Positions 1 through 45,354 of a stretch of 45,354 nucleotides of DNA are shown one piece after another. Each line of letters opens with the position of its first letter. The first letter of the stretch is position 1. The stretch is from Azospirillaceae bacterium (GTDB lineage Bacteria; Pseudomonadota; Alphaproteobacteria; Azospirillales; Azospirillaceae): the NCBI GenBank assembly GCA_028277115.1, contig JANQHG010000188.1, positions 1 to 45,354 on the forward strand. Direction: 5' to 3'. The position numbers were made by a program, and so were the translations under genes. The notes under the pieces were generated by a model. It saw nothing but the letters and a program-made list of their open reading frames with translations, made no database searches and was not told the DNA's origin.

Positions 1-1414
1 CGGCGCAGTGGTGGTCGCCCGCACGCGGTGGCGGGGTCACCGGCAACGCCGCGGCGCCGCTGAGCGCCGCCCGCGCGCCGGGCGCGACCGCGCCGTAGCG
101 CGCCGCGACCACCGGGGCCGCCGGGTTCAAGGTGCGCAGGGTCTCGGTCACCGCCGCGACCTCGGTCTCGCTGGCAAGATCGGTCTTGTTGACCACGAAC
201 ACCGGGGTCAGCGCCGCCTGGTCGCGGAAATAGCCGGGCATCCGGGCGTAGTCGCGCAAAAACGCCGCAGCATCGATCACCGCGTAGAGGTGCACCCGCT
301 CGACCAGCGGTTTCAGCGCGGGATTGCCGAACGCGCCGATCAGGGCCGGGACGTCGGCGACCCCGCTCGGCTCGATCACCAGGCGATCGGGGGCGGCGCG
401 GGCGACGATCGCGCGGATCTGGCTTGCCAGGTCGCCTTTCAGCGAGCAGCACAGGCAACCGTCGCCGAGCTCGACCACGTCGGCGGCGCCGCCGCCGCGC
501 AACAACGCGCCATCGACCCCGACCGCGCTGAAATCGTTGACCAGCGCGACCGTGCGCACGCCCGTGCCCTCGCCCGCAAGCGTCCGGCGCACGAAGGTGG
601 TCTTGCCGGCGCCGAGAAAGCCCGCAACGATGTCGATCTCGACCCGCGGCGCGCTGCCGCGCGAGCGCAGGCCCCAGCGCCACAGCGCGGTCGCCGGCAA
701 GGGCGCGACCAGGAACCAGTGTTCGATCGTCGCCAGGATCACCAAGGTCGCCAGGAAGGTCAGGCCGGTCACGGTGAACGGGTCGGCATCCGCAGCGCCG
801 GCGCGCCAGACCAGCCACACCGCGACCACGGTCGCGACCGTGACCGAAACCGGGAACAACAGGTTCATCGGCCGCCGGGTGAAGAAGGTCTCGAGATAGC
901 GCAGGTGGTCGGGCAGGAACTCCTCGTTCAAATTGCGCACGCCTAAGAAGACGTTGAGTTTGGCCGACAGCCGCATCCACCACAGGACCAGGAAGGTCCA
1001 GGTGCCGACCTGGTTCGGCGCCTCCCAAGTCAGGGCGAGCATCGCGATCGCGGTCACCAAGATCGCGAGCTCGTGATAGAGAATGGTCGCGATCGCGAGC
1101 ATGAGACGCCGCACCCCGCGGCACTCGGGCGGGCACGGCCGGCGATAAGGACCGGTGACGTAGCCGAGCAGGAACGCGATCTCGTGCCAGCCCCAGACCA
1201 TCAAGCCGCAGGTGAAGGAGCAATAGGCACCCGCGATCGACACGTCGGTGCGGGTCTTGGTCAGCGCGACCAGGGCGAGCACGAGCACCACGGTCGCCGC
1301 CGCCATGCTCCATCGAAAGGTCCACCGTGGCAGGCCATCGAGATAGAGAATGAGCCCGGTGCTGAACCACCAGATGAACAGCGCGTACAGCACCGGGAGC
1401 CCGTAGTCTGCCAT
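1..1414 (-). CDS. puhE: PuhE (DUF3623) photosynthetic complex assembly protein fused to a COG0523/CobW GTPase domain, partial
   Basis: Reading from ATG at 1414, 471 codons are visible before the left edge, so the C-terminus is missing. Residues 1 to about 255 are a multi-spanning membrane protein with the PuhE/DUF3623 pattern (starts MADYGLPVLYALFIWWFSTG; later KLNVFLGVRNLNEEFLPDHL). PuhE acts in assembly of the reaction-centre/LH1 complex. With no stop codon the frame continues into a G3E-family GTPase domain. It has Walker A GFLGAGKTT (Lys271), the metal-binding CLCC motif at 320-323, VIEPSGVAD, and NKTD near 409-412. COG0523 proteins are metal chaperone or insertase GTPases. The gene is last in the bch-puh superoperon, 307 nt after puhC, with a GGAG about 11 nt upstream of the ATG. 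PuhE is usually a stand-alone protein, so the fusion is the odd feature. A sequencing error removing a stop between two adjacent genes is the alternative. Confidence 0.9.
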   Translation of the reverse strand, partial: MADYGLPVLYALFIWWFSTGLILYLDGLPRWTFRWSMAAATVVLVLALVALTKTRTDVSIAGAYCSFTCGLMVWGWHEIAFLLGYVTGPYRRPCPPECRGVRRLMLAIATILYHELAILVTAIAMLALTWEAPNQVGTWTFLVLWWMRLSAKLNVFLGVRNLNEEFLPDHLRYLETFFTRRPMNLLFPVSVTVATVVAVWLVWRAGAADADPFTVTGLTFLATLVILATIEHWFLVAPLPATALWRWGLRSRGSAPRVEIDIVAGFLGAGKTTFVRRTLAGEGTGVRTVALVNDFSAVGVDGALLRGGGAADVVELGDGCLCCSLKGDLASQIRAIVARAAPDRLVIEPSGVADVPALIGAFGNPALKPLVERVHLYAVIDAAAFLRDYARMPGYFRDQAALTPVFVVNKTDLASETEVAAVTETLRTLNPAAPVVAARYGAVAPGARAALSGAAALPVTPPPRAGDHHCA

Positions 1415-1501
1415 GGTCGTCTGGACTCCGATCGGCCTCGGCCGGGCCGGCGGCGGCCCGACTCGAGGAACGGAACGGGTGTGCCGGTCGTTGGCGACCG
1501 A

Positions 1502-1525
1502 CCCCGTGTCGGCGGCGACACGGGG
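1502..1525. other. Hairpin in the puhC-puhE gap
   Basis: CCCCGTGTC (1502-1510) and GACACGGGG (1517-1525) form a perfect 9-bp stem with a 6-nt loop. It lies between puhC and puhE in a 307-nt gap with no gene. No T-run follows on either strand, so a processing or stability element within the operon transcript is as likely as termination. Confidence 0.5.
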
Positions 1526-1617
1526 CGCAAGGTCGGGAGCATAACGGTCAATGCCCGTGCCGACCAAGCCTCCGTGTCCAGGGGGCTCCCTCGAAACAGA
1601 AACCGACGCCCGCTTGC

Positions 1618-1690
1618 GAGCGTTTGGGGGGCTGACACCCCCAAGGTCAGGGGGGCCCCCCCCGCGCCCCCCCCCCCCCCCGCACGGCCG
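1618..1690. repeat. GC-rich dispersed repeat, copy A, with a C15 homopolymer
   Basis: This stretch matches the reverse complement of the repeat at 21640-21676. Both read TTTGGG..GCTGAC.CCCCCA.GGTCAGGGGGG followed by C-runs. The copy ends in fifteen consecutive C at 1667-1681, a likely site of slippage or sequencing error. It sits in the puhC-puhE gap. Confidence 0.65.
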
Positions 1691-1721
1691 CACGGCCGAC
1701 TACGGCGCCGGTCGGGACCCT

Positions 1722-2189
1722 TTAAGGACCGTCGAGGAAACGCGCAAACGCACCGGCATTGGTCGGCCCGAACGCATCGAGCGCGATCAGCCGGCCGGTC
1801 GCCGGATCGGCCAACGACAACCGGCCGTCCGACCAGCGGGTCAACCGAAACGGCGCCTCGACCCCGGCCGCCTCGCTGCGAAGCCGCTCATCGACCAGAC
1901 CGCGCAGCACCACGCGCACGAACCCGCCCTCGCCGCGCGGCAACGCCGCGACCTCGGCGCCGGTCGCCGCATCGGTGATCATCACCGTGCCGTCGCCCTG
2001 ATCGGTGAACACGAGATCGCGGGTCAACACCGGGGACGCTGCAACCCCCGCGACTAGGCCACCGCCCGCGGGCGGCGGCATACGGTCGCGCGCGCCAAGG
2101 ATGATCCAGCCCCCGAGCGCAACGATCCCCACGATCACCGCAACCAGCAGGCCATGCAGCGCCGGTCGGGCGCCGAGCCATCGGGTCAT
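1722..2189 (-). CDS. puhC: PuhC, photosynthetic complex assembly protein
   Basis: This 155-residue protein has one N-terminal membrane anchor (about residues 10-32, HGLLVAVIVGIVALGGWIIL) and a periplasmic domain. The family pattern is clear: RDLVFTDQGDGTVMITDAAT, then GGFVRVVLRGL, PFRLTRWSDGRLSL and an AFGPTNAGAFARFL ending. PuhC is needed for normal assembly of the reaction-centre/LH1 core in Rhodobacter. The reading frame is open further upstream inside puhB. The ATG at 2189 was chosen because it overlaps the puhB stop in an ATGA arrangement and starts directly before the expected anchor segment. Confidence 0.95.
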   Translation of the reverse strand: MTRWLGARPALHGLLVAVIVGIVALGGWIILGARDRMPPPAGGGLVAGVAASPVLTRDLVFTDQGDGTVMITDAATGAEVAALPRGEGGFVRVVLRGLVDERLRSEAAGVEAPFRLTRWSDGRLSLADPATGRLIALDAFGPTNAGAFARFLDGP

Positions 2190-2911
2190 GCGGGCCCTCC
2201 GGCCGCGCCGGCGGTGGGACTGGGCGCCGTCTCGGCCGGGCCGACCGGCGGTGGGGTGTCCGGAGCCAGCGGGGTTGCCGCCGGACCGTTGGCCTCGGCG
2301 GCCTGGTCCGCTTGCTCGTCGGCCTGCTCGGGCGGCAGTGCGGCGATCAAGACGCCGGCCAACAGGTCGGCGACCCGTTGCGGCTCGCGGATCGAGCGAA
2401 AGCACGGCTCGGCCGGGTTGAACCGCCATGGCCGGACATGCGGCCACAGCTGGAGATAGGCGATCCGGTCGGGCGGCTTGATCGCAAGCGGGATGTCGCC
2501 GGTGCCGTCGCCGTGCACCTTAAGCGCCGCCGACATGATCTTTTGAAACGGCAGATTGATCGTCAGCGGAACCGCGACCCCGAACCGCATCACGATCCGC
2601 CGGTTGGTGATCGTGTAGATGGTGCCGCGGCAAATCATATACGCATGGGTCGCGAACATCGCGAGCGCGACCGCCAGGAACGGCAACAGCCAAGCGGCAA
2701 TCTCGATCGCGTCGGGGAGCGGGTGACCGTCGGCGAGCGCGACCGCGGCGCGCCAGACCACGAAGACCCCGAAGTAGACACACAATGTCCGGATGTGGAA
2801 CACGCGGCGATAAAGGGACCACCAGCGAGGTCCCCCCTGCCAGAGAATCTCTTCCCCGGCAGGGAGACGCTCCGGCAGACCCGGGATCGGTTCTGCCCCG
2901 TGCTCTCTCAC
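2186..2911 (-). CDS. puhB: PuhB, photosynthetic complex assembly protein
   Basis: This 241-residue membrane protein starts with GTG, which overlaps the puhA stop (GTGA), so translation is probably coupled. Residues up to about 190 match PuhB, a bPH-domain-like protein. Visible landmarks are LPAGEEILWQGGPRWWSLYRRVFH, transmembrane segments near 43-60 and 73-95, then GTIYTITNRRIVMRFGVAVP and INLPFQKI. PuhB is a dimeric membrane factor for reaction-centre assembly. The last ~45 residues are a Glu/Ala/Pro-rich tail that looks disordered and is probably lineage-specific. Confidence 0.96.
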   Translation of the reverse strand: MREHGAEPIPGLPERLPAGEEILWQGGPRWWSLYRRVFHIRTLCVYFGVFVVWRAAVALADGHPLPDAIEIAAWLLPFLAVALAMFATHAYMICRGTIYTITNRRIVMRFGVAVPLTINLPFQKIMSAALKVHGDGTGDIPLAIKPPDRIAYLQLWPHVRPWRFNPAEPCFRSIREPQRVADLLAGVLIAALPPEQADEQADQAAEANGPAATPLAPDTPPPVGPAETAPSPTAGAAGGPA

Positions 2912-3678
2912 AGAAGCGGTTCCTGCCGCAGCGGCTCGGCGTAGAGCAGGCCACCCGCAAAGTATGCCTGGATCTTGTCTTCCTCGAGCAGGGTCACCCG
3001 CTCCGACGCCTTGGTCTTCGGGACGCCGGCAAACTGGCTCGCCAGGATCGCCTCGACCACGATCTGGCGCAGCCAGCCGATGATGTCGGTACAGTTCATC
3101 GGGACCAGAACGTTGCGCTTGGACCCGGTCAGTTCGACCTCGAGGTAGCGGATCATGTGCTCCGAGCGGTCGACCCAGATGTCCTTGACGACGCCCGCGG
3201 CCCGACGATCCGCGCCCAGCACCTTCATGCCGCGCGGATCCGGGTCGTTTTCGTCAAGATAGAAATCATCGGCAACGCGCAACGGCACGATCTTCGGCTT
3301 GCCCTCGTAGGTGAGGTCGACCGTGTCGGACCGCTGGGCGTATGAGGCCGGGCCGACGCCGTCGAGCATCGGGTTGCCGGTCGGGATCAGCGGCGACCCG
3401 GGGGTGCCCAGCGGCTGCTCCGCGGCGATCGGACGGGTGTCCGACTGGTAGTCGGGCTTTTGCACCGACCCGCCGTGCGGCAGAAGGAAGGTCTTCGGCT
3501 CCGGGATCCACAAAATGCCCTGGTTGATCGGCATGCCGGCCCGGGTGTCGTTCTCGAGCGGATAGCCCTCACGACGATCCTCGCGGCGCAGGTAGAAGAT
3601 GAGGCCGGCGAAGAAGAACCAGAAAGCGTAGAGCGTGATCTGAGCCACATCAATGTGGCCGACGACGGCGCCTGTCAT
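2908..3678 (-). CDS. puhA: Photosynthetic reaction centre H subunit
   Basis: The 256-residue protein matches the H subunit in length and layout. It has a short periplasmic N-terminus, one transmembrane helix (about 12-31, ITLYAFWFFFAGLIFYLRR), and a large cytoplasmic beta-barrel domain that caps the L/M core and guides proton transfer to QB. The stretch EDRREGYPLE after the helix and the GVVKDIWVDRSE and YLEVELTG regions are typical. A GAGGAG about 8 nt upstream supports the start at 3678. It is co-transcribed with lhaA upstream and puhBC downstream, the usual puh order. Confidence 0.98.
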   Translation of the reverse strand: MTGAVVGHIDVAQITLYAFWFFFAGLIFYLRREDRREGYPLENDTRAGMPINQGILWIPEPKTFLLPHGGSVQKPDYQSDTRPIAAEQPLGTPGSPLIPTGNPMLDGVGPASYAQRSDTVDLTYEGKPKIVPLRVADDFYLDENDPDPRGMKVLGADRRAAGVVKDIWVDRSEHMIRYLEVELTGSKRNVLVPMNCTDIIGWLRQIVVEAILASQFAGVPKTKASERVTLLEEDKIQAYFAGGLLYAEPLRQEPLL

Positions 3679-3705
3679 AGAGTGATCTCCTCAGGCAAGG
3701 AATGG

Positions 3706-5145
3706 CTAGCCGGGGAATTCCGCCAAGCCGAGCTTCGTTCCCGTCTGCGACCGATCCGCCCTCGCCCGGCGTGCGAGCGGTACGATCACAAACAGGGTGA
3801 CAATCAGGAGAACGATTTCGAGGTGATAGACCATGCCGTAGCTGGCCGCCGGCCCGGCGATCGTCGGACCGAACGCGCCGTCTGCGACAAACCCGGACAT
3901 CACATCGCGAATCGCCCCTCCCAGCGCGACCGCGCCACCCGTGGCGGTTGCCTGCACGGCACCCCAGGCGCCGAGGGCGAGGCCGCTCTGGCCGCTGCGC
4001 GCCAGACCCATGGCGGCGGTCAGGGTGCCGACGGCAAACAAGCCACCACCAAGACCGATAAGGGTCGTGCCGACGCGAAAGAGCAATGGTGATTCGAGGG
4101 GTGCGGCAAAGATCACCGTTGCGAATGCAACGATCCCGATCAGCACGCCCAACGCCGAGAGTCGGCACGGGTCGGCGCCGCGGCTGAGCCGGCGCGCGGC
4201 AAAGGCGTAACTGACCAACATGCCGGTCGCGAGCAGCGCAGTCAATTGCGTGGTCTCGGACACCGACAGCGACAGCACCTCGCCGCCATAGGGTTCGAGC
4301 AGGATGTCCTGCATGGTGAACCCCGCGGTCCCGAGCCCGACCGCGACCAGAAGCCGGCTCGACGCGCCGCCGGCGCTGAACGTCCGCCACGACTCGAAGA
4401 ACGACGGCCGTTCCTTGCGCGGGTCGGTCAGGTCCGGGTTGCGTGCCTCTTGCTTCCACAAGGCGATCAGGTTGAGCGCCATCGTCACCGCGGCCGCGCC
4501 CTGGACCACCTGGACCAGTTGGGTCGGTGAAAACTCCTCGAGCAGCACGCCGAAGGTCAGCGAGCTCACCACCATGCCGACCAACAGCATCACATAGAAC
4601 AAAGCGACCACCCGCGGCCGGCTCTCTTCGGCCGCAAGGTCGGTCGCGAGCGCCAGGCCCGCGGTCTGGACCGTGTGCATCCCTGCCCCGACCAGGAGGA
4701 ATGCGAGCGCCGCCCCGGCCGGCCCGGCAATCTCGCCCCACGGCCCGATGCCTTTGCCCGACAACACCAGCATGGCGAACGGCATGATGCCGAAGCCGCC
4801 GAACTGCAACAGCGTGCCCATCCAGATGTAGGGGATACGGCGCAAGCCCAGAAACGACTTGTGGTGGTCGGAGCGGAAGCCGATCAGCACCCGGAGCGGC
4901 GCGAACACCAGCGGCAGCGCGACCATGGTGGCGACCAGCCACGCCGGTACCCCGAGCTCGACGATCATCACCCGGTTCAGCGTGCCGTTCAAAAGGACCA
5001 TGGCCATGCCGACCGTGACCTGGAACAGCGACAGACGAAGCAGGCGTCCGATCGGCAGATCGGGCGTCGCGACGTCGGCGAACGGGAGATACTTGATGCC
5101 GACCCGGCGCCACAGCTGCCCGATGCTGAGAGACTTCTTGATCAT
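3706..5145 (-). CDS. lhaA: LhaA, PucC-family LH1 assembly protein
   Basis: This 479-residue major-facilitator-like protein has about 12 membrane segments. PucC/LhaA signatures are present: NGTLNRVMIVELGVPAWLVA, FAPLRVLIGFRSDHHKSFLG and LRRIPYIWMGTLLQFGGFG. LhaA helps assemble light-harvesting complex 1 and is placed between bchM and puhA, as in Rhodobacter. Its ATG overlaps the bchM stop (ATGA), with a TGGAG about 10 nt upstream. A related paralogue at 16359-17735 belongs to the bchG-bchP operon. Confidence 0.97.
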   Translation of the reverse strand: MIKKSLSIGQLWRRVGIKYLPFADVATPDLPIGRLLRLSLFQVTVGMAMVLLNGTLNRVMIVELGVPAWLVATMVALPLVFAPLRVLIGFRSDHHKSFLGLRRIPYIWMGTLLQFGGFGIMPFAMLVLSGKGIGPWGEIAGPAGAALAFLLVGAGMHTVQTAGLALATDLAAEESRPRVVALFYVMLLVGMVVSSLTFGVLLEEFSPTQLVQVVQGAAAVTMALNLIALWKQEARNPDLTDPRKERPSFFESWRTFSAGGASSRLLVAVGLGTAGFTMQDILLEPYGGEVLSLSVSETTQLTALLATGMLVSYAFAARRLSRGADPCRLSALGVLIGIVAFATVIFAAPLESPLLFRVGTTLIGLGGGLFAVGTLTAAMGLARSGQSGLALGAWGAVQATATGGAVALGGAIRDVMSGFVADGAFGPTIAGPAASYGMVYHLEIVLLIVTLFVIVPLARRARADRSQTGTKLGLAEFPG

Positions 5146-5894
5146 GCGGGACGCAACTCCATCGCCTGAGAGGTGTAGAAGCCGTTGATCACCCGCTCGG
5201 TGCGCGCCGGCGGCCAGCCGGCCAGCACCGGGTCCGCCGCCAGGCAGGCGGTCAGCTTGGCCTCGGCCACGGGTTCGATCGACGGCGCCCGGCTGCGCTT
5301 GGGGAACAGCCGGCCGACCGTGTGCATGGTCGCGAGCAGCGCCGTGCGCGGCGCGAACGTGAACAGGATCGATGTACGCGTGCGCTCGGCCAGGCGTGCC
5401 AACAGCTCGACCGCGTCCTCGGTCCGGTAGTGGATCAGCGAGTCCATGGCGACGACATGGTCGAAGTCGCCGAACCCCGGATCGACCAGGTCGCCGACCT
5501 TGAAGGTCACCCGCCCCGGCCCGCCGCCGGTCGCGGGCTCGGGCGCGAGTTCGGCGGGCAGGCGTTCGCGCGCGAGCTCAACCAGGGTCGGCGCGATATC
5601 GACCGCCAGCACCTCGGCGCCGCGGCGCGCCGCCTCGACCGCGAACAGGCCGGTGCCGCAGCCGGCATCGAACACCCGCCGCCCGGTCAGGTCGGCCGGC
5701 AACCAGTCGAGCAGGGTTTGCCGCATCTGGTCGCGGCCGGCGCGCACGGTCGCCCGGATGCCCCCAACCGGTGCCGACGAGGTCAGGCGGGCCCAGGTCT
5801 CGGCCGCGGTGCGGTCAAAATAGGTTTCGATCTGGCCGCGCCGCGCCTGGTAGCTCCCTGATGCCATCGCTCGATCCCGGTCCCTCTGGTTCAT
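5142..5894 (-). CDS. bchM: Mg-protoporphyrin IX O-methyltransferase
   Basis: The 250-residue SAM-dependent methyltransferase has motif I VFDAGCGTGLFAVEAARRG (from about residue 74) and the BchM-like N-terminus QIETYFDRTAAETWARLTS. It methylates the ring-C propionate of Mg-protoporphyrin IX, the step after Mg chelation. The ATG at 5894 follows a GGAG with no spacer and sits beside a GC-rich repeat. The second ATG at 5867 (MASGSYQARR) is therefore a possible true start. The gene lies between bchL and lhaA. Confidence 0.97.
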   Translation of the reverse strand: MNQRDRDRAMASGSYQARRGQIETYFDRTAAETWARLTSSAPVGGIRATVRAGRDQMRQTLLDWLPADLTGRRVFDAGCGTGLFAVEAARRGAEVLAVDIAPTLVELARERLPAELAPEPATGGGPGRVTFKVGDLVDPGFGDFDHVVAMDSLIHYRTEDAVELLARLAERTRTSILFTFAPRTALLATMHTVGRLFPKRSRAPSIEPVAEAKLTACLAADPVLAGWPPARTERVINGFYTSQAMELRPA

Positions 5895-5895
5895 C

Positions 5896-5919
5896 TCCGG
5901 GGCAGCGCCCCCTCGCCCC

Positions 5920-5920
<1 letters not shown>
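5896..5920. repeat. GC-rich dispersed repeat, copy B (short)
   Basis: CCGGGGCAGCGCCCCCTCGC in the bchL-bchM junction matches the core GGGGGCAGCGCCCC found at 40680-40700 and, inverted, at 21541-21554. The core is itself a palindrome able to form a short hairpin between the two genes. Confidence 0.55.
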
Positions 5921-6909
<989 letters not shown>

Positions 6910-9900
6910 TTACGCCGCGATGTCCTCGGTCACGCCCTCGACCCGGTCCTCCAGCTCCTCACCGGCACGGCGCAACGCTTCCAGCGTCGCCTCGTCCGGC
7001 GTCCAGTACTTGCGTTCGTGCGCCTCGATCAGCCGGTTGGCGACCCTGGCCGAGGCGGTCGGGTTCAACTTGGCCATGCGTTCGCGCATCTCGGGGTCGA
7101 GCACATAGGTCTCGCTCAACTGTTGATAGACCCAAGACGCGACCTGACCGGTGGTCGCCGACCAGCCCATGGTGTTGGTGACATGGGCCTCGATCTGGCG
7201 TACGCCTTCGTAGCCGTGCTCGAGCATGCCCTCGTACCATTTGGGGTTGAGCATACGCGTACGGGTCTCGAGCGCGACCTGCTCGGCCAGCGTCCGGACG
7301 GTGCCGTCGCCGCGGGTCTGGTCGCCGATGTAGACCGGCACGTCGCCGCCGGTGGCGCGTTTGACCGACCGAGAGATGCCGCCCAGCGTGTCGAAATAAT
7401 GGTCTACCGTGGTGACCCCGAGCTCGACCGACTCCAGGTTCTGGTAGGCGAGATCGACCCCGGCCAGCATGCCGCGCAACAGCGTCTCCTGCTGGACCGG
7501 CCGGCCGGCGCGGCCGTAAGCGAAGCATTTGCGCCGGGTGTACGCCTCGGCCAGCTCGTCCTCGTTCTCCCAAGCGCCGCTGTCGACCAAGTAATTGACG
7601 TTGGAGCCGTACGCGCCCTCGGCGTTGGAGAACACCCGGAGCGCGGCGGTCTCGAGATCGCAGCCGTCGGCCGCCATGGTCGCCAGGGCGTGCTTCTTCA
7701 CGAAGTTCTGCTCGATCGGCTCGTCGGCACTGGCGGCGAGGTAGGCGGCCTCGGCGAGCATCCGGGTCTGCAGCGGCAACAGGTCGCGGAAGATGCCGGA
7801 CAGCGTCACCACGACGTCGATCCGCGGCCGACCCAAGGTCTCGAGCGGGATCAGGTCGGCACCGGCGAGCCGGCCGTAGCTGTCGAACCGCGGGGTCGCG
7901 CCGATCAGCGCCATCACCTGGGCGATCGGCCCGCCCTCGCTCTTCAGATTGTCGGTGCCCCAGAGCACGAAGGCGACCGACTCGGGCAGCGCATTGCCGG
8001 CGGCGAGATGGCGCTCCAACAGCCGCGCCGCCTGCGCGGTGCCGTCCTTGATCGCGTACGCGCTCGGCATCCGGAACGGGTCGAAGCCATGCAGGTTGCG
8101 CCCGGTCGGCAGGATCGCCGGGGTGCGCACCAGGTCGCCGCCGGGCGCCGGCCGCACGAACCGGCCGTCCAGCGCATGCACGATCGCCGGCAGCTCGTGG
8201 TCGGTCGCGATCAGCCGGTCGGCATCGGCGAGCACGCGCAGGCCTGCGACCGCGGCCTCGTCGCGGTCGAGCCCGACTTGCTTGAGCGCCGCCTCGGGTG
8301 CCGTGCCGGCGACCACCGCCTCGAGCACGCTCCGCTCGGTCCGGGCGCCGTTCAGGGACTCCGACAACGCCTCGAGCAGATCGGCGCGTTCCTGGTCGGT
8401 CGGGGTCGCACCGACGACATGGAGACCATGGGGGATCAGAGTGTATTCGAGCTCGAGCATCTTGGCGGAGAGCTCGGCAATCCGCGCCTCCGCCTCGTCG
8501 GCCGGCCACAGCGGCTCGGCCTCGGCGAGCTCGACCGTCGCGGCCTGCGACTGGATCAGGGTCGCAAGGCCGGTGCGCTCGGTCTCCGACGCCTCGGGCG
8601 GCAACCGACGCCAGCGATCGATCGAGCTCTTGAGGTCGACCAAGCCACGATAGAGACCGGCCTGGGCGAGCGGCGGCGTCAGGTAGCTGATCAGGGTCGC
8701 GGCCGCCCGGCGCTTGGCGATCGTGCCTTCCGACGGATTGTTGGCGGCGTAGAGGTAGTAGTTCGGCACGTCGCCGATCAGACGGTCCGGCCAGCATGAC
8801 CCGGCAAGCCCGGTCTGCTTGCCCGGCATGAATTCGAGCGCGCCGTGGGTTCCGTAATGGAGCACGGCGTGCGCGGCGAAATCCTCGCGCAGATAGCGGT
8901 AGAACGCCGAGAACGCGTGGGTCGGCGAAAAGCCGCGTTCGAACAACAGCCGCATCGGGTCGCCCTCGTAGCCGAACCCGGGCTGGACCGCGACCAGGAT
9001 GTTGCCGAGCTGGACACCGAGCACCAACAGTGCGCTGCCGTCGGTCAGGTGGCGGCCGGGTGCGGGGCCCCACTGCGCCTCGATCTCGGCGAGGTGGCGC
9101 TCACGCCGGACATGGTCGTCTACCGGGATGCGGGCGTGGACGTTGGCGTCGGCGCCGAACTGGGCGGCGTTGCCGGTCAGCAGACGCTGGCGCAGGTCGT
9201 CGGCGTCCGCCGGCAGCTCGACCGTGTAGCCGGCCTCTTTCAACCCGACCAGGGTGTTGAAGACCGATTTGAACACCGAGAGATACGCCGCGGTCCCGGT
9301 CGCGCCGGCGTTCGGCGGAAAGTTGAACACGACCAGCGCCAGCTTGCGCGCCGCCCGCTCGGACCGCCTGAGCGCGATCAGACGCGCCACCCGGTCGGCC
9401 AGCACGTCGGCGCGCTCGAGGTCGGCGCGCATGTCCCGGGCGTCGCCGGTGGTCGGCAGCGCCGAGCGGCCGCCGTACACCAGCGGGCCGGTCGCGCCGT
9501 CGAGCTCGGGGATCGCGACCATCATGGTCGATTCGACCGGCATCAGCCCGCGTTCGGACGCCTGCCATTGCTCCAGGCTTTGGAACTCGACCGCGTGGGC
9601 CGACAGATACGGCACGTCGAGCGCGGCCAGCATCTCCTCGGCCGCCTTGGCGTCGTTGTAGGCCGGGCCGCCGACCAGGGAGAAACCGGTCAGGGACACG
9701 ATCGCATCGACCGTCGCCCGGCCCGACTGGGTGAAGAACGCCTCGACCGCCGGGCGGGCGTCGAGGCCGCTGGCGAACGCCGGCACCACCGCGAGCCCGC
9801 GCGCTTCGAGCGCCGCGATCACGCCGTCATAGTGCCCGGTGTCGCCCGCCAGCACGTAGGAGCGCATGACCAACAGTCCGACCCGGCCGTGCGGCGCGGC

Positions 9901-10677
9901 CCGGCCGCCGTCGGCCGCGGCCGGGGTCGGCAGGCGGTCGGGGTGCGCCGCGATCCGGCCGGCCATGCGCGGGTGGTAGACCCCGACCTCGGGATAGTCG
10001 GTCGGCCGCTGCGGTTTCAGCGCGCCGCGCAGGCTGCGCCGGCTGCCGTCGGCATAGCGGTCGATCAGATAGCGCATCAGGTTCGCGACATTCTCGTCGG
10101 ACCCGGCGAGCCAATACTGCAACGTGAGGAAATAGGCCCGAACGTCCTGGGCCTTGCCCGGGATGAAGCGCAGGATCTGCGGGATCCGCCGCAGCACCGC
10201 CATCTGCTGGGCGCCGGCGCTGCCCATGCCCTGGCCGGGTTTCTTCTTTTTGCCACCGGCCAGCCGGCGCAACAGGGCGAGCGGGCCGCCCGGGGTGCCG
10301 TCCATCGAGAACCGGCCGAGCCGGGTCAGCTTGATCACCTCGCCGGCCGACATGAAGCCGATCATGGCGTCGCAGTGGTCGCGCCGCGCCTGCAATGCCG
10401 GCAGCACCGCCTGGATGTGGTCTTCCATGAACAGCATGCTGGCGAGGATGATGTCGCCCTCGGCGATCGCGGCATGGCAGCGCGCCAACGCCTCGGGGTC
10501 GTCGGCCCATTCGGCCGCGGCATGCAGGCTGACCACCAGCCCGGGCAGCTCGTCCTCGAGCCCCTTGCGGGCGCGCTCGGCCGCTCCGGCCAAGTGGCTG
10601 TCCAGCGTCACGATCACGACGCGGATCGGTACGACGCGCGCGGGCGCGTCGTCAGCGGCTGAAGTGCGCTTTGGCAT
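6910..10677 (-). CDS. bchH: Magnesium chelatase subunit H
   Basis: BchH binds protoporphyrin IX and is the catalytic subunit of Mg chelatase, working with BchI and BchD, which are not in this window. The product is about 1255 residues, normal for the family. It has the conserved [18 protein letters not shown] segment and the C-terminal block [20 protein letters not shown]. An open frame extends upstream to 10923, but that part is a shadow inside bchB. The ATG at 10677 ([12 protein letters not shown]) is preferred although its ribosome-binding site is weak. It gives a 26-nt overlap with bchB, consistent with coupled translation. The start could lie slightly further in. Confidence 0.96.
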
Positions 10678-12310
10678 CGTACAGGGTCTCGACTGTGATG
10701 GTCGCAACCCCACGCTCCTTGGCGAAGCGTTCGGTGTTGCGACGGGCCTTGCCGCGGACGAAGAACGGGATCTTCGCGAGCTCCCGTTCGGCCTCGGTGG
10801 CCCAGGTGATGAGGGTCGCCGCGCCGGCGCTGGTCGCGGCGGCCGGCGGGGCGGACGGGGCCGGCTGGATCGGCGCCGGCCGGTCGGGGCCGGGCGCAGC
10901 CCCGGCAGGGTCAGGTGTCGCAACGGCGGGTGTCGCCGCGGTGCCGAGGTGCGACGGCGCGGCGTCGGGCCGGAACTCGAAATCCTCGCGGAACATATCG
11001 AGCAAATGCTCCTCGAGCCCCATCATCAGGGGATGGACCAGGGTGTCGAACAAGACGTTCGCGCCTTCGACCCCCATCAACGGCGCCGAGCGCGCCGGAA
11101 AGTCCTGGACATGGACCGGCGCTGAAATCACCGCGCACGGCAGGCCGAGCCGTTTGGCGATGTGCCGTTCCATCTGGGTGCCGAGCACCAGGTCGGGGGT
11201 GGCCGCCGCGACCGCCGCCTCGACCTCGAGGTAATCGTCGGTGATCAGCGCCTCGACCCCGAAGTCCTTGGCCGCCGCGCGGACCTCGCGGCCGAACTCG
11301 CGCGTGTAGCTGCCGAGCCCGACCACGGTAAAGCCGAGCTCGTGGGCCGCAACCCGCGCGGCCGCGACCGCGTGGGTCGCGTCGCCGAACACGAACACCT
11401 TCTTGCCGGTCAGATAGGTCGAGTCGACCGAGCGCGCGTACCACGGCTGGCGCAGCGGCGCCGCCCACGGCTGGTCGCCCTCGTCAAGCAACGCCAAGCC
11501 CGGCGCCGGATCCACCCCGGCCAGCCCGGCGACCTCGTGGATGAACGCCCGGGTCGCGCCGACCCCGATCGGCACCGTCTTGGTCGCCGGCTGGCGATAG
11601 CTGCGCTCGAGCCAGCGCGCGGCGCCGGCCGCGATCTCGGGATACATCACGACGTTGAAATCGGCCCGGCCGAGCGCGGCGATGTCGGCCGGTGTCGCAC
11701 CGAGCGGCGCCACCTGGTGCACCGCGATGCCGAGCCGGTCGAGCAGCCGTGTGACCTCCCGAACGTCGTCGCGGTGCCGGAACCCGAGCGCCGTCGGGCC
11801 CAAAAGGTTGCAGCCGGGCCGTTCGCCCGCGGCGCGCGGCGGCCGCTCCGCCCCCGGCCCCAACACGCCGGGGCCGGCCAGCGTGCGCACCAGCCGCTCG
11901 AAGGTCTCGTGCGCACCCCAGGTTTCCTTACGCTGGTAGGACGACAGATCCAGCGTGATCACCGGGATCGTCAGCCCGAGGGTTGCGGCCAGCCCGCCCG
12001 GGTCGTCCTGCAACAGCTCGGCGGTGCAGGTGGTCGCGACCAACAGGGTCTGGGGTTGGAACCGCTCGACCACCGCCCGGCAGCTGTCCTGGAACAAAGC
12101 ACCGGTGTCGGCGCCGAGGTCGCGCGCCTGAAAGCTGGTGTAGCTGACCGGCGGCCGGGCCGACCGCCGCTCGATCATGGTGAACACGAGATCGGCGTAG
12201 CTGTCGCCCTGCGGCGCATGGAGGACCAGATGCACGCCGGTCATCGCGGCTGCGACGCGCATCGCCCCGACATGCGGGGGCGCCTCGTAGGTCCAGACCG
12301 TCAGCTGCAT
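10652..12310 (-). CDS. bchB: Light-independent protochlorophyllide reductase subunit B
   Basis: The product has 552 residues from the ATG at 12310 ([20 protein letters not shown]), the standard BchB N-terminus. Asp36 ([10 protein letters not shown]) matches the unusual aspartate that ligates the NB-cluster together with three BchN cysteines. [13 protein letters not shown] and [14 protein letters not shown] are typical of the NifD/K-like fold. About 65 residues of Pro/Ala-rich linker near 420-490 separate the catalytic part from the C-terminal domain. The open frame extends to 12424, but the extra residues have no family similarity and carry part of a structured spacer. It is 163 nt from bchN, the longest gap inside the bch part of this operon. 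Confidence 0.97.
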
Positions 12311-12424
12311 CGACCGCCACCGGCTCCCAGAAAACGTTCCGTCAACCCCTGTCCCGACCACCGAGAGGGGCGCCGGGGGCCCCTTGCGAACGGTTGCCGG
12401 GGCGACTGTTATCGTGTGAACCAA

Positions 12425-12464
12425 CCGGACGGCGGCACTGCCGCCCGGGGGTCGCGCCGTCCGG
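12425..12464. other. Inverted repeat in the bchN-bchB spacer
   Basis: CCGGACGGC (12425-12433) pairs with GCCGTCCGG (12456-12464). A nested GGCGGC/GCCGCC hairpin lies at 12431-12445. This is the only sizeable spacer among the bch genes of the superoperon and may form a transcript-processing or attenuation structure. Function is inferred only from position. Confidence 0.4.
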
Positions 12465-12473
12465 CGACCGCAC

Positions 12474-14449
<1,976 letters not shown>

Positions 14450-14636
14450 GTCACGATACCCTTGGCCGGAAGGTCTGAAACGTGTCGACACCCCAAACCC
14501 CTGACCCCCTGAGACCCAGTTCCTCAAAGGCGTCCAAGGCGTCTCGGTGTCGGGACCTGTCGCTATCGCCGAACGGCGTACGCGACATGGTATCCGCCAG
14601 ACTATGAGGGATCCCGCCCCCGCACGCCCTGCGGTC

Positions 14637-14704
14637 GTTCGTCCTGCGATGGTTTGTCCTGCGATGGTTTGTCCTGCGATCGATTGTCCTGCGATCGATT
14701 GTCC
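14637..14704. repeat. 15-bp tandem repeat, four units
   Basis: Four head-to-tail units of about 15 bp share GTCCTGCGAT. Two carry GGTTT and two carry CGATT after it, so the array looks like two successive duplications. It lies about 190-255 bp upstream of the bchF start in the divergent control region. Confidence 0.8.
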
Positions 14705-15237
14705 AGCCGTCGTGTCGCGCCGCGGAGATGCCCGGCCAAGTCGGATTTGCAGTCTGCCGCAATCGCCGGCCTCGGCAATGATCCGGATCAGACCGCGTTC
14801 GATCCGTCGCCACGACGACCGCGTCGCGACTGCCACCGCAGCATGAGGTGATACAAACCCAGGTTTCACAACCAGTTGGCCGAAGACCTCAAGGTCCGAG
14901 CCGCGTCCCCTGGCGTCACCCCAACAACCCGGTGGGTCCGCGAAAGACGACCTCAGCACTCGTAAGATCGCGTGTGTTCCAAATGTGCCTTTTTCGTGCC
15001 ACAGCCCTGACCGCTGATCGGCTCAGACTTTAGGCATCGCGTATCCGTCTGTCAACGACACCCACCCCGGGTTATACTTGACATATTATGTCGGAAATTT
15101 TGCGCGGTCCGAGCGTCGATCCGCGGAGATGAAGGGAATTCAAGACCCAAAAAGCCCTTTTTCCGACCGCACCGCGTCAAAATGTACCAGCGTCGCGCAG
15201 GGGGATTGGCTGTACACTTTGGTCGCACCGGGCCCGC

Positions 15238-15290
15238 GACCCACCGTCGCGTGCGACGACTTTCGACCCACCGTCGCGTGCGACGACTTT
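15238..15290. repeat. Duplicated 26-bp element with inner dyad upstream of bchG
   Basis: The 26-bp sequence beginning GACCCACCGTCGCGTGCGAC occurs at 15238-15263 and again at 15265-15290, identical and one base apart. Each copy contains the dyad GTCGC-GT-GCGAC. A third, partial GACCCGCCG follows. Two equally phased dyads 68-120 bp before the bchG start are a plausible repressor or activator site. The binding protein is unknown. Confidence 0.7.
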
Positions 15291-15357
15291 GACCCGCCGT
15301 TTTCGTTGACGGCGAAACCGCCGAGGTCTACGGTCCGCCGACCCGACCGGCGGCCGA

Positions 15358-16281
15358 ATGGCGCCGTTTCGTCCCGACAACATGCCAGACACCCGCATGG
15401 CTCGTCCGAACCTTCCGGCGGTCCTGGAACTCTTGAAGCCGATCACCTGGTTCGCGCCGATGTGGGCGTATGGCTGCGGTGTCGTTTCTTCCGGATTGTC
15501 GATCCCGTCGCGCTGGCTCGAAATCGTCGGCGGCATCATCCTCGCCGGCCCGCTGGTCTGTGCAACCAGCCAGGCGGTCAACGACTGGTTCGACCGCCAC
15601 GTCGATGCGATCAACGAACCCCACCGCCCGATCCCGTCCGGGCGCATCCCGGGGCGCTGGGGGCTCTATATCGCCTGCCTGTGGACCGGACTGTCGCTCC
15701 TGCTGGCGGCGATCCTCGGACCGGTGGTGCTCGCCGCCGCCGTGGTCGGGCTCGCACTCGCCTGGGCCTACAGCGCCCCGCCCCTGCGGCTTAAGCAGAA
15801 CGGCTGGTGGGGCAACACCGCGGTCGCCTCCTGCTACGAGGGTCTGCCCTGGTTCACCGGCGCCGCCGTGATGGCCGGCACCGTGCCCGACTGGCGGATT
15901 GTAACGCTTGCGGTGCTCTACAGCGCGGGCGCCCACGGCATCATGACGCTGAACGACTTCAAGGCGATCGAAGGCGACCGCCAACTCGGCGTGCGGTCGC
16001 TGCCCGTCCAACTCGGCGCCGCTGTTGCAGCGCGCCTTGCCTGCGTGGTCATGGCGGTGCCCCAGGTCGTGGTGGTGACGCTCCTGATCGCCTGGGGCCG
16101 GCCGGTCCACGCCGGCCTGGTCGCGCTCGTCCTGGTCGCCCAGGGCGGTGCCATGGTGCGCCTGCTCCAGGACCCCAAGGGCCGCGCCCCCTGGTACAAC
16201 GCCACCGGCGTCACGCTGTACGTGATCGGCATGATGATCAGCGCGTTCGCGGTCGCGCCGATCGTCGCCGCCTCGGCCTGA
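15358..16281 (+). CDS. bchG: Bacteriochlorophyll synthase (chlorophyll synthase family prenyltransferase)
   Basis: This membrane protein of 307 residues attaches the C20 alcohol to bacteriochlorophyllide. It belongs to the UbiA superfamily. The first Asp-rich motif is NDWFDRHVDAINEPHRPIPS, the second is MTLNDFKAIEGDRQLGVRSL, and about eight membrane helices are present. The start at 15358 has a poor ribosome-binding site; in-frame ATGs at 15382 and 15397 are alternatives. It opens the plus-strand operon bchG-pucC-like-bchP-tspO, the usual bchG-bchP neighbourhood. Confidence 0.97.
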   Translation: MAPFRPDNMPDTRMARPNLPAVLELLKPITWFAPMWAYGCGVVSSGLSIPSRWLEIVGGIILAGPLVCATSQAVNDWFDRHVDAINEPHRPIPSGRIPGRWGLYIACLWTGLSLLLAAILGPVVLAAAVVGLALAWAYSAPPLRLKQNGWWGNTAVASCYEGLPWFTGAAVMAGTVPDWRIVTLAVLYSAGAHGIMTLNDFKAIEGDRQLGVRSLPVQLGAAVAARLACVVMAVPQVVVVTLLIAWGRPVHAGLVALVLVAQGGAMVRLLQDPKGRAPWYNATGVTLYVIGMMISAFAVAPIVAASA

Positions 16282-16358
16282 CCCGCGCGTCCGCCCGACC
16301 GGCCGGCCGGCGCGATCCCGGGCGGCCCGGCCCGACAGGTAAAAAAGGGGAACGGCTC

Positions 16359-17735
16359 ATGACCCACAGCGGCGACCCCCTGCCCGGCGGCCCCGCCGTC
16401 GCGCCGCTCGGATGGCTCGGGATCGCCCGGCTCGGCCTGGTCCAGACCGCGCTCGGCGCGATCGTCATCCTGTGCACCTCGACCATGAACCGGGTCATGG
16501 TGGTCGAACTCGGCCTGCCCGCCCTGGTCCCCGGGCTGCTGGTCGGCTTCCACTTTGCGATCCAGCTCGCGCGCCCGCGGCTCGGCTACGGCTCCGACCT
16601 CGGCGGACGGCGCACCCCGTGGATCATCGGCGGCATGGCGATCCTCAGCACGGGCGGCATCCTCGCCGCGGTCGCGATTGCGGTGATGACCGCCTCGTTC
16701 GCCGCCGGCATCGCAGTCGCGATCGTCGCCTTCTTCCTGATCGGCATCGGGGTCGGCGCCGCCGGGACCACGCTCTTGGTCCTGCTCGCCAAACGCACCG
16801 CCCCCGGCCGCCGCGCCGCCGCCGCGACCATCGTCTGGACCATGATGATCGTCGGCTTCGTGGTCACCGCCACCATCGCCGGCGACTTCCTCGACCCGTT
16901 TTCGATCGCCCGTCTGATCACGGTCACCAGCGCGGTCGCGCTCGTCGCCTTCCTGGTCAGCATCGTCGCGGTCTGGGGGGTCGAGCAATCGCGCCACCAA
17001 AGCCCCGCCGACGACCCGGGCGAGCCGGCCAAACCCAAGGTGCCGTTCCGGGTTGCGCTCGCCCAGGTCTGGGCCGAACGGCGCGCCCGCCGGTTCGCGA
17101 TCTTCGTCTTCGTCTCGATGATCGCCTATTCGGCCCAAGACCTGATCCTCGAACCGTTCGCCGGCGCGATCTTCGGCTTGACCCCCGGTGAATCGACCAA
17201 GCTCGCCGGCATCCAACACTCGGGCGTCCTGCTCGGCATGGTCCTGGTCGGCATCGCCGGCAGTACGGTGATCGGCCCCAAGATCGGCACCATGAAAGGC
17301 TGGACGATCGCCGGCTGCCTCGCCTCGGCGCTGGCGCTGACCGCGCTCGCGATCGCCGGCATGATCGGACCGCCGTGGCCGCTCTTGCCGTCGGTGTTCG
17401 CGCTCGGCGCCGCCAACGGCGCATACGCAGTCGCGGCGATCGGGTCGATGATGGGCCTCGCCTCGTCCGGGCGGGAATCGCGCGAAGGCGTGCGTATGGG
17501 GGTCTGGGGCGCGGCCCAGGCGATCGCCTTCGGCGCCGGCGGCGTGCTGGGAACCGCGGCGGTCGATCTGACCCGCTACCTGGTCGGGTCGCCGGCCGCC
17601 GCTTATAGCCTGGTGTTCGCCGGACAAGCCATCCTATTTGTCTATTCGGCACATCTGGCGGCGAGAATCGAGCAAGACGAGGCCGAGCGCGCGGCACCCG
17701 CGTCGGCCATGGGATTGGTCGGGGCCGGGGACTGA
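16359..17735 (+). CDS. PucC-family MFS protein of the bchG-bchP operon (Bch2-like)
   Basis: The product is 458 residues with about 12 membrane segments. It carries the PucC/LhaA signatures STMNRVMVVELGLPALVPGL, ARPRLGYGSDLGGRRTPW and MMGLASSGRESREGVRMGVW. The ATG at 16359 follows AAAAAAGGGG with 8 nt spacing. In Rhodobacter the corresponding gene between bchG and bchP is known as orf428/bch2. Its family is linked to light-harvesting complex assembly or bacteriochlorophyll delivery, but its exact role is less clear than that of LhaA. The open frame upstream of 16359 is a shadow of bchG. Confidence 0.93.
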   Translation: MTHSGDPLPGGPAVAPLGWLGIARLGLVQTALGAIVILCTSTMNRVMVVELGLPALVPGLLVGFHFAIQLARPRLGYGSDLGGRRTPWIIGGMAILSTGGILAAVAIAVMTASFAAGIAVAIVAFFLIGIGVGAAGTTLLVLLAKRTAPGRRAAAATIVWTMMIVGFVVTATIAGDFLDPFSIARLITVTSAVALVAFLVSIVAVWGVEQSRHQSPADDPGEPAKPKVPFRVALAQVWAERRARRFAIFVFVSMIAYSAQDLILEPFAGAIFGLTPGESTKLAGIQHSGVLLGMVLVGIAGSTVIGPKIGTMKGWTIAGCLASALALTALAIAGMIGPPWPLLPSVFALGAANGAYAVAAIGSMMGLASSGRESREGVRMGVWGAAQAIAFGAGGVLGTAAVDLTRYLVGSPAAAYSLVFAGQAILFVYSAHLAARIEQDEAERAAPASAMGLVGAGD

Positions 17736-17744
17736 CGCCGGGGG

Positions 17745-17822
17745 CAAAGGCGCGCGCCGCCCCCCCCTTTGCACCCCCCGCCAAGGGGCCGAAGGCCCCC
17801 TGGACCCCTGCCAAGAGAATCC
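17745..17822. repeat. GC-rich dispersed repeat, copy C
   Basis: The spacer between the PucC-like gene and bchP contains C8-9 and C6 runs and the palindrome AAGGGGCCGAAGGCCCCCTGG. It resembles the GC-rich family at 1.6, 21.6 and 40.7 kb in composition and in the GGGGCC/GGCCCC stem, though alignment is looser than for copies A, D and E. Confidence 0.45.
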
Positions 17823-17845
17823 AATGGGTGGAGTGGAGGTCGGTC

Positions 17846-19039
17846 ATGGCACAACTTGATACGTACGATGTGGTGGTGGTCGGGGGCGGGCCGGCCGGGG
17901 CAACCGCGGCAACGGATCTGGCGCGGGGCGGCAAATCTGTCCTGCTGCTCGACCGCGACGGGCGGATCAAGCCCTGTGGCGGTGCGATCCCGCCGCGGCT
18001 GATGCGCGACTTCGAAATCCCGGAGAGCCTGCTCGCAACCAAGGTCTACGGCGCCCGGATCATCGCGCCGAGCGGGCGAACCGTCGATATGCCGATCGAC
18101 AACGGCTTCGTCGGCATGGTCGACCGCGAGGTGTTCGACGAGTGGCTGCGCCAGCGCGCCGCCTTCGCCGGGGCGGAGCGGCGCACCGGGATCTATGAGA
18201 AAATCAGCCGCGACGGCGACGACGGCGCGACCGTCCACTACCGCGCACCCGGACAAGAGTCGGGCGAGACCACCCAAGTCCGCGCCAAGGTGGTGATCGG
18301 CGCCGACGGCGCCCGCTCAGCGGTCGCCCGCCAGGAACTGCCGGCGGGCGAAGAGGTGCCGAGCGTCTTCGCCTACCACGAAATCGTCCAAACCCCGCCG
18401 GCCGACAGCGGCTTCGACGGCACCCGCTGCGACGTCTATTACCAGGGCGAGCTGTCACCCGACTTTTACGGCTGGGTGTTCCCCCACGGCGACAAGATCA
18501 GCGTCGGCGTCGGCACCGCGCACAAGGGCTTTTCGATGCGCACCGCCACCGCGGCGCTGCGCCGCGCGGCCGGGCTCGAGGCGTCGGAAACCCACCGCTG
18601 CGAGGGTGCACCGATCCCGCTCAAGCCCCGCAAGACCTGGGACAACGGCCGCGACGTCCTGGTCGCCGGCGACGCGGCCGGCGTGGTCGCCCCGGCCTCG
18701 GGCGAAGGCATTTACTACGCCATGCTCGGCGGCCGGGTCGCCGCCGAGGCCGCCCGGGACGCGATCGCCACCGGCGACGCCCGCGCGCTCGCCCAGGCGC
18801 GCAAGCGCTACATGAAAGCCCACGGCCAGGTGTTCTGGGTTCTCGGGCTGATGCAGCACTACTGGTACGCCAACGACGGCCGGCGCGAACGCTTCGTCAG
18901 CATCTGCCGCGACCGCGACGTCCAGCAGCTGACCTGGGACGCCTACATGAACAAGGAGCTGGTACGCGCCAAGCCGATGGCGCACCTGCGCATCTTCATG
19001 AAGAACATCGCCCACCTGACCGGGGTGGTGCCGGCATGA
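17846..19039 (+). CDS. bchP: Geranylgeranyl reductase BchP
   Basis: This 397-residue FAD-dependent reductase saturates the geranylgeranyl tail of bacteriochlorophyll to phytyl. The FAD dinucleotide-binding motif VVVGGGPAGATAATDLARGG is at the N-terminus. DGARSAVAR and VLVAGDAAGVVAPASGEGIY are the later family motifs. An in-frame GTG exists at 17828, but GGAGG at 17834-17838 sits 7 nt before the ATG at 17846, which is preferred. The stop overlaps the tspO start (ATGA). Confidence 0.97.
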   Translation: MAQLDTYDVVVVGGGPAGATAATDLARGGKSVLLLDRDGRIKPCGGAIPPRLMRDFEIPESLLATKVYGARIIAPSGRTVDMPIDNGFVGMVDREVFDEWLRQRAAFAGAERRTGIYEKISRDGDDGATVHYRAPGQESGETTQVRAKVVIGADGARSAVARQELPAGEEVPSVFAYHEIVQTPPADSGFDGTRCDVYYQGELSPDFYGWVFPHGDKISVGVGTAHKGFSMRTATAALRRAAGLEASETHRCEGAPIPLKPRKTWDNGRDVLVAGDAAGVVAPASGEGIYYAMLGGRVAAEAARDAIATGDARALAQARKRYMKAHGQVFWVLGLMQHYWYANDGRRERFVSICRDRDVQQLTWDAYMNKELVRAKPMAHLRIFMKNIAHLTGVVPA

Positions 19040-19533
19040 GCACGGCCGACGCCCTGCCCCACAACCGGCGCGCCATGCTCGCCTGGGGCGCCGGTGCCTT
19101 CGTCGTCGCGATGATCGGCGAACGGCTGACCGTGCTCGGAGACTGGTATCGCAGCCTGACCATCCCGTCGTGGCAGCCGCCGGACCTCGCGTTCGCGCCG
19201 GCGTGGACACTGATCTTCGGCCTCACCGCGGCGGCCGGCTATTACGCTTGGCGCGCCGCGCCGAGCACACGCGCCCGCGCGGGCGTCATCGCCGGCTTCC
19301 TTGCCAACGCCGCACTCAACATCGGCTGTGTGATCTTGTTCTTCCCGCTCCAGCGCCCCGATTGGGCGCTGATCGGCGTGCCGGTGCTGTGGCTGTCGAT
19401 CCTCGGCCTGATTTTGCTGACCCGCCGCTGGTCCACCACCGCTGCCTGGCTGCTGGTGCCCTATCTGGTCTGGCAGACCTTTGCCGCCGCGATCAACTAC
19501 GCGGTGGTCGATCTCAACTATCCGTTTACCTGA
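19036..19533 (+). CDS. tspO: TspO/MBR tryptophan-rich sensory protein
   Basis: The product is 165 residues with five predicted membrane helices and the TspO pattern WYRSLTIPSWQPPDLAFAPA then W-rich segments (YYAWRAA, QTFAAAINYAVVDLNYPF). TspO binds porphyrins and in Rhodobacter modulates pigment gene expression with oxygen. Here it is translationally coupled to bchP (ATGA overlap). In Rhodobacter it lies by the carotenoid genes instead, so the link to porphyrin metabolism here is direct. The end of the gene, including the stop, is tandemly duplicated. Confidence 0.95.
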   Translation: MSTADALPHNRRAMLAWGAGAFVVAMIGERLTVLGDWYRSLTIPSWQPPDLAFAPAWTLIFGLTAAAGYYAWRAAPSTRARAGVIAGFLANAALNIGCVILFFPLQRPDWALIGVPVLWLSILGLILLTRRWSTTAAWLLVPYLVWQTFAAAINYAVVDLNYPFT

Positions 19534-19553
19534 TAACTATCCGTTTACCTGAT
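19516..19553. repeat. 19-bp tandem duplication across the tspO stop codon
   Basis: AACTATCCGTTTACCTGAT occurs at 19516-19534 and immediately again at 19535-19553, followed by the partial CCTTACCTGAT. The unit encodes the last residues NYPFT and the TGA, so the duplication leaves the protein unchanged. It looks like a recent replication-slippage event. Confidence 0.9.
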
Positions 19554-19580
19554 CCTTACCTGATCCGGCCGTTTGCCTGA

Positions 19581-19604
19581 CCCGGGCCGCCGTCACAGCC
19601 CGGG
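19581..19604. terminator. Hairpin after tspO
   Basis: CCCGGGC and GCCCGGG form a 7-bp GC stem around a 10-nt loop, 48 nt after the tspO stop and between two convergent genes. There is no clear T-run, so it may be a weak or Rho-assisted terminator. Confidence 0.4.
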
Positions 19605-19608
19605 CATC

Positions 19609-19677
19609 GGGGCGATTGGCCCGTACCCGCCGGCTTCACTGGAGGAAGACGCGCGCGCGGTACCGGCCAATCGCCCC
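19609..19677. repeat. 18-bp inverted repeat between tspO and the cytochrome gene
   Basis: GGGGCGATTGGCCCGTAC (19609-19626) and GTACCGGCCAATCGCCCC (19660-19677) pair with a single mismatch around a 33-nt loop. It is a 69-nt stem-loop placed between convergent genes. It may be a bidirectional terminator or a small mobile-element remnant. No target-site duplication was seen. Confidence 0.7.
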
Positions 19678-19705
19678 AAAGCCTGGCGCCCCAACCAGCC
19701 TGGCG

Positions 19706-20092
19706 TCACTCGGCCGTCTGCGCCTCGTGCAGATAGGCGATCACGTCGAGCCGATCCTGCTCCTTGCGCAAACCGGCAAACGCCATGCGATTGCGCGGAA
19801 GGTACTGGCGCGGCCGCTCCAGATAGGCCGCGATCGTCTCGTCATCCCACACGATCGCCGCGTCGCGCATCGCGCCGGAGTAACGGAACCCCTCCGCGGT
19901 CCCGGAGATCCGACCGAACACACCTTGCAGCGACGGGCCGACCCGGTGCTTGCCGGCTTCCAGGGTATGGCAGGCTTTACACTGGCGGAACACCCGGGCG
20001 CCCGCTTCGGCGTCGCCCGCGGCAGACGCGGTGTGGCCGGTGAACGCGACCGCACCGACGATCATCAAGCTGAAAAGTCCCGACTTGACCAT
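19706..20092 (-). CDS. Class I cytochrome c (cytochrome c2-like), periplasmic
   Basis: The product is 128 residues with a signal peptide (about 1-24, ending TASA) and heme motif CKACH at 38-42. A probable Met103 axial ligand lies in NRMAFAG. Cytochrome c2 carries electrons between the bc1 complex and the photo-oxidised reaction centre, which fits its place beside the photosynthesis cluster. A GGAGG about 10 nt upstream of the ATG supports the start. It is convergent with tspO and appears to be transcribed alone. It could equally serve respiratory oxidases. Confidence 0.93.
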   Translation of the reverse strand: MVKSGLFSLMIVGAVAFTGHTASAAGDAEAGARVFRQCKACHTLEAGKHRVGPSLQGVFGRISGTAEGFRYSGAMRDAAIVWDDETIAAYLERPRQYLPRNRMAFAGLRKEQDRLDVIAYLHEAQTAE

Positions 20093-20245
20093 GCCCTGTT
20101 ATCCCTCCGGGTAATGGACGACCCCCGCGGCGGTAAAAAGCGCAACCATTCGGTCCGCTCTCCGTCGACAGCCTGCGGGAATGGTTTGGTGCGGGCGGCG
20201 GCCCGCCCCTAAGACCGTCGGCAGAGATAGCGTGACCCGAATATG

Positions 20246-20580
20246 TCAGTCAACCAACCAGTCCGCCGCATGCCCCTCCGCCGGGTCCGGCACCAACTCG
20301 CCGAGCGCGTCCGAAAGCGCCTGGAGTTTGAGCGGGTTGACCCAGGCACGCGTCCGTGCCTGCGGCCCGGCACGCCGCCAGCCGGTCCGGCAGCACCGCC
20401 CCGGTCAGGCCGATGATCGGGACCTGCCACGGCCACGGGGCGGCGCGCGCGCGGATTTGTCGCGTCGCCTTGGTGCCGTCGAGTTTGGGCATCGGGGCAC
20501 CCATCACACGGCGTCGAACCGTGGGTCGTGGCCGAGTTGCGCCGACACCGCCCGCCCGCCGCCGCCGGTCGGTTCAGCGA
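20246..20580 (-). pseudogene. Decayed response-regulator receiver domain fragment
   Basis: Three minus-strand pieces in different frames join into the second half of a receiver domain. They are GGGGRAVSAQLGHDPRFDAV, then MGAPMPKLDGTKATRQIRA with VPIIGLTGAVLPDRLAACRA, then NPLKLQALSDALGELVPDPA ending at the TGA at 20246. These match the usual FDAVLMDxxMPxMDG, P-I-I-A-L-T-A and NPxxLxxAL blocks. Two frameshifts, near 20505 and near 20350, break the frame. The C-terminal ending suggests the tail of a hybrid histidine kinase. It abuts the methyltransferase gene. Confidence 0.75.
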
Positions 20581-21428
20581 TGCCCGCCGTAGGGCAGATG
20601 CGGATCGTAGACCGGACGATGCATCGGCCGCGCGCGCAGAACCCCGTTCTCCAGGTCGGCAAGCCGCGCCTCGGCGATCTCGACATAGGCCGGCACGATG
20701 TCGCAGCCAATCCCGCGCCGACCATGCCGGACCGCCGCGACCACGGTGGTGCCGACCCCCATATAGGGGTCGAGCACGCGGTCGCCGGGATCGGTCAGCG
20801 CCAGCACCAACCGCTCGACCAACTCGAGCGGGAACTGGCAAGGATGGATGGTCTTTTCGACGTGGTTGCACTTCACGTTCGGGAATATCCAGACATCCCC
20901 CGGGTTCTTGCCGAGCGGGTTGCCGGACAGGCTGCCGGCGTGCGGCCCCTTGAACGCCTTTTTATTCGGATACTTCTGGGGCACCCGAATGGCATCCAGG
21001 TTGAACCGGTAATCGTCGCCCTTGGTGTACCACGAGATCGTCTCGTAGCGACCGGACAGCCGGCGCGAGCAATGCAGGCCGTGTTCGAAATGCCAGACCA
21101 CCCGGTTGCGCAGCTTCAGCCCGGCCGACCGGAAAATCGGGTAGAGCAGCGTGTCGAGCGGTTGGATTTCGCCGTCGATGACATGATTGCCGACCTGCCA
21201 GCACAGCGAGCCGTCGTCGGCGAGCACGCGCAGGCACGCCTCGATCACCCGCCGTTGGCCGTCGAGATAGGCGTCGAGCGGCCGCCGGCGTTCGTAGCTC
21301 TTGCCGAGATTGTAGGGCGGCGAGGTCACGATCAGCCGGACCGACCGCGCCGGTAAGGTCGGCAGGAACGCGAGATTGTCCGCACAGACCACCGTTGCCG
21401 GCGCTCTAGGCTCGATGGTGACCGACAT
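20574..21428 (-). CDS. DNA methyltransferase, N4-cytosine/N6-adenine type, orphan
   Basis: The product is 284 residues. The catalytic motif TSPPYNLGK (35-43) precedes the SAM-binding motif DPYMGVGTTVVAAVRHGRRG (from about 218), so motif order is of the beta type. SPPY is commonest among N4-cytosine enzymes but also occurs in N6-adenine ones. The middle part, with WTKGDDYRF-like and DVWIFPNVK segments, is typical of small restriction-modification methylases. No restriction endonuclease, specificity subunit or vsr gene is adjacent, so it may be an orphan regulatory methylase or a relic. A 17-bp operator-like palindrome lies 20 nt upstream of the start. Confidence 0.9.
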   Translation of the reverse strand: MSVTIEPRAPATVVCADNLAFLPTLPARSVRLIVTSPPYNLGKSYERRRPLDAYLDGQRRVIEACLRVLADDGSLCWQVGNHVIDGEIQPLDTLLYPIFRSAGLKLRNRVVWHFEHGLHCSRRLSGRYETISWYTKGDDYRFNLDAIRVPQKYPNKKAFKGPHAGSLSGNPLGKNPGDVWIFPNVKCNHVEKTIHPCQFPLELVERLVLALTDPGDRVLDPYMGVGTTVVAAVRHGRRGIGCDIVPAYVEIAEARLADLENGVLRARPMHRPVYDPHLPYGGHR

Positions 21429-21448
21429 ACTGTCATCCCTGCGTTAAG

Positions 21449-21465
21449 ACCAACAACATGTTGGT
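21449..21465. promoter_or_regulatory. Palindrome upstream of the methyltransferase gene
   Basis: ACCAACA-ACA-TGTTGGT is a 7-bp inverted repeat with a 3-nt centre, 21-37 nt before the methyltransferase ATG. Size and place fit a dimeric repressor site, for example of a controller-type protein, but no such regulator is encoded next to it. Confidence 0.45.
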
Positions 21466-21520
21466 AGCGCACTGGGGACAGGCGGAGCAAGACGGTTGAC
21501 GGGGGCAGCGGCGAGTTCGG

Positions 21521-21678
21521 CCTGACGGCCGTTGCCAAGGGGGGCGCTGCCCCCTCGACCCCCGCAAGGGGGGACACCCCCCTTGACCCCACCCAATTGG
21601 CGGGGTCCAGGGGGCGCCCCCTGGTCGGGGGTGTCGGGGGGCGCCCCCCCTGACCTGGGGGCGTCAGCGCCCAAAGCC
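21521..21678. repeat. GC-rich dispersed repeat block, copy D (largest)
   Basis: About 155 nt consist of G and C runs in palindromic arrangement, including GGGGGGCGCTGCCCCC, CCCGCAAGGGGGG and CCAGGGGGCGCCCCCTGG. Its left part, inverted, aligns to 40660-40720 (CTTGCGGGGGT..GGGGGCAGCGCCCC..ACGGCCG..AGGCCG). Its right part, inverted, aligns to 1621-1665. It lies in the 263-nt gap between the methyltransferase start and the end of the CHASE2 gene. Confidence 0.75.
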
Positions 21679-21691
21679 GGCGCCGCCTGCG

Positions 21692-24600
21692 TCACCCCAC
21701 CCGAGCCTGGCCAAGAAAGCCGCCGGCACCGCTCGGCGGCAACGGCCGGCTGAACAGAAACCCCTGCCCATTCTCCACCCCAAGCGTCGCCAACCGCGCC
21801 GCCTGGTCTTCGGTCTCGATCCCTTCGGCCACCAGGTCGCGGCCAAGCGCGCGCGCCAACGCGACGATCGTGCGCACGACCTCGAACGCCTCGTTGGTCT
21901 CGGTCATCCGGATCACGAACGAGCGGTCGATCTTGAGCGTGTGAAACGGAAACCGGTGCAGATACGCCAGCGACGAATAGCCGGTGCCGAAGTCATCGAT
22001 CGACACCTTGACCCCGAGCCCGATGATCCGGCGAAGCGCTTCGGCGACCCGTTCCGGATGGTCCATCACCGTGCTCTCGGTGACCTCGAGCTTCAACAGC
22101 CCGGGCCCGATCCCGGCCGCCGTGGTCGCCTGGACCACATCGCGTTCCAGCCGGTCGATATCGGCGGCGAACTGGCGGCCTGAGATATTGACCGCGACCG
22201 GCACCACCGTGCCGTGGAGCCGCTGCCACGCCGCGATCTGGGTGCACGCGGCCGCGATTGCCCAGCGGCCCATTTCCTCGATCAGGCCGGTTTCCTCGGC
22301 CAGCGGGACGAAGTCGCCCGGCGACACCATGCCGCGTGCCGGATGTTCCCAGCGCATCAACGCCTCGAACCCGGCGAGCCGCCGGCGCGCCAGGTCGATG
22401 ATCGGCTGGTAGACCAGCCGCAGCTGGTCGCCTTCCTCGATCGCACAGCGCAGCTCGGTCGCAAGGTCAAACCGCCGCACCGCGCGCGCCTCGAGCGACG
22501 CCTCGAACCGCGCAGCGCGCGCCCCGCCCGCCTCTTTGGCGGCATGCACCGCGAGATCGGCGTTGCGCAGCACGGTCGCCGCCTCGGGCACCGGCGGTGC
22601 CGCCGCGACCAGGGGCGCCAGCGCCACCACCCCAAGGCTCGCGGCCAACACGACGTCGCGCCCGTCGATCGGCACCGGCTTGGCGATCAAGACCATCAGA
22701 TGATCGGTCATCGCGGCGACCGCGGCCGCATCGTCGTCGAGCCCCGGCATCAACACGGCGAACTCGTCGGCACTGAGCCGGGCGACGGTGTCGCCCGGGC
22801 CGGCGACCCGCTCGAGCCGGCGCGCGATCGCGATCAACACCCGGTCCCCGGCAGGCTGGCCGAGCCCGTCGTTGACCATCCGAAAGCCGTCGAGATTGAG
22901 CCGGATCAGCATGCCGTCCGAACGGCCGCCCGCGCGCACCAGCGCGCCCAGCACCTGGGTCAACCGGTCGGTCAGGAGCGCCCGATTTGCAAGACCGGTC
23001 AACCCGTCCTCGAACGCCTGGACGATCGCGTCCTTTTCGGCGCGTTTGCGAAAGGTGATGTCGGTCTGCGACCCGGCGATCCGCCGGGCCCGGCCGGTGT
23101 CGTCGCGCACCGCAAGCCCGCGCGCCAGCATCCAGCGCTCGCCGCCGTCGGGGTGGGTGACCCGATACTCGATCGCCAGCTGGTTGCTGGTGCCCGCGGT
23201 GTGGGCGGCGATCGCCGCCTCGACCGTGGTGCGGTCATCGCCGCGGATGCGTTCAAGCCAGTCGGCCGGCCGCGCCCGGACGGCCGGCGCGCCGTCGGTC
23301 GCCGGCGGCTCAAGCCCCATCATCGTGTACCAGCGCGGCGAGTAATAAACCTTGCCGGTCTCGAGGTCCCAATCCCACAGCCCGTCGTTGGCGCCGCGCG
23401 CCGCGAGCGCGTAGCGTTCCTCGCTGATCCGGAGCGCCTGTTCGGCGTGCCGGCGCTCGTCCTCTTCCGCGCGCACCCGCGCCCAATAGGCGATCCCGGT
23501 GTTGAGCCCGAGGGCCAGCGTCGGCACCACGAACCCGACCCAAAGCCCCCCGACCGTGAACAGAGCCGTGTTCGCCGCAGCCCAGGCCGCGAGCAGCGCG
23601 AAACCGCCCGGGATCACCCAGGCGGTCGCAAGCCCGCCCGCGATCGCCGCCGCCGCCGCGCCGAGCCCGACGACCAAGAGCAACTCGAGCCCGTCGACCC
23701 AATCGGGCCGCGCCAGATGGTCGCCGGTAACGATGCGCGCGAAGATCGAGGCGTTGCGCTCGACCCCCGGCAACCCGCTGGTGAACGGGGTCGCGAAGCT
23801 GTCGTCGATCCCGAGCACCGAAGCGCCGATCAAGACCGCCCGGTCGCGGAACAGCGCCGGGTCGAGCCCGCCCTCGATCAGGTCGATCAGGGAATAGGTC
23901 GGAAAGCTGCCGGCCGCCCCGTGATAGTTCACAAGATGGCGCATCCCGCCGTCGGTCGGCACGAACCGGTCGCCGAGCGCGATCCCGCGGCCGAGGTGGA
24001 GCACCATCTGGTCTGGGGCGAGGCCGAGATAGTGGCGCGCGGTCTCGAGCGACAGCGACGGGAAATAGTCCCAGTCATACGCGAACACCGGGAAGTCGTA
24101 GCGCAGCGTCGAGTCGCTGTCGAAGAGCACGCTGACATGGCCGAGCCCGGCGGCACCGGCGGCCAGGCCGGCCAAAGGCGTCAACGCGCCGGTCGGCCGC
24201 GGCAGCGCGACCTCGCCCCCGCCCGGCGGTTCGTGGAAGATCCGGATCGCCGCCCGCTGGGCCTCGGGCGTCAACGGGTCGACCGCGTCGGGGTCGGCGG
24301 CGGCATCGAAGGTGAAGGCGAACGGCACCACCACCCGACCGGACGCTGCGATCGCCTCGGCCAGACGCTGGTCGGCGCCGATCGACCGGTCGCCCGGCGC
24401 CGGCTCGGCGGCGGCATCGGGCGCCGGGTCGTCCCGGCCGGCCCCGGCCGGATCGCCCGGGTCCCCGGGCGCGTCGCCCGGTTGGTCTGCGCTTGCGGAC
24501 GCCGCCGCGACCGATCCGTCGGCGCCGTCCGCCGGTCGCTCCGCGTCGCCCCGCGGCCGCTCGGGCTCCAGCAGCAAGAGATCGAACGCGATCACCCGGG

Positions 24601-24928
24601 CGCCGGCCGCGGTCAAGCGATCGACCGCGGTCGCGAGGTGCCGGCGCGACACCGGCCATCGCCCGAGCCGGGCAATCGTGCGGTCGTCGATCATCACGAT
24701 TGCGGTCTCAGGCCCCGGCGCGGTCGGCCCGCGCAGCTGGAAGCGCAGGTTGAGGCTTTCGGCCTCGATGTTGCGAAGGAAGCCGATCCGGTCGGCAAAC
24801 GGCTGGAGCGCCAGCACCGCGACGGTCGCCGCCGCCGCCAGCCCCAGACGCCGCCGCCGGGCCGCACGGCGCCGCGCCGACACGGTGTCGGTCGGCGCGG
24901 CGGTCCGACGATCCCGGCGGCGCGGCAT
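21692..24928 (-). CDS. CHASE2-PAS-GGDEF-EAL protein, probable c-di-GMP phosphodiesterase
   Basis: The product is 1078 residues. An N-terminal membrane helix (about 27-45) leads into an extracytoplasmic CHASE2 sensor (about 50-395) with the typical FDLLLLEPERP and VLIGASVLGIDDSFATPF. Three membrane helices follow at about 400-475, then PAS (about 510-640), GGDEF (about 645-805) and EAL (about 820-1068). The GGDEF signature is changed to S719-A-D-E-F723, so cyclase activity is doubtful. The EAL domain looks intact: E855-A-L, NISGRQF, IDDFGTGYSSLAYL, KIDRSF and AEGIET. Net c-di-GMP breakdown is therefore predicted. The CHASE2 part carries an Asp/Ala/Pro-rich insert near 126-185. It starts 6 nt after the FecR-like gene and is probably co-expressed with it. 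Confidence 0.93.
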   Translation of the reverse strand: MPRRRDRRTAAPTDTVSARRRAARRRRLGLAAAATVAVLALQPFADRIGFLRNIEAESLNLRFQLRGPTAPGPETAIVMIDDRTIARLGRWPVSRRHLATAVDRLTAAGARVIAFDLLLLEPERPRGDAERPADGADGSVAAASASADQPGDAPGDPGDPAGAGRDDPAPDAAAEPAPGDRSIGADQRLAEAIAASGRVVVPFAFTFDAAADPDAVDPLTPEAQRAAIRIFHEPPGGGEVALPRPTGALTPLAGLAAGAAGLGHVSVLFDSDSTLRYDFPVFAYDWDYFPSLSLETARHYLGLAPDQMVLHLGRGIALGDRFVPTDGGMRHLVNYHGAAGSFPTYSLIDLIEGGLDPALFRDRAVLIGASVLGIDDSFATPFTSGLPGVERNASIFARIVTGDHLARPDWVDGLELLLVVGLGAAAAAIAGGLATAWVIPGGFALLAAWAAANTALFTVGGLWVGFVVPTLALGLNTGIAYWARVRAEEDERRHAEQALRISEERYALAARGANDGLWDWDLETGKVYYSPRWYTMMGLEPPATDGAPAVRARPADWLERIRGDDRTTVEAAIAAHTAGTSNQLAIEYRVTHPDGGERWMLARGLAVRDDTGRARRIAGSQTDITFRKRAEKDAIVQAFEDGLTGLANRALLTDRLTQVLGALVRAGGRSDGMLIRLNLDGFRMVNDGLGQPAGDRVLIAIARRLERVAGPGDTVARLSADEFAVLMPGLDDDAAAVAAMTDHLMVLIAKPVPIDGRDVVLAASLGVVALAPLVAAAPPVPEAATVLRNADLAVHAAKEAGGARAARFEASLEARAVRRFDLATELRCAIEEGDQLRLVYQPIIDLARRRLAGFEALMRWEHPARGMVSPGDFVPLAEETGLIEEMGRWAIAAACTQIAAWQRLHGTVVPVAVNISGRQFAADIDRLERDVVQATTAAGIGPGLLKLEVTESTVMDHPERVAEALRRIIGLGVKVSIDDFGTGYSSLAYLHRFPFHTLKIDRSFVIRMTETNEAFEVVRTIVALARALGRDLVAEGIETEDQAARLATLGVENGQGFLFSRPLPPSGAGGFLGQARVG

Positions 24929-24934
24929 CGACGT

Positions 24935-25657
24935 TTACTCGATCGCGGTGCGGTCGCGGAACGACGCGATCCGCTTGGCACCCCAAGGCATCGGTGCGGC
25001 CGGCGGTTGGTCGGCGTAGACGTCGGTGCCGCCGCCCGCGGTCAAGGTCACGGGCTCCGGGTAGCGCGGCGCGGTGTGGGCGACCTGGACCACGCCCTCG
25101 CCCACGAACACGGCGCAGTGATCGGTCGCGAGCTCGAACATCCAGCTGGTCGAGCGCACCGAGGCGACCGCGTTGATCAGCTCGACCCGGTACCGGCTCG
25201 GCCCCGGCACCGCGGCGACCACCGACCGGAAGATCCCGGCCAGCGCGTTCAGATCGACCGCGCGCCCCCCCGCGTCGTCGAGCCGGTAGTGCGCGATCTC
25301 GAAGCTGGTCTCGGACCCCAGCGACAGCACGCTGCCGTCGGCGAAGCGGATCTGGAGCCGGCCGCGCGGACCGGTCGCAACCACGTCGGATTCGTAGATC
25401 GGGCTGCCGACCTCGAGCACGGTCGCGCGTCCGTCCCGCGACACCGCGGCGACCCCGCGCAGCCGCGCGACCTCACCGACCCCGGTCGCCGCCGCGGCGA
25501 CCCCGAACGGCCCGGCCGCCGCACCAGCGACACAGAGGGCGAGCGCCGCGAGAGCGAGCGCCGCGCGCCATGGACCGGTGACGGTGCGCGGTGTCGAACC
25601 GCCCGCGCGCCGGGACGGCGCCGGGTCGCGGGTGGTCAGGGCATGGGCAGCGGTCAT
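24935..25657 (-). CDS. FecR-domain periplasmic protein
   Basis: The product is 240 residues with a signal or anchor segment near 29-56 (ALALAALALCVAGAAAG). A FecR-type domain follows: VGSPIYESDVVATGPRGRLQ, FADGSVLSLGSETSFEI and INAVASVRSTSWMFE. FecR-like proteins of this kind are often encoded next to CHASE2-domain signalling proteins, and here the two genes are 6 nt apart. A joint sensing role in the periplasm is likely; the signal is unknown. GGGAGA about 7 nt upstream supports the start. The true iron-dicitrate FecR with its sigma factor is not present. Confidence 0.88.
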   Translation of the reverse strand: MTAAHALTTRDPAPSRRAGGSTPRTVTGPWRAALALAALALCVAGAAAGPFGVAAAATGVGEVARLRGVAAVSRDGRATVLEVGSPIYESDVVATGPRGRLQIRFADGSVLSLGSETSFEIAHYRLDDAGGRAVDLNALAGIFRSVVAAVPGPSRYRVELINAVASVRSTSWMFELATDHCAVFVGEGVVQVAHTAPRYPEPVTLTAGGGTDVYADQPPAAPMPWGAKRIASFRDRTAIE

Positions 25658-25723
25658 GGCACTGGTCTCCCAAGTCAGCGGTGCGGCATTTCGGAGGGCA
25701 CGCCCCCGAGACCCGCCGATCTG

Positions 25724-26524
25724 TCACGACGGCCGGGCCGCAGACGGCACCGGCAGTTGCCCGAAGATGTGGGTGCGCCACCAGTGCCGAGTTGCCTCGG
25801 GTCCGAACAACAAGGTGTGAACGGCGGCGGAAACCGCAACCATGAACAAGCCAGAAAACAACACGTCACTTAAAAAATGCGCACCCATCGCCATCCGTAA
25901 AAACCCACCAAACAGACCGGCCGCAAGGCCGACGAAAAACACCGTCTTGCGCCGTCGCCTGACAATGTATGCAAAGCTATGCAGGTAAAACATGATTGAC
26001 GAATCGCCCGAAACGAATGAGCAATTGGTCTCGCATTGATCAGCGATCACGAACGGCGGGGTGAAGCGGGCGGTGCCGCCGAATTCTTCGACCTGTTTGG
26101 GACGGGCCCGGTCCCAGCCGTTCTTGAACACGACGTTGGCGACCAGGCCGGGGCCGAGCGCGAGCGCGAGCGCCAGAAACGCCCACTGCCGCACCCCGAG
26201 GCCGAGGCACGGCCGAAGCCGCACGATCGCCGCGATCAAGCCGGCGAGCAGGGCGACCGCGAGCAGGCGGGACAGGAGCTGGATGGCCTCGTGCAGCGCG
26301 TCGGCGACCGGGTCGTCGCCGAGCCAGAACTGGTTGCCGTCGGCCGGACCGCTCGGGTCGTAAAACAGCCCGGCCGCCCATAGGTCGATCCACGGCACGA
26401 TCATCAAGCCGAGCGCGACCGCGACGACCAGACGGCCGAGCGCGACCGGCCGCGCCCAGCGCCATCCGCGGATCGCCCGCGACCGGTAGGTTTCGATCGG
26501 ACTGACAGGATCGGGATCATACAT
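25724..26524 (-). CDS. PAP2-family membrane phosphatase
   Basis: The product is 266 residues with about six membrane helices. The phosphatase motifs are visible: KNGWDRARP (KX6RP), CSFVSGDSS in place of the usual PSGH block, and RMAMGAHFLSDV (RX5HX3D). The family removes phosphate from lipid pyrophosphates, phosphatidate or lipid A. The SFVSG variant is common in alphaproteobacterial members related to lipid A phosphatases. GDSS lacks the general-acid His of PSGH, so activity should be judged with care. The start at 26524 has no strong ribosome-binding site. It lies 66 nt upstream of the FecR gene in the same direction. Confidence 0.9.
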   Translation of the reverse strand: MYDPDPVSPIETYRSRAIRGWRWARPVALGRLVVAVALGLMIVPWIDLWAAGLFYDPSGPADGNQFWLGDDPVADALHEAIQLLSRLLAVALLAGLIAAIVRLRPCLGLGVRQWAFLALALALGPGLVANVVFKNGWDRARPKQVEEFGGTARFTPPFVIADQCETNCSFVSGDSSIMFYLHSFAYIVRRRRKTVFFVGLAAGLFGGFLRMAMGAHFLSDVLFSGLFMVAVSAAVHTLLFGPEATRHWWRTHIFGQLPVPSAARPS

Positions 26525-26752
26525 GGGTCAGGACGGCGCTGGTCGGGGCGGCGCTGGGCGGCGCAGGACTTTGCGGACCCAGGGCGCCGCGGCTTGCCGG
26601 TGCCCAACGCGGCGTTCCCGCGCCCGGCGGCCGACCTCGTCCATACCTGATCGCGCGACCGGATTCAGCCCCCGCGAGCGGCACCGACAGCAGATTTATG
26701 GGATCGCCGGATGCGCGGGGCCGACCGTCCGCAATCGGCGCCGAGCCAATGC

Positions 26753-26797
26753 GCGCAACGTCGGGGCGCGCAACGTCGGGGCGCGCAACGTCGGGGC
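26753..26797. repeat. 15-bp tandem repeat, three exact units
   Basis: GCGCAACGTCGGGGC is repeated three times without gaps in the 281-nt space between the MarR gene and the PAP2 gene. Nothing else of note was seen in that space. Confidence 0.9.
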
Positions 26798-26805
26798 GAC
26801 GCGCC

Positions 26806-27438
26806 TCAATCGGCGCTATCGACCCCAACCGCCTCCTTGCTGCGCCGGGTTCGGGGACCACCCTTGAGCCGTCCGGGGGCGGTGCGGCTCCGCGGCGGCG
26901 CCACCGCCACGGGGCCCGGCCCGGCGTCCGGCTCGTCGGCCTCGGGCGGCCCGTCGGCGTCGGTGTCGGCCGCGCCGCGGTCCCCGGTATCATGATCGAA
27001 CCGATCGGGCTCGGGCCGGTGCATCTGGAACAGGCCGTACAAGAGGTCTTCCATCGCGGTCGCCAGCGTTTCGCGCTGAACCGCCGGCATTCGGTCGATC
27101 GCCGCCGCGACCGCGCGCCGCGGGTCGCTCTCCAGCAGCGTCCGCCCGCGGTTGGTCACCGCAATCAGGTCGGCCCGCCGGCTGAGGGGGTTGGCCGCCC
27201 GCGCCAGCAGCCCCTTGTCTACGAGCGTGCGCACCGTCCGCGCCACCGGGCCGAGGCTCATGCCCTGAAACCGCGCAAGCCCCGCCGTGGTCCGCGCCGA
27301 CGCCGGCGCCTCCGAAAAGAATCGGAGCGCGGTCCATTGAGCCGGATAAAGACCTTCGGCATAGCCGGCAGAATGGGTCAGGCGTGACACCTGTTCGATG
27401 AGCGCTGCGATGCCGGTCGAGGATACGCGCCTGTGCAT
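26806..27438 (-). CDS. MarR-family transcriptional regulator
   Basis: The product is 210 residues. Residues about 15-140 form the winged-helix dimer. YPAQWTALRFFSE is helix 1-2, LARFQGMSLGPVARTVRTLV is the recognition region, and GLLARAANPLSRRADLIAVT then GRTLLES is the wing. A low-complexity, charged C-terminal tail of ~60 residues is not usual for MarR and is probably disordered. The ligand is unknown. No divergent target gene is directly adjacent: the next plus-strand gene starts about 790 nt away. The ATG at 27438 lacks a strong ribosome-binding site. Confidence 0.88.
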   Translation of the reverse strand: MHRRVSSTGIAALIEQVSRLTHSAGYAEGLYPAQWTALRFFSEAPASARTTAGLARFQGMSLGPVARTVRTLVDKGLLARAANPLSRRADLIAVTNRGRTLLESDPRRAVAAAIDRMPAVQRETLATAMEDLLYGLFQMHRPEPDRFDHDTGDRGAADTDADGPPEADEPDAGPGPVAVAPPRSRTAPGRLKGGPRTRRSKEAVGVDSAD

Positions 27439-28227
27439 TGCAATGATCCGGTCTTAATCGAAGGTCGGCAGGCGACCCGTCACGCCACACATGCGGCAAG
27501 GGCAGATTTCAGTGAACGGACGACGAAACAACCATCAAATGTACCAACACCCAGGTTCGGACACCCCTTTGTGGCATGCCGATCCGGCAATGCCGCCCCG
27601 CTCACCGCGCTGGTCACGCCCGTCATTCGGGCGTCGCCCCCACCACTATCGCCAATGATGCGATCGGAGGCAAGGAGATCACCCGGAACTGCCCACTTTC
27701 GTTCACGCGTTCCTTGCCCTGTCATCGACGGTTCGGCTCACTCGTCTCGCCGTGGCAGCGCACGCGCGGCAGCCCCGACCAAGCACCCGCGGCGATCCGT
27801 GCTGCCCAGTGAACGCTCCCGGTTCGCCGGCCACGATTGGCGGGTGATCTCAGTCCAAAGTGTGCCAGACTTGGCACCCAGGCCGCAAGCCCGGTGTCGC
27901 TGCAACCGGGATCCGGCACGATCAAGGATATCGTGATCCGTGAACCATGGACGCCATCACGATGATGCGGAGCAGACGCCACGAACGACATCGCGGCTGT
28001 CGTGATCTCGCTCAATCCGGTCGCCACTCTTGAAGTCATCCGTTGCCAGTCTTTGATTAATCTTAGCGGGTCGCGCGGAGCGGGGGGCGCCTTGGGGACC
28101 GCGGTCGCTCATCCTCTTGACCCGACCTCTTGACCCGACGCCCCGACACCGGGGAAGCTGGCGTGACCTGGGTCAGCGCTCACGAAAACGGACGGCGGGC
28201 GCGGCGCGGCGACGGAGCCTTCAAGAC
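27439..28227. other. Gene-poor stretch between the MarR and penicillin-binding protein genes
   Basis: Short open frames here show no recognisable family. The only structure noted is an 8-bp inverted repeat, ATCGTGAT (27930-27937) and ATCACGAT (27956-27963). The two genes diverge from this space, so it must hold both promoters. Confidence 0.5.
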
Positions 28228-30708
28228 ATGCGGACACTATTGGGATCGCTGTTCGCGGCTGCGACCCTGCTCGCGATCGCCGGCACGCTCGGGGTGATCT
28301 GGGCGCTCGGCCATGTCGGGGGTGGCCTGCCCGACCACAAGCGTCTGCTCGCCTACCAGCCCAAGATCGTCACCCGAATCCACGCGGGCGACGGACGGCT
28401 CCTAGCCGAATATGCCGCTGAACGCCGCATTTTCGTGCCGATCACCACGGTGCCCAAGCGGCTGATCCACGCGGTCTTGTCGGCCGAGGACAAGAGTTTT
28501 TACACCCACCCCGGTCTGGATGCGTTCGGCATCGCGCGCGCGATCATGACCAATCTCTCCAATCTGTCGACCGACCGTCGACCGGTGGGCGCGTCGACCA
28601 TTACGCAACAGGTCGCGAAGAACTTCTTGTTGTCTAATGAGGTCTCGCTGATCCGCAAGCTCAAGGAAGCGATTCTCGCGATCCGAATCGAACATGCGCT
28701 GACCAAGGACACCATCCTCGAGCTCTACCTCAACGAGATTTTCTTGGGCCAGCGCTCGTACGGCGTCGCCGCGGCGGCGCTGACCTATTTCGGCAAATCG
28801 CTTGATCGGCTGACCCTGGCCGAGGCGGCGTTCCTGGCGGCGCTGCCCAAGGCGCCGAACAACTATCACCCGGAGCGCAACTACGACGCCGCGCTGGCGC
28901 GGCGCAACTGGGTGCTCGGTCGGATGGTCGAGGACGGCCATATCTCGGCGGACGAGGCGGCGGCGGCGGCGGCGGAACCGATCACGCTGCACCGCGACGA
29001 CCAGGCCGACACGGTTGACGCGCCCTATTTTGCCGAGGAGGTGCGGCGCGAGATCGTCCGACGCTATGGTGAGGCGGCGTTGTACGAGGGCGGCCTGTCG
29101 GTGCGCACGACCATGGACCCGGGCCTGCAGGCGCTCGCCACCGAGGGGTTGCGCACGGCCTTGATCGCCTATGACCGGCGCCACGGCTGGCGCGGGCCGG
29201 TCGGCCGGCTGGACGGGCTCGCCGACTGGCAGGCCGCGCTCGCCGCGACCGAGCCGCCGGCCGGCACCGCCCCGTGGCAGCTCGCGGTGGTGCTCGAGGT
29301 CGGCCAGGGCCGCGCCGACAGCGCGATTGGCTTTGCCGACGGCGCGCGCGGCGTCCTGCCGTTCTCGGAGCTGACCTGGGCCCGGCCGTGGCGCGACGGG
29401 CAACGGGTCGGCCGGCGCCCGCGGCGCGCCGGCGACGTGGTGCGCGCCGGCGACCTGATCCTGGTCGAGGAGGTCGCGAGCGAGGCGCCGGGCACCTATG
29501 GCCTGCGCCAGATCCCCGAAGTCCAGGGCGGCCTGGTCGCGATCGACGTCCACACCGGCCGGGTCCTGGCGATGCGCGGCGGCTTCTCGGCCGAGACCAG
29601 CGTGTTCAACCGCGCGACCCAGGCGATGCGCCAACCGGGCTCGGCGTTCAAGCCGTTCGTCTATCTGACCGCGCTCGACGAGGGGTTCACCCCGTCGAGC
29701 CTGGTGTTGGATGCGCCGTTTGCCTACGACCCCGGCTACGGCCAGCCGATCTGGCGGCCCGAGAATTATTCGCACACCTTCTATGGGCCGACCCCGCTTC
29801 GGGTCGGGATCGAGAAATCGCGCAACGTGATGACCGTGCGCCTTGCGCACTCGGTCGGGATGGACAAGGTCAAGGCGACCGCCGAGGCGTTCGGAATTTT
29901 CGACGAGATGGCGCCGTTCCTGCCGATGTCGCTCGGCGCCGGCGAGACCACGGTGTTGCGCCTGACCGCGGCCTACGCGATGCTGGCAAGCGGCGGCAAG
30001 CGGATCGCGCCGACCCTGATCGACCGGGTCCAGGACCGCACCGGGCGGACGATCTACCGCCACGTCGTCCGCTCATGCACGGCGTGCCGCCAGACCTCGT
30101 GGTCGGACGCCCTGGCGGTGCCGGAGCTGATCGACCAGCGCCCGCAGATCGCCGACCGGCGCACGGCCTATCAGATCGTCAACATCATGACCGGGGTGAC
30201 CACGCGCGGCACCGCAGCGCGGCTGCGATCGCTCGGCCACACGATCGCCGGCAAGACCGGCACGACCAACGAGGGCCGCGACGCCTGGTTCATCGGCTTT
30301 ACCCCGGACCTTGCGGTCGGGCTGTACATCGGGTTCGATCAGCCGCGCAGCCTCGGCAACCGCGAGACCGGCAGTTCGGTTGCGGTGCCGGCATTCAAGC
30401 ATGTGATGGAACGGGTGCTGGCGGCCACCCCGGACAAGCCGTTCAAGACGCCGCCGGGCGTGGTCTTGGTGCGGGTCGACCCGAAGACCGGCGCCCGGGT
30501 CGGCCGCGGCCAGGGCGGGGTCTTGGAGGCGTTCCTGCCCGGCACCGTGCCGACCGGCCGCGCGACCACCGTGCTCGACGGCAGCGTCGAGGGCTGGGGC
30601 GCCGGCAGCGTCAGCGGCGGCGCCGGCACGCCGTCGGCCGGCCGGCCGTCGGGCAGCGGCGGCGGCGCGAGCTCGACCTTGAGCTTCGGCACCGGCGGGC
30701 TTTACTGA
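28228..30708 (+). CDS. Class A penicillin-binding protein (PBP1A type)
   Basis: The product is 826 residues from the ATG at 28228, which has GGAG 10 nt upstream and starts right before the membrane anchor (about 5-28). An earlier in-frame start at 28117 is less likely. The GT51 glycosyltransferase domain has AEDKSFYTHPGLDAFGIARA (Glu87), GASTITQQVAKNFLLSNE and RKLKEAILAIRIE. The transpeptidase domain has SAFK (Ser472, Lys475), KSRN and KTGTTNEGRDAW (Lys676). An OB-like insert lies between them. It polymerises and crosslinks peptidoglycan in the periplasm. The C-terminus is a Gly/Ser-rich tail. Its 3' end overlaps the convergent LysR-type gene by 7 nt. Confidence 0.95.
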   Translation: MRTLLGSLFAAATLLAIAGTLGVIWALGHVGGGLPDHKRLLAYQPKIVTRIHAGDGRLLAEYAAERRIFVPITTVPKRLIHAVLSAEDKSFYTHPGLDAFGIARAIMTNLSNLSTDRRPVGASTITQQVAKNFLLSNEVSLIRKLKEAILAIRIEHALTKDTILELYLNEIFLGQRSYGVAAAALTYFGKSLDRLTLAEAAFLAALPKAPNNYHPERNYDAALARRNWVLGRMVEDGHISADEAAAAAAEPITLHRDDQADTVDAPYFAEEVRREIVRRYGEAALYEGGLSVRTTMDPGLQALATEGLRTALIAYDRRHGWRGPVGRLDGLADWQAALAATEPPAGTAPWQLAVVLEVGQGRADSAIGFADGARGVLPFSELTWARPWRDGQRVGRRPRRAGDVVRAGDLILVEEVASEAPGTYGLRQIPEVQGGLVAIDVHTGRVLAMRGGFSAETSVFNRATQAMRQPGSAFKPFVYLTALDEGFTPSSLVLDAPFAYDPGYGQPIWRPENYSHTFYGPTPLRVGIEKSRNVMTVRLAHSVGMDKVKATAEAFGIFDEMAPFLPMSLGAGETTVLRLTAAYAMLASGGKRIAPTLIDRVQDRTGRTIYRHVVRSCTACRQTSWSDALAVPELIDQRPQIADRRTAYQIVNIMTGVTTRGTAARLRSLGHTIAGKTGTTNEGRDAWFIGFTPDLAVGLYIGFDQPRSLGNRETGSSVAVPAFKHVMERVLAATPDKPFKTPPGVVLVRVDPKTGARVGRGQGGVLEAFLPGTVPTGRATTVLDGSVEGWGAGSVSGGAGTPSAGRPSGSGGGASSTLSFGTGGLY

Positions 30709-31481
30709 CCGGCCCCCGCGGGCGGCGACGCGGCGTCCGCATCGCGCAAGCTCTCGATCATCCGGGCGGCGATCGCGGGATCGAGGGTCGGCGACAGCGC
30801 GACCCCGACGGTTCGGGCGAGCCCGAGGTCTTCGACCGGCCGGTGGGCGAGGTCACGGCCGAGGCTGGCCGGCGCCAGCGTGACCCCGAGCCCGGCACGC
30901 ACCGCGTCGAACGCGCGGGCGTCCTGATCGGTCCTGAGGGTGATCCGCGGCCAAATCCCGCGGGCGGCCAGCAGGGTCTCGGCATCGCGGGCGCGCTCGC
31001 AATGGCCGCGCAGGATGAACGGCCGGCGATCGAGCAGGGCGACCCGCACCCGGTCGCCGGACGCGGCCAGCGGATCGCCGGGGGCGCACACCAACTCGAT
31101 CGGTTCCTCGCGGATCGGCACCCAGTGGCGGCTCGGCGCCTGGTCGAGGCTGAGCAGCGCCGCCTCGACCCGGCCGCGCCCGACCCAGCCGAGCAGCGTC
31201 GGCAGATCGCCGTCGCGGAGCGACAGCTCGAGCCCGGGCAGCCGCTCGGCGCACCGGCGCAGGGCGTCGAGCACCCAAGACAACGCGATCGTCGGCAACA
31301 GACCAAGCCGCAGCCGGACCGAGTTCGGTCCGGCTGCGGCCTCGTGGCGCACCAGGTCGCACGCGCGCAGGATCGTCACCGCCCGCCGGTGGACCCGGGC
31401 GCCGCGGGCGGTACAGCTTCCTCGGGCGTGGATAACCGGAACCAAACAATCGGATTTGGTATTACTGTCCCGGCGGTTCAC
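30702..31481 (-). pseudogene. LysR-type regulator lacking its DNA-binding domain
   Basis: The frame encodes 259 residues. Residues 26-48 (TARGARVHRRAVTILRACDL) resemble the linker helix that follows the LysR winged helix. The rest is the periplasmic-binding-like effector domain (RLRLGLLPTIALSWVLDALR to AAGLGVTLAPA-like blocks). The N-terminal helix-turn-helix of ~60 residues is absent. Only 34 nt separate this frame from the next gene, so it cannot lie upstream. It is either a 5'-truncated remnant or a stand-alone effector-binding protein. A remnant is more likely. Confidence 0.75.
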
Positions 31482-31515
31482 CCGACCGAGGTATCAAAGC
31501 GGGCCGGGGTCAGGG

Positions 31516-32595
31516 TCACATTGCGGCAACCTCTGCTGCCGGTGGCGCGGCAAGATGCACCGTGAAGGTCGCGCCGGCGCGCGGCCCGTCGGATGCGGCC
31601 GTGATCGTCGCCCCCTGAGCGGTGGTGGCCATGGCGGCATTGACCCACGCGAGCCCGAAGTCCCGCTCCGGGTGGGTGAGGTCGTCGAGCGGTGCCGGCT
31701 CGAACAACCGTGCGAGCGCGTCGGTGCTCAGCCCGGTGCCCTGATACCTGACACGCACGGAGTCGGTGGTCGGCGCGCACACGATGATCTCGGAGCCGAA
31801 GTCGGCCGCGGCGGTCGCGTGGGCGAGCATGGCGTCCAGTGCGATCCGCAACAGCCCCACATCGGCCCAGACAGATGCCGGGGCGGCCTGGATGGCGATC
31901 CTGACATCGCGCGCGGTACGGTCCCGGGCACCGCCTTCGTCGCATTGGGCGACCAGCGTGGCCAGGTCGATCCAGACCGGATCGGGCTCAACCCGACCGA
32001 GCCGAAGCCGGCAGAAGGTCGCGAGCTGGTCGAGCGCGGCGCGCAGGCCGCGCGCCGACAGGACCAAGGCGGTCACGAACGGGCGCTGGCTCGCAGCAAT
32101 GGCGCCGAGGTTGATGTGGTCGGCCGCCGACAGGCCGTTGCCGAAGCTGCCGGTGGTCCGGAGCGCCGCGGTCGCAAGCGCGTTCAAGGCGTCTGAGACC
32201 TGATCGACAAACCGCAGCCGCGCGACCACACGCAACTGGGCAATCAACTCATCCGGATCGACCGGTTTCTCCACATACACGATCGCCGGTCCGAGCATCT
32301 CTTTACGATGCCCGCTGCCCTTCTTGGCTGACAGCACGACCACGCGATGACCGCGTTCGGCCAACAGCGTGGCCAATTGGTCGCCTTGCATTCCCGGTTG
32401 CGGCATCATCCGGTCGATCAGGGCGACGTCGATCCGGTGGCCTTCGCGGTCGGCGATGCGCAATCCTTCTTCGGCGGTTCCGGCATCCAGGACCTCAAAC
32501 TCGTCTTCGAGCAGTTCGGCGGTTCCCACGCGCTGTTGGACCGTGTCCTCAACATAAAGCACCACCGGACGATGCGTCGAAGAGGCCGTTGCCAT
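31516..32595 (-). CDS. Receiver domain plus degenerate histidine-kinase-like (ChpT-like) domain
   Basis: The product is 359 residues. Residues 10-130 form a receiver with Asp61 (VALIDRMMP) and Lys110 (VEKPVD). After it comes a two-helix segment with His160 (SAADHINLGAIAAS) and SARGLRAALDQLATFCRLRL. Then comes a Bergerat-like fold whose ATP-binding boxes are lost: no N-box Asn, YQGTGLS instead of DxGxG, FGLAWV for the last Gly box. The layout recalls ChpT-type phosphotransferases, which use a dead kinase fold to pass phosphate. This similarity is my inference. The ATG at 32595 has AAAGGG 6-7 nt upstream and begins 14 nt after the stop of the preceding kinase gene. Confidence 0.8.
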   Translation of the reverse strand: MATASSTHRPVVLYVEDTVQQRVGTAELLEDEFEVLDAGTAEEGLRIADREGHRIDVALIDRMMPQPGMQGDQLATLLAERGHRVVVLSAKKGSGHRKEMLGPAIVYVEKPVDPDELIAQLRVVARLRFVDQVSDALNALATAALRTTGSFGNGLSAADHINLGAIAASQRPFVTALVLSARGLRAALDQLATFCRLRLGRVEPDPVWIDLATLVAQCDEGGARDRTARDVRIAIQAAPASVWADVGLLRIALDAMLAHATAAADFGSEIIVCAPTTDSVRVRYQGTGLSTDALARLFEPAPLDDLTHPERDFGLAWVNAAMATTAQGATITAASDGPRAGATFTVHLAAPPAAEVAAM

Positions 32596-32609
32596 CCCAA
32601 GACCCTTTC

Positions 32610-35324
32610 TTACGAGTCCCAACCTTGGACCGGCAGCTCGATCGTGAAGATCGCACCACCGCGCGGATGCTCTGCGGTCGCCGCCGCCGTATTGTCCTCG
32701 ACCCAGATTCGACCGCCGTGCAGACGCACGATGCGCTCGACGATGGCAAGGCCGACCCCGGTGCCCGGTACCCGCCCGTCACGCACCTCGATCCCACGAT
32801 AGAGCGGATGAAAGATCCGTTCCCGTTCGTTGGTGGGCACGCCGCAGCCGGTGTCGGCAATTCGGAGCAAGACCCGGCCCTCGACGGTCGCCACACTGAC
32901 CTGTACGTGCCCTCCGGGCGGTGTGAACTTGATCGCGTTGCTGAACAGGTTACGGATCACCTCGACCATCAACCCTGCATCTCCGGGAAAGCTAACATCG
33001 CTGTCCGAAAAGCCGATCTCGATCCCGTGTTCGCGCGCGATCTGGGCAACCTCGCCGATCGCCTCGCCGATCAAATCGGCGGTCCACAGCGGCACGAGCT
33101 TCAGGTCCGCCTCGCCGGCCTCGATCCGAACCAAGGCCTGCATGCGTTCAAAAGAGTGGCCCATGTTGTCGACGACCCCGCGCGCCAGCACCACCGCCTC
33201 AAGGGCGTTCGGCTTGCCTTTGACCAGGCGACGTTCGGTCAACCCGAGAAACACGTAGAGCTCTTGGAGAAAGTTTCCGAGCTGATGCATGACGTTGAGC
33301 ACCAGCGCCTCGGCGACCCGACGCGCCTCCTCGGCCATCCAGGCGCGGCCCTCGGCGCGCCGGCGCGCCTCCTCGGCGGTGGCGTCGGAGATCAGCGCCA
33401 TCACCAGGGTCGTCCCGTTTTCGCTGACGCGGGTGAGACTGAGCGAGATCGGGACCGTGCCGCCGGTGCGGGTGCGCGCCTGGAGCACGCCGTCCGAGCG
33501 AACATGGGCGGACACCGGTGCCTCGAAAAACGCGTTTATCGCCGGGCAGACGCCCTTCGTGCCCGCCAAAGGAAGGATGTCGTCGAGCGGCACGCCGATC
33601 AGGGCCCCGCTGGCGTAGCCGAACAGTTCGTGGGCGGCGCGGTTGGCAGTCACGATGGTGCCGTCGCCGTCGACCAGAACCACCCCTTCCCGAAGTCCCT
33701 CGAGCAGATGCGCCTGCTTGTCTGCCAGATTGCGGCGAGCCTGTTCGGCTTCGGTCTGCGCCGTGATGTCGACGAAGAAGCCGAGGACGCTCTGCACCTG
33801 CCCGTCGTCGTCGCGTTCATACACCGTGTCCCGCGCGTGGACCCATCGCCATTGCCGGTCGAACCCCAAAAACCGGTACTTGACTTCGATCACGGTGCCG
33901 TCTTCGGACGCCAGGATCCGATCGAAATGGCTTTCAACTCGCGCCCGATCCTCGGGATGGTAGAGTGTCTGGAACTCCTGAGCTGAGAGTGCGTTCAGCT
34001 GTTCACGGGTCCAACCGGTCATCCGTGTGTATTGATCGTTGACAAGCTCAAGACAGCCTTGCTTGACATTGAACACTCTGATACCAAACGAGGATGTGAT
34101 AACACCTTTGGCAAACCGCTCACTTTTGAGCAATCTCTCCTGCGCCTTCTTGAGAGATGTAATATCGGTTGTGACACATAGACCCTCAACAACCTTTCCG
34201 GCGTCATCGCGGATCGGTACAGTCCGGACCAGATAGACCCGGCCTTGATTGGCGTGTTCATACTCGGAGGGTTCTCCGGCAAGGGCCTGCCGATAACTCG
34301 TGTCGACCTTTCGCAGGTCCTCTGGATACAAAAATAGCTCTCGGATGCTTCGACCTTCCATGGCGGAAACCTGCAGTCCAGCGTCCTCCAAGCCGGCCCC
34401 GCGGGCAAAGGTGATCCGGATGTCATCGCCGTCGGCACTGAACATGACCGCTGCCGCCGGCAGATGGGCTGCGAGGGTGGTCAGTCGCTGCTTGGTTTTG
34501 CGCAAGCGTTCCTGGGTTTCGACCTCGATCGAGATATCGAAATGGGAGACGATCGCACCGGGTTGACCGCCGTGCGGCCGGCAGGCGTGCAGGCGCCACC
34601 ATCGATGATACCGGCCGTGTTTTTTCGCATAGAGATGGGTGAAACTGTCGAGTCGCCCGGTCAACACCGACCGGAGGCCGGTCGCGGCCGGAGAGCCCGG
34701 AGTTTGGCGCAGGCAGGCCGCCGGATAGTCGTCGCCGAGGCTGGCCGTGCCCCGAAATCCGGGTCCCGTGTACGCGAGGTTGACCTTGCGCACCCGGCCG
34801 GCGGCGTCGAGCAGGAGCGCCGGATAGGGCAAGGAATCCAGCAAGAGTTGCCGCTCGGCGTTGAGTTCGTCTTGTAGACGCTGCATCGCCGCCTCGGCGG
34901 CGGCCGTGCGTCGGCGTGCCACTCCGGCTTCGATCGTCGAACGGATCAACGTCCCGAACAACGGCTCGCGCGGGATCGGCTTTTCCAGAAACTCCTGTCC
35001 CCCCGGCCGGCCGTCGGACCGCCGTCGCATGAACTCGGCGGCGAGCGACGTCGAGCCGTGGGCGGTCAGCATGATGACCGGCACTTCGGAGTCTTGGCGG
35101 CGCACCGCCTCGAGTACGTCGATACCCGAAAGCCCGGGCATCTCTTGATCGAGCAGGACGAGGTCGATCGTCTCGAGACCAACGTCATCGACGATCGCCA
35201 AGGCCGCCTCACCCGACTCGGCCAGGACCGGCTGGTATCCGAGCTGGCGCAACCTGGCGTCCAGCATGTCGCGGACACCTGGCGTGTCGTCGACCACGAG
35301 AACCCGTGACTGTGCCGGCGCCAT
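32610..35324 (-). CDS. Hybrid sensor kinase: receiver, four PAS-like domains, histidine kinase
   Basis: The product has 904 residues from the ATG at 35324, which overlaps the preceding stop by one base (TGATG). The frame remains open far upstream, but only as a shadow of that gene. Order: receiver (about 5-140, Asp59 in LVLLDQEMPG), PAS-like domains at about 175-290, 300-415, 430-550 and 565-685, then a dimerisation helix with His680 in an atypical VMHQLGNFLQEL box. The ATPase has NLFSNAIKFTP, DTGCGVP and GTGVGLAIVERIVRLHGG. It has no membrane segment, so it is a soluble sensor. The stretch near 34010-34350 is visibly richer in A+T than the rest, suggesting one PAS module was acquired separately. 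Confidence 0.93.
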   Translation of the reverse strand: MAPAQSRVLVVDDTPGVRDMLDARLRQLGYQPVLAESGEAALAIVDDVGLETIDLVLLDQEMPGLSGIDVLEAVRRQDSEVPVIMLTAHGSTSLAAEFMRRRSDGRPGGQEFLEKPIPREPLFGTLIRSTIEAGVARRRTAAAEAAMQRLQDELNAERQLLLDSLPYPALLLDAAGRVRKVNLAYTGPGFRGTASLGDDYPAACLRQTPGSPAATGLRSVLTGRLDSFTHLYAKKHGRYHRWWRLHACRPHGGQPGAIVSHFDISIEVETQERLRKTKQRLTTLAAHLPAAAVMFSADGDDIRITFARGAGLEDAGLQVSAMEGRSIRELFLYPEDLRKVDTSYRQALAGEPSEYEHANQGRVYLVRTVPIRDDAGKVVEGLCVTTDITSLKKAQERLLKSERFAKGVITSSFGIRVFNVKQGCLELVNDQYTRMTGWTREQLNALSAQEFQTLYHPEDRARVESHFDRILASEDGTVIEVKYRFLGFDRQWRWVHARDTVYERDDDGQVQSVLGFFVDITAQTEAEQARRNLADKQAHLLEGLREGVVLVDGDGTIVTANRAAHELFGYASGALIGVPLDDILPLAGTKGVCPAINAFFEAPVSAHVRSDGVLQARTRTGGTVPISLSLTRVSENGTTLVMALISDATAEEARRRAEGRAWMAEEARRVAEALVLNVMHQLGNFLQELYVFLGLTERRLVKGKPNALEAVVLARGVVDNMGHSFERMQALVRIEAGEADLKLVPLWTADLIGEAIGEVAQIAREHGIEIGFSDSDVSFPGDAGLMVEVIRNLFSNAIKFTPPGGHVQVSVATVEGRVLLRIADTGCGVPTNERERIFHPLYRGIEVRDGRVPGTGVGLAIVERIVRLHGGRIWVEDNTAAATAEHPRGGAIFTIELPVQGWDS

Positions 35325-36805
35325 CACTCGGCCCTCGCGGCGGTCGGGGTCGGGGTCGCCGGACCGGTCAGCGGCAGACGGACCGTGAACAGGGCGCCGC
35401 CCCCCGGTGCATCGGTCAGCGTCAGCGTGCCGTCGTGCGCCTCGACCAGCGCTTTGGTGATCGGCAAGCCGAGGCCGGTTCCGTCGGCGCGGCGCCGGCC
35501 GCTCGCGGTCTGCTCGAAGGCACGGAACACCCGCGTGCGGTCTTTCTCGGGGATGCCGGGGCCGGTGTCGCGCACGTGCAGGAGAAGCGTGTCGCAATCG
35601 ACCGCCAGCGACAGCACGACCTCGCCACGCTCGGTGAACTTGACCGCATTGCCGATCAGGTTCCACAGAACCTGGCGGAGCCTTTGCGGGTCCGCGATGA
35701 TCTGGCGCCGGTCGTCGTCCGGCAGGTCCGCGAACTCCGTGCGGAACGACAGCATCTTGTCGGCCGCCAGCGGTTCGAGCTGGGTCATGACCTCCCGGGT
35801 GAGCGCGACCGGACAGAGCGGCTGCACCCGCAAGGTCAGGCGGCCGGCTTCGATCCGGGTGAGGTCGAGCAGGTCTTCGACCAGGTGCGTCAGATGCTCG
35901 GCCGCGTCGAACGATTTCCGGCAATAACCGGCAGCGGTCGCCGGGTCGGGAAACCGGTCGGGGTCCTGCAGCATGTCGAGCAGGCCGAGAATTACCGACA
36001 ACGGCGTCTTGAGCTCGTGGCTGACCATGCCGACGAAGCGGGATTTGGCGCGGTTGGCGGCGTCGGCCGCTTGGCGGGCCCGGACCAGTTCGGTGACATC
36101 GCTCGAGATGTGAATCACCCCGCCGTCGGGGGTCCGGCGCTCGGTCACCCGCACCCACGTGTCACCCGGCAGGTGCTGGAGAGCCGGCGCGGGGTCCGGG
36201 TCGTCGGCCGCCGACGCCGATGACAGCGCCGGTCTTAACCCGGTGTCGCCGTACAAGTCGGTGAAGCGCTGGTTTCCGAGATCAAGGTGCAATGAGCCGT
36301 CGAGCGTGGGTCGGAAGAAGGCGATCCCGTCTTCGAGCGCGTCGAGCGCGCCGATCAGGCGTTGCTGGGCCCGCGCGGCCCGCTGCACTGCCGCGCGAAG
36401 GGCGCGGGCACTGGCAACCCGATGGGTGACCCGTCTGATCGCGTCGATCACCGCAGCTCTGGTGAGGGCCGGAACCTTCGACAAGAAGTCGTCGGCGCCG
36501 GCCCGCCAATAGTCCAGGACCAATTCCGACTCATTAAATCCAGTGATCACGACGATGGCCCCCGAGAATCCGCTTGCCCGTAATCCTTTCAAAAGCTCGA
36601 TTCCATCCTGATCAGGAAGATGGTGGTCAAGCAGGATCACATCCGGAGCGGTTGTCGTGATCGACTCCATCGCTTCGGCGGCCGAGGCGGCCTCGCTAAC
36701 CTGGGCTGCATAGCCGCGAAGAAAGGCCCTGAGAAGGAGCCGAGTGGTCGCATCATCTTCGACAATAAGAAGGTGACAGTGCTTTTCAATCAATGGCTGC
36801 ATCAT
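35324..36805 (-). CDS. Receiver-PAS-histidine kinase
   Basis: The product is 493 residues from MMQPLIEKHCHLLIVEDD. The receiver (about 10-130) has Asp60 (VILLDHHLPDQDG) and a Lys in FLSKVP. A PAS-like segment follows at about 155-245, then HisKA with His263 (MVSHELKTPLSVIL). The ATPase has NLIGNAVKFTERGE, DTGPGIP and GTGLGLPITKALVEAHDG. All catalytic boxes look intact. An open frame to 36976 exists, but the ATG at 36805 has AGAAGG about 10 nt upstream and a promoter-like -10 box just beyond. It is the first gene of a three-gene phosphorelay operon. Confidence 0.93.
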   Translation of the reverse strand: MMQPLIEKHCHLLIVEDDATTRLLLRAFLRGYAAQVSEAASAAEAMESITTTAPDVILLDHHLPDQDGIELLKGLRASGFSGAIVVITGFNESELVLDYWRAGADDFLSKVPALTRAAVIDAIRRVTHRVASARALRAAVQRAARAQQRLIGALDALEDGIAFFRPTLDGSLHLDLGNQRFTDLYGDTGLRPALSSASAADDPDPAPALQHLPGDTWVRVTERRTPDGGVIHISSDVTELVRARQAADAANRAKSRFVGMVSHELKTPLSVILGLLDMLQDPDRFPDPATAAGYCRKSFDAAEHLTHLVEDLLDLTRIEAGRLTLRVQPLCPVALTREVMTQLEPLAADKMLSFRTEFADLPDDDRRQIIADPQRLRQVLWNLIGNAVKFTERGEVVLSLAVDCDTLLLHVRDTGPGIPEKDRTRVFRAFEQTASGRRRADGTGLGLPITKALVEAHDGTLTLTDAPGGGALFTVRLPLTGPATPTPTAARAE

Positions 36806-36832
36806 CGCTCGGCAACCTTCTGACGGTTTCCG

Positions 36833-36861
36833 ATTATAAGGGTGTCGCAACACAACCCAAA
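36833..36861 (-). promoter_or_regulatory. Candidate promoter of the phosphorelay operon
   Basis: On the minus strand a perfect TATAAT (36838-36833) is preceded by TTTGGG with a 17-nt spacer. The predicted start leaves a leader of about 20 nt to the ATG at 36805. The -35 match is weak. Confidence 0.4.
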
Positions 36862-37524
36862 GTAGGAGATCATGACCCGGAAACATCCGTTTGTGACCCC
36901 CTTTGCATACCGTGAACCAACGTAGCCGCTGATGAGCATAGATTAAACTCTTTGGTACGAGAACCCATGTGATCACGTTAAATTGATGGCAACCCAGCCA
37001 AGAGAGTCATCTCTGCACGATCTGGAGAGGACCGAGCCGGGATTACCCTTCTTGGAAGAAATCATCTGTATCTTATTCAATTTATGCTGCCCACCGTTGT
37101 TATAATTACTGACAATCGCCAATCGATACCGATCACCTTAGCCCTTACGAAAAGGAACGACCCCTCAAGGTGTCCTTCATGATGACTTAATCCCTGGTCA
37201 TAACCTAGATGTGGTATGAACAACTGGCGAGCGCTCTAGGTTTGGGAACGATGGACTCACGAGTAGCCTGGGGCAATCGGTACCCAAGCATCGGAGAGTA
37301 TCCAAGTATCTTCCTTAACACGGATATGCGTGACATGCATGCCAGCCATCTTTCGATTGCAGCCCTGGACATGATGGTCGGTACCACTTTTCTGACTTCT
37401 TGATTGGCCAGGCGTTGGCACAAACCAATCGGTTGATTTCCGCACAGGCCAACAAGCATGATTGATTAACTTCTAAACAACCAAGATTTCGTGGTGTGGG
37501 ACATGCTTGCGTTTTGAGTTGCTT

Positions 37525-37668
37525 ATGCCGCAGAAAGCCACATCTCATTCATTGTTGAATAGATTAGATGAACTAGGAACAGAAAAATCAGGAAAATATT
37601 GGCCCTTAGTGTCACAAATATATATAGACATCCACTCCACTATTCTAGTTAAACGTTCACACTTTTGA
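37525..37668 (+). CDS. Possible 47-residue ORF in the AT-rich island
   Basis: ATG at 37525 opens 47 codons (starts MPQKATSHSLLNRLDELGTE). It is mixed and hydrophilic in composition and reads like a protein, unlike the low-complexity frames around it. There is no clear ribosome-binding site and no recognised family. A chance ORF or a remnant of a larger foreign gene is equally possible. Confidence 0.15.
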   Translation: MPQKATSHSLLNRLDELGTEKSGKYWPLVSQIYIDIHSTILVKRSHF

Positions 37669-38049
37669 TTTGTATGGAACTAAAGTTTATTTTTATTACT
37701 TTTGTGATCCGTAAAGTGAATGTTATACTGAAAGGAATGGCTGCCACCATTCCTACTGGTAGATGGTTTGGCGATAATCATCTCTTTATTTTCCGACAAA
37801 AAAGTTAGAAAATACTGAATTTTTCTGGCCTTAGAAATGATTGTTAAGATATTTGATCAAATTTTTAGGCTAGCATTACAATAAATATATTTAAACAATC
37901 TACATTGAATAATTTTATTTATGATAATTAGTATTTTGCTACAAATTACTTAAATTTCTCGATGTTATTGATGAAGATGTTGGCATGAATTGTCAACCCA
38001 AGACTAATGCCTGCACATGCCGTACCCGTTCCGATCTAAAGGAGTATCC

Positions 38050-38139
38050 ATGTCATACAAATTTAACCAAAGCATACCGTATGAGCAATTTTTACCAGAA
38101 ATTCCAACGGCTATTCACCTTGATATGTTAATATTATAG
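38050..38139 (+). CDS. Possible 29-residue ORF with a strong ribosome-binding site
   Basis: AAAGGAG lies 6 nt before the ATG at 38050. The frame MSYKFNQSIPYEQFLPEIPT continues to a TAG at 38137-38139. It lies about 240 nt upstream of the TPP aptamer, perhaps within its leader. It may be a leader peptide or the 5' stump of a lost gene. No family is recognised. Confidence 0.22.
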   Translation: MSYKFNQSIPYEQFLPEIPTAIHLDMLIL

Positions 38140-38373
38140 TATCGTTTGCGTTAACGTAACTTCAAAACAACACAATAAGAAACCGATAGCCGACCATCAA
38201 TTTGAGACTTTACTGACCTTCGTCGAGATTGTTTCAGGAACGACCATGATTGCACACGTTCGGGAAGCACATTGAAAACTCCAAGAGTGGGCCGATGGGC
38301 AAACTGCGTCCTCGGTTTCAGCCGCCCTTGACACCCCGCCCACGCCCTTGCGAGACTCAAACGCGGCTGGGGT

Positions 38374-38457
38374 GCCCGCCGGTCGCGGTCCCGCGAGTCG
38401 GGCGGGCTGAGAACATACCCATCGAACCTGATCCGGATCATGCCGGCGAAGGGAGCT
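38374..38457 (+). promoter_or_regulatory. TPP riboswitch (THI-box aptamer)
   Basis: All conserved parts of the thiamin pyrophosphate aptamer are present in order. These are GGGGTGCCC (38379-38387), a long P3 stem CCCGCC/GGCGGG, CTGAGA (38407-38412), ACCC, CCTGATCCGGATCATGCC (from 38427) and GCGAAGGGA ending near 38454. The closing GCT/AGC pairs frame it. It precedes an ABC importer gene whose ribosome-binding site GAGGAG is at 38478-38483. GCCGGCG inside the aptamer (38442-38448) can pair with CGCCGGC at 38468-38474, just before that site, which gives a candidate switching helix. TPP is expected to repress, most likely at translation, since no T-run terminator is seen. Confidence 0.96.
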
Positions 38458-38493
38458 TGCGGCGCCACGCCGGCAACGAGGAGATGTGTCCCG

Positions 38494-39735
38494 TTGCGTC
38501 AGTCCGTGCGGTCGGCGGGTGTCCGCCGTTTTGCGGCCGTTTGCCTTGCAAGCGCCGTTGTCTTGGTCTCGGCCGCCCCGGCGGCTGCGGCGTCGGCGCC
38601 GGTCTATGTGCCGGTGCTGGTGCCTTTGACCGGTTTTCTCTCACTTGAGGGCACGAGCCAGCGCAACGGTGCCATGCTTGCGCTCGGCCTCGCGCCGACC
38701 GAGGCCGGGGTCCATGCCGAGGTGTTCGACACCGGGACCTCGCCGGAAGGGGCGGTGACCGCGCTCGAGCGAGTGATCGGGCGCGACGATGTCGTCGCGA
38801 TCGCCGCCAGCATGCTCGGAACCCAGATGCTGGCGATGCGCCCGCTCGCCGAGGCCTATCGGGTGCCGCTGATCACCGTATCGGGTACCGCCTCGGTGAC
38901 CGGACCCGACACTCGCTATGTCTTCCGCTTCTTTCCAGCCGACCCGGTGGCGAAACGGGCCCACGCCCGTTATGTGGTCGAGACCCGGGGGTTTCGGCGG
39001 CCGGCGCTGATCACCCAGACCACCGCCTATGGCCAAAGCGGGCGGGCGCACCTGCTGGAGGCGTTCCGCAGCCTCGGCGCCGAGGTGGTCGCCGACGAGG
39101 TGATCGACCCGACGGTGCGCGACATGCTGCCGGTGTTGACCCGGGTCGCCGCCGGCGGGCCCGACGTTTTGGTGCTGCATCTCCATGCCGGGTCGACCGC
39201 GCTGGTGATCCGCCAGGCACGCGCGATCGGACGGACCTGGCCGATCGTCGCCGGCTCGGCGATGCACCAGCCGAGCACCGCGGCGCTGCTCGCGCCCGAG
39301 GAGTTGGCGGGGGTGTGCGCCGAGACCGCGTCGTCGCCAATCTCCGAAGACCGGCCGGGCATGGCCGCGTTCGTCGCCGAGTACCGCGCGCGGTTCGACA
39401 GCGAGCCCGATGCCTTTGCGCTTGGCCAGTATGACGGCATGAACATGGTGCTGGACGCGATCCTGGGCGGCGCGCGCACGGCCGAGGCGGTGCGCGCGGC
39501 GCTGGCCGAGGGGACCCACCGCGGGCTTGCGATGACCTATCGCTCGGACGGCACCGGCAACATGGCGCACACGGTTGCGATCATCTGTTACGACGGCACC
39601 AGCCGGCGGCCGCGGGTGGTTGCGCGTGCCGGTGACCCGGTGGCGCCGCCCGATCCGACCGGGCCTGCCGAACCGGTTGCGCCGACCGAGGCCGCTGAGC
39701 GCACCGACGTTGCCGATGCGCCGCCGGGCCGATGA
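38494..39735 (+). CDS. Periplasmic substrate-binding protein, LivJ/Peripla_BP_6 type, TPP-regulated
   Basis: The product is 413 residues if started at TTG 38494, 10 nt after GAGGAG. This start gives a normal signal peptide (RQSVRSAGVRRFAAVCLASA, cleavage after ..PAAAA). The frame is open from 38440, but that ATG lies inside the riboswitch; GTG at 38506 is another option. The mature protein has the type-1 periplasmic fold: VPVLVPLTGFLSLEGTSQRN, a VVAIAASMLGTQMLAMRPLA block, VLVLHLHAGSTALVIRQARA and FALGQYDGMNMVLDAIL. LivJ relatives bind branched-chain amino acids, amides or aromatic compounds. Control by TPP suggests thiamine, a thiamine precursor or a breakdown product here. The C-terminal ~50 residues are a Pro/Ala-rich tail. 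Confidence 0.92.
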   Translation: MRQSVRSAGVRRFAAVCLASAVVLVSAAPAAAASAPVYVPVLVPLTGFLSLEGTSQRNGAMLALGLAPTEAGVHAEVFDTGTSPEGAVTALERVIGRDDVVAIAASMLGTQMLAMRPLAEAYRVPLITVSGTASVTGPDTRYVFRFFPADPVAKRAHARYVVETRGFRRPALITQTTAYGQSGRAHLLEAFRSLGAEVVADEVIDPTVRDMLPVLTRVAAGGPDVLVLHLHAGSTALVIRQARAIGRTWPIVAGSAMHQPSTAALLAPEELAGVCAETASSPISEDRPGMAAFVAEYRARFDSEPDAFALGQYDGMNMVLDAILGGARTAEAVRAALAEGTHRGLAMTYRSDGTGNMAHTVAIICYDGTSRRPRVVARAGDPVAPPDPTGPAEPVAPTEAAERTDVADAPPGR

Positions 39736-39773
39736 CCGGCGGCCCGGGGGCGCTGCGGTCGTGACCTGACCTG

Positions 39774-40640
39774 ATGGCCCAGCTTCTGGTCAACGGGCTC
39801 GCGCTCGGCGCGGCGTATGCTTTGGTCGCGCTCGGCTTCGTGCTGATCGTCAATGCGACCGGGGCGGTGAACTTTGCCCAGGGCGACCTGGTGGTCGCCG
39901 GTGGGTTTCTGGCGGTTGCGGCGGCGCCTTTGGTGCCGGTACCGGCGCTGGTGCTGGTGCCGGCGGTGGCGGCGTTGATGGCGGTGATCGGGCTGGTGCT
40001 GTCGCTGGTCGCCTATCTGCCGCTGAGCCGGCGGCCGCCGGTCGCCGTGTTCATCAGCACGATCGCGGCCGGTCTGATCCTGGAAAACGGGGTGTTGGTG
40101 CTGTTCGGGCCGGCGCCGCGGTCGGCGCCGCCGTTGATCGGCGGCGGGGTGGTCGAGCTCGGCGGCCTGGTGGTGGCGCGGCAGTCGCTGGCGATCATCG
40201 GGGTTGCGGTTGCTTTGATTGCGGGTCAGCAGCTGTTGTTTCACCGGACCCAGCTCGGTCGATGGCTGCGGGCGACCGCGCAGGACGCCGAGATTGCGCG
40301 GGCCTGCGGGATTCCGGTGGTGTCGATGGTGCTGTTGACCTTTGCGCTTGCCGCCGCCTATGCCGGGACCGCAGGTCTTTTGCTTGCCAACCAGTTTTTC
40401 ATCACGCCGTCGGATGGCGGCGACTTGATGTTACGCGCTTATATTGCGGTGACGATTGGCGGATGGGGGTCGGTCGGCGGGGCGGTTGCCGGTGCGGTGT
40501 TGATTGCGGTGTTCGAGACGGTGGTGGCGGCGCGGTTGGGGCATCCGGTGGCGACCGGTTTGTTGTATGGAGTGGTTTTGGTGATTTTGGCGGTTCGCCC
40601 GCGCGGTTTGTTCGGCGAAGCCGCGGGTCGGCGCGCGTAA
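39774..40640 (+). CDS. ABC importer permease, LivH type
   Basis: The product is 288 residues with about eight membrane helices and the LivH pattern. This includes LLVNGLALGAAYALVALGFV, NFAQGDLVVAGG, FHRTQLGRWLRATAQDAEIA (cytoplasmic coupling loop) and GGWGSVGGAVAGAVLIAVFE. It forms one half of the transmembrane channel with the LivM domain of the next gene. It starts 38 nt after the binding-protein gene. Its TAA stop overlaps the next ATG by one base. No strong ribosome-binding site is visible. Confidence 0.95.
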   Translation: MAQLLVNGLALGAAYALVALGFVLIVNATGAVNFAQGDLVVAGGFLAVAAAPLVPVPALVLVPAVAALMAVIGLVLSLVAYLPLSRRPPVAVFISTIAAGLILENGVLVLFGPAPRSAPPLIGGGVVELGGLVVARQSLAIIGVAVALIAGQQLLFHRTQLGRWLRATAQDAEIARACGIPVVSMVLLTFALAAAYAGTAGLLLANQFFITPSDGGDLMLRAYIAVTIGGWGSVGGAVAGAVLIAVFETVVAARLGHPVATGLLYGVVLVILAVRPRGLFGEAAGRRA

Positions 40641-42409
40641 TGTGGCGGGGGTCAAGGGGGCGAGCCCTCTTGCGGGGGTTCGGGGGCAGCGCCCCTGACG
40701 ACGGCCGCAAGGCCGCTCTGCCGATCACTGTGGGGATTGTTGTTTGGCTGGTCTCCGGCCTCGTCGCCACCGGCACCCCCTACGACCTGCGGGTTCTGAC
40801 GGTTGCGGGCATCTACGCCCTGGGCGCGCTCGGCTACCAATTGATCTTCGGCTTCGCCGGCGCCTTGTCGCTTGCGCAGGGCAGCTTTTTCGGCCTCGGC
40901 GCCTACGTCACCGCGATCCTCGGCACGCGCTATGGTCTCGACGGCGCCGCGACGTTGCCTTTGGCGATGCTGGTCCCGACCGCGCTTGCGCTGGTGGTCT
41001 CGTTGCCGGTCATGCGTCTTCAGTCCCATTACGTCGCGCTCGCGACGCTCGGGATCGGCCAGGTGGTCAGTCTGGTCGCGATCCACTGGATTTCGGTGAC
41101 CGGCGGTTCGAACGGCTTGGCCGGGGTTCCGGGCTTTGCGGTGTTCGGGTTTGCGGTGCCGCGCGGGGTGCCGCTGTGCCTGGTGGTGTGGGCGTTGGTC
41201 GGGCTCGGCGTGCTCGGGGCGGCATGGCTCGGCCGAGGGCGGCGCGGTCTGGTGCTGGCGCAGATGCGCGCCGACCCGGTGGTTGCGCGGAGCCTCGGGA
41301 TCGACACCACGCGGCTCGGCGTCGGGTTGTTTTTGGCGAGTGCGGCGTATGGCGGTGCCGCCGGTGCCTTGATGGCACACACGCAACATGTGGTGTCGCC
41401 GGCCGCGGTCGGGTTCGGGATGATGGTGTCGTTCCTGACCATGTGCGTGGTCGGCGGCCGCGGGCGGATCGCCGGTGCCGTGCTCGGCGCCGTCTTGTTG
41501 GTTCACCTGCCGGAATGGCTGCGTGGCTTTGCCGAGGCCGAGCGGCTGCTTTATGGGCTTGGCCTGCTGGCCGCGATCGTGCTGGCGCCCGAGGGCTTGG
41601 TCGGCCTGATCGAGGCGGCGGGGGCACGCCTGGTCGGCGGCCGGCGCGCGCCGGGCGAGCGCGCGCGCCCCGCGCCCGCGGCACCGTTGCCGGCGGCGGC
41701 CGCAGCACCGGCACCGTTGGTCGTCGAGCGGCTGAGCCGCCGGTACGGCGGCATCCGGGCGGTCGATGATTTGTCGCTGACGATCGCGCCGGGCAGCCTG
41801 GTCGGGGTGATCGGGCCGAACGGGTCGGGCAAGACCACGCTGGTCAATCTGATCACCGGGCTTGCGGAGCCCGATGCCGGCGTGGTGCGGCTCGGCGACC
41901 GGCGGCTGTCCGGTCGCGCGCCCGAACGGATCGCGCGGCTTGGGGTTGCGCGCAGCTTTCAGGCCGGCGGCTTGCCGGGCGGCTTGACCGCGGCCGAGGC
42001 GGTGGTGGTCGCGCTCGCATCCGGCACGCCGGCGCGGGTCGCCCGGGCCTGTCTCGACCGGGTCGGGGCCGGGGAGGTCGCCGAGGTGCCGTGCGCCGCG
42101 CTGCCGGCGGGGGCGCGGCGGCGGGTCGAGCTGGCGCGGCTGTTGGCGCGGGCGCCGCGGGTGTTGCTGCTCGACGAGCCGGCGGCCGGGCTCGATGCGG
42201 ACGAGCGGGCGCGGCTGGCCGAGTTGTTGGTCGCCGAACGCCGGCAGGGCCGCAGTCTGGTGGTGGTCGAGCATGACGTGCCGTTCCTCGCCGCGATCGC
42301 CGACCGGGTGATCTGTCTCGACCGCGGCCGGCTGGTGTTCGACGGCCCGGCGGCCGCGGTCGCCGCGGACCCGGCGGTGCGCGCCGCCTATCTGGGCTGC
42401 GCGCCGTGA
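40640..42409 (+). CDS. LivM permease fused to LivG ATPase
   Basis: The product is up to 589 residues. Residues about 31-325 are a LivM-type permease (LTVAGIYALGALGYQLIFGF, ALSLAQGSFFGLGAYVTAIL, GGRGRIAGAVLGAVLL). After a Pro/Ala linker, residues about 350-589 are a LivG-type ATPase. Walker A is GPNGSGKTT (Lys398), Walker B LLLDEP (Asp512, Glu513), and the switch His545 is in VEHD. The ABC signature is degraded to LPAGA (488-492) where LivG usually has LSYGQ. Residues 2-28 are encoded by a copy of the GC-rich repeat, so translation may begin instead at GTG 40730 (GIVVWLVSGLVATG). The stop overlaps the next start (GTGA). Confidence 0.93.
   Translation: MWRGSRGRALLRGFGGSAPDDGRKAALPITVGIVVWLVSGLVATGTPYDLRVLTVAGIYALGALGYQLIFGFAGALSLAQGSFFGLGAYVTAILGTRYGLDGAATLPLAMLVPTALALVVSLPVMRLQSHYVALATLGIGQVVSLVAIHWISVTGGSNGLAGVPGFAVFGFAVPRGVPLCLVVWALVGLGVLGAAWLGRGRRGLVLAQMRADPVVARSLGIDTTRLGVGLFLASAAYGGAAGALMAHTQHVVSPAAVGFGMMVSFLTMCVVGGRGRIAGAVLGAVLLVHLPEWLRGFAEAERLLYGLGLLAAIVLAPEGLVGLIEAAGARLVGGRRAPGERARPAPAAPLPAAAAAPAPLVVERLSRRYGGIRAVDDLSLTIAPGSLVGVIGPNGSGKTTLVNLITGLAEPDAGVVRLGDRRLSGRAPERIARLGVARSFQAGGLPGGLTAAEAVVVALASGTPARVARACLDRVGAGEVAEVPCAALPAGARRRVELARLLARAPRVLLLDEPAAGLDADERARLAELLVAERRQGRSLVVVEHDVPFLAAIADRVICLDRGRLVFDGPAAAVAADPAVRAAYLGCAP
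40648..40722. repeat. GC-rich dispersed repeat, copy E, at the livH-livM junction
   Basis: CCCTCTTGCGGGGGTTCGGG, GGCAGCGCCCCTGACGACGG and CCGCAAGGCCG align in order with the reverse complement of 21521-21575. The copy lies just after the ATG at 40640 and keeps that frame open, adding about 25 Arg/Gly-rich residues if translated. Confidence 0.75.
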
Positions 42410-43173
42410 GAGCGCTGCCGCCGCTGCTCGAGGTCACCGGGCTCGCCGCCGGCTATGGCGGCGGACCGGTGATCGCCGGGGTCGGGTTTGCGGTGCCGCC
42501 GGGCGGCGTGGTCGCGCTGCTGGGCGCCAACGGGGCCGGGCGGTCGACGCTGCTGCGCGCGCTGGTCGGCCTGACCCCGGTCGCGGCCGGGGAGATTTGT
42601 TTTGCCGGGGCGCCGATCACCCGGCTCGGCGTGGCGGCGCGGGTCCGGCGCGGCATCGGCTATGCGCCCGAGGGCCGGCGGGTGTTTCCGGGCATGAACG
42701 TGCGCGACACTCTCCTGGCCGCGAGCCGGGCGCCGCGCGCGGGCCGGCGCGCCGCACTGGACCGCGTGTTCGACCTGTTTCCCCAGCTTGCGGCGTCGGC
42801 GGGCCGGCGCGCCTGGCAGCTGTCGGGCGGCCAGCAGCAAATGCTGGCGCTTGGCCGGGCGCTGATGGGCGAGCCGCGGCTGGTTTTGCTCGACAGCCCG
42901 TCGCTCGGCCTGGCGCCGCCGGTGGTTGCCGACGTGTTCGGCGCGATCGCGGCGATCGTCGCGGACGGGGTCGCGGCGGTGATCGCCGAGGACCGGCTGG
43001 CCCCGGTCGACCGGGTGGCGGACCGCGCCCTGGTGCTGCGCGCCGGCCGGGTGGTCGCGGACACGGCGCTCGCCGCGCTGTCGGAGGATCGGCTGGCCGA
43101 TCTCGCGCTCGGCGCGGCCGGCGCCTCGGCGGCGGCGTCCACCCGGCTTGCCTCACCCTTTGAGCCCGGCTAG
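42406..43173 (+). CDS. ABC importer ATPase, LivF type, with degenerate Walker motifs
   Basis: The product is 255 residues from a GTG start coupled to the previous stop. The LivF pattern is clear (LLEVTGLAAGYGGGPVIAGV, IGYAPEGRRVFPGMNVRDTL, SLGLAPPVVADVFGAI). The signature LSGGQ (139-143) is intact. Walker A reads GANGAGRST, with Arg46 where a Lys is expected. Walker B reads LLDSP, with Ser164 in place of the catalytic Glu. It should therefore hydrolyse ATP poorly by itself. It can still complete the composite site formed with the LivG domain of its partner. The C-terminal ~25 residues are Ala/Ser-rich and variable. Confidence 0.94.
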   Translation: MRALPPLLEVTGLAAGYGGGPVIAGVGFAVPPGGVVALLGANGAGRSTLLRALVGLTPVAAGEICFAGAPITRLGVAARVRRGIGYAPEGRRVFPGMNVRDTLLAASRAPRAGRRAALDRVFDLFPQLAASAGRRAWQLSGGQQQMLALGRALMGEPRLVLLDSPSLGLAPPVVADVFGAIAAIVADGVAAVIAEDRLAPVDRVADRALVLRAGRVVADTALAALSEDRLADLALGAAGASAAASTRLASPFEPG

Positions 43174-43225
43174 TGTCTCGGCCGGTCGAACGGCATGGGC
43201 GCTTTGTGAGCGGAGGCGAATGACC

Positions 43226-44272
43226 ATGGTTGGACGGACACAGACCGGCGCACGGTCGATCGCCCTTGGCGCTTTGGCGGCGGCGGTGCTGGTCGCGCTC
43301 GGGGCGCTCGGTGCCGGTGGCGCGCTTGCCCAGGTCGCCCAGCCGACCGGCCGGTGGCAGGCCCAGCCGGTCGCGGCCGAAGACGGCAGCTTCGCCTATT
43401 GCCTGACCGAGAACCGCTATTCGAACGGCCAGGTGCTCGGGATTGCCCGCAACCCGACGGGCGAATTCATCATGCTGCTCGGCGTGCCCGACGGCAACCT
43501 GCCCGAGGGCAAGGGCGCGCGCCTGCGGATCAAGGTCGACCAGCGGGTCGATCAGCAGGCGACCGGCATTTTCCGCAACGCCGAAACCATCGAGGTGCCG
43601 ATCGGCCGCAACAACGCGCTCTATGAGGCGTTGATGGCCGGGATCACGCTGACGGTGGCGGGGCCGAGCGATCAGGTGCAGTTCGCGCTGAAGGGCACCC
43701 GCCGGGCGCTGACCGACCTTCGTCAGTGCGCCGAACGGCGCGGACGCGGCAGCCGGCCCGCGGCGGCACGTGCGGGCGGTGGCGGCGGCGGCGGCGGCGG
43801 TGGGCGCAGCGGCGGCGGTGCCGGTGCGGCCGGCTTGCCGGGCTCGGTCGCGCAGATTTTGGCGGCGGCGCGGATGGGCGCGGTGGTGCCGGTCCAGGCG
43901 GCCGACGGCTCGGTCGCCTGGGGCTTCGGCCCGATCATGGGGATCGTCGAGCGCGAGACCGCGCCCGAGGGCCAAAGCGTCGCCAGGCTTGGCGACACCC
44001 GGCTCGACAAGATCGAGGAACGCTGCGACGGCAGCTTCGATCGCTCGCCCGGCCGGGTCGAGTCGCTGGCCAACGCGAGCGTCCAGACCGCCAGCGCCGA
44101 ATGCCGCACCGGCGGCAACCGGATTTATCTTGCGCTGTTGTTCGTGCTGACCAAGACCGGCAACGAGTTCATCACCTTCACCCACGAGACCAACGCCGAG
44201 GGCAAGGACGCCGCCGACCGCAGCCGCGACCGTATGCTGGAGACGATCAAGGCGCTCGCCGACCGCGGCTGA
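43226..44272 (+). CDS. Secreted two-domain protein of unknown function
   Basis: The product is 348 residues. GGAGG at 43212-43216 is 9 nt before the ATG at 43226; an ATG at 43220 is too close. A signal peptide (about 1-36, ending GGALAQ) is followed by a domain to about residue 170 (FAYCLTENRYSNGQVLGIAR, LRIKVDQRVDQQATGIFR). Next is a Gly-rich linker (about 183-203), then a second domain to the end (GSVAWGFGPIMGIVERETAP, IYLALLFVLTKTGNEFITFT). Four Cys in the mature part may form disulfides. I do not recognise the family. It follows the transporter genes after 52 nt and might be co-transcribed, but nothing else links it to thiamine. Confidence 0.8.
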   Translation: MVGRTQTGARSIALGALAAAVLVALGALGAGGALAQVAQPTGRWQAQPVAAEDGSFAYCLTENRYSNGQVLGIARNPTGEFIMLLGVPDGNLPEGKGARLRIKVDQRVDQQATGIFRNAETIEVPIGRNNALYEALMAGITLTVAGPSDQVQFALKGTRRALTDLRQCAERRGRGSRPAAARAGGGGGGGGGGRSGGGAGAAGLPGSVAQILAAARMGAVVPVQAADGSVAWGFGPIMGIVERETAPEGQSVARLGDTRLDKIEERCDGSFDRSPGRVESLANASVQTASAECRTGGNRIYLALLFVLTKTGNEFITFTHETNAEGKDAADRSRDRMLETIKALADRG

Positions 44273-44280
44273 TCGGGTCG

Positions 44281-44335
44281 AAAAAAACCCTCCCCCGCCC
44301 CAAGCGGGGGTGGCCGCGCCAGCGGCCGGATGGGG
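44281..44335. repeat. REP-like palindromic repeat with possible minus-strand terminator
   Basis: CCCCCGC (44292-44298) pairs with GCGGGGG (44304-44310), and GGCCGC/GCGGCC follows before GGATGGGGG. This CTCCCCCGC..GCGGGGG form resembles repeats that are abundant between genes in many high-GC alphaproteobacteria. The A-run at 44281-44287 would be a T-run after the hairpin for minus-strand transcripts. Confidence 0.6.
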
Positions 44336-44420
44336 GCCGACCGGCACCGCAGGTGCCGGTTGGCAAGTTGCGGCGCCGGAATAGCCGGCCGTGGCGCGTG
44401 GGGACCCGAGGAGCGTCGGC

Positions 44421-44921
44421 GTGGGCAACGATCGCGAGCGTCTCGACCGCGAGCAGATGTGGCAGCATTTGGGCCTGATCCAGACGGTGATCGAGCGCCA
44501 TGCCCGGACCTCGTTCCTGCTCAAGGGCTGGACGGTGACGCTGGCGACGGCGGTGTTCTTGCTGGCGGTGCGCAGCGAGATCCCGGGGGCGTCGCTGGTG
44601 GTCGGGCTGCTGCCGGCGCTCGCGTTCTGGGGCTTGGATGCCTATTACCTGCGTCAGGAACGGTTGTTCCGAAAACTCTATGATCATGTGCGCACGTCGC
44701 CGGGCACCAGCGATCCCTTCACCATGAACACCGCGCCGTTCGCCGGGACGGTGCAGTCGTGGCGGCGGACCTTGGTGTCGTTCTCGGTGTTTTGGTTCCA
44801 CGCACCGGTGATCGTCGCGCTGGTGGTCGGCCTTGGCCTGTTCCTGTGCCTTGGCGCCAAGTTGCCGATGCCCGACGGCGCCGCCCCGCCCGCCGCCGCC
44901 TCGGACCGCCCGGAGCCCTAA
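44421..44921 (+). CDS. Small conserved-type membrane protein, function unknown
   Basis: The product is 166 residues from a GTG at 44421 with GAGGAG 7 nt upstream; an earlier GTG at 44391 is less well supported. An N-terminal helix (REQMWQHLGLIQTVIERHAR) leads to two membrane helices around LLKGWTVTLATAVFLLAVR and SLVVGLLPALAFWGLDAYYL. Then comes a basic cytoplasmic loop (RQERLFRKLYDHVR) and a third helix (PVIVALVVGLGLFLCLG). The IQ-VI-R..SFLLKGW..TL arrangement recalls a widespread uncharacterised membrane family. I cannot assign a role. Confidence 0.8.
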   Translation: MGNDRERLDREQMWQHLGLIQTVIERHARTSFLLKGWTVTLATAVFLLAVRSEIPGASLVVGLLPALAFWGLDAYYLRQERLFRKLYDHVRTSPGTSDPFTMNTAPFAGTVQSWRRTLVSFSVFWFHAPVIVALVVGLGLFLCLGAKLPMPDGAAPPAAASDRPEP

Positions 44922-45214
44922 GCGGGGTCCGGCGCCGCCTCCGCCGCGCGCAGGCGGGCGAGGAGCGCGCGGGCCTCCGCCGGCGACAGCTGGTCGAGGT
45001 CGATCCGCGCGATGCCGCGGCCGAGTTCCAGCTGTGCGCGCGCGACGTCCGTGATGTCGCGCGGCTGCCCGCTCGGCGTTTTTCCGTACAGCGGCCGTGC
45101 CGGTGTGCGGGCTACGGCCGCCTTTCCGCACCCCCTTTGATGCGCCGACAGCGACCGGCAAGGCAACGCCCGTTCGGCACGCGGCGACGGTTTGTCGGCC
45201 GACGGCATGGTCAT
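44918..45214 (-). CDS. Doubtful 98-residue ORF
   Basis: The frame encodes a basic, low-complexity N-terminal half and a helical C-terminal half (ARIDLDQLSPAEARALLARL) that looks protein-like. It overlaps the convergent membrane-protein gene by 4 nt. No good ribosome-binding site or family is seen. The 140 nt beyond it to the right edge hold only an inverted repeat CCGGAGG/CCTCCGG (45231-45237, 45256-45262). Confidence 0.3.
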   Translation of the reverse strand: MTMPSADKPSPRAERALPCRSLSAHQRGCGKAAVARTPARPLYGKTPSGQPRDITDVARAQLELGRGIARIDLDQLSPAEARALLARLRAAEAAPDPA

Positions 45215-45354
45215 GGTCGGCTTGTCGCCGCCGGAGGGATCGCCGTAAGATCAGACCTCCGGAGCTCTGGGATTTTGAGTTGTCACCAATTCGTATTTGA
45301 GTCGCAAGCCAGTTCCCGGGAAGTTCGTTTGCGTCGCGTTCATCTCGTCACATA

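Follow-up and report, generated by a model that had tools for sequence, protein, structure and literature searches.

A TPP riboswitch-controlled HAAT-type ABC importer in Alphaproteobacteria, a candidate importer for the thiazole half of thiamine

What would an ABC importer of the HAAT type, to which the branched-chain amino acid transporters belong, carry when its operon lies behind a thiamine pyrophosphate (TPP) riboswitch? The question is raised by a locus on a 45,354-nucleotide contig of an Azospirillaceae bacterium (the whole stretch analysed, hereafter the window), for which a first-pass annotation had predicted that thiamine, either of its halves or a degradation product enters the cell by a route not described before. 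Our results support such a route and narrow its probable substrate to the thiazole moiety. From sequence comparisons we propose, with moderate confidence, that the operon encodes a TPP-repressed importer for the thiazole half of thiamine, the candidate substrates being 4-methyl-5-hydroxyethylthiazole (HET), its 2-carboxylate (carboxy-HET) or a close relative.

Microbes trade thiamine and its halves, and importers of pyrimidine and of thiamine are known. The exogenous thiazole precursor has been described as entering cells via transport systems of unknown sequence identity (2018 carboxythiazole paper, PMC5899164), and according to the same paper an E. coli thiG mutant requires HET in micromolar amounts. 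The list of B1 vitamer transporters in a 2024 coastal study includes none for thiazole, and the study calls thiazole auxotrophs rare (PMC10881298). The main survey of RNA regulons reports 19 orthologue groups of thiamine or precursor transporters, with no mention of Rhodospirillales, Azospirillum or branched-chain transporters in its main text (PMC3766115). TPP riboswitches and HAAT importers are each of a known kind; for their combination no earlier report was found in the open-access literature.

The riboswitch and the importer operon

The cmscan search of the 45 kb window identified the TPP riboswitch family RF00059 and no second Rfam family. The match spans the full model (1-105) with a score of 60.2 bits against the gathering score of 54.3 (E 1.8e-9), so that the complete riboswitch reported by the first-pass annotation was confirmed; the start given there, 38374, falls within the aptamer, 16 bases after its first base (Table 1). 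The conserved TPP core, consisting of CUGAGA, ACCC-U-GAACCUGAUC and GAAGGGA, is complete in the window's aptamer and likewise in those of the orthologues aligned with it.

Table 1. Features of the riboswitch-importer locus (positions in the window).
Feature	Position	Strand	Basis
TPP riboswitch aptamer (THI element), RF00059	38358..38472	+	cmscan above cut-off; kept in orthologues
Shine-Dalgarno-like GAGGAG of the binding-protein gene	38478..38483	+	sequence, fold of the 3' part, leader comparison
Periplasmic substrate-binding protein (SBP), LivJ/Peripla_BP_6 class, signal peptide, TTG start	38494..39735	+	PF13458, E 2.5e-48
LivH-type permease	39774..40640	+	PF02653, E 7e-30
LivM permease fused to LivG ATPase	40640..42409	+	PF02653, PF00005 and PF12399 in a single protein
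LivF-type ATPase	42406..43173	+	PF00005; nearest NCBIfam UrtE/LivF, both under cut-off
X5, conserved gene	43220..44272	+	3' of LivF in Azospirillum and Skermanella, 26-33% identity

When the 3' part of the leader was folded, the GAGGAG and the TTG paired in a CAACGAGG...CCCGTTG hairpin, a putative expression platform of the translational kind; in an alternative fold the GCCGGCG of the aptamer pairs with CGCCGGC further downstream. The TTG is in frame, ten bases past the GAGGAG and level with the ATG of the Azospirillum loci, and it is most likely the start of the SBP gene. In some relatives (L070, L079 and L089) the conserved aptamer end GAAGGGAG itself doubles as Shine-Dalgarno sequence a few bases 5' of the start codon, which argues for translational control. 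The promoter scan found no promoter, and the three terminator-like sites that it listed are all within the coding region. The aptamer would place expression of the operon under TPP control, probably at the level of translation. Because TPP generally represses through riboswitches of this class in bacteria, the direction here would be repression.

The aptamer is followed on the same strand by a complete HAAT-type ABC importer, the four transporter genes being those described in the first-pass annotation and borne out by Pfam, and then by X5. The start codons of the LivM-LivG gene (ATG) and the LivF gene (GTG) both fall inside the stop codon of the preceding gene. The fused LivM-LivG protein has 589 amino acids, and the fusion is retained in the family orthologues. 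X5 gave no match in Pfam or NCBIfam; it follows the operon only in Azospirillaceae, with one exception in all loci with a long enough contig, and is probably the final gene of the operon in this family.

Pfam, AlphaFold2 and Foldseek together gave the make-up of the HAAT family: a LIVBP-like type I SBP, two LivH/LivM-type permease domains and two ATPases. AlphaFold2 modelled the SBP confidently (mean pLDDT 87) with the fold of a type I binding protein, and its best PDB match in Foldseek was 3td9 (TM 0.88), the nearest structures being HAAT binders of amino acids and aromatic acids (3td9, 4gnr, 4ey3). Among Pfam families only Peripla_BP_6 and ANF_receptor matched the SBP, which is therefore not of the ThiB type and showed no match to NMT1/THI5 (PF09084). 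The NCBIfam cut-offs for LivJ, LivH, LivM, LivG and LivF were all missed, with 33.7, 78.6, 123.8, 157.5 and 157.8 bits against 477, 379, 366, 362 and 441, respectively.

In a profile alignment, the Asp of the GDG motif of 3td9, 4gnr and 3ipc, which we take from LivJ and Atu2422 to be the residue holding the amino group of the substrate, aligns with Ser255 of the SBP, at the about 20% identity of a remote sequence alignment. All 31 aligned members have Ser255, and Ser130-Gly-Thr-Ala133, Tyr179, His231 and Gln259 are likewise invariant among them. The serine would speak against an alpha-amino acid ligand and fit a ligand without an amino group, such as a (carboxy)thiazole. An amino-acid importer is thus unsupported, both by the missed curated cut-offs and by the aligned binding-site residue.

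Conservation of the riboswitch-importer pairing

The first-pass annotation had suggested a search for the same riboswitch beside LivJ homologues in other genomes, and the pairing was found in about a dozen families, with many genera among its carriers. In the orthologues from the same family, with identities of 63-66%, the aptamer was present just upstream on the same strand in ten loci out of ten, and it was absent at three paralogues of 27-28% identity. A contig scan detected 80 homologous loci with named organisms (52-69% identity), belonging to Azospirillum, Skermanella, Nisaea, many uncultured Rhodospirillales, Reyranella and some Betaproteobacteria. When these loci were scanned with a covariance model derived from the aptamers of the family, 49 of them had the aptamer directly upstream, and it was placed nowhere else in the loci. 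The class survey, in which 385 genomes were sampled evenly across the Alphaproteobacteria, identified the SBP in 31 genomes, and in 20 of the 27 further survey loci the aptamer lay directly upstream in the same orientation (17 when Rfam was used at its own cut-off). A strict text pattern overlooked many divergent aptamers, and covariance models were used in its place. The aptamer was thus found directly upstream in 69 loci altogether, with intact core bases, some genomes being counted in both the 80-locus and the survey set.

LivH adjoins the SBP in every TPP-controlled locus of sufficient length. On the protein tree of the SBP, presence or absence of TPP control requires 7 changes, in comparison to 33 with shuffled labels. 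A pairing by chance is implausible because these genomes hold only about 2-3 TPP riboswitches each, and yet the aptamer precedes the operon at 10/10, 49/80 and 20/27 loci; with 69 loci of this kind and none at the three distant paralogues, chance was rejected as an explanation.

The homologues without aptamer form mainly two assemblages, one of Betaproteobacteria and their alphaproteobacterial sisters, the other of orphan SBPs in Reyranella-like genomes. The orphan SBPs of Reyranella and its relatives (L092-L109, 52-56% identity) are without TPP control and without LivHMGF, and the locus order suggests that the transporter genes have been lost between the SBP and a pyrE-like gene. In the Betaproteobacteria (L062, L068, L081, L083, L101 and relatives) homologous operons without TPP control adjoin genes for an iron-containing alcohol dehydrogenase, an aldehyde dehydrogenase, a TctC protein and a diiron-like protein, neighbours that suggest catabolic use of a related compound. 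The TPP-controlled copies do not cluster with amino-acid catabolism, in agreement with the substrate class envisaged in the first-pass annotation.

Thiamine genes in the genomes carrying the importer

The window's own genome contains two further TPP riboswitches, one upstream of thiC and the other upstream of thiM-thiE, and its ThiC, ThiM and ThiE all scored above the curated equivalog cut-offs. Neither ThiG (best match 4.3e-5) nor Thi4 was found in the genome, an absence that at an assembly completeness of 93.8% is likely rather than certain; ThiG is accordingly a missing thiamine-synthesis gene of the kind that the first-pass annotation had suggested looking for. As the assembly stands, the organism makes the pyrimidine, can phosphorylate thiazole and join the two halves, and is without a thiazole source only. 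Lacking both ThiG and Thi4, its thiM-thiE pair would need imported thiazole.

The same gap was present in most of the surveyed genomes. ThiG was absent from 20 of the 23 genomes with a TPP-controlled importer, three copies coexisting with it; the resulting 3/23 compares with 184/354 among genomes without the SBP (Fisher p 3e-4) and with 6/8 among genomes whose homologue is without TPP control (p 0.003). ThiG is present in Azospirillum. When only ThiC-containing genomes were considered, the SBP occurred in 6/15 of those lacking ThiG and 5/104 of those having it (p 5e-4). These p-values take the genomes as independent, and the SBP tree gives only 2-3 well-supported independent pairs, so that the comparison of TPP control with ThiG loss by phylogenetically independent pairs had no power. 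Thi4 was rejected as a hidden thiazole synthase: every match was a short dinucleotide-binding motif, and the protein was absent in all genomes checked.

For the pyrimidine half, all 17 inspected genomes had a further TPP riboswitch upstream of ThiC or of a ThiXYZ-type NMT1 importer, the identities of the genes behind these riboswitches having been verified on examples. Fifteen of the 17 had a ThiX-ThiY(-ThiZ) importer whose SBP is of the NMT1/THI5 type and three had thiC, one genome having both; the pyrimidine half is thus covered. Strong ThiE was present in 22 of the 23 importer genomes and in three of the ten ThiG-less genomes carrying ThiB (p 2e-4, cut 1e-50); at the looser cut of 1e-20 the contrast weakened to 22/23 against 7/10 (p 0.07). 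In many of these alphaproteobacteria thiE is situated in a conserved transketolase-GAPDH-aldolase cluster (L157-L176), which is an unusual place, and no alternative thiazole kinase was seen beside thiE in the neighbourhoods examined. Thiamine pyrophosphokinase (TPK) was detected in none of the 23 genomes. ThiM was detected in only two, and most members would therefore have to phosphorylate thiazole with a different kinase or take it up in a different form. ThiC was missing in 16, and in 15 of these ThiG was missing as well, all but one of the 15 being also without ThiM. ThiB never occurred together with the SBP in the 385 genomes (0/31 with and 36/354 without the SBP, p 0.10). Taken together, the importer genomes look built to join the two halves of thiamine, with no source of the thiazole in view other than this importer.

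In the proposed mechanism, scarcity of TPP would leave the aptamer empty, and the SBP and transporter would be translated. The imported thiazole would then be phosphorylated, by ThiM in the window's organism, and ThiE would join the product to the pyrimidine made with ThiC. Once TPP is plentiful, the aptamer would fold and translation would be turned off.

Candidate substrates and known importers

Among the alternatives, import of intact thiamine or thiamine monophosphate by the same TPP-repressed HAAT importer, replacing ThiBPQ, is the most serious, although we consider it unlikely. Thiamine would be the simplest supply for the 15 genomes lacking both ThiC and ThiG, nearly all of which lack ThiM too, and the absence of ThiB from the surveyed genomes with the SBP points the same way. 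It would, however, leave unexplained why ThiE is kept and why ThiC or ThiXYZ is TPP-controlled. The enrichment of the SBP in genomes with ThiC and without ThiG also argues against it, as does the presence of thiC and thiM-thiE without ThiG in the window's genome, which points to thiazole. It is the kept ThiE, the missing TPK and the TPP-controlled ThiXYZ that shift the reading from thiamine towards thiazole; the shortage of ThiM, the three copies coexisting with ThiG, the non-independence of the genomes and the weak ThiE contrast at the loose cut keep thiamine a serious rival.

The shortage of ThiM (missing in 21/23) and the apparent want of another kinase beside thiE would be accounted for if the importer carried thiazole phosphate, or a precursor, for example sulfur- or glycine-derived, for a novel thiazole route. 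This is improbable, since ThiM is present in the window's genome and in G460, and the other synthase type, Thi4, is absent from all genomes checked; to our knowledge no ThiG-independent thiazole synthase besides Thi4 has been described. Even less probable is an importer of the pyrimidine half or of its breakdown products (HMP, formylaminopyrimidine): the 16 genomes without ThiC could use one, but those inspected already own a TPP-controlled ThiXYZ-type importer, and the HAAT operon is also present in ThiC-containing genomes that lack only ThiG. Least probable of all, and very doubtful, is an ordinary importer of amino acids or other HAAT substrates unrelated to thiamine, with the aptamer as a chance or decayed neighbour. 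The betaproteobacterial and Reyranella-type homologues without TPP control, the former next to alcohol and aldehyde dehydrogenases, would fit it, but not the intact aptamer positioned directly upstream in 69 loci and never elsewhere there, nor, as far as the remote alignment can be followed, the loss of the acidic residue for the amino group.

Several known systems share parts with the proposed thiazole importer. LivJ/LivK-LivHMGF has in common with it the SBP fold, the two BPD_transp_2 permease domains and the two ATPases; the window's importer differs in the LivM-LivG fusion, in subunits far under the curated cut-offs, in Ser255 and in the TPP riboswitch. In NCBIfam the LivH permease and the two ATPases come closest to UrtB, UrtD and UrtE of the urea importer UrtABCDE, but the subunits of the window are all under the cut-off, no urea genes were seen nearby and the operon is under TPP control. 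The aromatic-acid SBPs of Rhodopseudomonas palustris (4ey3, 4eyg, 4evq) have the same fold and take carboxylates that are not amino acids; their identity to the SBP is about 20%, their ligands are aromatic acids and no vitamin regulation is known for them. ThiXYZ, too, is an ABC importer under TPP control that takes up one half of thiamine, and it is present in the same genomes, but its SBP family (PF09084) is unrelated and it has a single permease and ATPase type. ThiBPQ, which is TPP-controlled in well-studied bacteria, is also an ABC importer found in thiamine auxotrophs; its SBP family differs, and the two SBPs never occur together in the survey. The proposed thiazole (HET) component ThiW of Gram-positive bacteria is under a TPP riboswitch as well, but it is an ECF S-component without a periplasmic SBP and an unrelated protein.

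If the thiazole reading holds, the operon could be the first transporter of the thiazole moiety identified by sequence in Gram-negative bacteria. It would have been recruited from amino-acid transport within the HAAT family, would be ancestral in a broad alphaproteobacterial group, and would let thiazole auxotrophs join imported thiazole with home-made or imported pyrimidine; this wider reading is advanced more tentatively than the substrate itself. With a candidate recognisable by its riboswitch, the exchange of thiazole could be read from genome sequences, and the survival of many ThiG-less alphaproteobacteria would be explained; the HAAT family would gain a vitamin precursor among its substrates. 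Such genes are likely now annotated as branched-chain amino acid transporters.

One additional locus, L149 (G080:C180:600-6900, minus strand), has a TPP riboswitch (57.7 bits) upstream of a different SBP, which by eye resembles SBPs of the 2-aminoethylphosphonate or iron type and is possibly part of another unrecognised thiamine-related importer. Elsewhere in the window, a pucC-like gene and a geranylgeranyl-reductase-like gene are located at 15807-19039, a possible sign of a photosynthesis gene cluster in this organism. The minus strand at 21692-24928 and 32610-36976 encodes a CHASE2-PAS-GGDEF-EAL protein and putative hybrid histidine kinases with response-regulator domains, the latter recognised by eye.
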